DNA from: a virus
Reading direction: 5' to 3' (one strand)
Length of the DNA stretch: 64,000 nt
IMG/VR virus record: IMGVR_UViG_3300045581_000334
Span: 1 to 64,000 of that record
Below the pieces are notes generated by a model. It worked only from the letters and a program-made list of their open reading frames with translations, was not told the DNA's origin and ran no database searches. The translations under genes were made by a program, and so were the position numbers. Below, one piece after another: positions 1 through 64,000 of the stretch. Within the stretch, counting starts at the first letter, position 1, and each line of letters opens with the position of its first letter.

Positions 1-26
1 TGTACATGTAGATGTACAAATGACAT
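1..26 (-). CDS. dnaE: DNA polymerase III alpha-type polymerase, first codons only (partial)
   Basis: Only the start is inside the window. The minus strand reads ATG from position 26 and encodes MSFVHLHV before the edge. This is the characteristic opening of the PHP domain of bacterial DnaE-type replicative polymerases, where the FVHLHVHT motif supplies metal ligands. A ribosome binding site (GGCGGAGAG) lies just upstream. The gene follows the ssDNA-binding protein, primase and helicase, which fits a replication operon. Eight codons are too few for certainty; another PHP-domain protein is possible. Confidence 0.6.
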
Positions 27-46
27 TAACTCTCCGCCTTTCTAAA

Positions 47-715
47 TTACCAGCTTACATCTTGAGATGTAGACTCTGGCTCCTCGGTTCCGCCTTCTCC
101 GTTGAAGAAAGCTTCTTGATCTGCATACTTCATATCACGAACTGCAGTCTCTTCCAATTTGTACAGTTCCAGGGACGAACCGTCAAATGGAGTCTCATCT
201 TTTGCAAGTGGAATTATAGTGTAACTAGTATCTGTTTTTGTACCAGTTCTCTTAATTCTCCACATTAGATTTGTAATTGAGCCCATTTCTCCAGCATACT
301 CAATTAGTGTAGGGGTTACTGTTTTACCACTTGACCCCTGAGAAAGAATTGCAACATAAGGATCTGTCTTCCCATCATCAACTAATACATTGATGTAAAG
401 GCGTGAACGGCCTTTCCAGCCTGCCTTGTAATCTTTTCTGTGTTGCTCGCAACCCCAGCACTTACCTTGGTCTTGCATAGTGCATAGAAGTTTTCTGCGA
501 TAATCTTTTGGATTTGTATGTTCTACTGCAATAAATCCCAGACCGAATTTATCATTATATGTTGGCGAGTCTGGATCTAATTCCTGGAGAAATCTAATCT
601 TAACGCTTTCTCCGTCTTCAAGCTTTACCCAACGTGCCTTGCTTCCTTCGCCACCTGTTGGTTGTGGCTTGTCTAGTGCTTTGTTTAAGTCTTTTAGACC
701 TTTTACTATACCCAT
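47..715 (-). CDS. single-stranded DNA-binding protein, T4 gp32-like
   Basis: This 222-residue protein has the layout of phage gp32-type ssDNA-binding proteins. It has a basic N-terminus, a core containing a C-x7-C-x2-C-x2-H cluster (CTMQDQGKCWGCEQH) that could bind zinc, and an acidic Glu/Ser-rich C-terminal tail ending in DVSW. In the family such tails recruit replication partners. It probably coats ssDNA at the fork and works with the helicase and primase encoded upstream. It has a good ribosome binding site (AAGGAG) and its own extended -10 promoter, with an inverted repeat in the leader. The assignment rests on layout and context; no strict sequence signature proves the OB fold. Confidence 0.7.
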   Translation of the reverse strand: MGIVKGLKDLNKALDKPQPTGGEGSKARWVKLEDGESVKIRFLQELDPDSPTYNDKFGLGFIAVEHTNPKDYRRKLLCTMQDQGKCWGCEQHRKDYKAGWKGRSRLYINVLVDDGKTDPYVAILSQGSSGKTVTPTLIEYAGEMGSITNLMWRIKRTGTKTDTSYTIIPLAKDETPFDGSSLELYKLEETAVRDMKYADQEAFFNGEGGTEEPESTSQDVSW

Positions 716-737
716 TTTATATCTCCTTAATATATTT

Positions 738-754
738 GACGGTATATATCCGTC
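738..754 (-). promoter_or_regulatory. inverted repeat in the leader of the ssDNA-binding protein gene
   Basis: GACGG and CCGTC form 5-base arms around an AT-only centre. It lies in the 5' leader between the -10 box at 764-769 and the ribosome binding site. It could be an operator or an mRNA hairpin. Autoregulation through the mRNA leader is known for T4 gp32, but here it is only a suggestion. Confidence 0.35.
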
Positions 755-763
755 TGTCTTTCC

Positions 764-769
764 ATTATA
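764..769 (-). promoter_or_regulatory. extended -10 promoter for the ssDNA-binding protein gene
   Basis: The minus strand reads TGATATAAT, an extended -10 (TGn-TATAAT), about 48 bases upstream of the ATG at 715. It overlaps the 3' end of the primase gene. No convincing -35 box was found, which is usual for extended -10 promoters. Confidence 0.45.
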
Positions 770-1768
770 TCATGGGTTCCAAGATCGGTATTCGAAATCG
801 GAAACTGCGTTATTTATGCATGCCTTTATATCTTCATCTGACATATCGCCTGCGTCTTTTGCGCCATTAGGATATATCTTACCATATGAATGCGAAGCCC
901 ACAAGATGTTTTTATTTTTTAATTTTGAAGCAATTGATACTCCTAATTCTCTACCAGCTTGATCTGAATCTGTCATTAATATAATTGTATTAAAGTATCT
1001 ATTTAATAACTTAATATTGTCATGTGATATGTGTCCACCTAAAGTTGCTACAACATTTGGAAACCCAGCCTGATGTATTCTAATTGCATCAAATGTAGAC
1101 TCAACAATAATAACCTTCTCGCCAATACGCTTGGCCCTGTGAATGTTAAACATGGTTTTACTTCGTGGCAAGTTGTTACTATTCTTAAACTTTTTTTCTG
1201 ATATAGACCTGCCAACTAAACCGACTGGAGTTCCATCTGGACTATGCACTGGCACAATAACCATTCCGAGGTTAGATGAGTATCCTAATTTAAAATAATG
1301 CATAGAATCTAAATTAATTCCTCTGTGCTCAAAATACTCCTGTGCATGTTTGTTTTTCCCTAAGTTATTATAAAGATCATCTAATGTTTGTTGCGAAAAT
1401 TCTACAAAGTCTGGCTTATCCTCAAACATAGACTTTAGTTCTTCATCAAAATTTTCTACAGACTCAGCCTGCTTTGATTCAATATATCTCAGCGCTTGGT
1501 ATTCATTTTTACCTAATGATTCTTTTACAAGGTCCATTATTGTTCCAGCTTTGCCACATGAAGGATTAAAACAGATATACGCACCCTTAGTTCGGCTTAT
1601 ACTAAAACTTGGAGTATGCCTATTTGAATGAAATGGGCAATAAGAAAGAAAGTCATTGGATGTTTCTCCAGCAATATCTATACCCAAACTTTTAATTACT
1701 GATTTGATATGGGCTGGCGTATATTCCGTTTGATTTGTTTGTTTTGGGATATACCCTCTAATTGCCAT
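770..1768 (-). CDS. DnaG-type DNA primase
   Basis: The protein makes RNA primers for lagging-strand synthesis. Near the N-terminus it has a CHC2-type zinc module (CPFH, then C-x4-C in CFNPSC). It continues into a TOPRIM domain with the catalytic Glu in IIVESTFDA and the DxD metal motif in LMTDSDQAGRELG. At 332 residues it is shorter than bacterial DnaG and lacks an obvious helicase-binding C-terminal domain. I prefer the ATG at 1768, preceded by GGAAAGAAGAAG, over the in-frame ATG at 1819, which lies deep inside the preceding gene. Even so it overlaps that gene by 73 bases. It sits between helicase and ssDNA-binding protein genes. Confidence 0.9.
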   Translation of the reverse strand: MAIRGYIPKQTNQTEYTPAHIKSVIKSLGIDIAGETSNDFLSYCPFHSNRHTPSFSISRTKGAYICFNPSCGKAGTIMDLVKESLGKNEYQALRYIESKQAESVENFDEELKSMFEDKPDFVEFSQQTLDDLYNNLGKNKHAQEYFEHRGINLDSMHYFKLGYSSNLGMVIVPVHSPDGTPVGLVGRSISEKKFKNSNNLPRSKTMFNIHRAKRIGEKVIIVESTFDAIRIHQAGFPNVVATLGGHISHDNIKLLNRYFNTIILMTDSDQAGRELGVSIASKLKNKNILWASHSYGKIYPNGAKDAGDMSDEDIKACINNAVSDFEYRSWNP

Positions 1769-1995
1769 GACTTCTTCTTTCCTACATAAACTCCATGGAT
1801 AGTCATTAAGAATTTCCATGTCTCGCCCGTGAATTCTACCGAAAATGCTGGGTCTATGTCAAGTACCCTTACGTATCCAGCATCACGCATCTGACTAGTT
1901 AATAGATTTTCATACTGATTTCTGATTCTAATAATATCAGAATCATCAATAAACTCTACCTCAACTTGAAATCGTTTTATTTGTTTGTGAGTCAT
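1696..1995 (-). CDS. hypothetical protein between helicase and primase
   Basis: A 99-residue protein that I do not recognise. It starts MTHKQIKRFQVEVEF, has a mixed alpha/beta look with a hydrophobic strand-rich centre (AFSVEFTGETWKFLMTIHGVYVG), and ends in a basic Asn/Gln-rich tail. The start overlaps the end of the helicase gene by 35 bases and the end overlaps the primase gene by 73 bases. It is therefore translationally embedded in the replication operon. A role as a helicase or primase accessory factor is possible but only contextual. Confidence 0.7.
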   Translation of the reverse strand: MTHKQIKRFQVEVEFIDDSDIIRIRNQYENLLTSQMRDAGYVRVLDIDPAFSVEFTGETWKFLMTIHGVYVGKKKSWQLEGISQNKQIKRNIRQPISNQ

Positions 1996-3226
1996 TATTT
2001 AATTCTGGTAAATTTTCGTAGATAGGCTTAATAATTCCACGATTAATATCCCAATCAAGGAAGAACCTAAAGTCATGTCCATGACGATTCTTTCTAGAAA
2101 CTACCTCAATCATATCTGTATTAGCATGCTTATGAATAGCAATAGCCATATCAGCATCATACTCAATAGCCTTGGACCAAGCTACCTGGCTCATCATAGG
2201 AGGCTCATCCTGATCTGATATGTCATCTGCAGTTGCAGCAGTAATATCTATAATTGGAATATTGTTTGCTACTGCTAGCAACTTAAAGTCTCGTGATATA
2301 TTTCTATTTCTTTCAACTTCTGAATTGCTGCGTTTATTATCATTAAATAGTTGATGATAATCAAGAATAACTAAATCTGGTTTGTGTTGGTCAATCTTTC
2401 CTTGAATTGTGGCAGGTGTGACTTCTGCTGTGCCCTCATTAGAAACAAGAATAAAGCTGTTCTTGCCTTCCGTCTTTTTTTGTCCCCATGATTTGAAATC
2501 ATCTAAATTAATATCTCCTTTTGAAAAATCGCTTGCACGGAATAATCCAGAACCAAGCATAGTATAAATTCGGTCACGCATATTCTCTGGAGCCATCTCC
2601 AAGGATACTATCATCGGCTTAAAGCCTTGTTCCCAGGCCTTACAGGCTAAGTATGAGGTAAACCATGTCTTTCCTCTTCCTGGCCATCCTATGGCCACTA
2701 TAAGGTGTCCTGGAGCCATTCCTGTAGGGTATGCCTTGTCTATAGCCTCAAAGCCAGTAAGAATTCCTGGGCTTCCACCCATAACCGTAGATCTATCTTT
2801 TACAGATTGATAATGTCTCTCTGCAGATTCAATGTCAGTAACATCTACGTCTCTTACATTGTTTGTATATCTACTAAGGGTTGCTAACTGACTTTGCATT
2901 ACTCCAAGAACTCTAGAGGGAGCATCTTCTTTTAATGAAGATCCTGCCTGTAACATAATTGTTTTTAGCTTAGCAGAAACAAATTCATTCTTAAGTTTAT
3001 CTAAATAATATCCTGTCTCAGCCTTAGTTTGTACTGGCTCAAAATCTTTAAACTTATCTTGTAGAATTCCTACTTCTGGAACAGCCCTAAACTTATAATA
3101 ATAACTCTTTAAGCCCTCCCATATATCTTTATGAGAGGTAAATAAATCATCAGCATTGTCGGCAAGAAGTGTGCTTATGTCTTTATTCTTACATACTGCA
3201 GAAATTAATTCAGCTTCGGTATTCAC
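1961..3226 (-). CDS. DnaB-like replicative helicase
   Basis: A 421-residue RecA-fold helicase. An N-terminal helical domain (about 1-140) precedes the ATPase core. Walker A is GWPGRGKT at about residues 180-187, and Walker B is LVILDYHQLF near residue 289. A segment after it (RNISRDFKLLAVANNIPIID) matches the DnaB/T4 gp41 pattern. It should unwind DNA ahead of the fork as a hexamer and interact with the primase two genes downstream. The stop overlaps the next gene, and the start overlaps the 104-residue gene by four bases (ATGA-type coupling). Confidence 0.92.
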   Translation of the reverse strand: MNTEAELISAVCKNKDISTLLADNADDLFTSHKDIWEGLKSYYYKFRAVPEVGILQDKFKDFEPVQTKAETGYYLDKLKNEFVSAKLKTIMLQAGSSLKEDAPSRVLGVMQSQLATLSRYTNNVRDVDVTDIESAERHYQSVKDRSTVMGGSPGILTGFEAIDKAYPTGMAPGHLIVAIGWPGRGKTWFTSYLACKAWEQGFKPMIVSLEMAPENMRDRIYTMLGSGLFRASDFSKGDINLDDFKSWGQKKTEGKNSFILVSNEGTAEVTPATIQGKIDQHKPDLVILDYHQLFNDNKRSNSEVERNRNISRDFKLLAVANNIPIIDITAATADDISDQDEPPMMSQVAWSKAIEYDADMAIAIHKHANTDMIEVVSRKNRHGHDFRFFLDWDINRGIIKPIYENLPELNNDSQTNKTISS

Positions 3227-3537
3227 TCTTCTTCAACCAGTTTCTTTGTCTGTTCAAGTAGCCGTGCCCTGTTGGCAACGTCTTTATTTATTTGTATCAT
3301 CATGTCTTCAAGTCTATCAAAATTATTATAAAAGAAATTTAAAGGATGACCACTTTTACCTGTACGGAAATAATAGTTTAAAACATCCTTAGCCTGCTCA
3401 AACCCTATGCTGTCTAATACATCCTGCATGGCCCACTTTTCTTTATACTTATTTATTCTAGGCTTCTTTCCATACTTTTGCTCATAAAGTGCCATGTAAA
3501 TAGTAAGCAATATATACGGCTCTTTATTTGCTGCCAT
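3223..3537 (-). CDS. small helical protein upstream of helicase (possible helicase loader/partner)
   Basis: A 104-residue, largely helical basic protein. It has a conserved-looking core (ALYEQKYGKKPRINKYKEKW and YYFRTGKSGHPLNFFYNNFD) and a C-terminal helix rich in Lys and Glu. It overlaps the helicase start by four bases, so the two are probably translated together. In many phages a small protein next to a DnaB-type helicase is a loader, but no diagnostic motif is visible here. The functional link is context only. Confidence 0.7.
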   Translation of the reverse strand: MAANKEPYILLTIYMALYEQKYGKKPRINKYKEKWAMQDVLDSIGFEQAKDVLNYYFRTGKSGHPLNFFYNNFDRLEDMMIQINKDVANRARLLEQTKKLVEEE

Positions 3538-3733
3538 TTAACTCATCTTCTACTTCCTGAGTTTTTGCTATTAATTTACTCTCAACAAATTTATAAACCC
3601 TGTCTGTTGCAGCATCAACTGTCTCATTATCTCGCACAAAATCATCTACGCCTATTCCAATTTTAATACTTTCAAAGTTCCCAAGATTTCTTGTGAATGA
3701 TAGATCTACACGAACCTGAGTTCTATCTGCCAT
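3524..3733 (-). CDS. hypothetical small replication-operon protein
   Basis: A 69-residue acidic protein. It has an N-terminal beta-strand stretch (QVRVDLSFTRNLGNFESIKIGIG) and a C-terminal helix (ATDRVYKFVESKLIAKTQEVEDEL). The start overlaps the stop of a 35-residue zinc-finger gene in a TAATG junction. The end overlaps the next gene by 14 bases. I cannot assign a function. Similar small proteins recur beside helicase genes in actinobacterial phages as I remember them, but this was not checked. Confidence 0.7.
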   Translation of the reverse strand: MADRTQVRVDLSFTRNLGNFESIKIGIGVDDFVRDNETVDAATDRVYKFVESKLIAKTQEVEDELNGSK

Positions 3734-3840
3734 TAGTGTTCCGCCTTTCGGTGTCTACTCAAAGTGTCGTGGCCAAAAATGCCCCAACGTAATTCTATTT
3801 CTTTCTTGCATATCTCGCAGACTACAACCCTGCTAGACAT
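3733..3840 (-). CDS. 35-residue C2H2-type zinc-finger peptide
   Basis: The minus-strand frame from ATG at 3840 to TAA at 3733 encodes 35 residues: MSSRVVVCEICKKEIELRWG, then IFGHDTLSRHRKAEH. It has C-x2-C near the N-terminus and H-x4-H at the end, a spacing compatible with one zinc finger. Both ends are coupled: its ATG overlaps the stop of the preceding gene (TAATG) and its TAA overlaps the next start (TAATG). This tight packing and the motif make it a real gene. It may bind DNA, RNA or a replication protein. Confidence 0.75.
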   Translation of the reverse strand: MSSRVVVCEICKKEIELRWGIFGHDTLSRHRKAEH

Positions 3841-4322
3841 TAATCCGCCTTCCATACTGGTACGAAGTTACCTTCAGTGGTCTTAGTATACAATATAGTG
3901 TTGTGTTTGAGAAGTGCTCTTAATTCATTTTTTGACGGCATATTTTTAGAATAACCTGATTCTAAAATAAACTGATGTATGTCCATTATGTCCGATTCAC
4001 TATACATAAACTTATACCAATCACTTTCAGGGTTTCCAATCGGATATACCTTTTGCGGATATTTTATTTTTCCCTCCAAAATATAATCCTCAATCGTAAT
4101 CTTATGTTTATTTAGTAATTGAGCTACTTGTTTAGTTGAATAAGCATTTTCCATATTCTTAACTACTTGAGAATAAGAATACAGTACACGCTTTTTATCT
4201 GGATAGCACCAAGCAATTAATTCATCTTTTGCTCTAGAATAATTTAATACTTTGTGTATTTTATTATTTAAGAAGAAATAGCTAAATCTTTTAGTTTGTT
4301 TTTTTCTGCTTGCTCTAACCAT
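3840..4322 (-). CDS. helix-turn-helix DNA-binding protein (MerR/excisionase-like segment)
   Basis: A 160-residue basic protein. The middle contains AYSTKQVAQLLNKHKITIED, which reads as a helix-turn-helix of the excisionase/MerR type (start of a helix, turn, recognition helix). It is followed by a wing-like segment (ILEGKIKYPQKVYPI). The first 15 residues are strongly basic. The gene overlaps the upstream zinc-ribbon gene by 55 bases. A later in-frame ATG immediately before the HTH is possible. It may be a transcription regulator of the early operon; the target is unknown. Confidence 0.65.
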   Translation of the reverse strand: MVRASRKKQTKRFSYFFLNNKIHKVLNYSRAKDELIAWCYPDKKRVLYSYSQVVKNMENAYSTKQVAQLLNKHKITIEDYILEGKIKYPQKVYPIGNPESDWYKFMYSESDIMDIHQFILESGYSKNMPSKNELRALLKHNTILYTKTTEGNFVPVWKAD

Positions 4323-4456
4323 CGTCCTAGTGAACTTGTGTCCTTGTTAATCATCCACCGTTTCCCACACATTATGCAAAACAGCTCTACATGTAGTTTT
4401 TGTGAAAAAACCCTGTCGACAAAAACTCTACCCTTACACTTACCACATTTCATCAT
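4268..4456 (-). CDS. zinc-ribbon small protein
   Basis: A 62-residue protein with two CxxC knuckles, CGKC near the N-terminus and CIMC about 24 residues later. This is the classic spacing of a four-Cys zinc ribbon. The remainder is a helix (DTSSLGRWLEQAEKNKLKDL). Phage zinc-ribbon proteins of this size often bind nucleic acid or RNA polymerase. The neighbouring genes are an HTH protein and a metallophosphoesterase, so a regulatory or nucleic acid role is plausible but not shown. Confidence 0.75.
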   Translation of the reverse strand: MMKCGKCKGRVFVDRVFSQKLHVELFCIMCGKRWMINKDTSSLGRWLEQAEKNKLKDLAISS

Positions 4457-5259
4457 AATTTAAAAACCTTTCCATCAACTACACATGAGTAGTCTGGTGA
4501 AATTTGAACTAGCTGTATATGCGGATACTTTCCATTTTCAATATGTGCAACAGCAAATCCTTTTTGCCAATCATGATGCTGCATATATTTCATTCCAGAA
4601 CTCTTTTCATCACACATATGTCCAATTTCAAACCCACGAATTGTTTCCCCCTTGCCTTTATTTCTCAACTCATATGTTTGAAAATGTGAAGCAAGTCTAT
4701 GGGAATGTCCACGAATCAATGAAACCTGTAATGAATTCATGTCTGATCTTACTGCTCCAGCATCTGCAATAGATATACCGTGGTGCACATGTATGTCCCC
4801 GTATCTCTTTTTAGGAAGTTCATTATAATAAATATATCCATAACCTAATGAATCAAGATTCCATAAAGCCTCTGGTGTAACTATATTAATAAAATCTGGA
4901 AGCTTTGCATCTATATAATTAAATACACGTATGTCATGATTTCCTAATGCTGTAAATAATTCTGCATTTGGGCCAGCAATTTCTCTGTTCCTTGCATAAA
5001 ATTCTCGTGCACCTTTTGCCTCATGCTGCATTAGCGGAACAATTGCTGCTCCATTTTGATCTTTATACATTTTAAGAAACTCTGCAGATCTACCTTCAGT
5101 ATATTTACTGTAGCAAGCCTGATCATCAGTATCTCCAAGAATATCAACCACGTCTGGCTTGAACCACTCCATGACCTTAAACCAAAGCTCTATGGCTTTG
5201 TCATCTTGATACGGAAATTGTTGGTCGGATGAAAGCATCCATCTTAAATCATTTGTCAT
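4453..5259 (-). CDS. calcineurin-like metallophosphoesterase
   Basis: A 268-residue enzyme with the ordered metal-binding motifs of the family: an Asp in MLSSDQQFP, GDTDD, GNHD, an HHG segment (HVHHGIS) and GHSH near the C-terminus. It is about the usual length for a single-domain metallophosphoesterase. Phage members include nucleases, ligase-linked phosphatases and cyclic nucleotide phosphodiesterases; the substrate cannot be read from the sequence. It is the first gene after a strong promoter (-35 TTGACA, -10 TACAAT) and heads the leftward replication operon. Confidence 0.85.
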   Translation of the reverse strand: MTNDLRWMLSSDQQFPYQDDKAIELWFKVMEWFKPDVVDILGDTDDQACYSKYTEGRSAEFLKMYKDQNGAAIVPLMQHEAKGAREFYARNREIAGPNAELFTALGNHDIRVFNYIDAKLPDFINIVTPEALWNLDSLGYGYIYYNELPKKRYGDIHVHHGISIADAGAVRSDMNSLQVSLIRGHSHRLASHFQTYELRNKGKGETIRGFEIGHMCDEKSSGMKYMQHHDWQKGFAVAHIENGKYPHIQLVQISPDYSCVVDGKVFKL

Positions 5260-5306
5260 TAAACACCTAGGTATGAACGCAAATACTTTATATTAGCGTA
5301 AAGAGA

Positions 5307-5334
5307 ATTGTAACATTAATTTCTAAACTGTCAA
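5307..5334 (-). promoter_or_regulatory. strong promoter for the replication operon
   Basis: The minus strand shows a perfect -35 TTGACA (5329-5334), a 16-base spacer and a -10 TACAAT (5307-5312) preceded by TGT, an extended -10. The predicted start is about 40 bases upstream of the metallophosphoesterase ATG at 5259. It is the best-formed promoter before the early-type genes and probably drives the metallophosphoesterase-to-polymerase operon. Confidence 0.75.
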
Positions 5335-5337
5335 TAC

Positions 5338-5778
5338 CTATTCTTCTACTTTATATTTAGCAGAACTAATCCAATTTACTCTAAGCAATGGGAAGGGTGC
5401 TGGGGCCTTTGTGTTACCGTCCTTATACCAAACTTGAATTTTTGGTTCAAACTCTCCTTGTACTGAAACTCTAATATCATTTGCCCCAGGATTATTTAGT
5501 TTTGGAGTGCATACAGTAACTGGGTCTTCGTATTTTGAAGAGTCCCAAGTAAAACCACAGGATATTTCGTATCCGTCTGCTTTGCCGCTTGTAAGATTTT
5601 TAAATTCTACAAAACCTGATCTGTGATGAAAAGTAAAGTTTTTTGTGGAACCATTAATTGTTGTGCTAATTAAGTTGTATGCATTTCCAGCGGTAGCACG
5701 TATTTCATTTACCTGCTGCTGTAAAGCTCTTAACTTTTGTGGATCTACTGGTTCTCCATCGGCAAAAACATCTGACAC
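5338..5778 (-). CDS. hypothetical, probable virion or tail accessory protein
   Basis: A 146-residue protein starting at GTG (5778) behind a GGAG site. Residues 12-30 (QKLRALQQQVNEIRATAG) form a short amphipathic helix. The rest looks all-beta, with alternating hydrophobic residues and Gly/Asn/Pro turns. This layout of helix then beta module is common in phage appendage proteins. It is the last gene of the structural block before the strong promoter of the replication block. I do not recognise a family. Confidence 0.6.
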   Translation of the reverse strand: MSDVFADGEPVDPQKLRALQQQVNEIRATAGNAYNLISTTINGSTKNFTFHHRSGFVEFKNLTSGKADGYEISCGFTWDSSKYEDPVTVCTPKLNNPGANDIRVSVQGEFEPKIQVWYKDGNTKAPAPFPLLRVNWISSAKYKVEE

Positions 5779-5779
5779 T

Positions 5780-5951
5780 TTATTCTCCTAGTTTTTCATC
5801 TAAAGATTTATTATATTCTTCTTTAGCCTTTTCTTTCTGTGACAATTCAGTTAATTCTGCTCTAAGCAAAGCTATCTGAGTTTCATAATTTGCCACAAGC
5901 TGGCCTACTCTTTCTTGCAGAGCAGCAACAACTAATTCTAAATTTGGCATG
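5780..5951 (-). pseudogene. 56-residue coiled-coil gene with an apparent one-base frameshift
   Basis: From the ATG at 5951 (preceded by AGGAAAG) the frame ends early, after MPNFRISCC and about a dozen more residues. If one base of the TTTT run near 5940-5943 is skipped, the frame continues as MPNLELVVAALQERVGQLVA and runs to TAA at 5780 as a 56-residue Glu/Lys-rich coiled coil. The stop lies just before the next GTG start. The intact downstream frame and well-placed start argue for a real gene with a recent indel, a sequencing error or programmed +1 frameshifting. A shorter 37-residue product from an internal GTG is also possible. Confidence 0.5.
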
Positions 5952-5956
5952 CTTTC

Positions 5957-6181
5957 CTATTCTGTTAACGAATCGACTCTTGCCATTTCTGCATTTAGAA
6001 CTGACAACTGATTAGCTATTTCTTCTAAAGACTCACTAATCTTTGTTAAAACTTCAGGACCTGGTGTGTCCTTTGCATTTTCTACAAGCTGATCTACCTC
6101 AAGTGAATACTTTGAATATTCTAATCCTTTAAGGCGAGATTCAATTATTCCAATCATTTCTTGTTTTGTTAATATACTCAT
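5957..6181 (-). CDS. small coiled-coil protein
   Basis: A 74-residue acidic protein, predicted almost entirely helical, with heptad-like spacing of Leu/Ile in ISESLEEIANQLSVLNAEM. It has an unusually strong ribosome binding site (AAGGAGGGG) and sits directly below an extended -10 promoter. It lies between the tail-fibre module and the replication module. The function is unknown. Together with the neighbouring 53- and 56-residue genes it forms a cluster of small helical proteins that may form oligomers. Confidence 0.7.
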   Translation of the reverse strand: MSILTKQEMIGIIESRLKGLEYSKYSLEVDQLVENAKDTPGPEVLTKISESLEEIANQLSVLNAEMARVDSLTE

Positions 6182-6197
6182 TTTCCCCTCCTTCTAT

Positions 6198-6226
6198 ATT
6201 ATAGCATTTCACGTGCTATTGTCCAA
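6198..6226 (-). promoter_or_regulatory. promoter upstream of the small coiled-coil genes
   Basis: The minus strand reads TTGGAC (6221-6226), a 17-base spacer and TATAAT (6198-6203) in the context ATGCTATAAT. The same ten-base box occurs before the tail chaperone gene and before the gene at 31903. It lies within the 3' end of the 53-residue gene and about 10-17 bases upstream of the start at 6181. Confidence 0.55.
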
Positions 6227-6360
6227 GACTCCAGCTCAGAATTAAGAAATTCAATACTTTCTCCAGTATCCTCTTCTGTTCCTACTGAATTAATCCTTCC
6301 CTGTAAGTCTTTTATTCTGCTATCAATTATATACTTCTTATATTCTTTTTCTATATCCAT
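6199..6360 (-). CDS. 53-residue hypothetical helical protein
   Basis: A short gene from ATG at 6360 to TAA at 6199. It begins MDIEKEYKKYIIDSRIKDLQ and continues as a charged helical protein ending in ARETML-like composition (actual end IAREML). The start lies ten bases inside the 3' end of the large tail protein gene (an overlap of 6351-6360), which is typical phage gene coupling. No family is recognised. The charged helical character matches the two small genes that follow. Confidence 0.6.
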   Translation of the reverse strand: MDIEKEYKKYIIDSRIKDLQGRINSVGTEEDTGESIEFLNSELESWTIAREML

Positions 6361-9230
6361 GATGACCATGTCCCCCTGTAAGTAGTACCATTTGTTCCCA
6401 GCATTACCACTCTAGCTCTTCCATATCTTGCAGAGCTGCTATATGTAATATCAGAAACCTGCCCGTCAACGCCAGCTTTAAAGGCCCAATTTACTCCACC
6501 AACATTATATGGATATGTAAAGTCTCCAGGATAAGGCCTTGTTCCGCTTGCTAGCAAAGTTCCTCCACCTGCTGTTGTTCTTATTTCAAATTCCATACCA
6601 GTAATTGAAGACACGCTTCCGCTAACTGATGGATAATCACAATACCATCTTAGGAATTGGCTTGTAGCGTTTCTTTGGAATTGTAAAGCTGGAGCTGGAG
6701 CAGAAGGAGTAACAAACGAAGAGAAGAACGGTGGGAAGAACGGTGGGAAGAACGGTGGGAAGAATGGGAAGAATGGCGGAAAGAAAGGTGGGAAGAAAGG
6801 TGGGAAGAATGGTGGGAAGAACGGGAAGAACGGTGGGAAGAACGGTGGGAAGAACGGTGGGAAGAATGGGAAGAATGGCGGAAAGAAAGGTGGGAAGAAC
6901 GGTGCAGGAACGGTAACTGTTACAGCAACAGATCTTGATGGGTCTGAACTTATACCATTGCTAGCTACCACATCACAATATAATGAACTTCCATATATCG
7001 ATGTATAGTTTGACGGAGGCGTATATGTTTGAGCTGTACTTGTAAATGGAGTAGTTATGCTATTAGGAGCTGCTGGATAAATAGAACCTTGGTCAAAATA
7101 TCTCCATTGATAAGTATATGAGCTTGGAGAATTTGTCCAAGATCCATTACTTACAGTATACAGTGTAACACCCTGTACTCCAGTAGTTGGAGTAATAGCT
7201 GGGAGTGCTGTATTTACTGGTTTAGGTAATTGCTGACTTGCAACTATTAATGTTCTAGAATCATCAACTGTATCCTGCGTAGTATTTCTTGTCATAGTAG
7301 AAGTATTTATTAATGTTGAAGTTTGTGCTGTAGACCCAGACCAATTTAGAATTTCTACTCCATTATTATATATTGCAGTAGTAGATGGCTGATTATCGTT
7401 TGATAAATTATTTGCAACAAAATTTATATCTATTCCTCTTGAATCCCAATAAAATTTGGCTTGATAGTCTACAGTTTGATTGGCATCATTATATCTTGCA
7501 CCCTGCCACCGCACATAAAAATTACTTGAATCAGAAAAAGTCCATAATGCTGTTTGTCTAAGATCTTGTAGTAATGGAGCTACGTATAGACCAGTAGATG
7601 GGAATGAATAAGCTCCAGATGGGTCTGAGCTTGATCCTATACCAATGAATCCATTTGTAGAAACGTATATAGTTGTTCCATTTGTAAATGAAGTACCTAT
7701 TGGTAAATTAATTCTTCTTTGTGATCCAGTTGCCTGGTTGTTAACATAAAATGTATAATTTGATGTAGATGTGCCAGAGGTTGCTGTAGGTCTTGCAACT
7801 CCAGAAGATGTTACTGGACTACCAGCAGTACCAGCTCTAGTAGATCCAGTTTGATTAAGTCCAGAATATGCTGTTACACTATTTATAGTAACTGTAGGAT
7901 TAGTCGCTCCAGTAACATCTAATATTTTTACTGGCATTGAATTTGTATTTACCTCAAACCCATCCTGTAATGCTCCTATTGTATAAGATCCAGTAATATT
8001 CCAGCTTTGTGCTCCAGTTGTTGTGCTGACATTTGCCTGATAGCTTCTAGTCTTTCCTCTTGCAACAACGTAAGCACTAACTGCAGAATTATTTGCAGTG
8101 CTAGCTAGTGTTGATTCATAGTCTGCGCTATTTGTAAATAAATTTATAATATCGACAGTTTGATTTCCTGTGGCATTAACTGCACCAGAAACATTAAATG
8201 TATATCCCAATGTGTCATCTGGTATTGCTGAAGCCCATTCAAATAGAATATTATTGGAAGTTGCAGACACCCTAGTTTGTGTTGGTGTATTTGGAGTTGT
8301 AACAGAACTAATATTGCTAATGGTATAAGTAAAAGCATTAGGTGCTGTTCCAACAGTGTTTGTTGTTCTAACAATTGCAGTAACTCCATTAACTAATGAT
8401 TCTAAATCACTTCCAGAATTAAATACTTCTTCCATTGCATATATATAATTTCCAGAATCAGCTGCTTGTGTAACATATGAATACGGACTTGCTGGTGCTG
8501 GAGTTGATGTGCTACTCTGTATTGGAGTTAAAGATTTTAATTGAGACTCAGTTAATCCCGTAGAAGTACTTCTATACCACTTAATTGTTGACCTAGATGC
8601 TTCTGGTTTATACGCATCGGTTATATCCCAACTAGAAGAATAGCTGATTGTATCTCCTACATTAGGGCTTGTGTTATTAAGAGTAGGAGACCCGCCAGTT
8701 GCTAATCTTGGTTTCTGTCTGGCGACATAATATCTTAATGAGTCTGCTGTTCCAGAGTAAGCAGAGTTTGATGCATTAGCCCTGACACGAAATGTTATCC
8801 AGCCACGATCAAAGTTAGCTGCTGTAGTTCCAGTTATAGTAAATGTATTTGTTGATCCGCTTAAAGCAGCATAGGTTTGCTCATAATTTGTAGAAGACCC
8901 AGTTTCATTAGTAAATGCTATCCACTTATAATCATATGAACCTATAGTGTATCCGTTTGGATTCCAATCTCCTCTATCACCTTTATAAGTTGTGCCAACA
9001 CGAAGAACTGTTCCATAAGATATTTCCGAAGTTGTTGTTGTGTTATTAGATATAAATGGATTTGTATTTGGGTACACACCAGATAATGGCCATACTCTAG
9101 TCCATCCAGCATTTATTTTTGAATAAACATATCTTATTGCTGTAGACCATCCAGAATTTGTTTTTGCAAAAATTTTTGTTATAGGTGTAGACCAACCAGT
9201 GTCTTTTTTAACATAAATATCTGATGGCAT
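6351..9230 (-). CDS. large tail/adhesin protein with FFPP repeat tract
   Basis: A 959-residue probable distal tail or receptor-binding protein. Residues about 1-48 hold three short copies of a GW(S/T)-centred motif (KKDTGWSTPI, KTNSGWSTAI, KINAGWTRVW), seen in phage fibre anchors. A long Ser/Thr/Asn-rich beta region follows with Ig-like modules. Residues about 777-837 are a tract of FFPP and FFP units, and a final beta module follows (about 840-959). The gene lies immediately after the 1192-residue fibre gene. The composition suggests an exposed surface protein. The Phe-Pro tract is shared with two other proteins in the window. The role of the tract is unknown. Confidence 0.75.
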   Translation of the reverse strand: MPSDIYVKKDTGWSTPITKIFAKTNSGWSTAIRYVYSKINAGWTRVWPLSGVYPNTNPFISNNTTTTSEISYGTVLRVGTTYKGDRGDWNPNGYTIGSYDYKWIAFTNETGSSTNYEQTYAALSGSTNTFTITGTTAANFDRGWITFRVRANASNSAYSGTADSLRYYVARQKPRLATGGSPTLNNTSPNVGDTISYSSSWDITDAYKPEASRSTIKWYRSTSTGLTESQLKSLTPIQSSTSTPAPASPYSYVTQAADSGNYIYAMEEVFNSGSDLESLVNGVTAIVRTTNTVGTAPNAFTYTISNISSVTTPNTPTQTRVSATSNNILFEWASAIPDDTLGYTFNVSGAVNATGNQTVDIINLFTNSADYESTLASTANNSAVSAYVVARGKTRSYQANVSTTTGAQSWNITGSYTIGALQDGFEVNTNSMPVKILDVTGATNPTVTINSVTAYSGLNQTGSTRAGTAGSPVTSSGVARPTATSGTSTSNYTFYVNNQATGSQRRINLPIGTSFTNGTTIYVSTNGFIGIGSSSDPSGAYSFPSTGLYVAPLLQDLRQTALWTFSDSSNFYVRWQGARYNDANQTVDYQAKFYWDSRGIDINFVANNLSNDNQPSTTAIYNNGVEILNWSGSTAQTSTLINTSTMTRNTTQDTVDDSRTLIVASQQLPKPVNTALPAITPTTGVQGVTLYTVSNGSWTNSPSSYTYQWRYFDQGSIYPAAPNSITTPFTSTAQTYTPPSNYTSIYGSSLYCDVVASNGISSDPSRSVAVTVTVPAPFFPPFFPPFFPFFPPFFPPFFPPFFPFFPPFFPPFFPPFFPPFFPFFPPFFPPFFPPFFSSFVTPSAPAPALQFQRNATSQFLRWYCDYPSVSGSVSSITGMEFEIRTTAGGGTLLASGTRPYPGDFTYPYNVGGVNWAFKAGVDGQVSDITYSSSARYGRARVVMLGTNGTTYRGTWSSWI
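6721..6903 (-). repeat. FFPP-coding tandem repeat, tract 1
   Basis: Tandem 12-base units (plus-strand GGTGGGAAGAAC) interspersed with 9-base units lacking one Pro codon. On the coding strand they read TTC-TTC-CCA-CC(A/G), giving FFPP and FFP. The plus strand is almost pure purine, so the tract is a polypurine-polypyrimidine run. Copies are nearly identical, which favours copy-number change by slippage or recombination. Confidence 0.9.
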
Positions 9231-9238
9231 TACTTATC

Positions 9239-12200
9239 CTATATCTGTATCCACACATCGCCTTCAGAACCACCAGATGGCGCTGAACTACTTACTGTAA
9301 TATTTCTAATTGCTCTTGAGTTCCAAGTTGTGTCACCTTGTATGTATGTAGACATTATACCAAATACTGGATTAAGTTTCCCTAAAATTTGAACTTGAGA
9401 TGAAGAAACTCCAGGCTTTAAAGCAATTCCAGATGATCCGCCAGTTGAAATTAATAAAGTTCCTCTAGTAACACCAGACAATTCGTCTGCATGTGCAATA
9501 TATGACTGATATGTAGCACTAGGACTACCACCGCTTCTGGTTAGCTGAATTTGATTTGCGCCAAAAGTAGCTGACACGTTTTCATTCCCGTATCCTCCTG
9601 CTCCTATATTCCTTATTGCATTTATAGTAATAGCTCCTCCAGCATCCCATCCAGTTGAGGTGTCTGTCATAGAGATAGAGGCATTATTTGAAATTGTAGT
9701 TGTTTTTGAACCATTAATAATGGTTATATTTCCAGAAGCGTCAATATCAGTATTTGTTGTATCTAGTGATGTTGCCTTTACATTTCCCTCTATGACAGTA
9801 TTAGAGCCTAAAGTAATTGTATTTGAGCTGGCTGATTTTGTTATTCCAGAAGCTCCACCCAGTCTAAATGAACCATCAGAATTCCAATAATCTCCTCCAT
9901 TAACAATGTTTCCTTTTATTTCCAAAACTCCGTTGTAAGAACTAAACTTCATATAGCTGGTGTCAGTTCCTATATTCATTGCTGGCCATATTTTATTTTG
10001 TCCAACTGGTTTGTGCCAACCTATAAAAAATCCAGGATCTGCATTATTATCATAAGAGCTCTTTGACTTAGTCTGATTATTATTATCTACAAATGAAGAA
10101 TATATATGAGCTCCATCTGTATTAACAATTAAACTTTTAAGTAAGTCTAATTCAACTCCAGACCCCAATCTTTGCTGAAGACTAAGTTTGGCGGCAACAC
10201 CATCAGCTATATCAGGATCTTCAGTTAAATTCCAAGATGCTCCGTCATATATATATAATTTATTTTTGTTGCTTGTATTATACCAAGCGTCCCCAGCAGT
10301 AAAAGATACGCCAGCTGGTGGCGTATAATTTGGTCTTAATGGACTTGTAAGCTGTGTTGCCCTTATTATTATTTTTTTTGAATCTGCCACTAATTTTGCA
10401 CTAGCAGAATCTTGGGCTAACACCCATTTACTTGCAGGCGCAACCTTTGTAGAATCGTATATATAAAGCTTATTACTATCGTTTGTATCAACCCAAGCAT
10501 CTCCAGTTTTATATGTACCGCCAGTTGGTTCGTCATTTTGAGCATAAATTTTAGAGGTATCGTTTAACAAATTACCAAGAGAAGATCCAGACTCTACTGT
10601 AATCTTTCCAGATATTATTGCGCCTGTAGCATACAATTGTCCATCTGCATTTACTTGAAAACCAGCCTGTCCACTTGCAGCATTGTTTGCAACTAAATCT
10701 TGTGGCTCTACAGTTCCTGCCCATAAAACAATATCTGACCCTGCTGTAGCTCTTGGTTTTATTCCAACATATGATCCAGAATTGGTGGCAATAATAGAAG
10801 TGGCAGAGGCATTTGATCCAGACGTTAAAGTTATATTAGTTGAAGAGATTGTATTTGGAGCTACGGTCCAATTTCCTATTTTAGCTCTATCTGTTGTAAA
10901 AGTAGGGGCATTGGCTTCGGCATTTGAAATTATTTGTGTTGTTTCTGCCCCATTTGCATCGTAAGCAAATAATCCTAGGTGATTTAATGTAACTTTATTT
11001 AAAACATTGTCAGCAGTTCTAGCAATAAAAGATCCACCATTATTTATTGTTAAGTTTCCACTTATTTTTCCAGACCTAGCATTAATGTCACCAGTTAAAT
11101 ATAAATCTGTTCCATTGAAATACATGTATTGGGTGTCTGTTCCGACCCTTAGTTGTCCTGTTGTAAGCCAGAAGTTATTCTTGTTCCCAGTTTTATTTAA
11201 AAGTATACCGTGGTATCCAGTTAATGGTGCAGCAGTTAAAGATGGCGTTGTTGTAATACTTGTATTTATTGAGTCTAATATTCCAGTACCAAATTTAAAC
11301 TGATCTCCAGTAGCACCGCCAATAGATATATAGGACTTAAGTCTTGCTAACGATCCTTCAGCTGTGGCAACAGAATCTTGTGCTGTAAAAGTTCCTGCTG
11401 TTGTGTAAGATTGTGTATTATTGAATTGATCAACTGAAGCAACCTGGTAGTAATATGTAGTGTTTGGAATTAATCCTGAAACAGTAAATGAAACCGTGTT
11501 GCCAGTTGCTGGATGGTCAACGTACCCGTATTCATAGATAGGATTTAAAGTTTGAGTAGTCCATCTTACTCTATAGCCCCTACAATCAGGATCACTTGAT
11601 TTGGTGAAAGATATAGTTGCCTGAAGGCTAAATCCAGTTTTATCATTTTCATCAACTGATGCTGTTGCTGAAACATTTGTTGGATTTGTTGGAGGAGTTT
11701 CATCTGTTGGATCTATTTTATCTGGAGTTACTGTAACTGTATTGCTATATCCAGTAAGTCCTCCACGTACTCTAGAAAATCTTGCCCTCACTTGACGAGT
11801 AAGAGAGTTTGTGGTTGGGACATAAACTGGATTTGAAGTAGATGATCCTTGATCTACCCAAGTAGCCCCACTGTTTGTGCTATCCTCTATATATATTCTA
11901 TCAAACTCAGAATTATTTGTGAATGAAACATTATAAGACATAGGGCCTTTTGTTGCTGAAATAACTGGTGGCGTTAGTGGGTCTACATAAGCAGGTACAT
12001 CGTATCCAACAACTGTGCTTGTTTGTAAATTTTTATCTCTTACATAAATAAATGCATCGTAGTCTGTTTGGAATGCAGTTACTTGCCCAAAGATTGCTGC
12101 TAGATCTCCTTCAGGAAATACGACTTTATGTTCTAATGGTGGAATTTTAGTTTTATCAACATCTACATATTTAGTAAGGTCTTCATTGTTAGCCATTATT

Positions 12201-12817
12201 GAAATTGCAAACGAATCTGCTAAATCATTCTTAGGTAAGTTTACATCAAATTTCCAAAATAATACTAAATCTCTTTTAACCCATTCATGTCTAACCTCAT
12301 AGACAGGGCTTGGTTGCTCTAATAATGTTATACAGAATTCATTAGAAAATGGAGATAGTTTTCCTGGAGTGTTTGCTTCAGCTTGTAGCTTTACGCAGTA
12401 TGTAGTTACCTTTGTAGCTGATATCTGTATTGTTCCAGCTGCCGAAAAAGAAGTTCCAAACTGTACGTATTCTTCTCCGAAGTCTCCTCCCTTAATCCAT
12501 ATGTTAACTTGTTTTAACACACCTTCTGGATAGTCAGAGTTTGTAGCGTCTTTACCATTCCATGTTACATAAAGTTTATCAGCAATTGCATCTAAATTGT
12601 TTTCTATAAAGTATGGTGGAGGAAGATCTGGCTCTGGAATTGTTTTAAAATCATATATGCTAGACTCTCCGCTAACACCTAACTCTGCATCTTCATAAAC
12701 CCAGGCAAAAGTTAAACCATAATCCGTATCTGGCACAAACCCAGTAAAAACTAAATCAATATACTTACCATCAGAAGATTTAGTTTGAGTGGGATCTAGG
12801 TCAAAAAAATTAGCCAT
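9239..12817 (-). CDS. fibronectin-III-containing tail tip/fibre protein
   Basis: A 1192-residue protein with several beta-sandwich modules in the first 480 residues. One clear Fn3 module contains YRVRWTTQTLNP and GLIPNTTYYYQVASVDQ. The central part resembles lambda gpJ-type tip fibre C-terminal regions (repeated SGKI-type segments such as NARSGKISGNLTINNGGSF). It also has two copies of a carbohydrate-binding-like motif (GDAWVDTNDSNKLYIYD and GDAWYNTSNKNKLYIYD). It probably forms the central tail fibre and contacts the host surface. It sits between tail-tip proteins and the FFPP adhesin. The receptor is unknown. Confidence 0.8.
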   Translation of the reverse strand: MANFFDLDPTQTKSSDGKYIDLVFTGFVPDTDYGLTFAWVYEDAELGVSGESSIYDFKTIPEPDLPPPYFIENNLDAIADKLYVTWNGKDATNSDYPEGVLKQVNIWIKGGDFGEEYVQFGTSFSAAGTIQISATKVTTYCVKLQAEANTPGKLSPFSNEFCITLLEQPSPVYEVRHEWVKRDLVLFWKFDVNLPKNDLADSFAISIMANNEDLTKYVDVDKTKIPPLEHKVVFPEGDLAAIFGQVTAFQTDYDAFIYVRDKNLQTSTVVGYDVPAYVDPLTPPVISATKGPMSYNVSFTNNSEFDRIYIEDSTNSGATWVDQGSSTSNPVYVPTTNSLTRQVRARFSRVRGGLTGYSNTVTVTPDKIDPTDETPPTNPTNVSATASVDENDKTGFSLQATISFTKSSDPDCRGYRVRWTTQTLNPIYEYGYVDHPATGNTVSFTVSGLIPNTTYYYQVASVDQFNNTQSYTTAGTFTAQDSVATAEGSLARLKSYISIGGATGDQFKFGTGILDSINTSITTTPSLTAAPLTGYHGILLNKTGNKNNFWLTTGQLRVGTDTQYMYFNGTDLYLTGDINARSGKISGNLTINNGGSFIARTADNVLNKVTLNHLGLFAYDANGAETTQIISNAEANAPTFTTDRAKIGNWTVAPNTISSTNITLTSGSNASATSIIATNSGSYVGIKPRATAGSDIVLWAGTVEPQDLVANNAASGQAGFQVNADGQLYATGAIISGKITVESGSSLGNLLNDTSKIYAQNDEPTGGTYKTGDAWVDTNDSNKLYIYDSTKVAPASKWVLAQDSASAKLVADSKKIIIRATQLTSPLRPNYTPPAGVSFTAGDAWYNTSNKNKLYIYDGASWNLTEDPDIADGVAAKLSLQQRLGSGVELDLLKSLIVNTDGAHIYSSFVDNNNQTKSKSSYDNNADPGFFIGWHKPVGQNKIWPAMNIGTDTSYMKFSSYNGVLEIKGNIVNGGDYWNSDGSFRLGGASGITKSASSNTITLGSNTVIEGNVKATSLDTTNTDIDASGNITIINGSKTTTISNNASISMTDTSTGWDAGGAITINAIRNIGAGGYGNENVSATFGANQIQLTRSGGSPSATYQSYIAHADELSGVTRGTLLISTGGSSGIALKPGVSSSQVQILGKLNPVFGIMSTYIQGDTTWNSRAIRNITVSSSAPSGGSEGDVWIQI

Positions 12818-12819
12818 TG

Positions 12820-13677
12820 CTATGCACCAAAGTCTAAGTCCAATTTATATTCTATAATTAATTCTCTACCTGCAACCTTTTCTACTTCAGCTATATTAGA
12901 TCTTGCTATCATTCCATATGCTGGATCAAATGTGTCTTCGTCATTAACCCTAAGTCCATCTACGGTAATAGATGTTGCGGAAGTAGTAGGAACCACCACA
13001 ATTCCTAATTTACTAATAGATGATCTTTGTGGATTTCCAACAGCTGTCATATCTGCAAATGCAACATCTTTTATATTCCATCCAACAGAATGCCCTGTAA
13101 AATTAAATTCAAAATAATCAGATTCAGAGCTATACATTCTTACCTTAACTGAAGAAAGATTTGCGTCATTTGCCTTATATGAAAATGATATTGTGTCAAA
13201 ATTGCTGTATCCAGAAATATCAAAGCTTGGAATTATAGCAACATATTCTTGTTGAGATGTACCGTTTGAATCTAAATCTAAAGAGCTATTTCCTACCCTA
13301 TAATCATTTTCATTTAATGTAGGAGATGGGCTCCATTCAAATGAGGATTCAAATGTAGTTATAAATCTATTGTCATATGAGTTATTAGATATTCTTCTAC
13401 CAGGATATAATGCTATCTCATTAATTTTACCCGCCAAATTTGTTGGCAACTTGCTACTATAGATTGCTGTATATGTGTATGGGGTTGTAGATGTATCAAC
13501 ATCTATTCCACCAAACAATACTGGAACACTGTAGAATTCAAATCCTAATCTTGAATTTGTATCGTTTAATGAATACTCAGAATTTGTAGCTATCCCTACA
13601 GACAACACCTTATCAAAGAAGGATCTATTGCCAGCAATATAATCAATTAAAAACCTTTTTCCAAATCTAGTTATCAT
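12820..13677 (-). CDS. minor tail protein with galactose-binding-like domain
   Basis: A 285-residue protein. The first 100 residues (MITRFGKRFLIDYIAGNRSF, then KINEIALYPG) resemble an N-terminal minor-tail module that repeats across actinophage tail clusters. The rest is a beta-rich module (FDISGYSNFDTISFSYKAND and SSVKVRMYSSESDYFEFNF) with the pattern of a carbohydrate-binding jelly roll. It is coupled by overlap to the 119-residue gene upstream and lies two bases from the fibre gene downstream. It is likely a tail-tip component with a possible glycan-binding role. Confidence 0.65.
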   Translation of the reverse strand: MITRFGKRFLIDYIAGNRSFFDKVLSVGIATNSEYSLNDTNSRLGFEFYSVPVLFGGIDVDTSTTPYTYTAIYSSKLPTNLAGKINEIALYPGRRISNNSYDNRFITTFESSFEWSPSPTLNENDYRVGNSSLDLDSNGTSQQEYVAIIPSFDISGYSNFDTISFSYKANDANLSSVKVRMYSSESDYFEFNFTGHSVGWNIKDVAFADMTAVGNPQRSSISKLGIVVVPTTSATSITVDGLRVNDEDTFDPAYGMIARSNIAEVEKVAGRELIIEYKLDLDFGA

Positions 13678-14033
13678 GCTGTTCCCCCCTGTGAAACTGG
13701 CTTAGTGCTTTTTACCTGAAACTTTTTAACAGGTTCTTCTGTTGATATATAAATTCTCATAGAGACCTTTACTTTTGCAACATTGTTTTCATAATAAATT
13801 TCTTGACTAATTGGCTTTTGAATGTCGTCTAGTTGAGGTCTGTCTTTTGGAGGCGGAGGTGGTGGAGGTGGTGGAGGTGGATTACCCCCTCCAGTAGATC
13901 CAAATGGGGTAACGATTCCAGCCCTTGTTACATCCTTAACATCTGCCAACCATACTTTATTTAAATAGTATTTATCAATATCATCACCTATGATAGGCGT
14001 TGATATTCCAGGAACACTATTTTTTTCTGCCAT
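13674..14033 (-). CDS. small tail protein with polyproline run
   Basis: A 119-residue protein. After about 50 residues it carries a Gly-rich segment followed by eleven consecutive prolines, then KDRPQLDD and a C-terminal beta module. The Pro run probably forms a rigid polyproline II spacer. The start at 14033 is six bases after a TATAAT box with no ribosome binding site, so it may be made from a leaderless mRNA. It is another Pro-rich candidate substrate for the dioxygenases encoded further upstream, though that is speculation. Confidence 0.7.
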   Translation of the reverse strand: MAEKNSVPGISTPIIGDDIDKYYLNKVWLADVKDVTRAGIVTPFGSTGGGNPPPPPPPPPPPKDRPQLDDIQKPISQEIYYENNVAKVKVSMRIYISTEEPVKKFQVKSTKPVSQGGTA

Positions 14034-14039
14034 TTATTT

Positions 14040-14045
14040 ATTATA
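14040..14045 (-). promoter_or_regulatory. TATAAT box six bases before ATG (leaderless-type promoter)
   Basis: The minus strand reads TGGTATAAT-AAATAA-ATG. The extended -10 is separated from the start codon by six bases, so transcription would begin at or next to the ATG. There is no Shine-Dalgarno sequence. No good -35 is visible. Confidence 0.5.
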
Positions 14046-14056
14046 CCATTTGAGTA

Positions 14057-17000
14057 TTAAATAGCTCTACAGCTAATACTCGTAGTAACCCCCTCTAAAA
14101 ATCCTAATCTTACTCCAGTAACAATATATTTTTTATCTGTATGAGATAAATCTTGAAGCGGGTAGTGTACTCCAATTATGTCTCCTGGCTCAATAAGTGG
14201 GTTTCCAAACACTTCCATCTCAACACTTCTTCCTTTATTTAATTGTGTTGAAACAATCCAGTCAGCTAATCTTTTCGCATCAGTTTGAGATTGTATCCAG
14301 CTTGAGTCAAACTGTACTGGATATTTTTTAGCTCTGCTATCTGGGTTGTCTGTTGAATATTCAACGACTCCGCCATCCATAATTGGTGTTCCAATAACTT
14401 GAAATGTATTATATTCTCCATCATGCAGGTTTACAGTTCCAGAAGTATTATTCATAACTAACATTTCTGCAGTAAACGGCTGAAGTTTATCTGCCATTAT
14501 TGTTACATTTTTATTTTGTCCTCTTGATAAGTATAATGGGATTGCTGGATTTGCACTGTCGTATCTGACTTTTATTTTTTTAATTTGTCTTACAACTGAT
14601 CCAAATTCTACAAGGGTTCCGTTTCTAGATTCTCTTGTTTCTCCTGAACTATATATCAAATCGCCAAACAATAGGGATATTGTGTCGTCTGAAAATACTC
14701 CGTTATACTGATAAGATCCTTTTGAATTTAAAGTAGCATAATCCATTGTTGAAGTAGCATCTTTTTCTTTTATGTCCATGCCATATACATAATCATAATA
14801 AACTATTCCTTGACCACATAAAAGTCCGACCTTATTTGAAGGAGCCAGAGGCTGGCCATACTTTGCCGCATCATCATCTTCACAATCTATTCTAAATCCA
14901 TTAATAAAAATAGTTAGTGTGTTTTTTATTAATACATTAGAACTATTATATGTGGACTTTATTAATACATCTAGATTATAAGACTGAGCTGCATAGACTC
15001 CAGCAAATTCACTGGCTGCAGAAGTTTGAGATGTTTTTAACTCTCTAGTAACTCCACTAACATTAGTTTTTAAAATTTTAATGTCTTTTGCAGATTTAGC
15101 TCCAGCTGTAGTGGAAATAATAATGTGGTACCCTTTCTTGCCAGTATCTCCAGCAAAAACAGTAATACCTCCTACTTGATCAGTTGAATATGAATCTTGA
15201 AGTCCAGTATCAAATTCATTGTCAAAAAACATTCTGGTTCCCATAGAAAAACAACCTGGCTTATTTGTAATATTCATTCCGTTAAAAGGTATTACTCCAG
15301 AAGTATAATGAGTTTTGCTTTTATCAAAATTTGTAATTGGCAAGAAAGCCTTACCTATCTTTGGAGCCTTTGCTTCCCACGAGTTCTTAGCAGAATTATA
15401 TAGGCTGGTTAAGCTTCCTTTAAAGGGCGGTTCATTGGCTACAGTTAAGTCTACTGGTCCATATGTAGGAACACCATAACTAGAAATTACTTCATGTGAC
15501 TTGGCGCTTGTTCCTAAAGCACCTCTCTTTTTAATTTTATACCTTCCTGTTGGCTTAAAGGTATTTATATTTTGTGCATCTGTCACAGCTAGAGAATAGT
15601 GTTTCCAAAAATCTGAAGAATCTTTAACCACTACTGTTGCTCTTGTAGAATCAGATTGTTTATAATAAGAAAATTCAATGCCTTCGTATTCTATAATTTC
15701 AGTATTTATTAAAAGATATCCTGAAAAGTCTGGAACAATTAAATACTCATCTATTAGCTGATCAACGCTTTGTAGATTAAGAGAAATAAAGTCAGCTTCA
15801 GATGCCGTTAAATTTTGAGACAATGTTCCAGCTGCTAGTGCATCGTCTGATGATATCCAGACAGGTGCAGCATTATTGGCAACATATCCACTGGTTCCAG
15901 GGGCTGACCACAAAACCTTTACGGAATTTCCAGCAACCTTTTCTTTTTTATTTAACCTAATAATATTTGGTATGTAGGAAACTGATCCCCCAGACGATAT
16001 GTCTTCATTGGTAAAAATCCAATCTTGAACTCTGGTTGGACTGTATATTGAATCTCTTGTATAAATTTGTAAAGTATCATTATTGTCTACAAACATATTT
16101 ATCTGTGCGTCTCTACATAATGCCTGTAATGATTCCCACACAGTTTCCCCATCTTTTGTCCAAAAATATCTAATCGTAGGAACTGATGTGTCATTTTCAA
16201 TAATATTAATATTATAGTTTGTAAATCCAATTGACTCTAATACTCTTCTTATGATTGCAGTTACTGGAGTATCTTCAACTAATAATAGTGGGGCAATAGT
16301 GTCTTGTAATATTTTACTTGAATCAAGGCATCTTATTGAAGCCGATCCAAATTCAGACAACGACCAATCTACCATATAATATTTACCCTGTGGGATTTTA
16401 ACATCATTGGTTCCATCGTTAACAACAATATATGGCTCAACAATTGCATTTTTGTCAAGGTATATCTTAGATGAGTCAAAGGATTGGTTTCTATTATATT
16501 CTGTTATTGTGTTGTCCGCCTCATTAAATTTTGTTATATTAATGCTTAATAAATTTGATGTTAAGCTTCCGACTGGCAAAATAGAATCATCATCTATAGT
16601 TGTCTGTTTTTCAATATCAAAATTTTGAATGTCTGAACTTATATCTATTACCCATCTAGGACTAAACTCGATAACTCCTATAAATTTACCAGTGTTAGAA
16701 TTACTAGCAGTAAGGTTTATTTTTTTAAATGATTGAGTACTTGTGTAAGAAGTTGGTGGAGTTTTTGACCAAGTGGTTCCATTATAATATATTGCAGCTT
16801 GTCCATTTTGCAAATCAGACGAGCTTCCAGTAACAGATATTGTGGTGTTATCAGATTTAGTTGCAGTAATTGTCCAACTAGTTGGCGTATCATGACCCGT
16901 TTCAAATCTTGCAATAATTTTGTTACAGGGAAATAGTTTTACAGCAGGAGTTTCTTGATTATCAAAATATTCTATGTCTATATTTATGGGAGCATTCTTT

Positions 17001-17371
17001 GGCCCCACCCAATATTTATAAGATGAGTCTGGTCCTGGATAATATAATCTTGGCTTAGTTGGCATTCCAATAGATCTTGGGCTCTCAAAAGAATTCTTTG
17101 GGGTGTCTGTTTGATCTCCATAAGGAGACAATTGAGAAGTATAAATATAATATTTAATTCCTGGTCTTAATGGCCTGTTAGCCGAGTATATTGTATCTAT
17201 TGGAAATAAATTTTTAAATGCATTAGATAGCGCATGGTCTGTTCCGTTAGATTTGGCTACAATTTTATCTATCATTAAATTTAAATTATATTCAATGGTT
17301 CCGCCCGTTGAAACTTGAATTGAATTATTCTTTTTAAATAAATTCTGAATTGTACTTGAGGCGGTTATCAT
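14057..17371 (-). CDS. tail-tip/baseplate hub-like minor tail protein
   Basis: An 1104-residue protein following the Dit-like gene, the usual place for the tail-associated hub protein of siphophages. The centre (about residues 250-480) has the alternating domain pattern of gp27/Tal-type hubs, for example KIPQGKYYMVDWSLSEFGSA and VWESLQALCRDAQINMFVD. Around residues 720-860 there is a LamG-like insert (GMNITNKPGCFSMGTRMFFD). The C-terminus ends in a hub-type beta module (EPGDIIGVHYPL). It should form the tip ring that holds the central fibre. No peptidase motif is visible. Confidence 0.72.
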   Translation of the reverse strand: MITASSTIQNLFKKNNSIQVSTGGTIEYNLNLMIDKIVAKSNGTDHALSNAFKNLFPIDTIYSANRPLRPGIKYYIYTSQLSPYGDQTDTPKNSFESPRSIGMPTKPRLYYPGPDSSYKYWVGPKNAPINIDIEYFDNQETPAVKLFPCNKIIARFETGHDTPTSWTITATKSDNTTISVTGSSSDLQNGQAAIYYNGTTWSKTPPTSYTSTQSFKKINLTASNSNTGKFIGVIEFSPRWVIDISSDIQNFDIEKQTTIDDDSILPVGSLTSNLLSINITKFNEADNTITEYNRNQSFDSSKIYLDKNAIVEPYIVVNDGTNDVKIPQGKYYMVDWSLSEFGSASIRCLDSSKILQDTIAPLLLVEDTPVTAIIRRVLESIGFTNYNINIIENDTSVPTIRYFWTKDGETVWESLQALCRDAQINMFVDNNDTLQIYTRDSIYSPTRVQDWIFTNEDISSGGSVSYIPNIIRLNKKEKVAGNSVKVLWSAPGTSGYVANNAAPVWISSDDALAAGTLSQNLTASEADFISLNLQSVDQLIDEYLIVPDFSGYLLINTEIIEYEGIEFSYYKQSDSTRATVVVKDSSDFWKHYSLAVTDAQNINTFKPTGRYKIKKRGALGTSAKSHEVISSYGVPTYGPVDLTVANEPPFKGSLTSLYNSAKNSWEAKAPKIGKAFLPITNFDKSKTHYTSGVIPFNGMNITNKPGCFSMGTRMFFDNEFDTGLQDSYSTDQVGGITVFAGDTGKKGYHIIISTTAGAKSAKDIKILKTNVSGVTRELKTSQTSAASEFAGVYAAQSYNLDVLIKSTYNSSNVLIKNTLTIFINGFRIDCEDDDAAKYGQPLAPSNKVGLLCGQGIVYYDYVYGMDIKEKDATSTMDYATLNSKGSYQYNGVFSDDTISLLFGDLIYSSGETRESRNGTLVEFGSVVRQIKKIKVRYDSANPAIPLYLSRGQNKNVTIMADKLQPFTAEMLVMNNTSGTVNLHDGEYNTFQVIGTPIMDGGVVEYSTDNPDSRAKKYPVQFDSSWIQSQTDAKRLADWIVSTQLNKGRSVEMEVFGNPLIEPGDIIGVHYPLQDLSHTDKKYIVTGVRLGFLEGVTTSISCRAI

Positions 17372-17946
17372 ACCTGCTCCAATGAAATATTAACGCTCCA
17401 ATATGGCTGAAGACCTCTTTTAACTAGAGTGCAATCAAAGCCACTAAATACTACTGTGTATATATTTGAAGTAGAAGAGTTTGCTGCAGAAGCTGATTCC
17501 GATGTATTTATTTTAATTCTAAATGATGTTCTTCCTGCTAAACTTTCATAGAATGTTTTTAGGTCTTCCGCTCCCCAAGCTCCGTCTACTGTTTCATTTC
17601 TAAACGAAGGCAACATTGACCATGAAGTAGAAAACGTTTTCTTGTCTGCAATAATAAATTCTCTTAATGTTCCATTAGCCATTCTTGTAGACTGCTTAAT
17701 TCTATTTGTGTTGATAGATAAATCTGATCTATTATGTTCTGTTACTCTTCTAAAAGCTAAAGAGTCTTTGTTAGATACAATTAAATTATTTGTAGTAGCT
17801 ACCGAAAGCGGATAAGTTTGGCCTCCAGCTGTTCTATCTGTAGTTTCTCCAGGATATCTAAAAGCAGTTGAGCCTGGAGTCATAAACAGTAGATCTTTTG
17901 CTTCTATGTATAGGACTGAGCCTTTGGGTAAATTTTCAAAACTCAT
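17368..17946 (-). CDS. distal tail (Dit-like) protein
   Basis: A 192-residue beta-rich protein located directly after the tape measure gene and before the hub, the conserved position of distal tail proteins. It has an Arg/Thr-rich loop region and a terminal module (SGFDCTLVKRGLQPYWSVNI) compatible with a hexameric tail-tip ring. It overlaps the neighbouring genes at both ends by four bases. The name rests mainly on gene order and size; sequence similarity was not tested. Confidence 0.6.
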   Translation of the reverse strand: MSFENLPKGSVLYIEAKDLLFMTPGSTAFRYPGETTDRTAGGQTYPLSVATTNNLIVSNKDSLAFRRVTEHNRSDLSINTNRIKQSTRMANGTLREFIIADKKTFSTSWSMLPSFRNETVDGAWGAEDLKTFYESLAGRTSFRIKINTSESASAANSSTSNIYTVVFSGFDCTLVKRGLQPYWSVNISLEQV

Positions 17947-20900
17947 CTAATCACCTTTACTTGTCCGCCCATTTGCAAGTTTCTATTTGACATAACTGCA
18001 AACACTTCTTGTGCTGCTGCTCTAGCTAATGCTCTTTCATCCATTCCTGGAGCTGCATTAATAACTATATCACCTATTGTAACATTACCCATTACTGGAC
18101 CAGCTGTAGAGTACATTCTTCTTGGAGGGTTTCCAACAGTTCCTCCAGTTGCAAATCTAGGTATTCTTATATCTGTGCCCTTAAACAATCTAAATCCGCC
18201 CATGTATTTAGAATTTTCAGTAAGCTGTGGATTTGCCTTTATAATACTATTTAAGGAAACTCCAAATCTTCTTGCTATTCCAAATAATGTATCTCCTCTG
18301 TTAACAGAGTAATCTTTTGCATTTCCTAAATTATGTGGTGCAAGGTCTCCGCCTACAAGGTCTGTTGTTTTTGTTGCATCTCTATAATCTGGTCTTCCGA
18401 AGCCTCTTGTATATATACCAGCTCTAGGATTATATGGACCAAACTTTCTATTCTTTACTGCAACCATTCCACCATTTGTTTGATTTGACCCTGAAGTATT
18501 TCCTTCAATTGTTCTTATAACATTCTTGCTAACTATTCTAGAAACTAAACCAACATGGTCTGTTATATTTTTATTTCTTCCAAAGTCAAAGAAGACTAAA
18601 TCTCCTGGTTCTGGGTTTTGATATAGCCTCTTCTTGGACCTAAATGATGAGTATCCAGCTGCAGTTCCAACAACATTTGGAATTTTAACTCCAGCTAAAC
18701 TTGATACCCAATTAATAAATCTACCGCACCATAAATCAAAGGATGGGAGTACTCTAGATATTGCTCCTGTAAGAGCTTTAGCCACTGGATTGTTGGTTGC
18801 CTTTTCTATATAACCAATCGCCTTTTCCGCAACTCTGAGCATTGCAGACTTAGTTCCCATTTCTAAATTCATTCCAAATATGTTTTTAAGATCTGGATCT
18901 CCGCCAGCTCCAAATCTACCTACAGGGCCACCATCTTTCATTCTGTTCAAGCGGTCTAAATTTTCATATCCTATGTTGGCAGCAGAGGCAGCATTTATTA
19001 CATACTCTCCATTAGAAAGCATTGCTGGAATAGAATCTGATGTTCCAGTTCCAGGCCCAGTAACTGCTCCACCTGTAACAAAATTCTTTACCCTATTTCC
19101 TTTAGTTTTTAATACATCGCTATAGTCATAAACTTCACCAGTACTTCCTACTGGAGAAGCATATCTTTTACCCTTATAGGTAAATACGTTATAAACTATT
19201 CCGTCTATCTGAACTCTTTCTGGTTGCTTTGCTCCTGCCTCAGCATCTCTAGCAGCAGTATAAAGATCCTTAGATTTAGAGACATCTTTAGGTTTTGTTC
19301 CTGGGTTTACGGTTACTCCAGCAGATCCTGTTGGGGTAAATTGATTGCCCATATCTCTGCTTATGGATTCTGCTAATTGCTTAATAGTCATTCCGCCAGT
19401 AATTAGCATAGCTTGAGATCTCACTAACTCTAAATCTCTATTAAGGACATCCCCCATTTTTCCTTTAGTAAATACACTATTTAACTGTAATCCTGTCTTG
19501 GGATCATATGTTGGGGCTTGAGATACTGAATCAAAATTTAAAGCTTTTCCAGAACTATCAAAGAATTTTCCAAAGGCTTTCTTGATATCTCCAGCAATAT
19601 CAAATCCCTTATTTCCTTTTGTTACAAGGCCAGCTGCCTGTATCTCTTTCACTAAAGACTTTAATTGATTGTCTGTTTGTCTTTGTGCATCTACTCTTAG
19701 TTTAGGATCTTGTATAAATTCATTTGTTTGTTTTTGTAAAAGTAAATCTTTATACTGCTGTGTGTAATTTTGTATTTTAGCCATAGCTTCTTGAGCTCTG
19801 GCAGCTTCAGCTTGAGCATCTTGAAACTCTCTTTGTCTCTTCTTTTCTTCTTCTGCATTTTTCTTTTGTTGATCTTGTAAAGCTTTTTCTTTTCTTGCAG
19901 CGTCTTCTTGAATAGCTAATCTGGCTTGCTCTGCCTGGTATGTCTTTTGTAATTGAATTAAATCTAAACGTGCTCTTTCAGCAGTTTGGAAGTCACCCTT
20001 TGCAATAGCTGCTTGGTAATCTAGTCTTGCTTTTTGTATTTGTAGTTCATACGATTCTCTTTTTTCAGTGGCATCCAAAGCTTTTAATTTCTCATTAGCA
20101 GCTTCTCTAATTAAATCTATTTGCTTCTGAAGTTTCTCATTTTGATCTTCCGCTGCACGTGAAGCTTTTTGTTGAGCTAAAGCGGCCTCTCTTCCAGTCT
20201 TGTCGATTATAGATTGTAAATTTGCCATGGTGAAACCAATTTGTTTAAAGGTTCCATCCATTCCAGAAAGTCCAAGACCAGTACTGAATGCTTTCTTTCC
20301 AGCATCAATTAGTTTATCTTGAGCTGCAGTAAATGCTGTTAAATATCTATCAAGCTGGGCTGCTGTTTCAGAACTTAATCCCTTAAGGTCTACCTGTACA
20401 CCTTTAACATAAAGTCTCCACTTTGCGTATATTCCTGCAATAGTATCGCTTTCTTTAGCAATTGCCTGTAACTCTGATGGAAGTTTTTGGAATGCTTCTA
20501 TTCCTACAACTTGATCAAATCCCTGAGACTTCATCTTATTTGTAACTTCAACTAAGGCTGCATATTCTCCCTTAACTTCTCCAAGAGCATTCTTTTGGCC
20601 AGATATTGAAACTATTGACTTATCAGTTAAATCAATTACAGAACTCATTCCTTCTATAACTTTAGTCTTATACTGATCTACTTCCTTATCTCCAGCCTTA
20701 ATTGTTTGAGATAAATGTTTTACAGAATACTCTGCAGCAGTTGATGAATCTTTTACGCCTGCAAATGCTGAATTAGTCATAACATTTATAGCCAATTTAG
20801 AATTCTTTGATGCTGCTATCATTCCCATTATTTTCTTATTAGCTTCTTCTACGCTCATTCCAGCAGCAATAAATTGAGCTTTTATATTTGTAGCAAGCTC

Positions 20901-23900
20901 TGCAATATTACTTGCATCTGCTCTATCAAATGATGCTACGAACTCTCCCATATTTTCTTTAGCAAATTCTTTAGCCTGCTTTAATTCTTCCATTGACATA
21001 TTTAATCCAGAAATTCCACCCATTCCAGATTTGCCAGCATTTTGTAATTGAGTTTGTCTTTGTGCAATAAGCTTCATCTTATCTGCAAGACTTGTATATT
21101 GAATTCCTGCTTGCTCCGCCGCCTTGGCATTCATTCCAAATCTTAACTGTGCGTCTCTATTCCATTCACGTGTTTTCTTTATAAGTACGCCTATGCCTAC
21201 AGTCAATGCTGCTATTCCAGCTAGCGGACCAACAAATAGAGCTTTAGATAAAACTACACGGAGTACATTCATAACTTTTGCAAACGTGCTTGCAGAAGCT
21301 CCAGCTGATGAGAATGCCCCCTTCATCGCAGTAAGGCCTTTTCCTACTCCAGCAATTCCTTTACCAATTCCAGGCAACATCATTGGCAACATAGATCCGC
21401 CCATCATGACTGCCATACCTAATCCAGTTTGTCCTTTTGCCATTAATGCAGAGCCTGCTGCCATTCCAGCCATGCTTGCGCCCATATTCATTCCCATGCT
21501 TGATCCACCACGAGACATTGCTCCCTGGAATCTTTGCATTGCAGTTGGCGCACTTAATCCAGCAGCTCTTGCTGCAGAAGCGGACATCTGCGTTACTTGT
21601 CCAGTCGCAGAATCTCTTAATGCAATCTGCTCTCTTCTAAATCCTAAAGGTCCAGCTTTTCTAGAAAGAACTTCCTTTCCGTCATGCATACGCATAGCAC
21701 CTTCAGCGCCAACCTGTGGTGTCCAAGCAGTTAAACCTACTGGACCTATATATCTCTGTAAAGCATTTTTAGCTCCAGCTAAATGTTGTAAATGAGGTGG
21801 AAGCATTGATGGGGTAGCATTATAATAACCCATCTTTGCAAAATCATGAGTAGCTCCCCTTCTTAGTATTTGTGTAGTTTTATCAATTCCTCTTTTTATA
21901 ATAGCTGCTGAATCTGTTACATAAGATTTCATTCCGTTAGCGAGTGACACTCCTGCAGATTTAAATGACGCCACTGCATATTTGGCAGAAGCAAGACTTT
22001 GAATTGCTAAAGCATTCATTCCTTGTTTAAGGGCTACGCCAGCATTTTTAATTACAGCCTGCATGTATTGTGCTTGCTGAGCGAGTCTACTTGTGAATGG
22101 GTCTATTAATGAGCTTCTAAGATATGCTCCTGGATTGTAAAAGCTTGTAGTTCCTTGTCTAACTGCTTCTCTACCAAGTCCTGTAGTTAATGCTTGTTGA
22201 CCATAAATTTGATGAGATGCAGCACGAGATCTTTCGGCTTCCATTTCTCTAATTCGTTTTTGACGTTGCTCGGCTTCCCATTTTGCTCTTGCTGCAGGAT
22301 TTCCTGGTCTACCGTAATTGCTTCTTCCAGAAACAATTCTGCCTCCTCCAATTAATCCTCCACGATTAAATGCTGGGTTTGCATGAATTGGTTGATACTT
22401 ACTCCAATTAACATTCATTCCATCTTCAAGTCTTGAAAGCATTGAAATATATGGAGCTCTGTCTGACTCTGGTAAAGAATTTATAAATGCTCTAAGTTTC
22501 GGATGCATTGCTTTCATTGCAGCCTTCATCTTGGCCCCATATTGTCTTGGAGACATTCCTGCTGCAACTGGAGCTGTATTATATGCAAAATCTTTTCTAG
22601 CGCCACCACGAACAGCAAGTAGGTTTATCATTGCCTGCTTTTCCATTGAATTCATTGATGCTGCGTATTCTGTATTCATGGAGGCTCTTGGGAAAACCCC
22701 TGCAGGACCAACGTCAGCTAATACATTTCCAAAAACATTAGACTTTGACAAATCTTTATTTCCAAGCAAGAGGGATGCTATTGTTTGTCTAATCATTTGA
22801 TCTTCTGTAAACTTAGTTCCACCTGCTGCAAATTTTGGATCAAATGGTGACTCCAATCCCAGCAACTTACTCTTTCCGCTTGGGTCATAAGGATTTTTTA
22901 CAGCTCTTACAGTTTGAACTGGAGAGTCTAATCCAAAAACTTCTCTTGACATTCTTGTTCCATACATTTCAGATTTAGCAGTTATTGCATTTGGAACACC
23001 TTTTAAGAAAACTAATTCTCCATTTTCGTTTCTATAAACTCCAGAAACTCCAGGAATAGGATAGCTCTTTCCAGAACTTGGTGCAATTTGATGACTATAT
23101 GGAGTTACAGGAAGGTTAGAGAATTCTCCTAAAGATTTCTTTGAGCTAAGTTGTTTTGATGTGTTTAATACTCTAAGTATTTTTTCTGGAGTTAAAAGAG
23201 GAACAATGTTTCCATAGTTACGTCTTCCACCTGATATTGATCCTCCAGGAATACTACCTCCAGAATTAAATGATGCAAGAACTGGGGTCATAATAGGAGG
23301 TCTTCCTCTTGGAACCATAACCCAACGTTTTCTTTCAGTTATTGCTTGCAACAACATCTTCAAAGACTGCTTCTGTTGTGGTGTCGCCCTAGATGGCAAT
23401 GCCTTTCCAGCTTTTATGTCGGCAAGTTCTTTTTTACTTGGGAATCTATTTCCTGGATCAGACAATGCCACAGCAATGTCATCTAACGTTGTCATTCTAG
23501 ACATTCCAGCTTTCTTAATCATATCTGATAATGATTCCTCAGCGTCTGCCTTTGTTAAGTGTAAAACATCTCCTCTTAGTTTAATTTGATCTAGTCTATT
23601 CATCAAAGAGTTTAGTTCTGAATCAATTACCGCAGCGACTCCCATGTGTCCACGTGTGGCATGCCCTACTTGATCATGTCTCAATAAGTGGCCTCTTGCT
23701 ACACCGACCTTTGTTCCTTGATCATCTCTCATCTCTAAATATGGAACTCCGCCTGTATTTAAAACTTTTGGATCAAATAATTTCATTTGTTTCAATTCAT
23801 TTGAGACATTTGCAAATCTTGGATCATCAGCCATAAATTTCTGCAACATAAATATATGTTTATTTAAAGCTGAACTGCTTGGAGTTCTTGTTGCAGCTCT

Positions 23901-26900
23901 ATTTGGATGACTTAATTTAGGATATTTCTTTTCTAAGTCCTTTACCTGATTAATTCTATGTTTAATAAATGAATCTAGATTACCTCCAGATTTTGTTTTA
24001 GCAGCATTAAAATTATCAAATGCGACTTTTACAGCCTGGTCTTTTGGCATTCCAGCATATTCCATTAATTCTGCAGCATCCAACATAACCATTCTCATTC
24101 TTACAGAATCTTCATAGAAAGGATTTTTTATAAATTTAACTAACTGGCCTAATTGTTTTCTATAGTAAGCAGGAGTTTCTCTATACTTTTCTCCATAGTT
24201 ACCTTTGTTTTTCATTACTTGCCCGCCAAAATTATATCCGTTATTAGCAGCTTCTAGTGCATCATATAACCCTGGAATTCTATTTATCTTTGGGCCAAAG
24301 ACAACTTCTCCTGGAGTAAGAGCTGCTGTTATTTCTCCGCCACCCTCGAATGTATATGGAGCCATAGCAATCAAATCCTTATTTTGTGGATCTAACGAAG
24401 CTCCTTGATTTAGTACATAACCTCCCAATGGGACTGTTCCAAGCCTATCGTCATAATTTATTGAAGTTGATCCAGATACAGTTGTCTTGTTTGGTCCAAA
24501 AGATTCTACCATTCCACCATCATTAAATTTAGGAAGTCTTGTTGTCTGTATGCTGTATGGCGCACCAAATGTTCTTACTCCACGGAGTCTACCAAACTCC
24601 TCCATGACAGCCCTGTTGCCTTCTTTTTTGTATAGATCTCTTAATGTGAATTGTCCATTAGCATCAACTACTGGCTGATTCATCAATGGGGCTTTTGTAA
24701 AATCAATTGTTCTTCCACGAGCTGCGGCAAATGCTCCTAGCTCAGATCTCATTGCAGATTCTAATTGTGCATTTATAGCTATGATTTCTGCTTTAGCTTG
24801 ATCAACAGTCATTTTGCCAGCACGTAATTGTGATACTATTGCTGCAGATTGTGTCGCAGCATTATCTGCTAATCTAGTCGTAATTGGCAGAATATCATCA
24901 AAAGTATCTAGTAGTTCGCTGCTTACTGTACCGCCTAAAGCTATAGTCTTTTTTAATGTTGCCACTTCTGCTTCTGTTTGCATAGCAAGTGTAGATAGTA
25001 GTGCATGATATCTTGCAGCTTCTCCTGAAACTATTCCTGTAGAAACTCCCTTTACTTCTGTTAATCCTGGAATTCCTGGAAGTCTTTCATGCATGTATAT
25101 CTGTGGAGTTCTTCCAATCTTTTGATTAACAGGAATTGCTCCTGGAACTCCGCCTAAAAATGTAGCTGGATTATTTGGGTCTCTTGGATTAATATGAGAC
25201 ATTGCTCTTGTATTTAAATCTCCAGAATATGGATCGTTTGGATCAACAACTCTTCTTCCTCCAGCCATTACTGTTGAGCCAGCTACCGTGGTAACTGCTG
25301 GATTTACTGGGATTGTACCTTTAGCCATTGCTGACTGTAGGTTCATGTAATCTCCAACTAGTTTAGTTAAAGCTCCGTGTAAAACTTCTGCAGCTTTTGC
25401 ATCTGAATAAAAAGCTTTTTCCACCATTTGAGAAGCTTTTTCTGCAGCAATTATTTCTGGAGTAAGCATCTTCCATCCCTTTGATCCTTGGAAGAGTGCT
25501 TTTAATGAAACTATACCCTTAGTTACATAACCAAAGAAGTTAGCTAGCACACCAGTTAACATAATTATTGGACCAATAACTGCCGTAAATCCTCCTAGGT
25601 ATGTGACTGCTTTTTTAATTGGTTCTGGTAAATTAGTAAAGAAATCTAATACTTTAGTAAATGCATTTATAAACTTTGTTGCGACACCTAAGAAGTCTTC
25701 TCCAACATCTGCAAGGCTAGCTCTTAATCCTTCAATAGCTCTTTTATATTTACCAGAAGCAGATTCAGTTACTAATGTTAATTCTCGACCAGCTATTTCT
25801 GCAAGTTGCGATGCGCTTGCATTCATTAAATTCATTACCTGTAATGTTTGGCTACCTTCTTTGCCCAAGTTATTAAACAGTGCAGCCATTCTAGCAAATT
25901 GGAATTTACCAAACATTTGCTCAAGTGCTCTTGCTTTACTTAATGGATCTAATCCGTCTAAAGCTTTTTGTAAACCTACTATCATTCCAGTTGTATTGCC
26001 AACGTTTTGCTGAACTAATCCCATTATGTCTATGCCGAATTCTGACATAACTCCAACTGTTTGCTTTGTCGGATTAATCATGGAGGCAAGACCAGACTTT
26101 AGTGCGTTAGCTGCCTCTGAGGCATTAACTCCACCTTCACGCATGGCAGTCAAATATAATGCTAAATCTTGTACGTCACCGCCTAATTGTTTTACAACGG
26201 TACCAGCTTTTGGAATTGCTTCAACAAGGTCGTTTAGTGTTGTGGATGTCTGGTTTTCTACAGCGTTTAAAAAGTTAATTGATTCAGTTAATTCTTGAGT
26301 GTTTGATTTGAAAGCTGTTTGAATTGCTAATGTAGCCTTCATTGCTTCTGCTCTATCTACTTCACCAAGAACTGCTAGCCTTGTTGTTTCTTTTAATGAA
26401 GATAGTAGCTGTTCGCCTTGCTGCCCAGTTGCTGCAATATCAGCGGCTAATCCAATTGTTTCTTTAAAATTAACTCCCATTGCATTAGACAATTCTTTAG
26501 ATGTATCAACAACATCTTGTCTAATTTTTTTCAAGTCTGCAGAAGCTGTTCCAGCAATATCTCCATAAACCTTAACTAGTCTTGTTAGTTCTTGATCTGC
26601 TTCTCTAAAAGCTCTAGCAGCTTGCGATCCAAACATTGCTAATGGTACTGTTAAACCTACTGTTAACTGACGACCAGCCCATTGAGTATTTTTACCCCAA
26701 TTAATTAAAGATGTGGCACCTTCAGATAATGCACGATTCATTATCTGTAATTCCATTCTGGCCAACTGGGTTCCATTTCTTACGGAATCTAGTCCTCTTG
26801 GAATCATTACATTGTATTGCATTAAACCTTGAGCGTTTCTACCCAGAGGCTGCATTACTGCATTTTGTAACATTACCTGCTCTTGAGCAAGTTCTCTAAT

Positions 26901-27221
26901 TAATCCTTTAGATGTTTTTACATGTGTTCTAAATGTTGAAAAATAATCTCTTAATTTTAATCTACCTGCATCGAGGTTTTTACCAAATTTATCTACATCG
27001 GATTGTAAATTTACAAAGTGGCTTGAATACATTCCGCTTCCGACAAGCGTATCTCTGAACATATTGTTAGCAATTTTTGTTGCGGAAGCAATTGATTTGT
27101 TAGATGTTACTAGTTCTCTTTGAAGTTGTTGTAGACTAGCCGTAGCCCTGTGTACTTCGGACACAAGGCTAGACAAGTCAGCTTTGGCGACTATACTCGT
27201 TACAATTTGTTCGTCTGCCAC
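17943..27221 (-). CDS. tape measure protein with CHAP-like peptidase, LysM and a possible kinase-like insert
   Basis: A 3092-residue protein starting at GTG behind AAGGAG. Residues about 130-560 match the core of phage tape measures, ending in a hydrophobic segment (about 541-575). Further hydrophobic stretches occur near 1905-2014, and a long charged coiled coil at about 2336-2488. Low-complexity GG linkers (FNDGG, FNSGG, FNRGG) separate inserted modules. One insert (about 1391-1615) looks like a HipA-type kinase. A typical GPGTGTSDSIPAMLSNGEYV motif precedes a CHAP/NlpC-like cell-wall peptidase (about 2780-2950; catalytic Cys in DLWCGRF, His in ITDHVGLV) and a LysM (about 2966-3015). It sets tail length and probably opens peptidoglycan during DNA injection. 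Confidence 0.92.
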   Translation of the reverse strand: MADEQIVTSIVAKADLSSLVSEVHRATASLQQLQRELVTSNKSIASATKIANNMFRDTLVGSGMYSSHFVNLQSDVDKFGKNLDAGRLKLRDYFSTFRTHVKTSKGLIRELAQEQVMLQNAVMQPLGRNAQGLMQYNVMIPRGLDSVRNGTQLARMELQIMNRALSEGATSLINWGKNTQWAGRQLTVGLTVPLAMFGSQAARAFREADQELTRLVKVYGDIAGTASADLKKIRQDVVDTSKELSNAMGVNFKETIGLAADIAATGQQGEQLLSSLKETTRLAVLGEVDRAEAMKATLAIQTAFKSNTQELTESINFLNAVENQTSTTLNDLVEAIPKAGTVVKQLGGDVQDLALYLTAMREGGVNASEAANALKSGLASMINPTKQTVGVMSEFGIDIMGLVQQNVGNTTGMIVGLQKALDGLDPLSKARALEQMFGKFQFARMAALFNNLGKEGSQTLQVMNLMNASASQLAEIAGRELTLVTESASGKYKRAIEGLRASLADVGEDFLGVATKFINAFTKVLDFFTNLPEPIKKAVTYLGGFTAVIGPIIMLTGVLANFFGYVTKGIVSLKALFQGSKGWKMLTPEIIAAEKASQMVEKAFYSDAKAAEVLHGALTKLVGDYMNLQSAMAKGTIPVNPAVTTVAGSTVMAGGRRVVDPNDPYSGDLNTRAMSHINPRDPNNPATFLGGVPGAIPVNQKIGRTPQIYMHERLPGIPGLTEVKGVSTGIVSGEAARYHALLSTLAMQTEAEVATLKKTIALGGTVSSELLDTFDDILPITTRLADNAATQSAAIVSQLRAGKMTVDQAKAEIIAINAQLESAMRSELGAFAAARGRTIDFTKAPLMNQPVVDANGQFTLRDLYKKEGNRAVMEEFGRLRGVRTFGAPYSIQTTRLPKFNDGGMVESFGPNKTTVSGSTSINYDDRLGTVPLGGYVLNQGASLDPQNKDLIAMAPYTFEGGGEITAALTPGEVVFGPKINRIPGLYDALEAANNGYNFGGQVMKNKGNYGEKYRETPAYYRKQLGQLVKFIKNPFYEDSVRMRMVMLDAAELMEYAGMPKDQAVKVAFDNFNAAKTKSGGNLDSFIKHRINQVKDLEKKYPKLSHPNRAATRTPSSSALNKHIFMLQKFMADDPRFANVSNELKQMKLFDPKVLNTGGVPYLEMRDDQGTKVGVARGHLLRHDQVGHATRGHMGVAAVIDSELNSLMNRLDQIKLRGDVLHLTKADAEESLSDMIKKAGMSRMTTLDDIAVALSDPGNRFPSKKELADIKAGKALPSRATPQQKQSLKMLLQAITERKRWVMVPRGRPPIMTPVLASFNSGGSIPGGSISGGRRNYGNIVPLLTPEKILRVLNTSKQLSSKKSLGEFSNLPVTPYSHQIAPSSGKSYPIPGVSGVYRNENGELVFLKGVPNAITAKSEMYGTRMSREVFGLDSPVQTVRAVKNPYDPSGKSKLLGLESPFDPKFAAGGTKFTEDQMIRQTIASLLLGNKDLSKSNVFGNVLADVGPAGVFPRASMNTEYAASMNSMEKQAMINLLAVRGGARKDFAYNTAPVAAGMSPRQYGAKMKAAMKAMHPKLRAFINSLPESDRAPYISMLSRLEDGMNVNWSKYQPIHANPAFNRGGLIGGGRIVSGRSNYGRPGNPAARAKWEAEQRQKRIREMEAERSRAASHQIYGQQALTTGLGREAVRQGTTSFYNPGAYLRSSLIDPFTSRLAQQAQYMQAVIKNAGVALKQGMNALAIQSLASAKYAVASFKSAGVSLANGMKSYVTDSAAIIKRGIDKTTQILRRGATHDFAKMGYYNATPSMLPPHLQHLAGAKNALQRYIGPVGLTAWTPQVGAEGAMRMHDGKEVLSRKAGPLGFRREQIALRDSATGQVTQMSASAARAAGLSAPTAMQRFQGAMSRGGSSMGMNMGASMAGMAAGSALMAKGQTGLGMAVMMGGSMLPMMLPGIGKGIAGVGKGLTAMKGAFSSAGASASTFAKVMNVLRVVLSKALFVGPLAGIAALTVGIGVLIKKTREWNRDAQLRFGMNAKAAEQAGIQYTSLADKMKLIAQRQTQLQNAGKSGMGGISGLNMSMEELKQAKEFAKENMGEFVASFDRADASNIAELATNIKAQFIAAGMSVEEANKKIMGMIAASKNSKLAINVMTNSAFAGVKDSSTAAEYSVKHLSQTIKAGDKEVDQYKTKVIEGMSSVIDLTDKSIVSISGQKNALGEVKGEYAALVEVTNKMKSQGFDQVVGIEAFQKLPSELQAIAKESDTIAGIYAKWRLYVKGVQVDLKGLSSETAAQLDRYLTAFTAAQDKLIDAGKKAFSTGLGLSGMDGTFKQIGFTMANLQSIIDKTGREAALAQQKASRAAEDQNEKLQKQIDLIREAANEKLKALDATEKRESYELQIQKARLDYQAAIAKGDFQTAERARLDLIQLQKTYQAEQARLAIQEDAARKEKALQDQQKKNAEEEKKRQREFQDAQAEAARAQEAMAKIQNYTQQYKDLLLQKQTNEFIQDPKLRVDAQRQTDNQLKSLVKEIQAAGLVTKGNKGFDIAGDIKKAFGKFFDSSGKALNFDSVSQAPTYDPKTGLQLNSVFTKGKMGDVLNRDLELVRSQAMLITGGMTIKQLAESISRDMGNQFTPTGSAGVTVNPGTKPKDVSKSKDLYTAARDAEAGAKQPERVQIDGIVYNVFTYKGKRYASPVGSTGEVYDYSDVLKTKGNRVKNFVTGGAVTGPGTGTSDSIPAMLSNGEYVINAASAANIGYENLDRLNRMKDGGPVGRFGAGGDPDLKNIFGMNLEMGTKSAMLRVAEKAIGYIEKATNNPVAKALTGAISRVLPSFDLWCGRFINWVSSLAGVKIPNVVGTAAGYSSFRSKKRLYQNPEPGDLVFFDFGRNKNITDHVGLVSRIVSKNVIRTIEGNTSGSNQTNGGMVAVKNRKFGPYNPRAGIYTRGFGRPDYRDATKTTDLVGGDLAPHNLGNAKDYSVNRGDTLFGIARRFGVSLNSIIKANPQLTENSKYMGGFRLFKGTDIRIPRFATGGTVGNPPRRMYSTAGPVMGNVTIGDIVINAAPGMDERALARAAAQEVFAVMSNRNLQMGGQVKVIR

Positions 27222-27224
27222 TAA

Positions 27225-27886
27225 TTACTCCTTAGAGTATCCTAACCCCATTCCGATTCCAAAACCTGCATCTTGTGCAAAACTTCCTTGTAGTGAAACG
27301 ACGTCGTCTCCACTAGCTGTTATGCCAAGAGCCCTTCTTTGGATATCATCAAAAGTAGGACCTTCTTTTGTTTCTGCTTCATCATCAATTTGTATTCCTT
27401 TTAATGATGCTGCAAATTTTCGCTGGTTATGCTCCTTCTCGTGCATTGTTTTTAGCGTCTGAAGAAGCTCAGGCATTGATAAATTTTCTTCTAACTCTTC
27501 GTAATTCTTCCAATGCCCCAGAAGAAATACTTCACCTAATAATGCGGCTAGATCTAGTTCTGACCAGCTAGAACCGCTGCCGCTATCAGGTTTGGGTCGT
27601 CCATCTTAATTCCGCCGCAAACTTCAAGGATGCGATTGATTGTTGGAACGTCCAATGCGTCTTCTAATTTTTCTCTATCAGCAGCAAGTTCTGGCAACTG
27701 TGTTTCCAGTGCTACTGCACATGCTTCGACTAGAATTCCTAATGTGACATTTTCATCATTAGAATCTTGTGTCTTTTTTACAACTTCCATAAACTTACGT
27801 AGTTGCTTGATTGATAATGGCTTTAACTTTACCTTAGCGCCATTCTGTAATTCAATTTCTTCTACATCATATACTTTTGTAGCCAA
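27225..27886 (-). CDS. tail assembly chaperone long form made by -1 frameshift
   Basis: This is the G-T type fusion. The zero frame starts at 27886 and shifts -1 at the slippery heptamer C-CCA-AAC (27590-27596). It then reads PDSGSGSSWSELDLAALLG and runs to the stop at 27225. The product has 220 residues: 99 from the first frame and 121 from the second. The second part has an aromatic/acidic helical start (SWSELDLAALLGEVFLLGHW) and a charged tail. In known siphophages the fusion coats the tape measure during tail assembly, and the tape measure gene follows directly here. Confidence 0.88.
27554..27886 (-). CDS. tail assembly chaperone short form (gpG-like)
   Basis: A 110-residue protein that ends at TAG in the zero frame. 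The start is TTG at 27886, five bases after AAAGGAGG. It has a beta-strand N-terminus (VYDVEEIELQNGAKVKLKPL) followed by helices, typical of phage tail assembly chaperones. It lies between the tail tube and tape measure genes. A TTGTAT/TATAAT promoter sits just upstream, so the chaperone-tape measure block can be expressed separately from the tail tube. Confidence 0.88.
   Translation of the reverse strand: MATKVYDVEEIELQNGAKVKLKPLSIKQLRKFMEVVKKTQDSNDENVTLGILVEACAVALETQLPELAADREKLEDALDVPTINRILEVCGGIKMDDPNLIAAAVLAGQN
27590..27596 (-). other. programmed -1 frameshift site CCCAAAC
   Basis: The minus strand reads C CCA AAC in the zero frame, a perfect X-XXY-YYZ heptamer. It is placed ten codons before the stop of the short chaperone, exactly where the -1 frame opens into the long extension. 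A Gly/Ser-rich GC-richer stretch follows and could fold into a stimulatory structure. Confidence 0.88.
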
Positions 27887-27912
27887 TTTATCCTCCTTTA
27901 GGATTCTAAATT

Positions 27913-27941
27913 ATTATAGCATAAGGAGTATGCAGATACAA
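27913..27941 (-). promoter_or_regulatory. promoter for the tail chaperone/tape measure block
   Basis: The minus strand shows TTGTAT (27936-27941), a 17-base spacer and TATAAT (27913-27918), within ATGCTATAAT. It lies just downstream of the tail-tube terminator, so the terminator-promoter pair separates the two transcription units. Confidence 0.65.
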
Positions 27942-27943
27942 TA

Positions 27944-27971
27944 AATAAGCCCCCATTTCTGGGGGCTTATT
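27944..27971 (-). terminator. rho-independent terminator after the tail tube gene
   Basis: An 11-base perfect stem (AATAAGCCCCC with GGGGGCTTATT) around a six-base loop. It lies 22 bases past the tail tube stop codon. On the minus strand it is followed by TTATTG, completing a weak U-tract. High expression of the tail tube relative to downstream genes would require such a stop. Confidence 0.85.
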
Positions 27972-27993
27972 TGTTAATAATTAAAATTAATTA

Positions 27994-28701
27994 TTATGCT
28001 ACTAGTACACGGTCAATAATCTTGCCGTATTCTGTACCAGTTTCATTAGCATCTGGAAGCAGACGGAATGTTACTGGGAATGTAGTTGGAGTCGTACGAG
28101 CAAGTGAGAATTGTGACTGTTGAACAGACAATACTCGACGTGCATAATAAATACGCTCCGATAATGTGCTATTTGCTGTTGGAGCCTGTCCAACTGCAAT
28201 TAACTGACGCTCTGTTGGCGCTTCGCCAAGAGCTCCAGCAACAAGACCAAGAGTGTCTACCTTAGTAGCTCCTGTTCCTGTTGATGTCAAAGAACCTGAT
28301 TGCTGTCCGAAAACAGTTACAACGTTTTCTAGTGTACCTTCGGACATTTCTGTTGCGATCATAACCTCCATCGCTGACTTGAACAGCTTAGCTGTATCAA
28401 GAAGCTGATCTACGGTTACAGAATCATATGTTGGATTATAAGTAATTTGAAGACCATTGTTAGTAAAACCAACGTTACGGTATCCAAATTTACCTGCTTC
28501 CTGATCAACGCCATTTAGAGTAGTCGTGTACGATACTCCTGATGCAAATGCTGGGACGCCTACTGTTCCTGCGCCTGAAGCAATTGCTGAACCTGGTTCT
28601 GCGTTTGTGATGTAGTCTGCATCGTTAATATCAATATTTGATAAGAACAACGGTGACGCACCAACAAGAATATTTTTAGCATTACCTACGGATTGTGCCA
28701 T
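27994..28701 (-). CDS. major tail (tube) protein
   Basis: A 235-residue beta-rich protein. It is placed immediately upstream of the tail chaperones and has its own promoter, strong ribosome binding site (AGGAGG) and terminator, as expected for the most abundant tail protein. Codon use looks more GC-rich and even than in neighbouring genes, another sign of high expression. Its N-terminus (VGNAKNILVGASPLFLSNID) is like tail tube proteins of actinobacterial phages as I recall them. It should polymerise into the tube around the tape measure. Confidence 0.8.
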   Translation of the reverse strand: MAQSVGNAKNILVGASPLFLSNIDINDADYITNAEPGSAIASGAGTVGVPAFASGVSYTTTLNGVDQEAGKFGYRNVGFTNNGLQITYNPTYDSVTVDQLLDTAKLFKSAMEVMIATEMSEGTLENVVTVFGQQSGSLTSTGTGATKVDTLGLVAGALGEAPTERQLIAVGQAPTANSTLSERIYYARRVLSVQQSQFSLARTTPTTFPVTFRLLPDANETGTEYGKIIDRVLVA

Positions 28702-28776
28702 GAGTTTTTATCCTCCTATTTCATGAAATTAATATATATATATATTTGGCTGGCTAGGCCCTTTCCTCTATGTCTA

Positions 28777-28805
28777 ATTATAGGGTAATAGATAGTCTAA
28801 AGCAA
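28777..28805 (-). promoter_or_regulatory. promoter of the tail tube gene
   Basis: The minus strand shows TTGCTT (28800-28805), a 17-base spacer and TATAAT (28777-28782). The leader is about 70 bases long and contains a TATATA run and an AAT-TTCATGAAAT palindrome before AGGAGG. Confidence 0.55.
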
Positions 28806-28806
28806 A

Positions 28807-29316
28807 CTAGGCAAACCTGCCATTATTGTCTGTAATCCTTGAATATTTGACCTCTAATATTACGTCCGCCGCAAAGAAGCCCTGTAGCTCCTCGGATGGG
28901 GCTGTTGGAGAAATGTCTGCTATAAATATGCTATGGAATTTAAACTTGTTTGAAAGCTTATCCCAATAATTTACATCCCTAGCTGAATCATCCATTCTTC
29001 TAAATTGGTCTGTCATGAAGTTTCTTATTTCTACTATATCTATAACCTCTGTAGAATATATTGTGAATAAGATTTGCTCACAGCAAATAAGCCAGTTGTT
29101 CTCGTATGATAACCCTATCTTGTCATAGACTATGTGCTTCTTACCGCTCAAAAATTGATTCATCTCTGGAGCCTGCTGAATTGGCAATATTGGGATAATA
29201 GTCTCGTCTAAATTGTCACTATAATAATCATTAGGATTAAATATATTAGCCGCCTTTAGCTTTTCCCATAAAAACTTTCTAAGTTCAAACACTGCGTCTA
29301 GTTTATAGTTAGGCAT
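28807..29316 (-). CDS. probable tail terminator/tail completion protein
   Basis: A 169-residue protein between the connector genes and the tail tube gene, the usual place for the tail terminator. The mixed alpha/beta sequence (ELRKFLWEKLKAANIF at the start, ICCEQILFTIYSTEVIDI in the middle, ADVILEVKYSR at the end) is consistent with the small ring proteins that cap the tail. It overlaps the preceding gene by eight bases. The assignment is by position and size. Confidence 0.6.
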   Translation of the reverse strand: MPNYKLDAVFELRKFLWEKLKAANIFNPNDYYSDNLDETIIPILPIQQAPEMNQFLSGKKHIVYDKIGLSYENNWLICCEQILFTIYSTEVIDIVEIRNFMTDQFRRMDDSARDVNYWDKLSNKFKFHSIFIADISPTAPSEELQGFFAADVILEVKYSRITDNNGRFA

Positions 29317-30100
29317 TAGATACCCCCGTAAAAGCCGCTAGAAGGGCCGCATCAGCCTCGCTGGCAACACTATTAGGTGAGAACTTATACTTAACCGTTT
29401 TAATCTGTACAGGGACCGTCAGAGCCTTTGTCATGGCAGAATTAAACAGTCTTTGAAAGCCAGACTTTTTAATAGACATATTGACTAATTGTCCTGTAAA
29501 AAAATATTTATAAGAAGATAAAAATGAATTTTTAGTTGCTGCTCCACCTGGCTTATTTACTGTAACTGATTGCCCTTTAGGCATAAACACAGTATAACCA
29601 TTTACATCAAAAACTAATCGTTCAGATTTTCTGGGACTAATTACAACTGTTTTGCCCTGCTCCATAATAAAAGCTTTTTTAACAAATACATGTTTATGAT
29701 TTGAATTTTCTGAAGGCACAAAAGATTTTGAATCTAGCAGCTCATAATTTAATTTAAATGATAATCCATCTTGGACCAACTTATTTAACTTAAACAGTCT
29801 TGCTTCTTTTGTTCCAGCCTGATCCCACTCATAAACATGGTGAAAAGATTTTGGATTAGTTCTAGCTTTTGCATCTATGTATTCTCCAAAGTCTTTGTCT
29901 ATCTGCCTAAATAATGTTTTACTGAATGAATTTTGAAATGCTAAATTGGAAGAAAGTTTAGCCAGCACATTTGTTTTATAGAATATGGCAGCAGATATCT
30001 GAGCTACAGTGCTATCTTTTATTGCACCGCTAATTGGCTGTCCAGCCATTAGATTAACTAATCCGCTAGCAGCCTGAAGGGCCATTGCTTCAGAAGCCAA
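29309..30100 (-). CDS. neck/tail completion-type protein
   Basis: A 263-residue basic protein between head-tail connector and tail terminator. It begins with an Ala-rich helical region (SEAMALQAASGLVNLMAGQP) and has a strand-rich basic middle with many Lys residues. In HK97-like gene order this slot usually holds a gp10-like neck protein, but this protein is longer than usual and I see no firm signature. It overlaps the preceding gene by 11 bases. Confidence 0.5.
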   Translation of the reverse strand: MASEAMALQAASGLVNLMAGQPISGAIKDSTVAQISAAIFYKTNVLAKLSSNLAFQNSFSKTLFRQIDKDFGEYIDAKARTNPKSFHHVYEWDQAGTKEARLFKLNKLVQDGLSFKLNYELLDSKSFVPSENSNHKHVFVKKAFIMEQGKTVVISPRKSERLVFDVNGYTVFMPKGQSVTVNKPGGAATKNSFLSSYKYFFTGQLVNMSIKKSGFQRLFNSAMTKALTVPVQIKTVKYKFSPNSVASEADAALLAAFTGVSNA

Positions 30101-30518
30101 TTTGCTGATTCTCCGATCTTTTTACTGATGAATTGTATCCAATAACTTTTCCAAAAGGATCTGTTATAGGAGTAGTGCCCATTATTTCAAACACTGTTGG
30201 TGTATCATTTGGTGAGTTTATTTCTGTCCATATATAATTGTTGTTAGCATCTCTAATGTTTGTTATTTTTTCTCTCAAGGTTAGTCTTTGTGCAGTTCTA
30301 ATTTGTAAAACCTGATCATTATAATACTTGTTTCCCATAACCTGTTTGTCGCTTGTTCTGGTAGATGATGAGTTACTTATTACTCCCTTTGCGTGACATG
30401 GCAAAGTTTTGTAAAATATCCATTGCTTTTTAATTGCTCCAGTATCTGGATCTTGCTCATCTGTTTGTCTGTAAACATCTAACTTCATAGACAAGACTGC
30501 ATCTACGATTGTGTTCAT
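30090..30518 (-). CDS. head-tail adaptor (stopper-like) protein
   Basis: A 142-residue protein with the usual pattern of head-tail stoppers: an N-terminal strand with MKLDVYRQTDEQDPDTGAIK and later LTLREKITNIRDANNNYIW. Such proteins close the portal after packaging and join the tail. The start overlaps the upstream connector stop by one base. Position and size support the call; the exact family is not certain. Confidence 0.65.
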   Translation of the reverse strand: MNTIVDAVLSMKLDVYRQTDEQDPDTGAIKKQWIFYKTLPCHAKGVISNSSSTRTSDKQVMGNKYYNDQVLQIRTAQRLTLREKITNIRDANNNYIWTEINSPNDTPTVFEIMGTTPITDPFGKVIGYNSSVKRSENQQIGF

Positions 30519-31495
30519 TAGATTATTGCCGCACCAGATAATACGTAGTCTGCCAGTAATTTATCGGCATAAGCATTTCCAGTTCCTCTAAATACATCTA
30601 CATTGTACTCAAAATCCCAATCGAAAGTAGACATATTTTTTATGTAGTTATTCTTCCAGTTAATATCATTTGAGAAATAATCTTTCATAAGCTCTATTCC
30701 AGCAAGCTCTACGCTATCGGGAACCTTTTCCCAACCAAATCTGCCATTAACTTCGTAAGTTGTATCTGATCTAAATACTCCGCTAGAATCATGTATGCTG
30801 GGAGGAACCATACCGTTTGCAGTATAAACAGTATTGTCTAACATAGCAGCACGATTTATTCTTAATCCATATCCTGTTGTAACAATTTCTACATTGTAGT
30901 TCCAATTATTAATACCTTGAATATTATTTACTAGCAATATATCGTTTGCATATAGTTCATGAAGATCATACATTTTTGCTGGCAAGGGGAGTACGTCTGA
31001 GTTGTATCCAGTTATTGAATAAGACTCATCATATAAATAAAACTTTTGATGGGTATATTCCTCTATACGCTTTCTAGCATACTTTTCTGCACGACATAAC
31101 TCTTTATATGATTTATAGTTTGGATCAGAAGGATCTATGCTAATCCCTAAATCTTCTATATGGTTAAAATCCACATATGGAGTTACTACAAAAACCTCAT
31201 CCTCTTTATATACAAATTTTTCTCCAATATAATATTCCCACTTTAATCTCAGTGTTTTATTTCTATTGGTGTGGTTTAACGGTATATAAACAGTATAAGA
31301 CCCAGGATTAGTTTCATCCGCCACCGCCGTCAATGTTTCTAAAAGTGTTGTTGGTGCAATTGGAGGATTTATTGCTGGGTCGTTTGTAACATCGTAAACT
31401 TTTACGATAGGATCATTTTCTGGAACTGCTATATCGCCATTCCAGAATATTTGATGCGTTACTGGAGATTGTGAATTTAATAATATCTCTGCCAT
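30518..31495 (-). CDS. head-tail connector with N-terminal Ig-like domain
   Basis: A 325-residue protein. Residues about 1-115 form a beta-rich Ig-like module. The rest is helical with the connector pattern (YKELCRAEKYARKRIEEYTH, then LYANDILLVNNIQGINNW), typical of gp6/gp15-type adaptors that sit below the portal. The extra N-terminal module is unusual compared with the 100-200 residue connectors of other phages and may be surface exposed. It follows the 132-residue gene after nine bases. Confidence 0.68.
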   Translation of the reverse strand: MAEILLNSQSPVTHQIFWNGDIAVPENDPIVKVYDVTNDPAINPPIAPTTLLETLTAVADETNPGSYTVYIPLNHTNRNKTLRLKWEYYIGEKFVYKEDEVFVVTPYVDFNHIEDLGISIDPSDPNYKSYKELCRAEKYARKRIEEYTHQKFYLYDESYSITGYNSDVLPLPAKMYDLHELYANDILLVNNIQGINNWNYNVEIVTTGYGLRINRAAMLDNTVYTANGMVPPSIHDSSGVFRSDTTYEVNGRFGWEKVPDSVELAGIELMKDYFSNDINWKNNYIKNMSTFDWDFEYNVDVFRGTGNAYADKLLADYVLSGAAII

Positions 31496-31504
31496 TTAGC
31501 AGGT

Positions 31505-31903
31505 TTAGTTGTAGTACTCCTGTACCTCTCTTGGCGTAGCCAACCTAAACCCTTCCTCCTTATCAAAAATTTGCTGTGCTTTTTCAGGCTTCATAGCAAC
31601 AAAAGGATGTTCCTTTGTAAACGTATGTCCTGCAATATCATATCTATAATTTGCACGTGTCATTCTAACCAAAACCATGTCGTCTTCTAACTCTTGGTTA
31701 GGGTCAAACTTTGGTAAAACTTCTGGTGCTTCTTCTTTTGAGTCTTCTATGTTTTTTAGTGTGCTTTGATAGACTGACCAAGTTACGCCTTCTTCTGCCA
31801 ATGCGGCAATAATATCTGCTTTATTTTTTAGTCCATCTGTTTCTACGGCAAAATCGCCAGCAATTTGCTTTAGCTCTTTTACCTTCAGTGTGTCAAATGA
31901 CAT
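31505..31903 (-). CDS. protein with SAP/Rho-N-like N-terminal motif
   Basis: A 132-residue acidic protein. The first 40 residues (LKVKELKQIAGDFAVETDGL and KADIIAALAEEGV) form the helix-extended loop-helix of SAP/LEM/Rho N-terminal-like domains. The C-terminal half (MTRANYRYDIAGHTFTKEHP) is a short beta module. Proteins of this design often follow the major capsid gene in actinobacterial phages. It might bind DNA or the capsid. It lies just after a terminator and an extended -10 promoter. Confidence 0.6.
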   Translation of the reverse strand: MSFDTLKVKELKQIAGDFAVETDGLKNKADIIAALAEEGVTWSVYQSTLKNIEDSKEEAPEVLPKFDPNQELEDDMVLVRMTRANYRYDIAGHTFTKEHPFVAMKPEKAQQIFDKEEGFRLATPREVQEYYN

Positions 31904-31928
31904 ATTTACTCCTTTGGTATGTAAATAA

Positions 31929-31934
31929 ATTATA
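31929..31934 (-). promoter_or_regulatory. extended -10 promoter before the connector operon
   Basis: The minus strand reads ATGCTATAAT, the same ten-base box as at 6198 and 27913, about 25 bases before the start at 31903, with AAAGGAG as ribosome binding site. No clear -35. It follows the capsid terminator. Confidence 0.55.
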
Positions 31935-31953
31935 GCATTAGTAGGTTAAAAGG

Positions 31954-31984
31954 AAAAGCCCCCAAAAATAATTTGAGGGCTTTT
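31954..31984 (-). terminator. rho-independent terminator after the major capsid gene
   Basis: AAAAGCCC(C)CAAA pairs with TTTG(A)GGGCTTTT with one mismatch, loop AATAA. It lies 26 bases past the capsid stop. On the minus strand the stem ends in CTTTTCCTTTT, a good U-tract. The arrangement terminator plus promoter is repeated after the tail tube gene. Confidence 0.82.
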
Positions 31985-32010
31985 CAGCAGTTTTAATTCC
32001 TATTTATTAA

Positions 32011-33045
32011 TTAGGAAGCAACTTTAACGTTCTTAACAACAACCCACGCATCTGCCTGCTCGATTTGGCATCCAACACGAGTATACATTGTATATTCGAT
32101 GGAGTCCTTCTTCGGCCAGAAGAAGCGATAAACTGTCACGTCACGCTTAATACCAATAACTACGTTATTTGGGAATGTCAAGTGGACATCTCCGAGATCA
32201 TTGTCAGCACCCTGGGTTTCCTTCAATAGAGGAACTTCGACAATTGGAATACCAAATGCGAATGGAGCTGTGAATCCAGCTGGACCACCAAGACCTGCGG
32301 TCTCACCACGGATAATGCTTGCAGCAATATCTTGTGGGTTGACGTTAGAAATATTCTGTGATGTAGAATATAAATAATCTTGGATCAAGTTAGATCCTGA
32401 CAAGAAGCGAAGATCTGGTCTACGCTGCTTGTACTTACGTGGCATAGCCTTAAGTGCGCTATTGAAGATAGAGCGATCAATGACTGCTCCATCTGCATCA
32501 ACGACATGGCCGTTAGCCTTAGCAATCTTTACAATGCCGTCAAAAGCCTTGTATAGGTTGTCTGAGCTAAGAGCAGTATCTCCATTAAGGACTACGTCCT
32601 CAAGGTCGTTACCTGCCTGTGTTGCCATAAGTCTTGCAATATGATCTTCGAGATCGGCACCTTCAATGTTATCTTCTAGAGACTCTGTTGAAAGCTCCCA
32701 ATCTAAACGAAGCTTCTTTGTTGTGAGAGAAATCTTTGAGAACTGTACGGCAGAATTTGTGCCAGTGTTCTCGGCTTCAGCGGCAAGCTTCATAAGCTTT
32801 TCGCCAACTCCAATACGATCTATCTCAGTGGTATCAGCTCGCATGCGAACTGTACGTGCTAGCTTTCCGACTACTGTTGCATCGAACATGTAATCAAGGA
32901 ATCTTGCGGACTGCTCAGGATTGAGCAAGCCACCCTTACCCTCGGAACCGACATGGATTCCATCGGTGGGGTTAGCTGCTCCAACCATACTACCTGTTAG
33001 GGTTGTATCTGCTGCAGCCGCTTTAGCTAATAGTTCATTACTCAT
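32011..33045 (-). CDS. major capsid protein, HK97-fold
   Basis: A 344-residue protein in the expected place after the protease/scaffold gene. It has the long-helix and E-loop style sequence of HK97-type capsids (LRLDWELSTESLEDNIEGAD and RLMATQAGNDLEDVVLNGDT) and an ending with a P-domain strand (YTMYTRVGCQIEQADAWVV). Its codons are more GC-rich than its neighbours, consistent with high expression. It is followed by a strong terminator. It forms the icosahedral shell. Confidence 0.92.
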   Translation of the reverse strand: MSNELLAKAAAADTTLTGSMVGAANPTDGIHVGSEGKGGLLNPEQSARFLDYMFDATVVGKLARTVRMRADTTEIDRIGVGEKLMKLAAEAENTGTNSAVQFSKISLTTKKLRLDWELSTESLEDNIEGADLEDHIARLMATQAGNDLEDVVLNGDTALSSDNLYKAFDGIVKIAKANGHVVDADGAVIDRSIFNSALKAMPRKYKQRRPDLRFLSGSNLIQDYLYSTSQNISNVNPQDIAASIIRGETAGLGGPAGFTAPFAFGIPIVEVPLLKETQGADNDLGDVHLTFPNNVVIGIKRDVTVYRFFWPKKDSIEYTMYTRVGCQIEQADAWVVVKNVKVAS

Positions 33046-33063
33046 TAGTTATTTCACCTACCC

Positions 33064-34482
33064 TTATTTTATCAATTCACTAACGGAACCGAGGAAAGTG
33101 CCGTTCCATTTTGATTTCTTTATTGTTACTTCCTGAGACCCGCCAAGGTCTGAGGACTTCTTAATTGCAGTCTCTGATTCGACTGCGTCTACTCTCTTCT
33201 CAACACCATCAATGGTATTTTTGATCGCATTTACTGCTTCTGAGAGTGCTGTGTGCTTTTCTGCTAATTCTGAAATTCTAGCATCTACGCCCTTGCTGAA
33301 AGTTTCAACTGTTTCTTTAATAGCTGAGACCTGAGCGGCGTTTGCCTCAGAGGCTTTTTCCAAAGTCTCCGAGAAGAACCCCTTAAGGTCGCCTAGCATC
33401 TTTGCAAAATCAGGTTCACTAACTTCAGCTTCTGATACGTCGGCTGCTTTTTCCAGAACTTCGGCAGAAGTGTTTTCTTCTGTAGTATTCTCTACCTCTT
33501 CAGACTTATTCAGATCAGCTGCAGGAGCTTGCGCTACTGGTGCTTCAGGAGCTTGCGCTACTGGTGCTGCTGGTGCTGCTGGTGCTTTTGCTGCTTGTGC
33601 CTTTGCATTTTGTTCTGCAAGTACATCTTTAGCATCACGAGCTTTCTCCAAAGTCTCTTCGGTAGTTGTTGTGGTATCTACGTTATTTTCCACTTCATTA
33701 CCTCCTTCTGCGTTTGCCTGTTTTGCAATTGTTTGTGTATCAGGCAACGTTTGCAATCTTGATTTATATGAATCAAGAATCTTATCTATTTCTTTTGACT
33801 TGTTAGTGTCATTTGATTCCACCCAACCAATAAGTTCTGTCTTCTTACCAGTAACTGGTGAAATATACTCAGACTCTGTTGACATAAATACAGAATCACT
33901 TTCTGCACAATAAAAAATATTCTCCATTTTTACATCTGCAGCAATGCCCTTGAAAATCATTTGACCATTGACTTTTTCAATAGACAATATGTTACAGAGT
34001 TCATTTGCTGGAGAATCAACTATTGATAATTCAACAAGTGAGTAATCTTTAATGAAACGGACGCTTTGTCCTGTAGACTTATTTACTTCCGTATCTGAGT
34101 CTATAATTTTTCCGCCGATTGAAAATCCTGTAAGTGTTCCATCAAGAACTTTTTCCCAAGTATCTTGTGCGCCTTTTGAAATGTATGCATCAACATACAC
34201 TCCGTTATAAAATTCTTTTGTTTTTGGATCATAATAAGTTTCTGGTCTAAAAGATGCAACTTTGCCAACCGCCATCGGCTGATGCATTTCTCTTAGATTT
34301 CCACGGAAGCTTTCAAATGCTTTCATGCTTGCTTCTTGCGTGACCACATCACCAGTCTGATCTAGGTTATCAAGTGTTGCGAAACCTGAGACTGTTCTCT
34401 TTTCTCTGTTGACCTTCGTAAATGGAACTGATAAATTAATAGCATTTCCATTCGAAGACCAATGTGATTTTTCAATGGTCAT
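33064..34482 (-). CDS. capsid maturation protease fused to scaffold
   Basis: A 472-residue protein. Residues about 20-165 have the prohead protease pattern: the His in REMHQPMAVGKV, then SKGAQDTWEKVLDGTLTGFS, and the Ser in YSLVELSIVDSPAN. The C-terminal half is a scaffold: a helical region, an Ala/Pro-rich linker (about residues 290-320) and coiled-coil helices. The protease should remove scaffold and capsid arms after assembly. The start lies eight bases after a TATAAT box and no ribosome binding site is visible, so the mRNA may be leaderless. Confidence 0.85.
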   Translation of the reverse strand: MTIEKSHWSSNGNAINLSVPFTKVNREKRTVSGFATLDNLDQTGDVVTQEASMKAFESFRGNLREMHQPMAVGKVASFRPETYYDPKTKEFYNGVYVDAYISKGAQDTWEKVLDGTLTGFSIGGKIIDSDTEVNKSTGQSVRFIKDYSLVELSIVDSPANELCNILSIEKVNGQMIFKGIAADVKMENIFYCAESDSVFMSTESEYISPVTGKKTELIGWVESNDTNKSKEIDKILDSYKSRLQTLPDTQTIAKQANAEGGNEVENNVDTTTTTEETLEKARDAKDVLAEQNAKAQAAKAPAAPAAPVAQAPEAPVAQAPAADLNKSEEVENTTEENTSAEVLEKAADVSEAEVSEPDFAKMLGDLKGFFSETLEKASEANAAQVSAIKETVETFSKGVDARISELAEKHTALSEAVNAIKNTIDGVEKRVDAVESETAIKKSSDLGGSQEVTIKKSKWNGTFLGSVSELIK

Positions 34483-34490
34483 ATGTGTAT

Positions 34491-34519
34491 ATTATAGGCT
34501 TTTATATATCTAAAGGCAA
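34491..34519 (-). promoter_or_regulatory. promoter giving a leaderless capsid-operon mRNA
   Basis: The minus strand shows TTGCCT (34514-34519), a 17-base spacer and TATAAT (34491-34496). The ATG of the protease/scaffold gene follows after eight bases, so the transcript would begin at or just before the start codon. No Shine-Dalgarno. Confidence 0.65.
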
Positions 34520-34537
34520 ATAACTAGTTGAGTAGGA

Positions 34538-36118
34538 CTACTCGACTTGTCTGCCGTCGCCCTTTGCGTTCCTGCCCTCCCCTGAATTATCTGGGGAATT
34601 TGCGGCACGTTCTCCGTCCCTAGTTCTGCTTTGCATAGCCTGAGCTTTAATTTCAGCAGCTTTAGCGGCTAAATCGACTACTTCATCTCCGCCTTCTCTT
34701 GGAACCATACCCTTTCTAATTCTAATTTCATTAGGGGTAATTACTTGTAATCTCAAATATCTTTCATCAATCTTAGACTGAGTATCTTCATCGGTCAAGC
34801 TTAATTCATTAAATTTAAGAACTAAGGCATCCGTCATTTCTTGAATAACCTTATTTAATTTCTTTTCAAGAATATCCTGCGCTGGTGCACAAACTTGCTC
34901 TTTAAATGTTTTATCAGCATCTCTAGCATTTGCCAATGATATTCCAGTAGCCGTTCCAACCTTATTAATTGGAACTCTGTGAGCCATTAATATTTCATCT
35001 CTATTTGCTTGGCGATAAACATTAAATGATGACTCTTGTGCTCCCGCCTCAATTGGCTCCATTTTAAATTCAGTTTTAGAATCTGGAGAATCTGGTGGTA
35101 GCGGAATATATAAAGATCTGTGGTTTTTGCCACGAAGACCTACTTGGAAAAACTCTAATAATTTACGCTCAGACTCAGGTGATAATTTAGCACCCTTTAC
35201 AGTAATAATATATCTTGGGACTGCCTTATTCTCAAAATAATCTAAGTTATATTTGCCAGCAAATTCATTACCAGCCATTGCATTCTGTGCGGCAATGATA
35301 TCTGGAATTCCATAATAGTTATTCTTAGGAGTATATTTCTTCAAATGAATAATTTCATTTGGACGGTCTGTCGCCCCTGCAATTGGATTGGGGGTTTCAG
35401 TATCTCCAAAGTTGCGGAAGAATACAGCCTTGCCATACAGCAACTGCACAAAACCGTCTCTGAGGCGTCTTACACGCATTGTCTTTGAAGGGATGTGTCC
35501 GATGTACCCTATCTTTCCAGCAGTCGTTCTACCGACCTCTAGATAGCCATTACCAGTGGCCTCTACGTCAGTATAGAACTTAATTAGGGTCTCTTTAAAT
35601 GTCTCTTCCTCATTACAGTCCTCAAGCCACTGATGTAAATCTTGTTTAATTCTATTTAATTTTCTACGTGCTCTTTCTAATTGCTTCTCATCATCAATTG
35701 AATCTAATAAATCTGTAGTCTTTCTACTTTCAATAAAGTCAAATCCTAGGCCAACGATATTAGAAACCTTAGCATTAATTGCTGCATAATTGTATGGAGA
35801 AATTTCATATATCGTAGATAGATAATCTAAATTATATTCAGGTTGAACAAGATCAAATAATGCGTATCCGCTTACCGCCTGCTGTATCAATAACTGCTGT
35901 GTTCCAGATCCATCTGTACCAACAAACTTTTTCTGAATGTCTCTGCTTGCTTTTCTTCTTAATGCTGGGCTAAGACCAGAGAGCTTTAATATCTCTTCGC
36001 CTTCTAGAGAAAATGGGTCATCATTCTTTTGTGTTATAGTAGAATTAAATCTAACCCAGTCTGCAGCGTTAGATATTTCTACATTGTTTGAAGGTGTGTC
36101 TTCTTCATACTCAATCAT
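34538..36118 (-). CDS. portal protein, PBSX-like
   Basis: A 526-residue protein with portal features: an N-terminal helical part (AAINAKVSNIVGLGFDF), the stem/wing region with ENKAVPRYIITVKGAKL and LRGKNHRSLYIPLP, and the crown part containing ILMAHRVPINKVG followed by SLANARDADKTFKEQV. This pattern is that of PBSX-type portals. It forms the 12-fold ring through which DNA enters and exits the head. The C-terminal tail is charged and Asn/Gly-rich. It precedes the protease/scaffold gene. Confidence 0.9.
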   Translation of the reverse strand: MIEYEEDTPSNNVEISNAADWVRFNSTITQKNDDPFSLEGEEILKLSGLSPALRRKASRDIQKKFVGTDGSGTQQLLIQQAVSGYALFDLVQPEYNLDYLSTIYEISPYNYAAINAKVSNIVGLGFDFIESRKTTDLLDSIDDEKQLERARRKLNRIKQDLHQWLEDCNEEETFKETLIKFYTDVEATGNGYLEVGRTTAGKIGYIGHIPSKTMRVRRLRDGFVQLLYGKAVFFRNFGDTETPNPIAGATDRPNEIIHLKKYTPKNNYYGIPDIIAAQNAMAGNEFAGKYNLDYFENKAVPRYIITVKGAKLSPESERKLLEFFQVGLRGKNHRSLYIPLPPDSPDSKTEFKMEPIEAGAQESSFNVYRQANRDEILMAHRVPINKVGTATGISLANARDADKTFKEQVCAPAQDILEKKLNKVIQEMTDALVLKFNELSLTDEDTQSKIDERYLRLQVITPNEIRIRKGMVPREGGDEVVDLAAKAAEIKAQAMQSRTRDGERAANSPDNSGEGRNAKGDGRQVE

Positions 36119-36459
36119 TTGTTGCCCTTCCTCAATTTAGCCATTTCATCTTTGTGAACACCTATATCCAGAGGATCTGGAGTAAGCCCCCATCTCAGTC
36201 TTTGTTTTTGATACTCAAACTCTTCATCATCAATTTGTCTGCTTCCTTCAAGGAACTTCGGGTTGCCCTCCGAAATTCCATATCCTCTTACCGCCTTGGC
36301 TAATAAATTTATTCTATCTCTGTTATCTTTCATGGAGGCTATAGAAAGAAAGTTGCCTTCGTCATCGCCGATCCATCGACCATCAGGCATTTCCCAGACA
36401 TATACTCCAAGCCTGGTTTCATTTTCTTTAAATTTAGCGTTTGTCTTTTTAATATCCAT
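36115..36459 (-). CDS. hypothetical protein upstream of portal
   Basis: A 114-residue basic protein whose stop overlaps the portal start by four bases. It has a compact Trp/Gly-rich N-terminal segment (LGVYVWEMPDGRWIGDDEGN) and a helical, charged C-terminus. The position before the portal is conserved in related phages as I recall, and the function is unknown. A TGGTAAAAT box lies eight bases before its ATG, inside a short palindrome, which may give a leaderless mRNA. Confidence 0.7.
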   Translation of the reverse strand: MDIKKTNAKFKENETRLGVYVWEMPDGRWIGDDEGNFLSIASMKDNRDRINLLAKAVRGYGISEGNPKFLEGSRQIDDEEFEYQKQRLRWGLTPDPLDIGVHKDEMAKLRKGNK

Positions 36460-36460
36460 A

Positions 36461-36475
36461 GGTAATTATTTTACC
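36461..36475 (-). promoter_or_regulatory. small palindrome with -10-like box before 36459
   Basis: GGTAA-TTATT-TTACC is a 5-base-arm palindrome containing TAAAAT (36468-36473) on the minus strand, eight bases before the ATG at 36459. It may be a -10 box covered by an operator. Weak -35. Confidence 0.35.
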
Positions 36476-36499
36476 ACTTTCAATGCCTCAAGTCCAGCT

Positions 36500-36522
36500 T
36501 TTTGTCAACTTAAATGACAAAA
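36500..36522 (-). terminator. hairpin directly after the LamG gene
   Basis: TTTTGTCA and TGACAAAA form a perfect 8-base stem around ACTTAAA, immediately after the stop codon at 36523. The A/U-rich outer stem could act as a terminator in either direction. It also contains TTGACA, but no -10 lies at the right distance. Confidence 0.5.
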
Positions 36523-38286
36523 CTATGCGTTATCTAAAACCACCCAGTCAAAATCATAGGTCTTAGGGCCAAGATCTGTCAGTGTGAAGGCAGAATCATC
36601 TGCTACCAACACCTCATCCCCTATATAGAAATTATAATTAGTTAAATGATTTACATTTGGGTCTTCATAAATTGCTATTATGTTATATAGATTATTTGGC
36701 AAGGACCCAGACCTGACACCATTATCTGACTTTGTATTAAACCAAATCTGACCAGTTATGGCTGAGGGTGTTTTGATCATAATATAATTTGGCTCTCCTA
36801 TATTTATATACTGTGATATATTTGTAATAGAAGAAACGTCTTGTCCATTTATGTATAGCCCTGATATATTTGATTTGGATAATACTCCTCCTGCCGCCCA
36901 AGACAAGCTATACTCCTGTCCGCCAGTTTCATTATAAAATAGATATCCAGATGATAAAGATTCTGGGACAATAAATAGCTCTAAAGATCTTATATCATCT
37001 ATGGTTTCCAAATAGAACCCAGCGCCTAAAGGTCTTATGCCGTTGTCATAGTTTCTCGATATTATCTGATACTCTCTGTTTGAAAAATCTACATCCCAAT
37101 TAGATCCAGAAGAAGGTTGAGATACCGAAATAAATGATCTTCCGTTATGAGAAAATAATTTTTTGTCTTCATAAAGATATGCGCCCATATAGTATATTTC
37201 TGGAACATGTGTGTTTATATCATGTGTTTCAAACACTACCTTAAAGTATATTTGTTTTTCATTTAAGAATGTTTCGCCTAATTCTATACCTGGTATTACA
37301 GATCCGTTGGTGCATTCTTCCCATACTGTATTTTCACCATCATAATCTAATGAAGAATACACAGAAATACCTTCAGTTCCAAACCATTCTATTTTTGAAG
37401 AAACATAGTCTTTATATGGAAGTGGAGCAATCGAAGTTTCGAAGTAATATCCTGAAGCTCCCTTTAAATACAGACTATTTTTTTCTCTTCTAAAACCAAT
37501 ATTGTCATTTTCAAAAAGTGTAAATGGTATATAAGCTGGCCAGGAAAATTGATCTGGCTGGTCTTGATGCTGTAGGGTAGATTTAAATAGTTGTCCAAAA
37601 TTACTTTTAACTATTTGAACATTTGTGTTTATTGGAATATGTTGATAATGAGATTGTATTTTGTTAATATTAAGAGCATACCTGTATATTGCTGGAGCAT
37701 CTATTAAAAAATATTCTGATGTGTTTGCTGGGCCGCTTTCGATCTCAAGAGACGGATTTGTAAATGTCACACCTCCTACATATTTAGATGCAACTAATTC
37801 TGAATCAACATATAGCTTAAGAGAATTTATTTCATATACTGCAACAACATGAAATGCTTTATCCCTATATGGAACGCCGTAATCTACTCTTTCATTTTCT
37901 AACTTAAATACAATGTTTCCTTTTTCCCAATATATTCCTACCCCATTTTGATCCGCAAATATAGGAGTTAATGTAGTAATGTTTTTAGGATGAAACCAAA
38001 TTTCTAATGAGAAATCATTATCTTCTGTTTTTTCAATTCCAAATCCGCCTACTCCAGTTTGACCAGAAAAATCTTTTGTTATTGGAAAAGATATTGTATT
38101 TGTGTTTGTTATTTTATTAGAATGTGCCCCATTTGGCACTAAAGGAATATCTACTAGGTTTATAGTTCCAGAGTACGTAGCATTGTTTCCACATCCAGAG
38201 GAATCGTAAGCTATGGTTCCAGACGACTCATCCAGCTTCCAAAATCCGACTGGAGAATCTTTTAATATCGCACTATAGTATGACAT
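36523..38286 (-). CDS. LamG/concanavalin-like surface protein
   Basis: A 587-residue protein. Residues about 10-195 form a LamG-type beta-sandwich: SPVGFWKLDESSGTIAYDSS, then FSLEIWFHPKNITTLTPIF, and later AFHVVAVYEINSLKLYVDSE. This is the usual signature of laminin-G-like carbohydrate-binding modules. The rest is further beta modules, Tyr/Ser rich. Placed before the head genes, it may be a head decoration or a glycan-binding appendage. It begins six bases after a TATAAT box, without a ribosome binding site. Confidence 0.72.
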   Translation of the reverse strand: MSYYSAILKDSPVGFWKLDESSGTIAYDSSGCGNNATYSGTINLVDIPLVPNGAHSNKITNTNTISFPITKDFSGQTGVGGFGIEKTEDNDFSLEIWFHPKNITTLTPIFADQNGVGIYWEKGNIVFKLENERVDYGVPYRDKAFHVVAVYEINSLKLYVDSELVASKYVGGVTFTNPSLEIESGPANTSEYFLIDAPAIYRYALNINKIQSHYQHIPINTNVQIVKSNFGQLFKSTLQHQDQPDQFSWPAYIPFTLFENDNIGFRREKNSLYLKGASGYYFETSIAPLPYKDYVSSKIEWFGTEGISVYSSLDYDGENTVWEECTNGSVIPGIELGETFLNEKQIYFKVVFETHDINTHVPEIYYMGAYLYEDKKLFSHNGRSFISVSQPSSGSNWDVDFSNREYQIISRNYDNGIRPLGAGFYLETIDDIRSLELFIVPESLSSGYLFYNETGGQEYSLSWAAGGVLSKSNISGLYINGQDVSSITNISQYINIGEPNYIMIKTPSAITGQIWFNTKSDNGVRSGSLPNNLYNIIAIYEDPNVNHLTNYNFYIGDEVLVADDSAFTLTDLGPKTYDFDWVVLDNA

Positions 38287-38292
38287 GATTTT

Positions 38293-38298
38293 ATTATA
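38293..38298 (-). promoter_or_regulatory. TATAAT box six bases before ATG (LamG gene)
   Basis: The minus strand reads TGATATAAT-AAAATC-ATG. It is an extended -10 (TGA) at the leaderless distance. No convincing -35 and no Shine-Dalgarno. Confidence 0.5.
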
Positions 38299-38865
38299 TC
38301 AGGCAAACAGTTCTGGGTTTAGTTTAGTAGGAAGCTCTGTTGTGCCTCTAACAAATACAGTGGTGAAATATCTTATATCGTCACTTAGGACGGGAAGTGA
38401 GCCGTGAACTATATGTCCTCCATGTATAAATAGCGAATTAGCTTTTGGCTTTATGGTAATTCCTAGATCAGGGTAGTCCAATTCTCCACCCTCATAGTCA
38501 TCATTAAAATATAAACACAATCCATACCCAATATAATAGTCTATATCAGTTCTCCACTGATCAGCATGATGCTGTATAAAATCTCCCTTTTTATACCTTT
38601 GTAAAATCATACCAGTAGGATAATACGAATAAGATTCAAATAAGGATTCCATTTTTTTATTTGCTCTTGAGAATACATTTTCTTCTTCAAAGACTATCTG
38701 TTTGCCAAACCAGAAATCGGGAATTTGATTTTTAACTCTCATCTCTTCATTATTCCAGTCTTCTTCAGAAAAACTGTTTATAATTTTTTTTACTTCTTCA
38801 AATTCTGAGTCTGTTAGGAAATTTTCTACCTCATAAACATCATCGTATATCTTGTTTATCTTCAT
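38299..38865 (-). CDS. 2OG-Fe(II) dioxygenase, prolyl hydroxylase-like (1 of 7)
   Basis: A 188-residue double-stranded beta-helix enzyme. Iron ligands are the HxD pair in IQHHADQW and the distal His in HIVHG. The co-substrate-binding basic residue is Arg in DDIRYF. The family motif YFNDDYEGGE lies between. It is the shortest of the seven and close to a minimal prolyl 4-hydroxylase catalytic domain. Such enzymes use O2 and 2-oxoglutarate to hydroxylate protein prolines or other substrates. It is the last gene of the island, next to the SDR gene. Confidence 0.85.
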   Translation of the reverse strand: MKINKIYDDVYEVENFLTDSEFEEVKKIINSFSEEDWNNEEMRVKNQIPDFWFGKQIVFEEENVFSRANKKMESLFESYSYYPTGMILQRYKKGDFIQHHADQWRTDIDYYIGYGLCLYFNDDYEGGELDYPDLGITIKPKANSLFIHGGHIVHGSLPVLSDDIRYFTTVFVRGTTELPTKLNPELFA

Positions 38866-38871
38866 AAATTC

Positions 38872-39540
38872 CTAATTATATTTATTATTATTTATGTGAC
38901 TTATCTCTATATGGTTTATATTTACATGACTAGGTAAAGATCCTACCCATCTAATTGTTTCAGCCATATCTGCAGCAGTTAAAGCGTTATCCTTTTTCTC
39001 TAACTGTGTGTCTATTGTTCCTGGGCACACTTCCGTAACCTTAATTCCATATGCTGGGAATTCCATTCTCATAGTGTCTATTAATCCCATTTCTCCACGT
39101 TTAGCATTTGAATAATTTCCGCTTCCACGGTATGGTACTTTTCCACACAAGGAAGTGACAAAAACAATAGTCGGAGATTCAGAATTTTTCATTGCTGGTA
39201 CAAACAATTGAGACAAATACATTGGTCCAGAAACATTGATATCATACGCTCTTCTAAAGTTTTCCATAGTTTCGTTTATTAGATATGTTGGCCCTGCTCC
39301 ACCGCCAGCATTATTTACTAATAGATCTAAAGTTATATCTTTATATTTATCGTAGAATGCCTTGATGGCTTTTTCATCAGTAATGTCTAAGCTGTATGTC
39401 TCTATGTTGTCAGAAGCAATCTCTGCCAACTTAGATAAATTACGTGACACAGCAATAACTTTGTACCCATTTTGGGATAAAACTTTTACTGTTTCGTAAC
39501 CTACGCCCTTGCTAGCTCCAGTAACTATGGCGGTTTTCAT
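38872..39540 (-). CDS. short-chain dehydrogenase/reductase
   Basis: A 222-residue classical SDR. It has the nucleotide-binding TGASKGVG motif at the N-terminus, NNAG in the middle, the catalytic Ser in VFVTSL and the YxxxK pair in YSNAK, all in the expected order. The Arg in AVSRN after the second strand suggests NADP(H) preference. The substrate is not predictable. It is enclosed by dioxygenase genes with spacings of two to six bases, so it is likely translated with them and may act on the same pathway. Confidence 0.9.
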   Translation of the reverse strand: MKTAIVTGASKGVGYETVKVLSQNGYKVIAVSRNLSKLAEIASDNIETYSLDITDEKAIKAFYDKYKDITLDLLVNNAGGGAGPTYLINETMENFRRAYDINVSGPMYLSQLFVPAMKNSESPTIVFVTSLCGKVPYRGSGNYSNAKRGEMGLIDTMRMEFPAYGIKVTEVCPGTIDTQLEKKDNALTAADMAETIRWVGSLPSHVNINHIEISHINNNKYN

Positions 39541-39542
39541 AT

Positions 39543-40241
39543 TTACATCGTTGGATTATTTACTGGCTCCATGGTTCTATACCAATGAAGTGGTACCATA
39601 TACTTAAATCCGCTCTTAACTAAGTGTGCGGTGTGATGATATGGTGGAGATGATGGGAATATAATAACGCTCCCTGCCTCTGGCTTAATGGCTATAGTAA
39701 CTCTGTTTCCATCTTTTGCTACGGCAAAATCTTCTTCTGGCTTGCCCTGTATGATTGGTGCGTCTGGAGATTCAATGGTAAATGAAAGTTCTCCACCCTC
39801 GTAATCATCGTTTAAATAAAACACAAGTGAGTACTTTAATCTAGTGTCTCCTTCTTGCTGATCAAAGTGTGCTCCCATGTAGGTTCCTGGGCTATACTTC
39901 TTAATATCAAATAATGGGAAATTGATGGGAGTTTCGTTGTCTCCGTGAGCTTCCGCATAATCTTTACAAACGGCATAGAAGGCATCCATGATGGTGTTAT
40001 AAATGTATCCAGCCTTATTGTCTGTTGTTTTAATTACTCTCTCTTCATCAGATGGGTTTACAGTTTTTTGAGCTCCGTAAAGATACATCTCTCCACTACA
40101 GGCTGTCCACTCATTCCATTTAGTAACTGAATTACCCCATTCCTCATTTTCTGTGGAATCAATCATCTCCACAAACTTTTTTGGATCTGGTATTACGTTC
40201 TTGTAATAGTAAACATTTTCTTCTAATATTTCTTTTTCCAT
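39543..40241 (-). CDS. 2OG-Fe(II) dioxygenase (2 of 7)
   Basis: A 232-residue protein with HFD in MGAHFDQQEG as the HxD iron pair. It has the motif YLNDDYEGGELSF, and a distal His in PPYHHTAHLVKSG followed by a Lys where other members have Arg. The middle loop between these motifs is longer than in its neighbours. It probably belongs to the prolyl 4-hydroxylase-like group. It has a ribosome binding site (AGGAG) and sits directly before the SDR gene. The target is unknown. Confidence 0.85.
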   Translation of the reverse strand: MEKEILEENVYYYKNVIPDPKKFVEMIDSTENEEWGNSVTKWNEWTACSGEMYLYGAQKTVNPSDEERVIKTTDNKAGYIYNTIMDAFYAVCKDYAEAHGDNETPINFPLFDIKKYSPGTYMGAHFDQQEGDTRLKYSLVFYLNDDYEGGELSFTIESPDAPIIQGKPEEDFAVAKDGNRVTIAIKPEAGSVIIFPSSPPYHHTAHLVKSGFKYMVPLHWYRTMEPVNNPTM

Positions 40242-40242
40242 G

Positions 40243-40986
40243 TCAATCTCCTATTTTATATTTCTTACCATTTGGATCAATCTTATAACCTTCTTTAAGA
40301 AGATCTTGCCACTCCGCCTTTTCTACTGCTTGCTGATCTCTAATCTTCTGCATTTCTTCTGCCCAAGCATCTCTGACTTCTTGTGGATAATCTGATTCTT
40401 CTCTATCGTCCCAGAAAGACCCTAGAGTGTATCTAACTCCTGAAGTTATCATACTTACTTCATGCATGTTATTAAATCCGCCATCAAATGCAGCTAACAA
40501 TCCAGTCTTAGGCTGTATGCTAATATCTTGTGATGGAAACTTAAGCATACCACCCTCAAAATTATCATTCAAATATAAGAAGGCTGCGTATCTACTTCTT
40601 GCAAATGGCCCAGTGTTTCCTTTTTCATCTGTGTTGTCTGAATGTATTCTTGCATATGCTCCAGGCTCCCACTTTTGAGTATGGTATCCAATTTGAACTA
40701 CCTTTTTAGGATCTAGTCCATGAACTGAAGCAACAGCATCTATAATTCCAGATCTAATTTGAGAAAATATGTCTGACTCCAAGCCAAACTCTTCTATCTC
40801 TGGATCTCCATCTTGTGGCAAAACCGATGAGTAAGATTCATAAAAAGAAATTGGAGTCCATGATAGTTTTTCTGTTTCAGCCTGCTTGTCTAAAACTTTT
40901 ATTAAAGCAGCGCACTGCTCTTCAGTTAAAAAGTTTTCATAAAGGACTATGTCCTTAGTCAATCTATTTTGATTATTTAAATTCAT
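40243..40986 (-). CDS. 2OG-Fe(II) dioxygenase (3 of 7)
   Basis: A 247-residue protein. The iron-binding HxD is in ARIHSDNTDE, the core motif is YLNDNFEGGML, the distal His is in FNNMHEVSMI and the 2-oxoglutarate Arg in SGVRYTLG. A charged C-terminal extension of about 45 residues, rich in Lys and Glu, distinguishes it from the others. It overlaps the upstream dioxygenase gene by four bases, which suggests coupled translation. Confidence 0.85.
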   Translation of the reverse strand: MNLNNQNRLTKDIVLYENFLTEEQCAALIKVLDKQAETEKLSWTPISFYESYSSVLPQDGDPEIEEFGLESDIFSQIRSGIIDAVASVHGLDPKKVVQIGYHTQKWEPGAYARIHSDNTDEKGNTGPFARSRYAAFLYLNDNFEGGMLKFPSQDISIQPKTGLLAAFDGGFNNMHEVSMITSGVRYTLGSFWDDREESDYPQEVRDAWAEEMQKIRDQQAVEKAEWQDLLKEGYKIDPNGKKYKIGD

Positions 40987-41882
40987 TTTATCCTCACTAA
41001 TCCATCTAGGTTTTTCTTTTGTACCTTTTCCTGGTACTCTGCCATTATTTCACCTTGCATTGATATCCACTTATCTCTGCCATACTTCTCTTCATTCTCA
41101 AACCATTCTTTATCGCCAAGGTCATACTTTTGCCAATACATTCTAGTAAAAAGTTTTTCTCCGTTTAAGTTATTTGTAACTCCGTGTAGGTATACCTTTC
41201 CATCTTCTGTAAGAATTTCTGGGTGCCCTGAAGGAAAAACTAAAAAATCTCCAGCTTTAGGCTTGTAAGAAAATATTTTATTATTAATAATAAATTCAAC
41301 TTCTCCGCCATCATAGTCGTCGTTTAGGTATGTAGTAGTTGTAATTGCAAATTTATATCCTGGGGTCTTAATAGGCTCTCTAATAAAGTCAGAATGATAA
41401 TTCATTGCCAATGGGTGTCCTTTTCCTGCATCATCAAAATACTTGCATAGGCTTGGACCAGTCCATCTCCAGGTGCTTATCTCAGAAACTACAGATTGCT
41501 CAGAGTTATAAGTTTCTGAGTACAAGGAGTTTACTGGATTAGAGACATGAGTAGGATCAACATCTAGGTTAAACCTATTAATAAAATCATTATTTACTTT
41601 ATGAAAACCTTTAACTAGCTCACAAATAAAATATTTTTGATCTCTTCCCTTATCGGTTGTAGGCTCTTCATGATCCCAGGCAAACTTCATTTCTCTATCG
41701 GATTTGTTAAAATTTATTCCGAACTTTTCTACTTTTTCTCCAAATTCGTACCATGGTTTCCAGTCTTCAAATATTCCTGTTTCTGAACTTCCAATATCTT
41801 TAGCTATCCTATACATCTTGTCAACATCTTCTAATACGCCGTTATAAACTATAATATATGGATATATTTCTTCGCTATACAT
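40983..41882 (-). CDS. 2OG-Fe(II) dioxygenase (4 of 7)
   Basis: A protein of 299 residues, the largest of the group. HSD in MNYHSDFIRE gives the HxD pair, YLNDDYDGGEVEF the core motif and LHGVTN the distal His. The first 170 residues form an extra N-terminal part with a Trp-rich segment. I choose the ATG at 41882, seven bases after a GGAG site, instead of the one four codons earlier, because that site overlaps the earlier ATG. The C-terminus has a Lys/Trp-rich helical tail. Confidence 0.85.
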   Translation of the reverse strand: MYSEEIYPYIIVYNGVLEDVDKMYRIAKDIGSSETGIFEDWKPWYEFGEKVEKFGINFNKSDREMKFAWDHEEPTTDKGRDQKYFICELVKGFHKVNNDFINRFNLDVDPTHVSNPVNSLYSETYNSEQSVVSEISTWRWTGPSLCKYFDDAGKGHPLAMNYHSDFIREPIKTPGYKFAITTTTYLNDDYDGGEVEFIINNKIFSYKPKAGDFLVFPSGHPEILTEDGKVYLHGVTNNLNGEKLFTRMYWQKYDLGDKEWFENEEKYGRDKWISMQGEIMAEYQEKVQKKNLDGLVRIK

Positions 41883-42603
41883 TCTTATCTCCATCTATTA
41901 AAACCCTATAGTACTTCTTATCAGGTTCTGGCTTAACTTCTCCAGTATGTTCTAATATAGTCCAAAAGAATGGAACTGTATATCTTATGCTACCTTTTAT
42001 TTCTGTTACACCGTGAATATAATTCATATCTCCAGGGAAAAAGTAGGCAGCACCTCTTTTAGGCTTAAATTGAATTCCTTGATTAGGGAAATATAACTCT
42101 CCGCCTTCATAATCATCATTTAAATAAAACAAGCTAGCTAAATCATACCATGGAAAATCATTGGACAATCCAGCATCTGGCCCTTCATGTAATTCTTTGT
42201 CTGCGTGTGGTCTTTGGAATTGACCAGGTAGCCACCTAACGATTGTCTGCCCAGTTGGCTGAGCTTTTACCTTATAAAAATCTTCTATGATTGGCTGTAG
42301 TCTTTGAAAGAGTCCAACTATAACTGGAACAATGTTTGGATCATTTTTGTTTAAAGATGGAGCACTACAAACTCTGTCTTTCCAATAACTTGAATCATAT
42401 ATAACTGTTCCATTTTCATTTACATGATCTTCTGTGTAGTCCCAAATTGTAATCTTTTTAGCAGCTGACTCAAGGAAGTTTATCTCATCTTCAGTCATAA
42501 AATTTTCTAGTTCAACAATCATATCCTTGCTGTACCCAAAAAATCCAGATGGGGTTATTGATTTCGGTGCGTGTAAGTGTATGTCTTTGTTTACAATTTC
42601 CAT
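41875..42603 (-). CDS. 2OG-Fe(II) dioxygenase (5 of 7)
   Basis: A 242-residue protein. The HxD pair is HAD in QRPHADKELH, the core motif YLNDDYEGGELYF, the distal His in YIHGVTEIKG and the Arg in SIRYTVPF. This full set of iron and 2-oxoglutarate ligands makes it the most canonical of the seven. It starts five bases after TATAAT and has no ribosome binding site, so a leaderless transcript starting here is possible. It ends inside the next dioxygenase gene. Confidence 0.87.
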   Translation of the reverse strand: MEIVNKDIHLHAPKSITPSGFFGYSKDMIVELENFMTEDEINFLESAAKKITIWDYTEDHVNENGTVIYDSSYWKDRVCSAPSLNKNDPNIVPVIVGLFQRLQPIIEDFYKVKAQPTGQTIVRWLPGQFQRPHADKELHEGPDAGLSNDFPWYDLASLFYLNDDYEGGELYFPNQGIQFKPKRGAAYFFPGDMNYIHGVTEIKGSIRYTVPFFWTILEHTGEVKPEPDKKYYRVLIDGDKNV

Positions 42604-42608
42604 ACTTA

Positions 42609-42614
42609 ATTATA
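42609..42614 (-). promoter_or_regulatory. TATAAT box five bases before ATG
   Basis: The minus strand reads TGGTATAAT-TAAGT-ATG, and the box includes the stop codon of the upstream gene. Extended -10 (TGG), poor -35. It matches the leaderless layout seen elsewhere in this window. Confidence 0.4.
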
Positions 42615-43329
42615 CCATTCCATTAGAAGCAGTATTATCATTTACAGATAACCTCAAAGTCTTAGTTTCATGAGAACCTAAAGAATTACCGTTCTCATCT
42701 ACAGCGTCTCTATACCAATCCGTCCAGTTTCCAGAAGAATTTATAACCTGTGCGGCTTCTCCATAAGACATATTAGCATTGTGTCTAGACCTGTCATCAT
42801 CTCTATACTGAACGATCTCTATAACTGAATTGTTTAAGTTACTCAAAGATATTGGAATTATTGTAGCTATTGGAGTACCAGCCTTGATTACAGTTTCTAC
42901 ATTTGCCTTTTTAGCTTTGATTGCTAAAGGCAATGGATTATCATAAAAAGATGTGCTCATTAAATTAGACATTGTTTCAAAATCTTCATTAAAATAATTT
43001 ACTGGATTTATTGTCCATATACTAACATCTGGGTCTGTCCTAAAAACCATACCTGTATTTAGACTTATTGTAGACTGTCCTCGTCCAGAGTAAGCATCAG
43101 CAGGTTTAGTTATCTTTACATGCTGGTCTGTCTGATCATTTATTCCATCCCAAGTAAAAATTATATCTTCTGTGCAGGATAAGTTCCATCCTACTACGTT
43201 GGCCTGTGTTACTGGAAAACATCTGTAGGCATGCTTTTCTGAGGTAACATCCATCCATTCTCTTTTAATAGACATTGGATCTATTTTAAACTTACACCCT
43301 TGCATTTTTTCTACCGATATATTAATCAT
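42610..43329 (-). CDS. uncharacterised family member (relative of the proteins at 44012 and 49816), copy 1
   Basis: A 239-residue protein lying between dioxygenase genes. It shares with the proteins at 44012 and 49816 the layout of a beta-rich core, the signature (V/I)KAGTP followed by an IIP or IIPI motif, and a preceding NPLPLAIKA-type strand. The family resembles what I remember as DUF6065, but I could not check. No catalytic residues stand out. Its repeated association with dioxygenases and glycan-type enzymes suggests a role in the same pathway. It differs most from the other two copies in its middle part. Confidence 0.6.
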   Translation of the reverse strand: MINISVEKMQGCKFKIDPMSIKREWMDVTSEKHAYRCFPVTQANVVGWNLSCTEDIIFTWDGINDQTDQHVKITKPADAYSGRGQSTISLNTGMVFRTDPDVSIWTINPVNYFNEDFETMSNLMSTSFYDNPLPLAIKAKKANVETVIKAGTPIATIIPISLSNLNNSVIEIVQYRDDDRSRHNANMSYGEAAQVINSSGNWTDWYRDAVDENGNSLGSHETKTLRLSVNDNTASNGMV

Positions 43330-44012
43330 TATTCATTATCCCACTTTGGATCATACATATCTGGCGTATGATATTTTTTGCTATAATCAAGCATTGTAAC
43401 TATTGAATGTTTAGTTCCACTAGTTACTGGCATAGCTCTATGAGGATACATAAAATTAGAAGGAAATATATACAGGTCTCCAGCTTTTGGCTTTATGTTT
43501 AAACCCTGAAGTCTAAAAAATAGCTCTCCGCCTTCGTAATCATCGTTTGGGTATGCTACAAGTGACACAGTACAGTTATAAGAATATCCATGATCATGAT
43601 GTTCTTGAAAGTGTTGGCCTGGTCCATATTTAATAAAATTAAAAGCTTCCCAATATTTTAATGGCATAATGTTAAACATTCTACGATAATCTTCAACTGC
43701 AGGATTTTGGGCATCATACACATCTTGCCACAAAGACTGTAGCTTTAATGATTCTTCGCTTTTATCTGCCTCTATGTCTGTTTTTTTAAACTTAAAATCT
43801 ACACAATCTCTATAGTCTGGCATAAGTTGTTGGTATCCAACATAAGCTGGATTCCAGTGGTATCTTTTGCCATCTGGAGATAATTGTCCCCATGGGGCAA
43901 CCTCTCCCAATACGCTGTCAAGTCTGTTTATAACATCAATTTCTGGTTTTATAACGTCTCTATAAACAACAATTCCTGTAGCCACTTCTTCTTTGCTAGA
44001 CCATGTTTGCAT
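43329..44012 (-). CDS. 2OG-Fe(II) dioxygenase (6 of 7)
   Basis: A 227-residue protein. The iron pair is in QEHHDHGYSYN (HxD as HHD), the core motif is YPNDDYEGGELFF, and the distal His in YPHRAMPVTSG. A Lys in TKHSIV replaces Arg. It resembles copy 7 (44773) in the sequences PKAGDLYIFPSNFMYPH and PKVGDIAIFPSNYIYEH, so the two are likely recent paralogues. It overlaps neighbours at both ends by one base. Confidence 0.85.
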   Translation of the reverse strand: MQTWSSKEEVATGIVVYRDVIKPEIDVINRLDSVLGEVAPWGQLSPDGKRYHWNPAYVGYQQLMPDYRDCVDFKFKKTDIEADKSEESLKLQSLWQDVYDAQNPAVEDYRRMFNIMPLKYWEAFNFIKYGPGQHFQEHHDHGYSYNCTVSLVAYPNDDYEGGELFFRLQGLNIKPKAGDLYIFPSNFMYPHRAMPVTSGTKHSIVTMLDYSKKYHTPDMYDPKWDNE

Positions 44013-44773
44013 TACTTGTACTCTCTTCTTGACCAGACATTCTTTATGTATACCCCACCGTCGGGAACCCTATACTTTTTCATGTTGTCATTCATTTTAG
44101 CATAAATGTCATTTTGAGACAATAGCTCTATTTCACTTTCCCAATCTTCTCTTTTAAATGGGATAATTTGCATATATGGGGTTCCAGCTTTAATTGTGCC
44201 TTCATATCCATCAACAACAAAAAATGGGAATGTTCCAGACAAATGAACTTTATCGTTATCTACAATCCCAGTAGTATTTAAAAATGGAAGATCGAATCTA
44301 TTCATTGGTGTCATATATATACAGCTGTATCCTTCTGGAACCTCTAGACCCCAATCTGGCTGCCAAGCAAAGTGATACTTGTAGTAACCCTTTGGGTGCT
44401 CAAACTGTGGCATGGGTGGCCTTCTTGATACGAAGTCTCTGCAGTTTAATTCTGAAACCTTGACATCAATATTTCCCTGACTGTCTTTAAAAAATGTTAT
44501 GTCGCATGGTGTTTTTAAAACGTAACCTGTTGAGAACCCATCCATAATTGCTGGGCAAGCTTTCCAAGTTGGGATCTTGCCATAATCATCCTTAGTTCCT
44601 TCTTTTGGAAATGGACAAACCGCTTTAGGAGCTTTAAAATAATCTCCGTTTGGCATCTTAGCAAATCTGTCTGCCTCCTTGTACCACTTTGGCATCACGG
44701 AGTGTGTTGTGGCAGGAGTTGACTTGCTATCTTTTTTTAACCAGGGCCTGAATGACCTAAAAATTATTTTCAT
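44012..44773 (-). CDS. uncharacterised family member, copy 2
   Basis: A 253-residue protein. It shares with copy 3 (49816) the order KACPAIMDGFSTGYVLKTP, PMNRFDLPFLNTTGIVD, FPFFVVDGYEGTIKAGTPYM and QIIPFKREDW. That is strong evidence of common descent. A W/P-rich N-terminal segment starts with a basic FRSFRPWLKK. It probably folds as a beta-barrel. It lies between dioxygenases 6 and 7, and the TAATG junction with gene 7 indicates translational coupling. The function is not known to me. Confidence 0.65.
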   Translation of the reverse strand: MKIIFRSFRPWLKKDSKSTPATTHSVMPKWYKEADRFAKMPNGDYFKAPKAVCPFPKEGTKDDYGKIPTWKACPAIMDGFSTGYVLKTPCDITFFKDSQGNIDVKVSELNCRDFVSRRPPMPQFEHPKGYYKYHFAWQPDWGLEVPEGYSCIYMTPMNRFDLPFLNTTGIVDNDKVHLSGTFPFFVVDGYEGTIKAGTPYMQIIPFKREDWESEIELLSQNDIYAKMNDNMKKYRVPDGGVYIKNVWSRREYK

Positions 44774-45483
44774 TACTTATGACCGATTTCATTAATGTCT
44801 GTCATAATAACAACACAATACTTAGTTCCCTCTTTCATTGGCAATGACGCATGTTCATAAATATAGTTTGATGGGAATATTGCAATATCTCCAACTTTTG
44901 GGGTATGAATATGATTATCTAATCTTGGAAATTGTATCTCTCCACCCTCGTAGTCATCGTTAATATAAATTACTGCAGATACAGTACAATTATATGCTGG
45001 CCCATGGTCGGCATGAATTCTAAAATGCTTACCTTCTCCTTCATACTTTACAAAGTTAAATGCTTCATAATATACAACATTTATCCCCCAGTATCTTGCG
45101 TAATCATCAATACAAAATTTTAACTTCTCATAAATTTCATTATGTAAATCAATTAATGGAGCATTAAATTCATTTTTAGGGCCAAGGTTTTCTGGCTTAA
45201 ATTTAAAATCTACGCAGTCCCTTGCCTTTTTAATCGGAACTACAGAATTTGTTACTTGAGCCTCTGACCATCTATATCTGGCCCCATTAGTTAAGTTGTC
45301 TTCAAGTATCTTTATATATCTTTCTGCGTCCTCTTTTGAAAAAGTATTATGATAAATGTTTAGACCTAATCCTGGATTAGTAGTTGTAATAGTACTGTTA
45401 ACTCTTCTTTCTGGCAGCCTATTAGAAGCTGTCTCAGATCTATCTTTATTAAACCAGTGGTCTTGTGGGTCTTGATAATTCAT
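44773..45483 (-). CDS. 2OG-Fe(II) dioxygenase (7 of 7)
   Basis: A 236-residue protein with HAD in FRIHADHGPAYN, core motif YINDDYEGGEIQF, distal His in YEHASLPMKEG and a Lys in TKYCVV. The ATG at 45483 is preferred over a GTG eight codons upstream because it follows AAAGGTAGG. It is the first gene of the dioxygenase cluster in transcription order. The upstream gap contains an AT-only hairpin and a TGATACAAT box that may start this operon. Confidence 0.87.
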   Translation of the reverse strand: MNYQDPQDHWFNKDRSETASNRLPERRVNSTITTTNPGLGLNIYHNTFSKEDAERYIKILEDNLTNGARYRWSEAQVTNSVVPIKKARDCVDFKFKPENLGPKNEFNAPLIDLHNEIYEKLKFCIDDYARYWGINVVYYEAFNFVKYEGEGKHFRIHADHGPAYNCTVSAVIYINDDYEGGEIQFPRLDNHIHTPKVGDIAIFPSNYIYEHASLPMKEGTKYCVVIMTDINEIGHK

Positions 45484-45507
45484 TGTTTTTCCTACCTTTA
45501 CAAACAC

Positions 45508-45513
45508 ATTGTA
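45508..45513 (-). promoter_or_regulatory. extended -10 box for the dioxygenase operon
   Basis: The minus strand reads TGATACAAT just upstream of the start at 45483 (leader about 18 bases with a ribosome binding site). The -35 is poor. It partly overlaps an AT-rich hairpin at 45515-45535. Confidence 0.4.
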
Positions 45514-45514
45514 T

Positions 45515-45535
45515 CATAATAAATATTTTATTATG
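45515..45535 (-). terminator. AT-only hairpin between GMP reductase-like and dioxygenase genes
   Basis: A 9-base perfect stem (CATAATAAA with TTTATTATG) with a 3-base loop in the gap between the two genes. It has only two G:C pairs in total, so it would be a weak terminator; it could be an operator over the promoter that follows. Confidence 0.35.
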
Positions 45536-45540
45536 TTTAA

Positions 45541-46587
45541 TCAGGAAACTCTTGTTCCTGATTCTTTTACTGACTGACTAGAAACTATTATAAACTTACA
45601 ATTCTCACGAAAATCTTTTAGGTTGTGAGATCCGCAATACGACATTCCGCTTGTCAAGTTATTAATCATTTGATTAATTGTATCCTCAACACTGCCTCTT
45701 TTTTCTACTTTGCCATGAACACCCTCTACATGCAAACGACTTGCATCTTCTGGCTTTTTATCCATTAAATCTAGTTGTAAGCTAAGAGATGCCGTTCCTC
45801 TAAATTCATTACTTGCACATTCTTCATGACCCGCAAACATGGATCCCATCATTACTGCACTTGCGCCTGCGGCTAAAGCTTTTACAATGTCGCCAGTTTG
45901 CTTTACTGCGCCATCTGAAATCAATCCGTTTATTTCATTTGATTTAATATTGTTATAAACATCCATAACTGACGCAAGAACTGGAACTCCAAATCCAGTA
46001 GCAAATCTGGTATTGCATGCTGCTCCGCCACCGATACCTACTCGTACTGAATCTGCTCCAGAATTCATTAAATCATCATATGCTTCATAGGAAGAAACAT
46101 TTCCAATCATTATATGAGTGTCATTTGGAACAGATGATCTAAGTTGTTTTACAGCATTTATACAAATATCTGTGTGGGCAAATGCCGTATCTATTAGTAA
46201 TGTTTTTATGTTATGAGATAAAATATTATTAATAAAATCAGAATTGTTTGCCTCTTCAATATTTACAGAGAATCCTAATTTATTGTTTGATGGCAACAAC
46301 CTAGACAATTCTTTTAGCTGACTAAATCTATTTGCAGAATTCTGCCACCTATTTATAAACCCCATCCCGCCTCTATTAATTATTTTATAAATCATTTCAT
46401 TGGTACTTATAAAATCCATTGGTGCCATTAAAAATGGAATATCTAAATTAATATGCGCTGCTGGGTTATTTGGATTTCCTAATTTTGTTTTAACATCAAC
46501 ACTAGACCTACTAACAACACTTGATTTTTTAGGAACAAGTAAGACGTCGTCAAAACAAACGCTGTTAGTAGCAGTGTCTAGATGCAT
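45541..46587 (-). CDS. GMP reductase/IMP dehydrogenase-family enzyme without CBS domains
   Basis: A 348-residue (beta/alpha)8 enzyme. The catalytic Cys loop is GIGGGAACNTRFATGFGVP, followed by LISDGAVKQTGDIVKALAAG and the segment AGHEE. AGHEE is typical of GMP reductase, whereas IMP dehydrogenase usually has AGTEE. The length also fits GMP reductase, and no CBS domain interrupts the barrel. GMP reductase would return GMP to IMP and could rebalance purines for A-rich DNA synthesis. The N-terminus (FDDVLLVPKKSSV) is the usual family start. It shares an operon with a Dps-like gene. Confidence 0.82.
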   Translation of the reverse strand: MHLDTATNSVCFDDVLLVPKKSSVVSRSSVDVKTKLGNPNNPAAHINLDIPFLMAPMDFISTNEMIYKIINRGGMGFINRWQNSANRFSQLKELSRLLPSNNKLGFSVNIEEANNSDFINNILSHNIKTLLIDTAFAHTDICINAVKQLRSSVPNDTHIMIGNVSSYEAYDDLMNSGADSVRVGIGGGAACNTRFATGFGVPVLASVMDVYNNIKSNEINGLISDGAVKQTGDIVKALAAGASAVMMGSMFAGHEECASNEFRGTASLSLQLDLMDKKPEDASRLHVEGVHGKVEKRGSVEDTINQMINNLTSGMSYCGSHNLKDFRENCKFIIVSSQSVKESGTRVS

Positions 46588-46588
46588 C

Positions 46589-47059
46589 TTAGTCTTTTAA
46601 AGATTTCCAAGGGTTTGGAGGTAGTTTTAAACTTGATTCCAGAAACCAATTCCATTCTTGATGCTTAGATAACCTTTGAGATAAATGTTGAACAAGTCCG
46701 TGCTCACCAAATCTGATTGCGGTTGATATTAATATTTTTATTTCTTCAATCATTTTTTTATTTATTGGAACTAAATGAACAGCCATTTCGACTCCACAAT
46801 AAGTGTCTGGCTTTACATTTCCCAAGGTCTGGTATTCGGCATACTGTTCTAAAGTATATAATGCTTCTATGTTTAACTTCCTTAACCAATTGGAAGTTTC
46901 ATCTACTGCCTTTTCTGAATCTTCATAAATATCTCTATATACAATTCTAGATTGTCTCATCAAAACCGACTCTGTGTTCCAAACAAATCCCCGAACAAGA
47001 TTTGTGAACACAATAGAGTTAGCCTGAAATGTTTTTAATGGCTTGCTTAATTCATCCAC
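46589..47059 (-). CDS. Dps/ferritin-like protein with a degenerate ferroxidase site
   Basis: A 156-residue helical protein starting at GTG. The order of motifs follows Dps: FVWNTES where Dps has HWN, then YRDIYEDSEKAVDETSNWLR, LYTLEQYAEY, and a final helix LSKHQEWNWFLESSL. The first ferroxidase His is replaced by Val, so iron oxidation may be lost while the dodecamer or DNA binding remains. Phages do carry Dps-like proteins. It may protect DNA or bind metal. It is encoded just before the GMP reductase-like gene and below a promoter with an embedded palindrome. Confidence 0.6.
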   Translation of the reverse strand: MDELSKPLKTFQANSIVFTNLVRGFVWNTESVLMRQSRIVYRDIYEDSEKAVDETSNWLRKLNIEALYTLEQYAEYQTLGNVKPDTYCGVEMAVHLVPINKKMIEEIKILISTAIRFGEHGLVQHLSQRLSKHQEWNWFLESSLKLPPNPWKSLKD

Positions 47060-47092
47060 TATTAATTACCCTTCTAATAATAAGAGGTTATA

Positions 47093-47121
47093 ATAATAAC
47101 ACATTAAAAAAAATGTGTCAA
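47093..47121 (-). promoter_or_regulatory. promoter with palindrome filling the spacer (Dps/GMP reductase operon)
   Basis: The minus strand shows TTGACA (47116-47121), a 17-base spacer and TATTAT (47093-47098). The spacer plus part of the -35 is a perfect inverted repeat, ACACATT-N6-AATGTGT (47099-47118). A repressor dimer bound there would block RNA polymerase, so it looks like an operator. It could instead form a hairpin. Confidence 0.55.
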
Positions 47122-47123
47122 TA

Positions 47124-47666
47124 CTAGATGTTTAAAAACTGACTAATTTTATTTATTAAATCTGGATCGTCGTAATCAATTTTAATAAAATTAGGATTGC
47201 TTGACAGATTACTGTTAATGCTGCTAACGTGAGCATCATATATTGTAGAAAGCTCTTCATTCGTTAGATCAAGCATATTTGTTTTGCCTGTTTGCTGATA
47301 AAAGTTGCAGAAAAATTCTTCAAATAAATAATCAGGCACATGGCTAACATAAAGGTCTTTTACATAATTCATTTTTTCAAGCCAAGCTTCTTTGCTTATA
47401 TCAATAAAAATAAACTTAGTATTATTATCTTTTTCAAAAGCATACTGGTGTATAAAAGAAGATGGGAATTCTATAAAAGCATCAACATTTGCGTATTTAG
47501 AATCAAAGTATTCTTTTGCACCATTGATATTTTCTTCATATTTACCTAAAGAGGTTTGATAACCTATTCCTTTAAAAAAATATTCATAGCTTATATTCTT
47601 AAGAGAAAAAAGAGATGCAATCTCTTCTCCTCTGGACATGTTTAATGACACTACGCAAATTTTCAT
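47124..47666 (-). CDS. sulfotransferase-like (P-loop related) protein
   Basis: A 180-residue protein. The opening MKICVVSLNMSRGEEIASLF could be a modified PAPS-binding loop. The middle (FIEFPSSFIHQYAF, KFIFIDISKEAWLEKM) and end (DAHVSSINSNL, FIKIDYDDPDLINKISQFL) follow the order of small sulfotransferases that sulfate sugars or proteins. The standard P-loop Lys/Thr are not clearly present, so it may use another co-substrate. The start is six bases after a consensus TATAAT. It is the first gene after the small Cys-rich peptide. Confidence 0.45.
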   Translation of the reverse strand: MKICVVSLNMSRGEEIASLFSLKNISYEYFFKGIGYQTSLGKYEENINGAKEYFDSKYANVDAFIEFPSSFIHQYAFEKDNNTKFIFIDISKEAWLEKMNYVKDLYVSHVPDYLFEEFFCNFYQQTGKTNMLDLTNEELSTIYDAHVSSINSNLSSNPNFIKIDYDDPDLINKISQFLNI

Positions 47667-47764
47667 GTATCTATTATATCATTTTCATTATTATTGTCAA
47701 CTGAATCTGTGGGTCTATCATTACCTAATCCGACGTGATCAGCGCATCCACACATCCAACACAT
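47663..47764 (-). CDS. 33-residue Cys-rich peptide (MCWMCGC...)
   Basis: The frame from ATG at 47764 to TGA at 47663 encodes 33 residues beginning MCWMCGCADHVG, followed by an Asn/Asp-rich tail. Its ATG follows the stop of the PLP-enzyme gene directly, and its TGA overlaps the next ATG (ATGA). This tight coupling at both ends supports translation. The CxxCxC plus nearby His could bind a metal. With a radical SAM/SPASM gene two genes away, it is also a candidate precursor peptide for modification, which is speculative. Confidence 0.6.
   Translation of the reverse strand: MCWMCGCADHVGLGNDRPTDSVDNNNENDIIDT
47673..47700 (-). promoter_or_regulatory. consensus promoter for a leaderless mRNA
   Basis: The minus strand reads TTGACA (47695-47700), a 16-base spacer, TATAAT (47673-47678) preceded by TGA, then six bases and ATG of the sulfotransferase-like gene. 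Both hexamers are perfect. The start codon lies where transcription should begin. Confidence 0.75.
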
Positions 47765-48823
47765 TTATCCAACCACCTTTTCTATGGAATATTTTATATC
47801 ATTCCATATATCTTCCATGTCTTCACACCCTACAGACAGTCTAATCAGGTTGTGGGGGACCAGGGGACTCTCTAGTGGCCAACGCCTTCTTCTTTCCCAC
47901 AAAGACTCTACGCTTCCAAGGCTTGTAGCATATCCTATTAGTTTTGAAGAATAACATATCTCATCAACTTCGATTTCTGTTGCATCAATTTCAAAAGATA
48001 CGACTCCTCCAAATCCAGGATAATATACTTTGTTAACTTTAGGATGGTTTTGTAGTCTCCAAACCAATCCTCTTGCGTTATTCTCAGACTTTTTAAATCT
48101 TAAAGGGAAAGTTCTTATGCCTCTCAAAGAAAGCCAGGATTCAAATGGTGCTGCTATAGTTCCGTTTATTTTTCTTTCAAACTCTATCTTCTCAAAAAGG
48201 TCATTGTTATTTGTAGATATAGATCCAATTAATACGTCGCTATGACCCGATAAATATTTTGTAACGGAATGTAATGAAATATCTGCACCCAGTTTAAGTG
48301 GCTGCTGATTAATTGGTGTCGCAAATGTATTATCCACTACAACAATAATATTTGATTGTTTAGCGCAATTTATTAAAGTTTCTAATTCTGCAATATCTAA
48401 CATTGGGTTTGTAGGAGATTCTATCCACAACATATATGCACCTGCAAGATTTTCTATAACTTCTTCTGTATTTGCTATATCTACAAATCTTGCAATTATT
48501 TTATTTTCATCATTTAGTTTTTTTAATGTGGCGTTTACTCCAGCATAACCTTGGTTTGATGCAACCACAATATTTCCAACTGGTACCGTTGATAAAATAG
48601 AACTCACTGCAGACATCCCAGAGCTAAAAGCTAATGTCTTTCCGCCCTCTAAAGATGATATTGCATTTTCTAAATCTTTACAGTTTTCATTTCCATATCT
48701 TGCATAGCCAATATCTCCTCCAGCATAATATGTAGAGTTAAGAGATATTGGAGTATTGAATGGACCATCTGGACTTCTATCTGGTCTTCCAGAATGTATA
48801 GATCTAGTATTAAATCCTGTCAT
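47765..48823 (-). CDS. PLP-dependent cystathionine gamma-synthase/lyase-family enzyme
   Basis: A 352-residue fold-type I PLP enzyme. The internal aldimine Lys is in HSVTKYLSGHSDV. The cofactor pocket has SGMSAVSSIL and VVVDNTFATP, and the substrate loop has YARYGNENCKDLE. The last 40 residues carry SLGSVESLWERRRRWPLESP, typical of the C-terminal region of the family. It is slightly shorter than usual (380-400). It could make cystathionine or a sulfur amino acid precursor, or act in tailoring. A phage-encoded member is unusual. It starts two bases after the radical SAM gene. Confidence 0.88.
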   Translation of the reverse strand: MTGFNTRSIHSGRPDRSPDGPFNTPISLNSTYYAGGDIGYARYGNENCKDLENAISSLEGGKTLAFSSGMSAVSSILSTVPVGNIVVASNQGYAGVNATLKKLNDENKIIARFVDIANTEEVIENLAGAYMLWIESPTNPMLDIAELETLINCAKQSNIIVVVDNTFATPINQQPLKLGADISLHSVTKYLSGHSDVLIGSISTNNNDLFEKIEFERKINGTIAAPFESWLSLRGIRTFPLRFKKSENNARGLVWRLQNHPKVNKVYYPGFGGVVSFEIDATEIEVDEICYSSKLIGYATSLGSVESLWERRRRWPLESPLVPHNLIRLSVGCEDMEDIWNDIKYSIEKVVG

Positions 48824-48824
48824 T

Positions 48825-49823
48825 TTATCCCCATATCGCTGCCGAGCATTTTGTACACATGTCTGAATACGACTTAAGTATCATATCAGATCTTTCTTTA
48901 CTATTCCAAATATCTTTTAGGCTAGTAGAATTTACGTTTCCATATACAGTTTCAAAATCATAGTCTGCACAACAAATAAACAGATCTCCGTTTGGATTTA
49001 TGTGTACCCACTCATTTGTCCTGCTTCTTATTTCTATTCCGCCATTACACCCTATAACCTTTTTATTATCAGACTTTAAATATTTATCAATGGCAAACCT
49101 TTGCGTAAGTATTCCATATTTTTCTAAGTGTGCAGCTCTGTCATATAAATGATGAGAGGTGCTAATATCTAAACCTGGAAACATTATTTTAAACTGTTCT
49201 GCATCTCTTGCCAACTCTCCGTTATCATCATCTAGGTCTACTTTTGGCGCATTGCTTAAAAGGTCTAACCATCCACCATTTTTTGTTAGAGATGAATTAT
49301 TTACCCCATTTACCATAAGGTGCAAATAAGGATTAAAAAGACCACTATTCTTTTTTTCATTTAAATATTTAACATTAGACACAACTTTATCAAAAAGTTT
49401 TATGTTCATATTAACGTATCTAGACCATCTTTCTGGTTCGGAAGCTGGTATGTTTAACAAGATTCCGTTAATAACGTCTTGATACTCTATAAGTAAATCA
49501 ACTTTTTTCGGAGTTAACGCTACCCCGTTTGTTAAAATATTTGTTTTAAATCCATACTTTTTATAAACCTGCAGCATTTCTTCAAGGTGCTTATAAAGTA
49601 AAACTTCATTATAATTTGCAGAGTATGCTAAGTTTAAATTTGGATCTACAAAGTCTCCCTTGCCTTCTGTCAACTGTCTCAATATATTATCTAATTCAGA
49701 TATCTCCATGTCTCTTATTGCTGATTTAGGGTTTCCCGCATAAGAAACTGGGCAGAACCAACAGCCAGCATTACAAAGTCCATTGACATCAATTTGAACT
49801 GCTTTAATCATATAATTATTCAT
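48825..49823 (-). CDS. radical SAM/SPASM domain protein
   Basis: A 332-residue protein. The CxxxCxxC cluster is in GLCNAGCWFCPVSY near the N-terminus. The C-terminus has a Cys-rich SPASM-like region (CNGGIEIRSR, LFICCADYDFETVYGN, CTKCSAA) that would bind auxiliary Fe-S clusters. Such enzymes modify peptides, proteins or sugars by radical chemistry. The ATG at 49823 (MNNYMIKAVQIDV) is chosen because the codons before it belong to the upstream gene. The eight-base overlap implies coupled translation with the protein at 49816. Confidence 0.88.
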   Translation of the reverse strand: MNNYMIKAVQIDVNGLCNAGCWFCPVSYAGNPKSAIRDMEISELDNILRQLTEGKGDFVDPNLNLAYSANYNEVLLYKHLEEMLQVYKKYGFKTNILTNGVALTPKKVDLLIEYQDVINGILLNIPASEPERWSRYVNMNIKLFDKVVSNVKYLNEKKNSGLFNPYLHLMVNGVNNSSLTKNGGWLDLLSNAPKVDLDDDNGELARDAEQFKIMFPGLDISTSHHLYDRAAHLEKYGILTQRFAIDKYLKSDNKKVIGCNGGIEIRSRTNEWVHINPNGDLFICCADYDFETVYGNVNSTSLKDIWNSKERSDMILKSYSDMCTKCSAAIWG

Positions 49824-50421
49824 ACTGTTTTCTATCCCAATAATATTTTTTATAAAAATTATTTTCTTTATATTTATTATTTCTAGTATCACATTCTTCT
49901 AAAAGATTTTCATTTAATTCCATTGTCCATTGTTCTCTCATAAAAGGAATTATTTGAAATATAGGAGTTCCAGCTTTAATTATTCCTTCGAACCCCTCTT
50001 TTATAAAAAATGGAAGATTTCCTTTTGGCATTATAGAGTCTGAATCTACAATAGCCGACAAGGTTGTAAATGGCAAATCGTATCTGTTTATTGGATGACA
50101 AATTAATATACTATAATCTTTAGGAGTTTTTATAATGTACGGATTTTTCCATAAAAATTGTCTGCTATCATGATTAAATGGTATTGGCATATTTCCAATA
50201 CTGCTACTATCACGCAATCCAATAACATCTAAATCATTGTTTAAATCTATGTCTTGTTTTAAAACCATAGAGTATCCAGAAATAAATCCATCTATAAAAG
50301 GCATGCAATGTTTTAGCATTAATGAACTTGGTTCATCTTTATACCATTGTGGTATTATTTTTTTTGCAGGTACAAGACTCATCTTTGTCTCATTTTCTTG
50401 ACAGTAAAATTCAAGCTGCAT
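49816..50421 (-). CDS. uncharacterised family member, copy 3
   Basis: A 201-residue protein, the shortest copy. It shares with copy 2 HCMPFIDGFISGYSMVLKQD, HPINRYDLPFTTLSAIVD, FIKEGFEGIIKAGTPIFQ and IIPFMREQW. It precedes a radical SAM gene and follows a methyltransferase gene, so it sits in a sugar or peptide tailoring context. The start lies six bases after TATAAT with a TGGACA -35. No enzymatic motif can be recognised. A substrate-binding beta-barrel is a possible guess only. Confidence 0.65.
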   Translation of the reverse strand: MQLEFYCQENETKMSLVPAKKIIPQWYKDEPSSLMLKHCMPFIDGFISGYSMVLKQDIDLNNDLDVIGLRDSSSIGNMPIPFNHDSRQFLWKNPYIIKTPKDYSILICHPINRYDLPFTTLSAIVDSDSIMPKGNLPFFIKEGFEGIIKAGTPIFQIIPFMREQWTMELNENLLEECDTRNNKYKENNFYKKYYWDRKQYE

Positions 50422-50427
50422 GTTAAG

Positions 50428-50456
50428 ATTATATCTTATAGACTAATGCTTGTCCA
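50428..50456 (-). promoter_or_regulatory. promoter for a leaderless mRNA (49816 gene)
   Basis: The minus strand shows TGGACA (50451-50456), a 17-base spacer and TATAAT (50428-50433), then six bases to ATG at 50421. Five of six -35 bases match consensus. The -35 overlaps the end of the methyltransferase coding region. Confidence 0.7.
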
Positions 50457-51052
50457 GTAGGTAATTCTAAAATATTATCTACTCCAAAGAAATCATTCAT
50501 TGCTTTTCGTGCTCCTGGGGTTTTATCTGATCCATAATCGTCACATATCAATACCCCGCCTTTAATTAGTCTTGGCCAAAAATATTCTATAGAATTTTTG
50601 GTGGGGTCATATAAATCAACATCTATATTAACATAGGAATATTGTTCATCATTAAGTTTATCAAATACCTCTGGGATCCAGCCTTTATATAAATCTACAT
50701 TATCAAAGTTTTTTAATATTTTCTCTGCAAATGATATACTTATAGATAATTTTTTAGACTTAAAATAATCGCTATCATATTCACCAGGTTCTGAGACACC
50801 CTCAAAAGAATCTACCCCTATGAATTTGTTTTTACAAAGATCCGCTACAAAAAACATAGACATTCCAGCATAAACACCGCACTCAGCAAAATTTCCTTTG
50901 TCTTTTTGCTGAGTGGCTAGTTGTCTTAATATGTATAATCTGGCATATAAAGAATTATTAATTTCATTATTTATTCCTGCTAGAATGTTAAATTGATTAA
51001 ACAATGAAACAAACTTAGCATCTTGTTGCCAAGATGAGATATATGAATCCAC
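50429..51052 (-). CDS. TylF-type SAM-dependent O-methyltransferase
   Basis: A 207-residue methyltransferase. The SAM-binding loop is AECGVYAGMSMFF, followed by IGVDSFEGVSEPG, DVDLYDPTKNSIEYFWPRL and GGVLICDDYG. The DDYG and PGARKAMNDF motifs are typical of the TylF/MycF family, which methylate sugar hydroxyls. It starts at GTG (51052), directly after the FFPP-Hint gene. It may methylate a sugar on phage fibres or on host surface glycans. The substrate is unknown. Confidence 0.9.
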   Translation of the reverse strand: MDSYISSWQQDAKFVSLFNQFNILAGINNEINNSLYARLYILRQLATQQKDKGNFAECGVYAGMSMFFVADLCKNKFIGVDSFEGVSEPGEYDSDYFKSKKLSISISFAEKILKNFDNVDLYKGWIPEVFDKLNDEQYSYVNIDVDLYDPTKNSIEYFWPRLIKGGVLICDDYGSDKTPGARKAMNDFFGVDNILELPTGQALVYKI

Positions 51053-51053
51053 G

Positions 51054-52532
51054 TTACGAAATTACTAAATAATTTCCAACTAGGAACCAAGCATGTGGGG
51101 CTGTTCTAATTTCATAAACATCTCCCTCATCAAGTATTTCAATCTTTTCAACTGGAACATATGAAACCTTTCCAGAGTTGCTATCAATATTTACAAGAAT
51201 ATCTCCTACAACAATATCTTTAGGTTCTTTAGTACCAATTCCAACTTCATTTTTAATAAAGATTGGCTGATATGGTGAGAATAAATTTTCACCATCATTT
51301 AATTTAATTAACTGCTTTTGGCTTAACTCGCTCTTAACAACTTCTGTTTCAATAAATTCAACATTATCAGATATTGACACGTTGTTTAGTGTATCAGAAT
51401 TTGTTAAATAACTTGGGTCAACTGTAAGCAAAATATCTCCTACCTTAATGTCTTCAGCATTAACATATCCATTGCTGGTAAGGATTTTAGATTTTGCATA
51501 GACACACTTATATCCCTTAGAGAAAGTTGGGAAGTATGGTGGGAAGAATGGGAAGAATGGGAAGTACGGGAAGAAAGGTGGGAAGAATGGGAAGAATGGG
51601 AAGTACGGGAAGAACGGTGGGAAGAATGGGAAGAATGGGAAGTACGGGAAGAACGGTGGGAAGAATGGGAAGAATGGGAAGTACGGGAAGAACGGTGGGA
51701 AGAATGGGAAGAATGGGAAGAATGGGAAGAACGGTGGGAAGAATGGGAAGAATGGGAAGAACGGGAAGAACGGTGGGAAGAATGGTGGGAAGAACGGGAA
51801 GAACGGTGGGAAGAATGGGAAGAACGGTGGGAAGAATGGTGGGAAGAACGGTGGGAAGAACGGGAAAAACGGTGGGAAGAACGGTGGGAAGAACGGTGGG
51901 AAGAACGGTGGAAAGAACGGTGGGAAGAACGGAGCTAAAGTTGTTATGCTGCTAGTTGTTGCTCCAGCAGAAGGCCCATTAGCGTTTGTTGCGGTAACAG
52001 TATAAGTTTGCGAAGTTCCTGCGGTATCTGAAATTACTACTGATGTTGCTGAGGCTGACAAGTCTCCTGAAGAAGATCCATCGCTACCAGTAACATTGTG
52101 TTTAGTTATTGCTTTTCCTCCGTTTGCCCCAATAGTCCAGCTAATTGTATTTTGATTAATTCCAGCTGTAGCAGTAACTGATTGTGGAGACTGAGGAACT
52201 GTAGTAATTGGAACAGATGAACTTGTTGTAGGAGAAGAAGATCCAGCATTATTTGATGCAACTACGGTGAATGTATAACTACCTGCAGATAAGCCAGTAA
52301 ATGTATAAGATGTATTAGTGGTTGTTTGGCTTGATGATGCAGGAGTTGTAGTAATTGTATAAAGAGTTGCTGGTGGAGATGCTGCTGGCAAAGACCAGCT
52401 TAAAGAAGCGGCTCCATTTCCGTATGGTCTACCTGTTCCTACGTCGGAAGCAGATAATCCAGTTACAGCATTTGGCTCTAAGAAATTATCTTGAGCTGAA
52501 GACTTTCTTCCTCTTCTTTTACTTGATGCCAT
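51054..52532 (-). CDS. Fn3-FFPP-Hint surface protein
   Basis: A 492-residue protein. After a basic N-terminus (SKRRGRKSS) come two Fn3-like modules (about 20-110 and 112-196). Residues about 201-333 are an FFPP/FFPYFP repeat tract. The C-terminus (343-492) is Hint-like: Cys343 begins CVYAKSKILTSNGYV, then EDIKVGDILLTVDP, and the last strand HAWFLVGNYLVIS ends the protein. The Cys needed for an N-S acyl shift is present. The block B His is replaced in SPYQPIFI and no final His-Asn is present. Hint domains can cleave or attach upstream protein, so the FFPP part might be processed. Activity is uncertain. Confidence 0.75.
   Translation of the reverse strand: MASSKRRGRKSSAQDNFLEPNAVTGLSASDVGTGRPYGNGAASLSWSLPAASPPATLYTITTTPASSSQTTTNTSYTFTGLSAGSYTFTVVASNNAGSSSPTTSSSVPITTVPQSPQSVTATAGINQNTISWTIGANGGKAITKHNVTGSDGSSSGDLSASATSVVISDTAGTSQTYTVTATNANGPSAGATTSSITTLAPFFPPFFPPFFPPFFPPFFPPFFPFFPPFFPPFFPPFFPFFPPFFPFFPPFFPPFFPFFPFFPFFPPFFPFFPFFPFFPPFFPYFPFFPFFPPFFPYFPFFPFFPPFFPYFPFFPFFPPFFPYFPFFPFFPPYFPTFSKGYKCVYAKSKILTSNGYVNAEDIKVGDILLTVDPSYLTNSDTLNNVSISDNVEFIETEVVKSELSQKQLIKLNDGENLFSPYQPIFIKNEVGIGTKEPKDIVVGDILVNIDSNSGKVSYVPVEKIEILDEGDVYEIRTAPHAWFLVGNYLVIS
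51529..51932 (-). repeat. FFPP-coding repeat, tract 2, with 39-base higher-order units
   Basis: Besides 12- and 9-base units, four near-perfect 39-base units (13 residues, FFPYFPFFPFFPP on the coding strand) occur at the C-terminal end, near 51538-51693. The rest is FFPP and FFP. The plus strand is nearly all purine. The copy number probably varies between isolates. Confidence 0.9.
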
Positions 52533-52558
52533 CTTCTTCTCCTTTTATATTAATTCTA

Positions 52559-55500
52559 TTAGGCTGACAAATCTCCAGCTAGCAACCAAGTATTTGTTGC
52601 TACTTTTGTTAATGTTGCCGATGAATAAGTTGTTCTTAACTTTAGCCCTGGTGTAGCTAGAATTGAAACTGTACCGTCTGCGGCTGCAAAACTTGCACCC
52701 GTTCCTGCAGATTGATAAAAATCAATTGAAGTTCCTACTGGGTAGGCTGTTGTTGAATTTGTTGGTACTGTTATTACATATGTTCCAGATACTGGTATTA
52801 ATTGATCTCTTAATGAGAGTCCTCCAGTTGACAAATTGTATGCTGCTGAAATTGTTGTACCAATTGTAGTAAGTGAAGGAACGCCTTGTTTTGTCTGAGT
52901 TCCATCAGTAAATACTACGCCTGCAACTTCAACGTTATTTACTGCAAGATTGTCTAGAGATCCCTGTCCAAAATTTACAGTTGTTGCTGGCTCATCTGCT
53001 ACATCCTTGAAAATCTTCCACTTGGAATCAGAAACGTCTCTTACAATACCTGCGTGTTTTGCTGTGCCGTCTGTATATGCTACAACAAGACCAAGGTCTA
53101 CGGTATTTGCCGCATTTTGATGAGCAAGCTGAACCATGTTATCTTCAATAACAATAGATGTTGAGCTTGCATTAAATGTTGTACCATTTACTGTTAAATT
53201 TCCGTCAACAGTCATATTGCCGTCAACTTCTAGGTTTCCAGTAAATGTTTGATTAGCAGCATTCTTATATGCTAATTGTGATGTATCAGAAATTCCGTGT
53301 ACTGATGTTGTTGCTGAAGTATGAGATGTTACAGTAGAAGAAGCAGCCTTAGCATCAATCTGTGTTTGTACTGCTGAGGTTACTCCATCTAAATATCCTA
53401 TTTCAGTTGAGCTAACATTTCCAACAGATGTTGTGGACGGAAGTACTACCGTACCAGTAAATGTTGGAGAAGCGATTGGTGCATAAGTTGAAGCAGCTGT
53501 TGCTGATGCAAGCTTAGTGTCAATCTGTGCCTGAATTCCAGAAGTCACTCCATCTAGATATCCAATTTCTGTTGAGCTAACATTTCCAATTGCTGTGGTG
53601 CCAGGAAGTGTTACCGTACCAGTAAATGTTGGGCCAGAAGAAGGAGCCTTGGATCCAAGATCTGATACCAGGTTGGCAATCTTAGACTGTTCAATTTCTG
53701 CTGAAGCATTAATATCAGCATTTACAATTGTTCCATTTGCAATCTTTGCAGAAGTTACTGCTCCGTCATTAATTTTTTCAGTTGTTACAGCCAAGTCATT
53801 GATCTTGGCAGTTTCTACTGCCGAAGATGCTAATTGTGCTGCAGCAACTGCTGAGTCTGCAATTTTATCAGATGTTACCGCATCATTTGCAATTTTAGCT
53901 GTTGTAACATTTAAATCTGTAATTTTTACAGTAGTTACAGAATCTGCAGCAAGTTTATCTACTGTCACAGAAGTGTCTGCAATTTTTGCTGTAGATACAG
54001 AACCTGCAGCAAGCTTATCGCTGGTTACAGATAAATCATTTATCTTTCCTGTAGTTACAGCCAAATCAACAATTTTTGCTGTAGAAACTGTATTGTCTGT
54101 TGGAGTTCTGGTATCAGACAAACGAGCATCATCTGTATACACAAGATTTGCTGTATTTGTTATACCATGTATGCTGGTTGTATCATCAGCATGTGATGTT
54201 AAAGCTGTCCCAGCAGTTGTTTCTGCAGCAGATTGAGCTGCTGATGCAGCATTATCTGCATAAGACTTGGTTGCCAAATCTGCAGTATTTGAAATACCAT
54301 GTACGCTAGTTGTGTCTGCGCTGTGATTGCTTAATTCTGTTGCTGCAACTGTGCCAACATTATCTGCATAAGCTTTTGTTGCAAGAAGAGAAGTATCTGC
54401 TATTCCGTGAACATTATAAATAGTATTATTATGTCCAGTTAAATTAGACGATGCAGTATTCCCATATCCTTCTATTAAATTATCTACATATGCTTTATTG
54501 GTAGCATGCAAAGCTCCTACTGGATCGCCGCTTAGTGTTAAAGCTCCAGTCATCGTATCCCCAGCCTTAGAAACCTTAGTTCCAATGCTGTTGCTTACAG
54601 TAGTCGCAAAACTTGGATCGTCTCCAAGTGCTGCTGCCAACTCATTAAGAGTATTTAATGCAGCTGGTGAAGAATCTACTAAATCTGCAACCTTTTGGTC
54701 AGCGTATGCCTTAGCATCCACCTCAGCTTGATCTGCGTAAGCTTCATAAGCATTAGTAATTGCTGTTTCACGACCAGCAACATAAGCTTCATAAGCAGTG
54801 GTGATTGCTGTCTCACGAGCATCAGTGTAAGCTTTAGCATCTACTTCAGCTTGATCTGCGTAAGCTTGATAAGCGGTGGTAATTAACCCTTCACGTGTAT
54901 CTGTATAAGCTTTAGCATCTCCTTCTGCCTGATCTGCATAAGCTTCATAAGCAGTGGTGATTGCTGTCTCACGAGCATCAGTGTAAGCTTTAGCATCTAC
55001 TTCAGCTTGATCTGCGTAAGCTTTTGTAGCAAGGTCAGCTGTATTTGCTATACCATGTACGTTAGTTGAATCATTTTCGTGATTCGAAAGATTTGTTGCA
55101 ACAGTTGTAAAGAATGTAGGGTCATCTCCAATTGCTGCTGCTAATTCATTTAAGGTATTTAATGCACCTGGTGCTCCATCTAGCATGGCAGTTACTGCCG
55201 CATTTACTGCGTCATTAATTGCTTGAGTTGCTGTTAGCTCTTTCCAGTTTGCATTTGTGCTTGCAGGGGTTGATTGAAGCACATATGATGTTCCATTGTC
55301 TGACTGAATTGCAATATCGCCTGGTTCAACAGTAAGGGCAAGACGAGCTGCTTGGTCTGCAACAGAATGAACTGTAATTTTTGCAAGTGGCGGCAAGTTC
55401 TGAGCTTTAATGTAGCCACTGGCATCTAATTGTGGCACTCCGTCTGGCTGGCCATAATCATCTGTAGTTAATGGTGTACCATCATTATTGACGATAGCAT

Positions 55501-55651
55501 AATCTAGATTTCTCCAGTTAGTTGAGCCATCACCAATCTTAATTCTATTTGTGTCTGTTTCAATAGCAAGCTCGCCTGCTGCTAATTGTGGATTTGCGTC
55601 ATACCAATCTTGGTACTCGCCTCGTCTAAGTTGAATTCTTACTGTTGCCAT
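52559..55651 (-). CDS. long tail fibre with coiled and beta repeats
   Basis: A 1030-residue fibre. The N-terminal anchor (RIQLRRGEYQDWYDANPQLA then KIGDGSTNW) is the tail-fibre attachment module. Residues about 211-317 have EAYADQAEVDAKAYTDARET-type helical repeats. TLNELAAA(I/L)GDDP modules occur twice. Residues about 500-650 are VTT-x-KI-x-D repeats that probably form a triple beta-helix. The C-terminus (LKLRTTYSSATLTKVATNTW) is shared with the collagen-like fibre. It has a ribosome binding site further down the operon and a TATAAT box about 40 bases upstream of its start. Confidence 0.82.
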   Translation of the reverse strand: MATVRIQLRRGEYQDWYDANPQLAAGELAIETDTNRIKIGDGSTNWRNLDYAIVNNDGTPLTTDDYGQPDGVPQLDASGYIKAQNLPPLAKITVHSVADQAARLALTVEPGDIAIQSDNGTSYVLQSTPASTNANWKELTATQAINDAVNAAVTAMLDGAPGALNTLNELAAAIGDDPTFFTTVATNLSNHENDSTNVHGIANTADLATKAYADQAEVDAKAYTDARETAITTAYEAYADQAEGDAKAYTDTREGLITTAYQAYADQAEVDAKAYTDARETAITTAYEAYVAGRETAITNAYEAYADQAEVDAKAYADQKVADLVDSSPAALNTLNELAAALGDDPSFATTVSNSIGTKVSKAGDTMTGALTLSGDPVGALHATNKAYVDNLIEGYGNTASSNLTGHNNTIYNVHGIADTSLLATKAYADNVGTVAATELSNHSADTTSVHGISNTADLATKSYADNAASAAQSAAETTAGTALTSHADDTTSIHGITNTANLVYTDDARLSDTRTPTDNTVSTAKIVDLAVTTGKINDLSVTSDKLAAGSVSTAKIADTSVTVDKLAADSVTTVKITDLNVTTAKIANDAVTSDKIADSAVAAAQLASSAVETAKINDLAVTTEKINDGAVTSAKIANGTIVNADINASAEIEQSKIANLVSDLGSKAPSSGPTFTGTVTLPGTTAIGNVSSTEIGYLDGVTSGIQAQIDTKLASATAASTYAPIASPTFTGTVVLPSTTSVGNVSSTEIGYLDGVTSAVQTQIDAKAASSTVTSHTSATTSVHGISDTSQLAYKNAANQTFTGNLEVDGNMTVDGNLTVNGTTFNASSTSIVIEDNMVQLAHQNAANTVDLGLVVAYTDGTAKHAGIVRDVSDSKWKIFKDVADEPATTVNFGQGSLDNLAVNNVEVAGVVFTDGTQTKQGVPSLTTIGTTISAAYNLSTGGLSLRDQLIPVSGTYVITVPTNSTTAYPVGTSIDFYQSAGTGASFAAADGTVSILATPGLKLRTTYSSATLTKVATNTWLLAGDLSA
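54700..55020 (-). repeat. 78-base repeats in the fibre gene
   Basis: Near-identical repeats coding for EAYADQAEVDAKAYTDARET and following residues, giving about 26 residues per unit. Two copies at about 54785-54860 and 54945-55020 are almost identical at the base level. They code for a probable coiled coil. Confidence 0.75.
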
Positions 55652-55697
55652 TTTATTTTATACCCCTATATTAGAATTATACCACTTGCTTATTTTA

Positions 55698-56018
55698 CTA
55701 GGAAATGACTCCTGAATCAAACGTAAGAGCAAATGATGTACTGCTTGGGGAACCGCCATCGGCATATTTCGTAGCCTCAGTCACTACCCCGTCTCCACCA
55801 ACTGAATATATTGGTGAACCATTATAATCAATAGCCAAGCCAATATCATTGAATCCTATATCATTTGAGTCTGATATATCAATCCATTGACCATTAACCT
55901 GAATTCTTAATTTATTATTATCTGTATTAAATACTAGGGGTACTGAACCTAGTGTAACCTGTCCAGACTGGACTACTAGATTATTCTTAACCTTAAAATC
56001 TCTATTTGTTGTTGCCAC
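55698..56018 (-). CDS. short fibre-anchor-type protein
   Basis: A 106-residue protein starting at GTG behind GGGGG. The N-terminus NRDFKVKNNLVVQSG matches the first residues of the 536-residue fibre (NKNFRVKNGLVVEGS), so the two share the same attachment module. The remainder reads KLRIQVNGQWIDISD and a short beta domain. It may be a truncated relative or a cap for the same fibre. Placed between two fibre genes in the cassette. Confidence 0.7.
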   Translation of the reverse strand: MATTNRDFKVKNNLVVQSGQVTLGSVPLVFNTDNNKLRIQVNGQWIDISDSNDIGFNDIGLAIDYNGSPIYSVGGDGVVTEATKYADGGSPSSTSFALTFDSGVIS

Positions 56019-56042
56019 GAGTTCAATATCCCCCGAATTTTA

Positions 56043-56067
56043 GGTGGGGGATTTTGTGTCCCCCACC
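56043..56067 (-). terminator. GC-rich hairpin after the 536-residue fibre gene
   Basis: GGTGGGGG and CCCCCACC form a perfect 8-base stem with a 9-base loop. It lies 18 bases after the stop codon at 56086. The run after it on the minus strand, TAAAATT, is only a weak U-tract. It may reduce readthrough into the next fibre gene. Confidence 0.7.
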
Positions 56068-56085
56068 AATTTAATTATTTAGTTG

Positions 56086-57696
56086 TTATGCTATTAATGT
56101 TCCAGCAATTGTTACAGTGCTGTTGTTATTTAGAGTTGTTACTCTAATTCTAAAATGAGTTCCATCATGATCTGCTGTAATTGTTGACAAAGATCCGTTT
56201 GTTCCAACAACTCCATATTCTGTCATATGAACATTATTGCTTGTATCTGAAGTTACAAGGATTTCAGATAACTCTGTGTGGGTACCATTTGCAATTTTAA
56301 CGGTGAATTTACCGCTCTTATAAGCTGTATGGTTCCATTGATAAGCAGTTACTGTACTAGCTGTAGGTACAGAGACTGTGGCTGCAACATTTTTAGCAAC
56401 ACCATTAAAGTCAATTGCTGCATATACTGGTTCTGCTACTGCATTACCAGCAAGTATTGCTCCGTCTGTATAAGAATTTGCTGAAGCAACTGCATCAGAT
56501 TCTGCTTGATCTACATACTGCTTTGTAGCTGCCTCAAGAGCATTTACTGGATCTGCATGTAGTACCAGAGCGCCAGTCATTGTTCCGCCAGCTGTTGCTA
56601 GCTTAGTTGCAATGCTGTTTGCTACTGTAGTAAAGTAATTTGCATCATCATTAATTGCTGCTGCAATTTCATTTAATGTATCAAGAAGTGCTGGGGCACC
56701 ATCTACAAGAGCTGAAATTTGGCTGCTAACCCATGTCTTATCAGCAGTAACTGTTGTATCAATTGAGAATTCACCAGTTCCTGAATTGTATGATAAACCA
56801 TTACCAGCATTTACTGATCCACGAGCACGAGTATCTGTATAGTAAAGATTGGATGCACCCTCTTCAATATCATCTGTGTCTAAGGCATTTATTGCGCTAT
56901 CTGTATAAGAAGCAGCGTTTCCTTCAGCTGTAGATGCTGCGCCATATGCATCATATGTATTTGCAGATACATTAATAATTCCGTCTGCGGCATTATATGT
57001 TATTCCAGTTCCTGCAGATACTGCATTTCTTGCACGACCATTTGTAAAGTATAAATTAGATGAACCTTCTTCAATGTCATCTGAATCTAAAGCATCTACT
57101 ACTGTACTTACTGCATTATCGGCGTAGGTTTTTGTAGCAATTGTATTATCTACAGAAATTACACCTGTTGAGTTGTCATAGCTAATTCCTGTTCCGCCAG
57201 AAACTGCTTGACGAGCTCTTGTGTCAGTAAAGTATAAATTAGATGTTCCCTCTGCTAAATCATCAGTATCAGAATCTGCTACTCCGTTTTCAGCAGTAAT
57301 TGTAAGACCAGCACCAGTGCCAGTAATTGTAATATTTGTTAAGTTAGCATTTGTTAATAAATCTGCTGCAGAAGTTTTAGCACGAGCATCCGTAAAATAT
57401 TGATTTGTACCTTCTGCTAAATCACCAGTATCATGATTTGAAATATCTGAAACTGTACCTGTTACGTTACCAGTTAGATTTGCTGTAATTGTTCCAGCTG
57501 AAAAATTACCAGAACCGTCACGCTTAACAACCTTGTTAGCTTCATTTGCGGAGGTTGCGGTACCGCCAATAAGATCGATAATATAATTTTGATCATCGGT
57601 CTTCTTTGTTAATATATCAAAACCGCCTACGGTAGCGCTACTTCCTTCAACTACCAGGCCATTTTTTACTCTAAAATTTTTATTTACTGTTGCCAC
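56086..57696 (-). CDS. tail fibre with beta-helical repeats
   Basis: A 536-residue protein starting at GTG behind GGGGG. N-terminal anchor NKNFRVKNGLVVEGS. Residues about 55-300 have repeated modules, each with DTDDLAEGTSNLYFTDTRAR or similar, typical of a trimeric fibre shaft. A TLNEIAAAINDDANYFTT module follows, then a C-terminal beta domain (MTEYGVVGTNGSLSTITADH). The organisation is that of a phage side fibre. It shares the N-terminus with the 106-residue protein. Confidence 0.82.
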   Translation of the reverse strand: MATVNKNFRVKNGLVVEGSSATVGGFDILTKKTDDQNYIIDLIGGTATSANEANKVVKRDGSGNFSAGTITANLTGNVTGTVSDISNHDTGDLAEGTNQYFTDARAKTSAADLLTNANLTNITITGTGAGLTITAENGVADSDTDDLAEGTSNLYFTDTRARQAVSGGTGISYDNSTGVISVDNTIATKTYADNAVSTVVDALDSDDIEEGSSNLYFTNGRARNAVSAGTGITYNAADGIINVSANTYDAYGAASTAEGNAASYTDSAINALDTDDIEEGASNLYYTDTRARGSVNAGNGLSYNSGTGEFSIDTTVTADKTWVSSQISALVDGAPALLDTLNEIAAAINDDANYFTTVANSIATKLATAGGTMTGALVLHADPVNALEAATKQYVDQAESDAVASANSYTDGAILAGNAVAEPVYAAIDFNGVAKNVAATVSVPTASTVTAYQWNHTAYKSGKFTVKIANGTHTELSEILVTSDTSNNVHMTEYGVVGTNGSLSTITADHDGTHFRIRVTTLNNNSTVTIAGTLIA

Positions 57697-57713
57697 TCTG
57701 ACAACCCCCTTAT

Positions 57714-58265
57714 TTAAGCCTTAAGCGCAGTCCGCACAAATCTGGCTGTAACAGCCGAAGTTGTGGGGGTCACGCATAAACTAATTATACCTGAATTTAC
57801 TTCAAATGTGATGTCAGCTAAACTATTTGAAGTATTTGATATGATGTTGGATTCTGATACATTAATATCAGTTCCATCATTCAATAGCAGGTAGTCAGAT
57901 GAAACATATTCACTACCTTTTGTTATTTGTAAGCTGTATTTAATTGTTCTATAAAGGCTAGCAGACCAATTATCTATAGCTGTTTTGTTTTCTATTCCAG
58001 TTATAGTTAAATCGTTATTGCCTTCCAGCCCTAATAATTCTAAAGTCGCATCTGATTGATTGTCTAAATCAAAAAGTTGTGACTCTAAAGATGATATTTT
58101 ATAGTCTAAAGATGTAGTTACATTTGAGCCATCTACTCCAACTTTAGCTTGTAATGCTTCTAACGCATCGTTTACATTTCCATGCAAAGCGGCATGGCCT
58201 GCCATGCTGTCTGTGCCTTGTGGATTATTTAAATTATCTAAACTTGCTGGAAAATTAGTTGCCAA
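57714..58265 (-). CDS. short trimeric tail-fibre-type protein
   Basis: A 183-residue protein starting at TTG (58265) behind GGAGG. The N-terminus contains FPASLDNLNNPQGTDSMAGH followed by AALHGNVNDALEALQAKVG, a recurrent phage fibre module that nucleates trimerisation. A short coiled coil (YKISSLESQLFDLDNQS) and a terminal beta module complete it. It overlaps the previous gene by 11 bases. Confidence 0.75.
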   Translation of the reverse strand: MATNFPASLDNLNNPQGTDSMAGHAALHGNVNDALEALQAKVGVDGSNVTTSLDYKISSLESQLFDLDNQSDATLELLGLEGNNDLTITGIENKTAIDNWSASLYRTIKYSLQITKGSEYVSSDYLLLNDGTDINVSESNIISNTSNSLADITFEVNSGIISLCVTPTTSAVTARFVRTALKA

Positions 58266-58584
58266 CTTGGCCTCCGTCTAGCAACGTCAAGTTTGCAAAA
58301 CTTGGATCGCTATATACTGAATCTGGATCACCGCCATCAAGTCCAATTATAACAGGAATTGTTTCATCTACAGACTCAATGTTGTTGATATCATATGTAA
58401 AATTAATTGTTTCTTGTATATCTATAGTATGAACGTCTCCGTCATAACTATGGGTATGCATGTAAAATGGAGCAGGCTGTTTGTCCATAGACAGCTCCCA
58501 AACTTGCCCGTTCCATTTCCATGAAACATTGCCACTTGTATGCTTTTGGTTAAGTGTTGGATTTAAAGGAAAAATTGTGGGCAT
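58255..58584 (-). CDS. short fibre protein with Trp-rich anchor
   Basis: A 109-residue protein. The N-terminus TIFPLNPTLNQKHTSGNVSW and WNGQVWELS is a common small fibre-attachment motif in phage appendages. The second half has a HTHSYDGDVHTIDI sequence with several His residues. The start is six bases after TATAAT, with no ribosome binding site. It overlaps the next gene. Confidence 0.72.
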   Translation of the reverse strand: MPTIFPLNPTLNQKHTSGNVSWKWNGQVWELSMDKQPAPFYMHTHSYDGDVHTIDIQETINFTYDINNIESVDETIPVIIGLDGGDPDSVYSDPSFANLTLLDGGQVGN

Positions 58585-58590
58585 CTTCTA

Positions 58591-58596
58591 ATTATA
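58591..58596 (-). promoter_or_regulatory. TATAAT box six bases before ATG
   Basis: The minus strand reads AGGTATAAT-TAGAAG-ATG. The -35 is poor. It matches the repeated leaderless layout. Confidence 0.5.
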
Positions 58597-58611
58597 CCTC
58601 TAAATATATTA

Positions 58612-58899
58612 TTACCACTTATTAAGTGGACATTTTGCATCTTTTAATTTAGTTTTTAAAAACATAAAGCATCCACATTGCTTACAGGTAGATGTTTCTT
58701 TTATTAATTCAGGGCAAGAAAGGCATGTATTAAATCTTTGTGACGACTCTTCTTCTGAAGATGTAGAAACTGATGGGTCAACTTTATGCCAGGGCATACC
58801 GTAATTATTAGATAAATTTAAAGCCTCTAAATCTTTTTCTATTTCATCAGGCTTTTTAGGCTCTAAAAAATACTCAGATAGATCTATACTGTTTTCCAT
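58612..58899 (-). CDS. zinc-binding small protein with multi-Cys C-terminus
   Basis: A 95-residue protein. The C-terminal half has Cys at CLSC, CKQCGC and CPLNKW, giving at least six Cys, with basic residues between. It resembles small zinc-binding proteins found in many phages (a family I recall as DUF6171). The N-terminal half is acidic and Ser-rich. It starts six bases after TATAAT, with a TTGCTA -35. It lies inside the fibre cassette, so it may be a chaperone or virion component rather than a regulator. Confidence 0.7.
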   Translation of the reverse strand: MENSIDLSEYFLEPKKPDEIEKDLEALNLSNNYGMPWHKVDPSVSTSSEEESSQRFNTCLSCPELIKETSTCKQCGCFMFLKTKLKDAKCPLNKW

Positions 58900-58905
58900 A
58901 ATTAA

Positions 58906-58934
58906 ATTATATCATTCTGTAATATGTCTAGCAA
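58906..58934 (-). promoter_or_regulatory. promoter for a leaderless mRNA (58899 gene)
   Basis: The minus strand shows TTGCTA (58929-58934), a 17-base spacer and TATAAT (58906-58911) preceded by TGA, then six bases to ATG at 58899. Confidence 0.6.
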
Positions 58935-59692
58935 GGGTAGTTTCCTCCTCCGCCTCCGCAAGATCTGACATCTGAAGTTATGCATGACCCAAATCCTATA
59001 AATGTAGGAGAGGAACATATTTGATATGTTCCATCTGAACAAAGTTTCCTGGTTCCCTCATAAATTCCTTGATATGAGTCCTCGCCATTACATGTAGGAA
59101 TAATAACTTGATATGGCTCGCAATTTCCACAACTAAAAGATTGGAATGATGGTGGGAAGAATGGCGGGAAGAATGGGAATGATGGTGGGAAGAATGGCGG
59201 GAAGAATGGGAATGATGGTGGGAAGAATGGCGGGAAGAATGGGAATGATGGTGGGAAGAATGGCGGGAAGAATGGGAATGATGGTGGGAAGAATGGTGGG
59301 AAGAATGGGAATGATGGTGGGAAGAATGGCGGGAAGAACGGTGCAAAGTAAGGTGGGAAGAACGGCGGGAAGAATGGGAAGTACGGCGGGAAGAACGGTG
59401 GGAAGAACGGGAAGAATGGGAAGAACGGTGGGAAGAACGGCGGGAAGAATGGAGGCGCTACATATCTATAATAGACAAAAGGAACAGTATCTCCCAATAA
59501 AGAAACTGAGTTTTCTGAAACTCCTTGACTTTGAATTAAATTATCAAGATTAATATTTGCAGTATCTATATATGATTCTGTATAATTTAACCCTAAAGAA
59601 TTTAAATCGTTTTTAGCTTGAGACCTAGATTTTCCAGATAAATTTGGAACATTTCTTTTTCTTCTTCCGTGTCTACCAAATAGACTAAACAT
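58928..59692 (-). CDS. PASTA-like, FFPP-repeat, Cys-rich protein
   Basis: A 254-residue protein in three parts. The basic start (FGRHGRRKRN) leads into a PASTA-like module (VPNLSGKSRSQAKNDLNSLG) up to about residue 75, a fold used to bind peptidoglycan. Residues about 80-181 are FFPP and SFPFFPPFFPP repeats. The last 70 residues contain at least eight Cys (including FSCGNCEP, CNGED, KLCSDGTYQICSS and a Gly-rich end) and might be disulfide-bonded. It is probably a cell-wall-facing appendage. The Phe-Pro tract is shared with the proteins at 6351 and 51054. Confidence 0.7.
   Translation of the reverse strand: MFSLFGRHGRRKRNVPNLSGKSRSQAKNDLNSLGLNYTESYIDTANINLDNLIQSQGVSENSVSLLGDTVPFVYYRYVAPPFFPPFFPPFFPFFPFFPPFFPPYFPFFPPFFPPYFAPFFPPFFPPSFPFFPPFFPPSFPFFPPFFPPSFPFFPPFFPPSFPFFPPFFPPSFPFFPPFFPPSFQSFSCGNCEPYQVIIPTCNGEDSYQGIYEGTRKLCSDGTYQICSSPTFIGFGSCITSDVRSCGGGGGNYPC
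59149..59455 (-). repeat. FFPP-coding repeat, tract 3, with 33-base units
   Basis: About six 33-base units code for 11 residues (SFPFFPPFFPP), with plain FFPP units at the N-terminal side. In the shifted minus frame the same DNA gives a Ser/His-rich open frame that I treat as a shadow. Purine bias is on the plus strand. Confidence 0.9.
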
Positions 59693-59693
59693 A

Positions 59694-61685
59694 TCATACG
59701 CTCAAATCGCCCATGGCGACCCAAGAATTTAATGCTCTTTTCACCAGGGTTGCTGAACTCCATTTAGCTCTCAATTTCAATCCAGGAGTTGCGTCTATGG
59801 TAAATCCAGATCCTCTAAGAGTAACCTGAGAATCACCTGTTTGTAATATATTAACCGTAAACCCTACTGCAAATGAAGATGAGTCTACTATGTCTAAAAA
59901 TCCTCCGCCAGACATTTCAATAAGTTTTCCTAAATCTCCAGGAACAACAATATAGGTTGCTGCCTGTGGATTTCTTACTGTAAGCTTATCAAGCTTAGTG
60001 TCAAGTGCTGTTTGTGTGGCAGTTGAAACTGGTTTGTTAGCATCAGATGTATTGTCTACATTTTCAAGACCAACCATTGATTTTGTAATTCCAGAAACTG
60101 TACCAGTAAAGGTCGGAGAAGATAGTGGAGCATAAGTAGCAATTGCGTTGGATTGAGTCAAGTATGTAGAAGAAGCTAAAGAAGAATCTAATTTATTTCC
60201 TATAGCATTACTTATTGTTGTAGCGTAATTAGGATCATCTCCTAATGCTGCCGCCAACTCATTAAGAGTATTTAAAGTTTCTGGAGCGGAGTCTACAAGA
60301 TTAGATATTGCAGTATTGACATAAGTTTCAGTAGCATATCCAGTCAAGCTAGGTATTACTGGCTTATCCGTTAAATCATTATAGCTAGTTATAATCTCTG
60401 TATCTCTTGCAATTGAATCTGGAATTTGAATGTCTGGTATCTTTGCGTTTCCGTCTAATGTTGCAACTCCATCTTGAACTCCTCTTTGGGATAATGGAAT
60501 AAACTCACCAGTTGTATTAGACAAGTTAAATGCTAAGTCGTCTAATTGTTCTTGAACTGAACTTGTTGTGCCGCTTAGTCTTTCTACATCTATAGATGTT
60601 AAATTAGCAGAAGGTAGAGTGTGCCACTCTGTATCATAATCGATTGCAGAAGATTTTATTAAAAATTGTCCAGCAGTTCCACCTTCTGATACGCCTGGTC
60701 CAGATTCACCTTGAATGCCTTGTGGGCCTTGTAAACCTTGCTCACCCTGAATTCCTTGTGGCCCTTGTAATCCTTGCTCACCCTGAATTCCTTGTTGACC
60801 TTGAATACCTTGTGGACCAGGTTCGCCTTGCTCTCCTTGAATACCTTGTGGACCCTGGTCTCCTTGTGGACCCTGAATTCCTTGTAATCCTTGTGGTCCA
60901 ATTTCTCCTTGTATCCCTTGAGGTCCCTGTGGGCCAACTTCACCCTGAATACCTTGTTCTCCTTGGATTCCTTGCGGTCCTTGAGGTCCTTGTGGTCCAA
61001 CAATTTGTCCAACATTATTCCATAGAGATCCGTCCCAAACATAAAGATCTCCGTTATCTTGATTAATATAACTATCACCAATTACATTACCTGTATTAGG
61101 TAAAGAGGTTTCATTAGTTACAGATCCCTTTAATACTATAGATGTTCCAGCAGAGCCTTGTATTCCTTGCTCTCCCTGAATTCCTTGTGGTCCTTGAGGT
61201 CCCTGTGGGCCAACTTCACCCTGAATACCTTGTGGGCCCTGAATGCCTTGTGGACCAGATTCACCTTGTTCGCCTTGAATTCCTTGCGGTCCTTGAATTC
61301 CTTGTAATCCTTGTGGTCCCTGTAAACCTTGTTCACCTTGTGGCCCCTGCGGTCCTGGTATTCCTTGAGTGCCACCTGCTGGTCCCGCTGGACCTGCTGG
61401 GCCTTCTGGACCAAGGGAAACTTCTACCCAGTATGTGCCATCATAAACATAAAGTTTAGCGTCATCATTGTCGTACCAGATTTTTCCTTCATAAGATATT
61501 TCTGGAGATGGCAGTGTTGAACTTACATGTGCAAATGCTTGTGCACCTAAATCCTGCCATTGATTTCCTGAGTAATATCTTGCTTTTTGAGATACTGTAT
61601 TAAAATACAGATCTCCCTCAGAGGCAGATAAAGGGTCAAACTCTAGTCCAGATAAGTTTAATGGGACTTTAAATTTACGAGCCAC
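59694..61685 (-). CDS. collagen-like tail fibre
   Basis: A 663-residue protein starting at GTG behind AGGAG. It opens with the MARKF anchor module shared with the gene at 61696. Two collagen-like blocks follow (residues about 92-180 and 230-331), made of Gly-Pro-Gln, Gly-Ile-Gln, Gly-Glu-Gln triplets, and separated by a small beta module (VIGDSYINQDNGDLYVWDGS). A TLNELAAALGDDPNY module and a C-terminal domain shared with the 52559 fibre close the protein. Pro is usually in the X position rather than Y, so typical 4-hydroxylation sites are few. Confidence 0.88.
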   Translation of the reverse strand: MARKFKVPLNLSGLEFDPLSASEGDLYFNTVSQKARYYSGNQWQDLGAQAFAHVSSTLPSPEISYEGKIWYDNDDAKLYVYDGTYWVEVSLGPEGPAGPAGPAGGTQGIPGPQGPQGEQGLQGPQGLQGIQGPQGIQGEQGESGPQGIQGPQGIQGEVGPQGPQGPQGIQGEQGIQGSAGTSIVLKGSVTNETSLPNTGNVIGDSYINQDNGDLYVWDGSLWNNVGQIVGPQGPQGPQGIQGEQGIQGEVGPQGPQGIQGEIGPQGLQGIQGPQGDQGPQGIQGEQGEPGPQGIQGQQGIQGEQGLQGPQGIQGEQGLQGPQGIQGESGPGVSEGGTAGQFLIKSSAIDYDTEWHTLPSANLTSIDVERLSGTTSSVQEQLDDLAFNLSNTTGEFIPLSQRGVQDGVATLDGNAKIPDIQIPDSIARDTEIITSYNDLTDKPVIPSLTGYATETYVNTAISNLVDSAPETLNTLNELAAALGDDPNYATTISNAIGNKLDSSLASSTYLTQSNAIATYAPLSSPTFTGTVSGITKSMVGLENVDNTSDANKPVSTATQTALDTKLDKLTVRNPQAATYIVVPGDLGKLIEMSGGGFLDIVDSSSFAVGFTVNILQTGDSQVTLRGSGFTIDATPGLKLRAKWSSATLVKRALNSWVAMGDLSV
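60693..60998 (-). repeat. collagen-like repeat block 2
   Basis: Codes for Gly-X-Y triplets, mainly GPQ, GIQ and GEQ, residues about 230-331. Plus-strand units such as CCTTGTGGACC recur with nine-base periodicity. Confidence 0.9.
61146..61412 (-). repeat. collagen-like repeat block 1
   Basis: Codes for Gly-X-Y triplets, residues about 92-180, beginning GPEGPAGPAGPAG and continuing with GPQ/GIQ types. Confidence 0.9.
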
Positions 61686-61695
61686 TATTAAACTC

Positions 61696-63150
61696 CTATC
61701 CGATTACTACTACTCTATACTCTCCAGCTGAAGGTGCTACAGCAAATTTAATAGTTACCGCCGACGTTGAAGTGTGTTCAACATCTGCTTCTATTTGGGC
61801 ATATGGAGAAGCAACCTCATAAATTTGAACAACAACATCTTTTGTGCCGAGGTTGTGTGTTACTGTATATGTTGTAGCTGATGTGCTAAGTGTTTCTTTA
61901 TATTTTCTTGTTATCTCGTGATAGTTTGTTCCATCATTTGATAATGTCCACTGATCAGATGTTTCATTCCAAAGGATCTGTACATCGTCTTCTGTGCCTC
62001 TATGAACCTTTATGCCTGCATCTACAGAGGGAGCCTGAGTATGAGGCATATCGCTATTCAAATTAATTATATTGTCTGATATATTAACCTGAGTAGTATT
62101 TACAGAGTTAATAGAGCCTGTTACATTTAAGCTTCCATTAACTTGAAGGTTTCCGCCTATTGTTGTATCTCCAGTAACGTCTAACCCACCATTTAGGTCA
62201 GTAGATCCTGTTACTTCAAGATTGGATACTGCAGTAACTTCACCATTAAATGTGGCTGTGCCATCAACAACAATAGACGAATTGAATGTGGCTGCACCAG
62301 TTACGTCTAAAGTGCTTGCAAAGTCTGCTGCTCCTGTAACATCTAATGTTCCAGAAACATCTGAGTTTCCATTTAAATCGAGATTTCCATTAATTTGAAC
62401 ATCATCATTAAATGTTGATGTTGAGTTGGCTGTAAATATTCCATTAACAGTAGAAGTAGAATTTGCTGTTACTGCACCATCAAATTGAGATGATCCATCT
62501 ACCTCTAAAGTAGAATCAAGTTTTACAGCTCCACCAACATCTAAAGTACCTGTTGTTATGTCAACATTTCCATTTAATGATGTATTTCCAGAAACTGTAA
62601 GTGTATTATTTAGTGTTGTTGCGCCATCAACATCTAGTGTTGATTGTAATTCTGTTGCACCATCAACATGTAATGTGCTATTTAAGTTTGCAGAACCATT
62701 TAATGTAGTTCCACCCGTAACTTCTAAAGTTCCGCCAATGTCTACATTGCCAGTTGTGTCTAATGTATCAGCATCAATATTTGTTACATTAAGTTGCGAT
62801 GGAAGAGAAAGGGTTGCATCTCCATTAGCAGCTTTTGTAACAGTAATTTGATTTGCTGTGCCAATAATATCGGCAACATCATGCTTATGATCAGCATGTG
62901 CAACATAAGGTGAAGATCCATGACTTACAGAATCTCCAAATTTTATTCTAGTTGTATAATTACTATCTCCAAAATCACCAGAGGCTGTTAGCCATTCTGT
63001 TCCATTCCAAAAATATAAAAGATTATCGTTTGAGTTATAATAAATTTGACCAGTAACTGGATTGCTTGGTGCAGTTCCTAAGTTCTGGATTCTGGCATTG
63101 AGTAGTTCATTCTTATTTAGGTCAATGCTAACCAAAAATTTTCTTGCCAT
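61696..63150 (-). CDS. tail fibre with repeated beta-helix modules
   Basis: A 484-residue fibre with the MARKF start and a small anchor ([20 protein letters not shown]). Residues about 120-340 are short repeats of the form LDV-x-G-x-x-x-F/L-NGS or similar ([20 protein letters not shown]), which would make a beta-helical or beta-prism shaft. The C-terminus ([20 protein letters not shown]) is a compact beta domain. It lies next to the collagen-like fibre and has a ribosome binding site (AAGGGAG). Confidence 0.82.
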
Positions 63151-63162
63151 TTTTCACTCCCT

Positions 63163-63597
63163 TTAAGACAGATGTGCTGTCCCTGAAAACGGCTGTGCCA
63201 TTATCAGTGTAATTGTATTAAGACTATTATAGTCTATTCCCGTTTCTAATATGTCGCCAGAGCTAGACTTAACTGTTACATTTGGGTGGAACCCTAAATT
63301 ATGGGATATAGCTATTTTATAAACATCCCCATCTAACACCAATTGAGCCATTTCCCATGAGGCTGTCAAGGATATCTGCTTATCTAAAATAAAGCTATTA
63401 GATATATTCCAAGTATTTGTAGAAGAATCTTTAGGACCCCAGAATCTAGTAGTGGTTTTATCAAAATAGAAGTCTCCAGGAACCCCAAGAGAATTGGATG
63501 GGTTTCCCTCTCCGCTAATAATTGTTCGTCCTGGTGCACCAGAAGCCCTGACAACTACTAAGGGGTTATCTTCGTTTACTATTAACCGTGTTCCCAT
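63163..63597 (-). CDS. small tail-fibre protein
   Basis: A 144-residue protein. It contains LGVPGDFYFDKTTTRFWGPK, a linker often found in phage fibre shafts. The C-terminal part (AISHNLGFHPNVTVKSSSGD) resembles a capping beta module. It lies between the anchor gene and the MARKF fibre. Its TAATG-type junction overlaps the end of the preceding gene. Confidence 0.72.
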   Translation of the reverse strand: MGTRLIVNEDNPLVVVRASGAPGRTIISGEGNPSNSLGVPGDFYFDKTTTRFWGPKDSSTNTWNISNSFILDKQISLTASWEMAQLVLDGDVYKIAISHNLGFHPNVTVKSSSGDILETGIDYNSLNTITLIMAQPFSGTAHLS

Positions 63598-63941
63598 TAA
63601 ATTGTCACCGCTCTATTTAAAGTCATATATCCTTCTAAAAGTCTTGTCTTATTTACACTTGGGTCAATTAAAATTAAATCATATGCTGATTTTGGATAAA
63701 ACATTTTATTAGTTCTGTCTGCTGATATAGAAATTGAAAGTTTTCCTTCTGTAGGGCTTATTGTTATTCCGTCGGATTCTGTTAATGTAAAAGCTATTTT
63801 TTTTCCACCCTGAGTATCTCTTACCTGCATTTTTGCTGTATGAAAATTAAGCTGTATCGGGTTCTCATCTTCATCAAGATATTGAACCTCAAAATTAAAA
63901 GTTGCATTTTGATCAACTTGAAAATTTTTCTGTGCAGCCAT
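63597..63941 (-). CDS. fibre/baseplate attachment protein (BppU-like N-terminal domain)
   Basis: A 114-residue beta protein. The pattern FNFEVQYLDEDENPIQLN, AKMQVRDTQGGK, ISPTEGKLSISISADRT and YDLILIDPSVNKTRLLEGY is that of the small Ig-like attachment domains found at the start of many phage tail-fibre operons. It probably sits at the base of the fibre cassette and connects fibres to the tail. It is the first gene of the operon inside the window. Confidence 0.78.
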   Translation of the reverse strand: MAAQKNFQVDQNATFNFEVQYLDEDENPIQLNFHTAKMQVRDTQGGKKIAFTLTESDGITISPTEGKLSISISADRTNKMFYPKSAYDLILIDPSVNKTRLLEGYMTLNRAVTI

Positions 63942-63963
63942 TTAGTACCCCTAAAATAGGAAA

Positions 63964-63992
63964 ACTCCCATGCTCAATTTTAGCATAGGAGT
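63964..63992 (-). terminator. hairpin terminator upstream of the fibre cassette
   Basis: ACTCCCATGCT pairs with AGCATAGGAGT with one mismatch around CAATTTT. On the minus strand the stem is followed by TTTTCC, consistent with termination of a gene beyond the right edge. The right arm also contains a TATGCTAAAAT box similar to the TGCTATAAT promoters, so terminator and promoter may overlap here. Confidence 0.65.
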
Positions 63993-64000
63993 AATCCTAA

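Follow-up and report, generated by a model that had tools for sequence, protein, structure and literature searches.

Enzymes known in phage tape measure proteins (TMPs) act on the cell wall, and the TMP of TM4 reportedly carries a peptidoglycan hydrolase. TMP relatives have been turned into effectors of contractile injection systems, and the accessible text of that report contains the word "kinase" 0 times (PMC13277306); TM4, Sle1 and the TMP-derived effectors have wall or membrane targets and none of them is a kinase. For the TMP of phage lambda the accessible part of the source states that it reaches the inner membrane during injection and contacts host proteins there, so that entry into the cell envelope is established (PMC13190303). 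Kinases occur in the polyvalent proteins of phages and conjugative elements, which according to the accessible text combine several enzyme domains (kinases, GNATs) in one long polypeptide and are thought to enter the cell with the DNA (PMC5512222); the term "tape measure" is absent from this publication. In MuF polymorphic toxins an effector domain is fused to a virion protein and injection has been proposed, and the accessible text describes a head protein as carrier and a C-terminal toxin and mentions no kinase (PMC5576092). Related arrangements are already known, namely kinases in polyvalent proteins, wall enzymes in TMPs and phage head proteins with a kinase-like domain. A kinase-fold module within a TMP had no prior description in the literature found by our search (subscription papers and preprints lay outside it), and none is described in the accessible parts of PMC8876498, PMC7824862, PMC9341999, PMC13277306, PMC13190303, PMC5512222 and PMC5576092.

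The stretch of DNA analyzed here (the window, 64,000 bases) is part of a virus record of 76,694 bases. Long ORFs in window 1-64000 are almost all located on the minus strand, the head-to-tail structural block shows a distant likeness to Streptomyces phages, and no tRNA genes were found in this range. One very long ORF within the tail gene block encodes a siphophage TMP, as indicated by a PHROG tape measure match (3.5e-114) and the conserved PhageMin_Tail core, and is surrounded by genes for the portal, the head protease, the major head protein and minor tail proteins. The carrier is a TMP and not a MuF (SPP1 gp7) protein. Its main features are:

17943..27221, minus strand: tape measure protein gene (3,092 aa, GTG start; ORF, Pfam and PHROG)
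25908..26507, minus strand: conserved TMP core PhageMin_Tail, residues 239-438 (Pfam, 7.1e-28)
18498..18731, minus strand: CHAP peptidoglycan hydrolase domain, residues 2831-2908 (Pfam, 1.2e-6, 29.4 bits, cutoff 26)
18219..18311, minus strand: LysM wall-binding domain, residues 2971-3001 (Pfam LysM, 3.4e-7)

With CHAP and LysM the window TMP resembles the TMPs that carry peptidoglycan hydrolases and the TMP-derived effectors (TM4, Sle1), in which an enzyme or effector is also part of the TMP. Pfam detected no protease domain in the protein, and CHAP is of the wall amidase/peptidase type. Streptomyces phages are the closest isolates by TMP (36-38%) and by head protease (about 50%), which makes a relative of the actinomycetes the probable host.

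A preliminary description of this DNA, made from a single sequence, had proposed that a kinase-like segment bounded by Gly-rich linkers is inserted in the TMP. The peptides on which it relied were found in frame where it had placed them in the ORF: GVYRNENGELVFLKGVPN corresponds to residues 1394-1411, AKSEMYGTRMSREVFGL to residues 1415-1431 and LLGNKDLSKSNVFG to residues 1485-1498, while FNSGG begins at residue 1318 and FNRGG covers residues 1618-1622. The proposed interval 22370-23080 equals residues 1381-1617 within a base, but the folded unit extends some 40 residues further toward the N-terminus, to about residue 1339. The region is organized as follows, with the conservation counts referring to 109 distinct segments of the family:

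24189..24236, minus strand: Gly-rich linker 1, residues 996-1011 (YNFGG..NYG)
23274..24206, minus strand: first bay module, residues about 1006-1316, enzyme or spacer; partly replaced in other phages
23208..23270, minus strand: Gly-rich linker 2, residues 1318-1338 (FNSGG..NYG)
22371..23207, minus strand: kinase-fold module, residues 1339-1617, core about 1368-1612 (AlphaFold2, VIA-align, conserved catalytic set)
22308..22370, minus strand: Gly-rich linker 3, residues 1618-1638 (FNRGG..NYG)
23001..23003, minus strand: K1407, predicted ATP-binding Lys (kept in 109/109)
22968..22970, minus strand: E1418, predicted helix-C Glu (kept in 107/109)
22851..22853, minus strand: E1457, hinge-position Glu ending the last N-lobe strand (kept in 108/109)
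22752..22754, minus strand: D1490, predicted catalytic Asp of the GN-x-D-x4-N loop (kept in 109/109)
22737..22739, minus strand: N1495, predicted metal-binding Asn (kept in 109/109)
22713..22715, minus strand: D1503, predicted DFG-like metal-binding Asp (DVG), past a two-turn mini hairpin (kept in 109/109)

The linker pattern [FY]N.GG.{1,18}YG, which was composed after the sequence had been seen, occurs three times in the window TMP (residues 996, 1318 and 1618), compared with 0.0015 expected from shuffled copies. In more divergent TMPs a PGxxGAGDxxPAxLxPGEAVIPA repeat flanks the bay modules instead of these F/Y-N-x-G-G...Y-G linkers. The first bay module at 23274-24206 has no Pfam match; it shows a conserved D-R-A/G-H...G...N pattern that is faintly reminiscent of DRGH nucleases and is swapped or shortened in relatives.

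Structure prediction with AlphaFold2 for residues 1339-1617 together with 97 family members yielded one folded domain (pLDDT 94.9, pTM 0.91), and a first model built from 21 sequences had reached a pLDDT of 76.5 and a pTM of 0.76. The model has the two-lobed fold of the kinase-like superfamily, and strands at segment positions 158-159 and 162-163 form a minimal hairpin within the 8-residue stretch from N1495 to D1503. In the VIA-align comparison of the 97-sequence model the top match is CotH (5jda; Z 11.7, rmsd 4.1, 214 aligned residues), and the list includes CtkA (3akk; Z 10.5, rmsd 4.3, 203 aligned), PI4KIIbeta (4wtv; Z 9.5, rmsd 4.4, 198 aligned), Legionella LepB (Z 9.3), the Fam20/Golgi casein kinase (4kqb; Z 9.1, rmsd 4.2, 206 aligned), HipT (7ab4; Z 8.7, rmsd 5.2, 197 aligned) and VPS34 (Z 8.7), with HipA (4pu4, Z 8.7; 3hzi, 8.5) level with PI3-kinases. 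All 50 matches listed belong to the kinase-like superfamily or to kinase-fold effectors, although a family missing among these 50 is not thereby excluded. The model from 21 sequences retrieved the same group (CtkA Z 10.0, HipA 9.1). A Foldseek search against the PDB gave no match with E < 0.001 for either model; the best E value was 4.7e-3 for the 97-sequence model, with typical protein kinases mixed into the list, and 1.5e-3 (CtkA) for the 21-sequence model. Judged by the predicted structure, it is largely right to regard residues 1339-1617 as an intact atypical-kinase domain with a fold closest to CotH, CtkA, PI4KII, Fam20 and HipA. A model without a kinase fold had been named beforehand as the result that would speak against the idea, and the opposite was obtained.

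The likeness to HipA, FAM20 and PI-kinases that had been suggested at the beginning applies to the fold and does not extend to membership in one of these sequence families. The segment has no Pfam, PHROG or PDB sequence match, including the solved-structure chains of CotH, CtkA and Fam20, and three PDB sequence matches (best E 0.22) were dismissed as chance. HipA_C (PF07804) was detected neither in the segment by Pfam nor in the genome record at E 10, and the PI3/PI4 kinase profile (PF00454) matched none of 21 members. At the sequence level the module is a new family in the kinase-like superfamily and not HipA itself. It appears to share with CotH, CtkA, PI4KII, Fam20 and HipA/HipT the overall fold, with 197-214 residues aligned, and, going by the usual motif spacing of these enzymes, the succession Lys, Glu, hinge Glu, Asp-x4-Asn, Asp. 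Unlike all of them, the TMP module has the 8-residue hairpin between Asn and the second Asp, is part of a virion tail protein and has no detectable sequence similarity to them.

The catalytic positions are strongly conserved in the family. The Lys, Glu, Asp and Asn had been picked from one sequence before any alignment existed, and they are kept in 109, 107, 109 and 109 of the 109 segments; D1503, which the preliminary description did not contain, is invariant as well and completes a set of ATP-binding Lys, helix-C Glu, catalytic Asp, Asn five residues later and metal-binding Asp, all of these being predicted roles. We assigned the roles by position in the fold and by known enzyme motifs. Because short conserved kinase peptides, one of which includes D1490 (47/109 lack that peptide), had led to most of the 109 sequences, we used copies ascertained through the TMP as an independent check: among 15 copies (12 distinct) retrieved with the TMP N-terminus and without use of the kinase, all six positions are kept in 15/15. 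In comparison with seven relatives the dN/dS is 0.08-0.30 for the kinase, 0.05-0.16 for the TMP N-terminus and 0.19-0.55 for the region after the bay, and these values are rough because dS is near or above 1. Between residue 600 and the end of the protein, 33 of the 37 columns that are invariant in 18 diverse TMPs, every one of them chosen for carrying the module, are inside the kinase.

That a helical linker merely resembles a kinase by chance would fit the Foldseek E values above 0.001 in the PDB and the lack of an HMM family match, but the high-confidence model, the 50/50 kinase-fold matches and the invariant catalytic set make it scarcely credible. Proteins with a kinase fold include pseudokinases, AMPylases and glutamylases, and kinase folds with non-kinase chemistry exist. 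SidJ among the Foldseek matches of the 21-sequence model and the LepB match would be in line with AMPylation as in SelO or glutamylation as in SidJ, reached by the same delivery route; we consider such a chemistry unlikely, as no member of the standard Lys-Glu-Asp-Asn-Asp set is missing, the set is invariant and no feature specific to SelO or SidJ was noticed. The module could also be a pseudoenzyme or a structural bead, i.e., a folded spacer or binding module with a role in setting the length of the tail or in docking to a host protein. In fact, the eight untruncated ORFs with the module are long (2,858-3,891 aa) compared with 33 ORFs without it (1,022-3,220 aa, most near 2,100-2,400 aa), but a spacer needs no catalytic residues and these residues lie in the part that is most conserved between residue 600 and the end, which argues against a mere bead and leaves it improbable. 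An enzyme with kinase chemistry remains our preferred reading of the module.

TMP residues 160-600 as query returned at least 600 relatives, of which we examined the best 80. Of these near TMPs, 15 carry the kinase, 36 do not and 29 are too short to tell; a six-frame check of the other 65 confirmed that the kinase is absent as far as the sequence reaches. Three of the 36 (L217, L231 and L234) run off the contig end with >1,200 aa beyond the N-terminal match, and in another one (L232) the ORF stops at 1,022 aa despite a well-conserved N-terminus and no kinase is present in any frame. In a tree of 52 TMP N-termini the distribution of the kinase needs 3 gains or losses compared with a shuffled mean of 13.6; within this tree L180 lacks the kinase inside a kinase clade and L209 carries it among TMPs without. 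The window TMP is colinear with kinase-less TMPs up to roughly residue 910-1,075, and colinearity resumes at roughly residue 1,900-1,980; the part between is variable. The initial idea of a bounded cargo module gains support from the optional nature of the segment and from its position in a variable bay flanked by Gly-rich linkers.

The same bay can hold a second enzyme. A HAD phosphatase was found in the kinase bay of 11 ORFs on 10 contigs (Pfam Acid_phosphat_B PF03767, up to 66.1 bits, cutoff 27), with the motifs DxDxT, TAR and EEFYDD in L094, L106, L107, L129, L147, L148, L150, L151, L076/L084 and L083. This co-occurrence comes from a set preselected for the kinase, and the 80 loci selected by TMP contained no HAD motif. 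One TMP with both enzymes (L107:3410-6562) has a weak GNAT acetyltransferase match elsewhere (E 0.003, 18.3 bits, cutoff 20.7). In having several kinds of enzyme in one polypeptide, a kinase fold and CHAP in the window TMP and additionally HAD in the 10 contigs, these proteins agree with polyvalent proteins; however, the kinases in the accessible description of polyvalent proteins are a distinct group that has lost the C-terminal subdomain, whereas the model of the TMP kinase retains a helical C-lobe (PMC5512222).

The family is large and almost confined to TMPs. Residues 1339-1617 as query retrieved 38 candidate stretches from viral contigs, all of them relatives, and alignment-based searches of viral contigs gave 76/93, 87/102 and then 281/307 relatives among the candidate stretches; the family thus comprises at least 281 viral stretches, and the best 80 of the 281 were kept from the last search. 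Of 163 kinase ORFs, window included, 158 have a PhageMin-like N-terminus. The remaining five are L101 and L156, both cut off by a contig start, L001, which is the window excerpt, and two pieces of L038, a TMP copy frameshifted within the kinase (175- and 101-aa pieces) by either sequencing error or decay. Loci outnumber contigs, as some contigs are represented twice (e.g., L076 and L084). There are two TMP backgrounds, and nearly all examined relatives are inside a TMP: in window-type TMPs the module starts near residue 1,330, and in a second, more divergent type it starts near residue 800 and has no neighboring module. The idea of a separate kinase translated from a start codon inside the TMP gene was dismissed on the basis of the alignment, in which the first residue of the module can be Ile, Leu or Met.

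The window segment and L076 had no tblastn match in 50,697 phage records, and the single match of L081 in these records (E 0.7) was taken as chance. No relative was among the 12 and 101 pattern matches that two scans of 84,980 prokaryote genomes yielded, and a prophage-borne host gene was rejected on this basis, with the reservation that short peptide patterns can miss divergent copies; plasmids, with 0 relatives, were likewise set aside. At the level of structure, Foldseek against the BFVD viral library gave 8 matches below 0.001 out of 369 (E 9.1e-6 to 8.5e-4), among them A0A6J5S481, A0A6J5MJB0, A0A6J5PWC9, Onyinye A0A6B9L6W7, HHTV-1 R4T6E8 and HSTV-2 L7TJZ0. These include a portal fusion, a protein named PI3/4-kinase and phage ADP-ribosyltransferase proteins, and unlike the window carrier they are not TMPs by name or gene position. 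HSTV2_16, a hypothetical protein of a haloarchaeal virus (L242:10647-12116), matches Pfam PI3_PI4_kinase at 1.5e-5 with 25.5 bits, just below the cutoff of 27.1. Its GNDDRHYGN loop resembles the GNKDLSKSN of the TMP kinase by eye, but its gene is located between head and tail genes and the TMP of HSTV-2 is a separate gene; a profile comparison of the TMP kinase with HSTV2_16 was not significant (probability 1.6).

Taken as a whole, we favor, with fair but not strong confidence, that the atypical-kinase domain is an optional TMP cargo, which would bind Mg-ATP, leave with the TMP at DNA ejection and phosphorylate a host target. A folded domain of 280 aa is hard to fit into the lumen of a siphophage tail, so storage would require an unfolded or compacted state, and the module may travel in the tail folded down or unfolded. 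The C-terminus of a TMP leaves the tail first. At DNA ejection the module would exit with the remaining TMP, and the CHAP/LysM region at the C-terminus would meanwhile open the wall. As the module lies between two hydrophobic segments of the TMP (about 538-556 and 1989-2007), it could end up on either membrane face. Once it has reached the membrane or the cytoplasm, it could transfer phosphate to a host target, or to a nucleic-acid or lipid substrate, and thereby help the phage through the first minutes of infection, for instance through inhibition of a defence or of a factor for translation or entry. Its likeliest role seems to be that of an early effector acting on a host target by phosphorylation.

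The kinase might, on the other hand, act within the cell that produces the phage or in the virion under assembly, where it would phosphorylate tail, chaperone or host proteins and be a passenger of the tail only. The TMP is a late structural protein encoded in the head-tail gene block, and the enzyme is therefore present in the producing cell anyway. For such a role, however, a separate gene would suffice, whereas the module is part of a TMP in almost all relatives and in both TMP backgrounds, which suggests that packaging into the tail is needed; in 10 contigs a HAD phosphatase shares the bay. Hence we rate a function restricted to the producing cell as rather unlikely, although not as far-fetched as a different chemistry or a bead.

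Delivery of the module at DNA ejection may be part of a broader scheme, which we put forward tentatively and with less assurance than the cargo role itself: in a large group of uncultured phages with probable Actinomycetota hosts, the TMPs could have a Gly-linked bay for exchangeable enzymes (the new atypical-kinase family, HAD phosphatases and possibly others). After threading through the tail, these enzymes would enter the cell before the genome or together with it and rewire host phosphorylation before phage expression.

The TMP kinase is a new kinase family of at least 281 viral stretches, for which no relative was found in cultured phages or sequenced prokaryotes. If a conserved TMP kinase proves true, the first protein out of a siphophage tail can be a signaling effector and the ruler of the tail would also serve as a modular delivery vehicle. 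This makes it testable which roles very long TMPs have in the cell besides wall hydrolysis and pore formation. Furthermore, the module hints at a natural way of carrying folded enzymes through phage tails, and an enzyme that modifies proteins may reach the bacterium alongside the DNA of these phages.

Follow-up and report, generated by a model that had tools for sequence, protein, structure and literature searches.

What do seven divergent 2OG-Fe(II) dioxygenases, encoded side by side in one phage, act upon? Their genes lie in a tightly packed minus-strand block (38299-45507) of the window, by which we mean the whole 64,000-nucleotide stretch analysed here (positions 1 to 64,000 of the 76.7-kb virus record IMGVR_UViG_3300045581_000334). 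Copy H, an eighth dioxygenase, is encoded past the end of the window, in the same record (68355-69008); a sulfotransferase gene is also present outside the window. A preliminary description of this DNA proposed modification chemistry as the role of the cluster, and protein modification indeed appears likely. What it missed is a linked gene with Phe-Pro repeats, which offers a more specific and testable candidate substrate.

The dioxygenase block and the tract genes

The relevant features of the window are the following.

6351-9230, minus strand: third tract protein, possible substrate; large, fibre-like, with a 57-residue FFPP tract
38299-38865, minus strand: dioxygenase G; PF13640, Arg type
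38872-39540, minus strand: short-chain dehydrogenase (SDR, FabG-like), from profile matches
39543-40241, minus strand: dioxygenase F; PF13640, Lys type, without PDB sequence match
40243-40986, minus strand: dioxygenase E; PF13640, Arg type, top PDB matches prolyl 3-hydroxylase 1 and prolyl 4-hydroxylase (P4H)
40983-41894, minus strand: dioxygenase D; PF13640, Lys type, without PDB sequence match
41875-42603, minus strand: dioxygenase C; PF13640, Arg type
42610-43329, minus strand: DUF6065 protein b; DUF6065 (PF19541) and phrog_7084
43329-44012, minus strand: dioxygenase B; most conserved copy, AlphaFold model with pLDDT 93.9, nearest folds prolyl hydroxylases
44012-44773, minus strand: DUF6065-like protein a; phrog_7084, predicted model weakly like the dUTPase/dCTP-deaminase fold
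44773-45507, minus strand: dioxygenase A; PF13640, Lys type, top PDB sequence match Bacillus anthracis P4H
45541-51052, minus strand: insert between tract gene and dioxygenases, missing from most relatives
51054-52532, minus strand: tract gene, proposed substrate; fn3, 131-residue Phe/Pro tract (FFPP/FFP/YFP), C-terminal Hint-like domain
58928-59692, minus strand: second tract protein, possible substrate; weak PASTA match, FFPP/SFP tract, Cys-rich end
59694-61685: collagen-like protein, not adjoining the dioxygenase cluster

All seven dioxygenase frames recognised earlier proved intact, with HxD pair, distal His and core in alignment, and the block contains, as described, the SDR gene together with a pair of proteins from one unnamed family (phrog_7084). 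Dioxygenase A starts at GTG (45507), an in-frame ATG giving 45483. Protein b matches DUF6065 (PF19541) with E 1.8e-28; protein a has no Pfam match and shares phrog_7084 with it. A third relative of the two, DUF6065-like c (49816-50421), belongs to the insert, whose other genes encode an IMPDH-like protein, a weakly ferritin-like protein, one ORF without assignment, a Cys/Met PLP enzyme, a radical SAM-SPASM protein and a TylF methyltransferase. Because of this insert, the tract gene at 51054-52532 is 5.5 kb away from the first dioxygenase, and the other two tract genes of the window are located elsewhere; in relatives it stands directly 5´ of the dioxygenases. The N-terminus of the tract protein had no match among the isolate phages searched.

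Relationship of the dioxygenases to prolyl hydroxylases

The PF13640 cut-off was exceeded by all seven window copies (E 4.5e-14 to 2.7e-6, each above 27 bits), and a profile search assigned copy H to the same family. Alignment of the eight copies shows no variation in H-x-D, in the distal H, or at two positions of the YxNDD core, its N and its first D. All seven window copies keep the GG of the core, where copy H reads VDG. The HxD motif of copy F is HFD, within GAHFDQQ. A strict pattern of HxD, His and basic residue was matched by 652 of the 800 relatives listed, the failures shown being truncated sequences or near-misses.

The copies are divergent, as described before, and not recent duplicates: pairwise identity to the first copy of the alignment is 23-29%, and in a tree each of the eight falls into its own group together with orthologs from other phages. 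Lys occupies the last basic position in A, B, D and F; C, E, G and H have Arg there. Both types are thus present, as first described, but the suggestion that substrates differ accordingly does not follow from this split alone, since in this superfamily the residue binds the carboxylate of 2-oxoglutarate.

Among solved structures, the top relative by sequence is a P4H for A, B, C, G and H, and prolyl 3-hydroxylase 1 followed by a P4H for E. These matches extend from E 5e-5 for B down to a marginal 0.02 for G, those of C, G and H being weak; the PDB sequence search gave no solved relative for D and F. In the case of copy B, nearly all of the best 50 PDB fold matches of the predicted model are prolyl hydroxylases (TM about 0.5-0.64), including PBCV-1 vCPH and an algal P4H with a (Ser-Pro)5 peptide. 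The best sequence and fold matches are therefore P4Hs of bacteria (Bacillus anthracis 3itq/5hv0, Pseudomonas putida 4iw3), algae (Chlamydomonas 2jig/3gze) and a virus (PBCV-1 vCPH 5c5t), with which the phage proteins share a PF13640-type double-stranded beta-helix with HxD...H...basic residue. These sequence matches, together with a modelled fold taken from copy B, point to prolyl-hydroxylase-like enzymes. Nucleic-acid dioxygenases of TET/JBP type were rejected: the sole match to Tet_JBP (cut-off 34.9) was copy G at 16.7 bits.

The number of copies in one phage, put forward earlier as the novelty, is not new, because Synechococcus phage S-SCSM1 has 24 2OG-Fe(II) oxygenase genes, T4-like cyanophages commonly having 1-5 (PMC9602691). 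The authors of that study read the S-SCSM1 enzymes as host reprogramming (PMC9602691). They are likewise many and diverged, but scattered genome-wide with some small clusters. Our scan of S-SCSM1 ORFs found no FFPP tract gene; the sole strongly low-complexity ORF found was ORF19, annotated as a virion protein, in which an (X-Pro)n run extends over 110 residues. As cyanophages carry many dioxygenases without FFPP tracts, the family has other roles too.

Linkage of tract genes and dioxygenases across viral records

Of the 38 viral records of 20 kb or more that bear a tract, 36 had PF13640, against 3/37 random-pattern and 8/43 collagen-pattern control records; at least four copies occurred in 27/38 tract records versus 0/80 controls, none of which had more than two. 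All these counts apply among the matches listed, and their P values are too favourable, because the controls are not matched to the tract records by habitat, the records are fragments, and the phages counted are partly related and hence not independent. The two tract records without PF13640 are G025, a fragmentary record from the clade to which the window belongs, its sequence stopping short of the cluster, and G055, an exception to the linkage.

The order of genes is fixed. A dioxygenase follows within 2 kb downstream of 31/41 tract genes in tract-retrieved loci and of 84/96 in pooled loci; in the pooled loci, one lies within 2 kb upstream of 0/41. Proximity as such weighs less than this direction, since other long ORFs in the pooled loci are also often followed by a dioxygenase over the same distance (184/279).

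Further, repeat type and enzyme set change together. Every capsid-clade record with at least five dioxygenase copies (15/15) carries FFPP or (G/S)FFxPP tracts, and the multi-dioxygenase relatives without FFPPFFP all (10/10) have (S/G)FFxPP at the same place. In G152, a near-complete syntenic relative, (TPFGF)n takes the place of the tract and only two dioxygenases are found at the locus. A Streptomyces phage sharing the backbone has neither tract nor cluster. The phages with this arrangement form a widespread aquatic group; they carry five to eleven such dioxygenases each, behind a tail-region gene with FFPP repeats. Bacterial genomes gave little comparable: a host hunt with copy B had no match in those scanned, and the 17 matches listed for the FFPP pattern in bacterial genome bins are scattered. 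At least one of them, a 5.3-kb Chitinophagaceae MAG contig (L341), is probably a misbinned phage piece, as it carries a relative of copy B.

We consider it reasonably probable that the cluster is a module for hydroxylation of virion proteins, acting on the Phe-Pro repeat as a substrate that we infer. Its gene neighbourhood allows another reading, in our view unlikely, in which the dioxygenases, SDR, DUF6065 proteins and the radical SAM, PLP and TylF enzymes of the window have a glycan or a small molecule as their target, such as a virion or host-surface sugar, and the tract gene is a mere neighbour in the tail-fibre region. TylF methyltransferase, radical SAM-SPASM, PLP and SDR genes do share the block, the sulfotransferase gene lies outside the window, and some S-SCSM1 dioxygenase genes sit among glycosyltransferase and nucleotide-sugar genes. 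However, most relatives lack 45541-51052 with its sugar-like enzymes, yet keep tract gene and dioxygenases together. The solved relatives matched by sequence are peptidyl hydroxylases, and a repeat changing alongside the enzyme set would be unexpected for a mere neighbour.

Common descent is a further concern, although we find it quite doubtful that tract and cluster hitchhike as parts of a single conserved phage cassette, neither acting on the other. The linkage persists, and the 5´ position is kept, in backbones without recognisable window MCP and for tract genes with other N-termini, where the tracts consist strictly of [FYW]FPP tetrads; inside one capsid clade the repeat type varies with enzyme number. 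These observations outweigh, in our opinion, the relatedness of many records (window-MCP matches in 14/38) and the occurrence of B and C orthologs across all lineages of the tree. Auxiliary metabolism, as proposed in print for the 2OG oxygenases of cyanophages (PMC9602691), would have the enzymes shift host 2-oxoglutarate level, nitrogen status or regulators; it is very improbable here, as the genes occupy a packed block running into the portal gene, the tie to a structural-repeat gene is left unexplained, and eight diverged, separately conserved groups exceed the need of a single 2OG drain. Finally, the collagen-like protein of the window is hardly credible as the substrate in place of the Phe-Pro tracts, despite the known activity of viral P4Hs on collagen-like or Pro-rich peptides: its gene does not adjoin the cluster, and the 43 collagen-pattern control records listed, with at most two dioxygenase copies and no FFPP pattern, speak against it as the main one.

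A possible model of tract hydroxylation

Returning to hydroxylation of the Phe-Pro repeat, we suggest the following course of events. The phage would make tail-region proteins of fn3 type that contain long Phe-Phe-Pro-Pro tracts and, from the same packed late gene block, the prolyl-hydroxylase-like dioxygenases. Presumed catalysis would add hydroxyl groups to tract residues, most likely Pro, possibly Phe. Several enzymes would be needed if they take different positions within the repeat unit or if each passes the modified repeat onward. For the phage, the benefit may be that a nearly pure Phe/Pro segment becomes soluble and stiff, suited to a stalk or surface coat of the virion, and the added OH groups could serve further modification. 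A stricter version, which we hold only tentatively, is a position-by-position code: each of the five to eleven enzymes would modify one position of Phe-Phe-(x)-Pro-Pro in tail-region proteins, giving a phage counterpart of hydroxyproline-rich stalks in which enzyme set and repeat unit co-evolve.

Related processes exist. PBCV-1 vCPH and the mimivirus collagen lysyl hydroxylase L230 are examples of viral peptidyl hydroxylation of repetitive proteins; those are single enzymes of eukaryote viruses, whereas here a multi-enzyme set with a putative substrate occurs in tailed phages. Algal and plant hydroxyproline-rich glycoproteins (extensins, mastigonemes) have long stiff Pro-rich segments hydroxylated by P4Hs; the phage repeat, a putative target of hydroxylation, in contrast pairs Phe-Phe with Pro-Pro. 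PBCV-1 is also cited in PMC9301287, and such hydroxyproline-rich glycoproteins in PMC11015965. Unlike the known P4Hs, the phage enzymes come as five to eleven diverged copies beside a Phe-Pro repeat gene and DUF6065 proteins, and their candidate substrate is not collagen-like. Searches of the open-access literature gave no account of Phe-Pro repeats being hydroxylated in phages, and the setting, a dioxygenase cluster behind an fn3 gene with a long (FFPP)n tract, looks new.

Phage 2OG oxygenases are very common and usually filed as auxiliary metabolism. The linkage described here names a concrete candidate substrate, the neighbouring repetitive tail-region protein, for an enzyme set that occurs across hundreds of viral contigs from aquatic sources, and suggests that these phages chemically modify their own virion proteins. 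If our assumptions are true, then phages build chemically modified proline-rich stalks, and these clusters would represent a natural hydroxylase toolkit matched to repeat sequences.

Dioxygenase cluster in the late gene block

The virus record containing the window comprises 76,694 bases (IMG/VR) and encodes eight PF13640 2OG-Fe(II) dioxygenases, here called A to H. Seven of them, all intact, lie on the minus strand at 38299-45507. The same stretch also holds an SDR gene and a pair of proteins from a single unnamed family, of which one is DUF6065; this composition agrees with the preliminary description. DUF6065-like proteins occur among the dioxygenases at three positions.

44773-45507, minus strand: dioxygenase A
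44012-44773: DUF6065-like protein (DUFa)
43329-44012, minus strand: dioxygenase B
42610-43329: DUF6065-like protein (DUFb)
41875-42603, minus strand: dioxygenase C
40983-41894, minus strand: dioxygenase D
40243-40986, minus strand: dioxygenase E
39543-40241, minus strand: dioxygenase F
38872-39540: SDR gene
38299-38865, minus strand: dioxygenase G
68355-69008 of the record, outside the window: dioxygenase H
49816-50421: DUF6065-like protein
51054-52532: Phe-Pro tract gene
6351-9230 and 58928-59692: further genes with such tracts

An alignment of all eight copies shows an invariant H-x-D pair, distal His, and Asn and first Asp of the core; all seven window copies retain the GG pair. The other copies share 23-29% identity with the first. 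The last basic residue varies as originally noted, being Lys in A, B, D and F and Arg in C, E, G and H. By sequence, A, B, C, G and H have prolyl 4-hydroxylases as their best solved relatives (weakly matched in the case of C, G and H), and E has prolyl 3-hydroxylase 1; lysyl hydroxylase LH3 comes next for A and B, and a sequence search found no solved relative of D and F. The folds nearest to the AlphaFold model of B (pLDDT 93.9) are those of EF-Tu-bound P. putida P4H, PHD2, algal P4H with and without (Ser-Pro)5 peptide, and viral vCPH. Together with the conserved residues, the fold and the model confidence suggest that B would have the metal-site geometry of these enzymes. The model of DUFa weakly resembles the dUTPase/dCTP deaminase fold, and its relatives in haloarchaeal tailed viruses are 25-29% identical.

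From the tract gene (52532) down to the portal gene (34538), neighbouring genes abut or overlap (spacing -77 to +98 bases) and thus form one packed late gene block, which also contains a capsid structural gene and is presumably transcribed as a single unit. The backbone includes capsid, protease, portal, tube, tape-measure, DnaB and RNR genes. An actinobacterial host is likely, as the major capsid protein shares 63% identity with its counterpart in Streptomyces phages (Stanwilliamsviridae), and RNR, portal, protease, capsid and tape measure follow the same order in Streptomyces phage Mildred21. A search of Mildred21 found no PF13640 and no FFPP pattern. A luciferase-like monooxygenase (6006-6848 of L008, a stretch of this record) and a sulfotransferase (7450-8079) lie in the same record outside the window.

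The copy number had been regarded as unusual, a view we abandon: multi-copy 2OG oxygenases in phages are already known, cyanophage S-SCSM1 having 24 such genes (PMC9602691). Viral P4H genes were also abundant in a Baltic Sea survey, where their use was termed cryptic (PMC9301287).

Conservation of the cluster

At least 599 IMG/VR stretches match a pattern of copy B; the relationship was confirmed for 598, and the 80 best are 81-100% identical. Apart from small variations, the 80 loci fetched by copy B share one gene order: tail fibre, Phe-Pro tract gene, A, DUFa, B, DUFb, C, D, E, (H), F, SDR, (G). Island 45541-51052 is missing from most relatives, in which the tract gene stands directly upstream of A; in the window this island is inserted between tract gene and dioxygenases and carries metabolic-looking genes (IMPDH-like, Cys/Met PLP enzyme, radical SAM-SPASM, TylF methyltransferase). 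Twenty records searched whole contain 6-10 PF13640 genes each. In a maximum-likelihood tree of 71 sequences, each of the eight copies groups with its own orthologs from other phages, which argues that they diverged long ago and have been maintained separately, and against recent duplication of a single enzyme. B- and C-type orthologs also occur in phages where the search for a window-capsid relative was negative.

Linkage of Phe-Pro tracts to dioxygenases

The product of the tract gene begins with fn3 sequence, continues with 131 residues consisting only of Phe, Pro and four Tyr, and ends in a Hint-like domain. The tract of a close relative (L012 1182-2726) has 156 residues; such unlike lengths between close relatives indicate that the repeat expands and contracts. 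The Hint/intein-like domain occupies the C-terminal ~150 aa, and in relative L586 it keeps a Cys, an EHP motif and a C-terminal HN, with a sub-threshold match to Intein_splicing (6.5e-6). Cleavage or attachment of the tract protein might be its role. Another window protein, a fibre protein at 59694-61685, carries collagen-like GPQGIQ repeats.

The FFPPFFPPFFP DNA pattern retrieved 38 viral records of 20 kb or longer, of which 36 contain PF13640 (35 above cut-off) and 27 contain at least four copies. PF13640 was present in 3/37 records retrieved by a random 14-mer and in 8/43 retrieved by a collagen-repeat pattern (at most two copies); none of these 43 has the FFPP pattern. Fisher tests gave ~1e-15 (random) and ~1e-12 (collagen), values that overstate significance, as records are related and habitats unmatched. 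One exception, G025, belongs to the window's own clade and is a fragment ending short of the cluster; for the other, G055, in which no PF13640 was found, we have no explanation. The FFPP pattern also occurs, with a relative of copy B (69% over the match), on a 5.3-kb contig of a Chitinophagaceae genome bin (L341), probably a misbinned phage contig.

Where a tract gene is followed by 5 kb or more of sequence, a same-strand dioxygenase starts within 2 kb downstream in 84/96 cases pooled and in 31/41 of those retrieved with the tract pattern alone. Within 2 kb upstream there is one in 0/41 (a different 41, from the pooled set). Since other long ORFs of these loci are often near dioxygenases too (184/279), it is the fixed order, tract gene first, that is informative. 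Where the window capsid was not found, the gap is 39-80 bp (G022, G026, G041, G042, G054) or ~1 kb (G036). Tract proteins of G022, G026, G036 and G041 have no BLAST match to that of the window outside the repeat, start with a different, MxxKDxGGKKP-like N-terminus and carry [FYW]FPP tetrads. With likeness confined to the repeat and position kept, the repeat itself appears to be the feature linked to the dioxygenases.

Repeat type and enzyme set covary. Within the window-capsid clade, ten relatives encode at least five dioxygenases and have no match to the FFPPFFP pattern. Each of the ten has another version of the tract, (S/G)FF(G/A/S)PP, located in the equivalent fn3 gene immediately upstream, and with five FFPP records a Phe-Phe/Pro-Pro tract is present in 15/15 multi-copy records of the clade. 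FFxPP members have five to six cluster ORFs and no clear copy A, FFPP members of the clade six to seven. Two other small ORFs intervene between tract gene and dioxygenases in L580, L582, L583 and L585. Relative G152 (85.9 kb; capsid 81%, portal 75%, DnaB 83% relative to the window) retains LamG, SDR, DUF6065-like and fn3-Hint genes; its tract-gene ortholog (80041-81348; L611, L612) has (TPFGF)n with no Pro-Pro, and two dioxygenases are left at the locus. Close relatives of a small Cys-rich window protein (58612-58899, CLSCPELIKE...CKQCGCF) adjoin the cluster in L590, L593 and L598.

Possible role of the module

Searches of an open-access library found no paper on Phe-Pro tract genes or their dioxygenase link. 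S-SCSM1 offers one lead, a single case: ORF19 (L603 23462-31273), annotated as a virion protein, contains a 110-residue (X-Pro)n run, is the only S-SCSM1 ORF picked by a low-complexity filter (3.0 bits per 100 residues) and has a 2OG gene 2.4 kb upstream. In the same phage, ORF245 (L601 5117-6382) encodes a short tail fibre protein whose repeat is rich in Arg, Pro and Phe; four 2OG oxygenase genes lie on one side of it and three on the other.

In the simplest account, the tract protein would be made first and then hydroxylated within its repeat by the downstream enzymes. More than one enzyme would be needed, since the repeat presents several sites that differ in their chemistry and since hydroxylation at some of them may have to precede that at others, which would impose an order. 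Enzyme identity, linkage and covariation are established by the sequence comparisons; substrate, site, order, presence in the virion and benefit are inferred. That each repeat position has its own enzyme is a bolder version, to which we give somewhat less than even chances. A segment of more than 100 residues of only Phe and Pro is expected to be poorly soluble, and hydroxyls would alter its solubility; this may be the benefit to the phage, if the protein enters the virion. On balance we favor the view that the cluster is a virion-protein hydroxylation module, testable through the linked Phe-Pro repeat gene.
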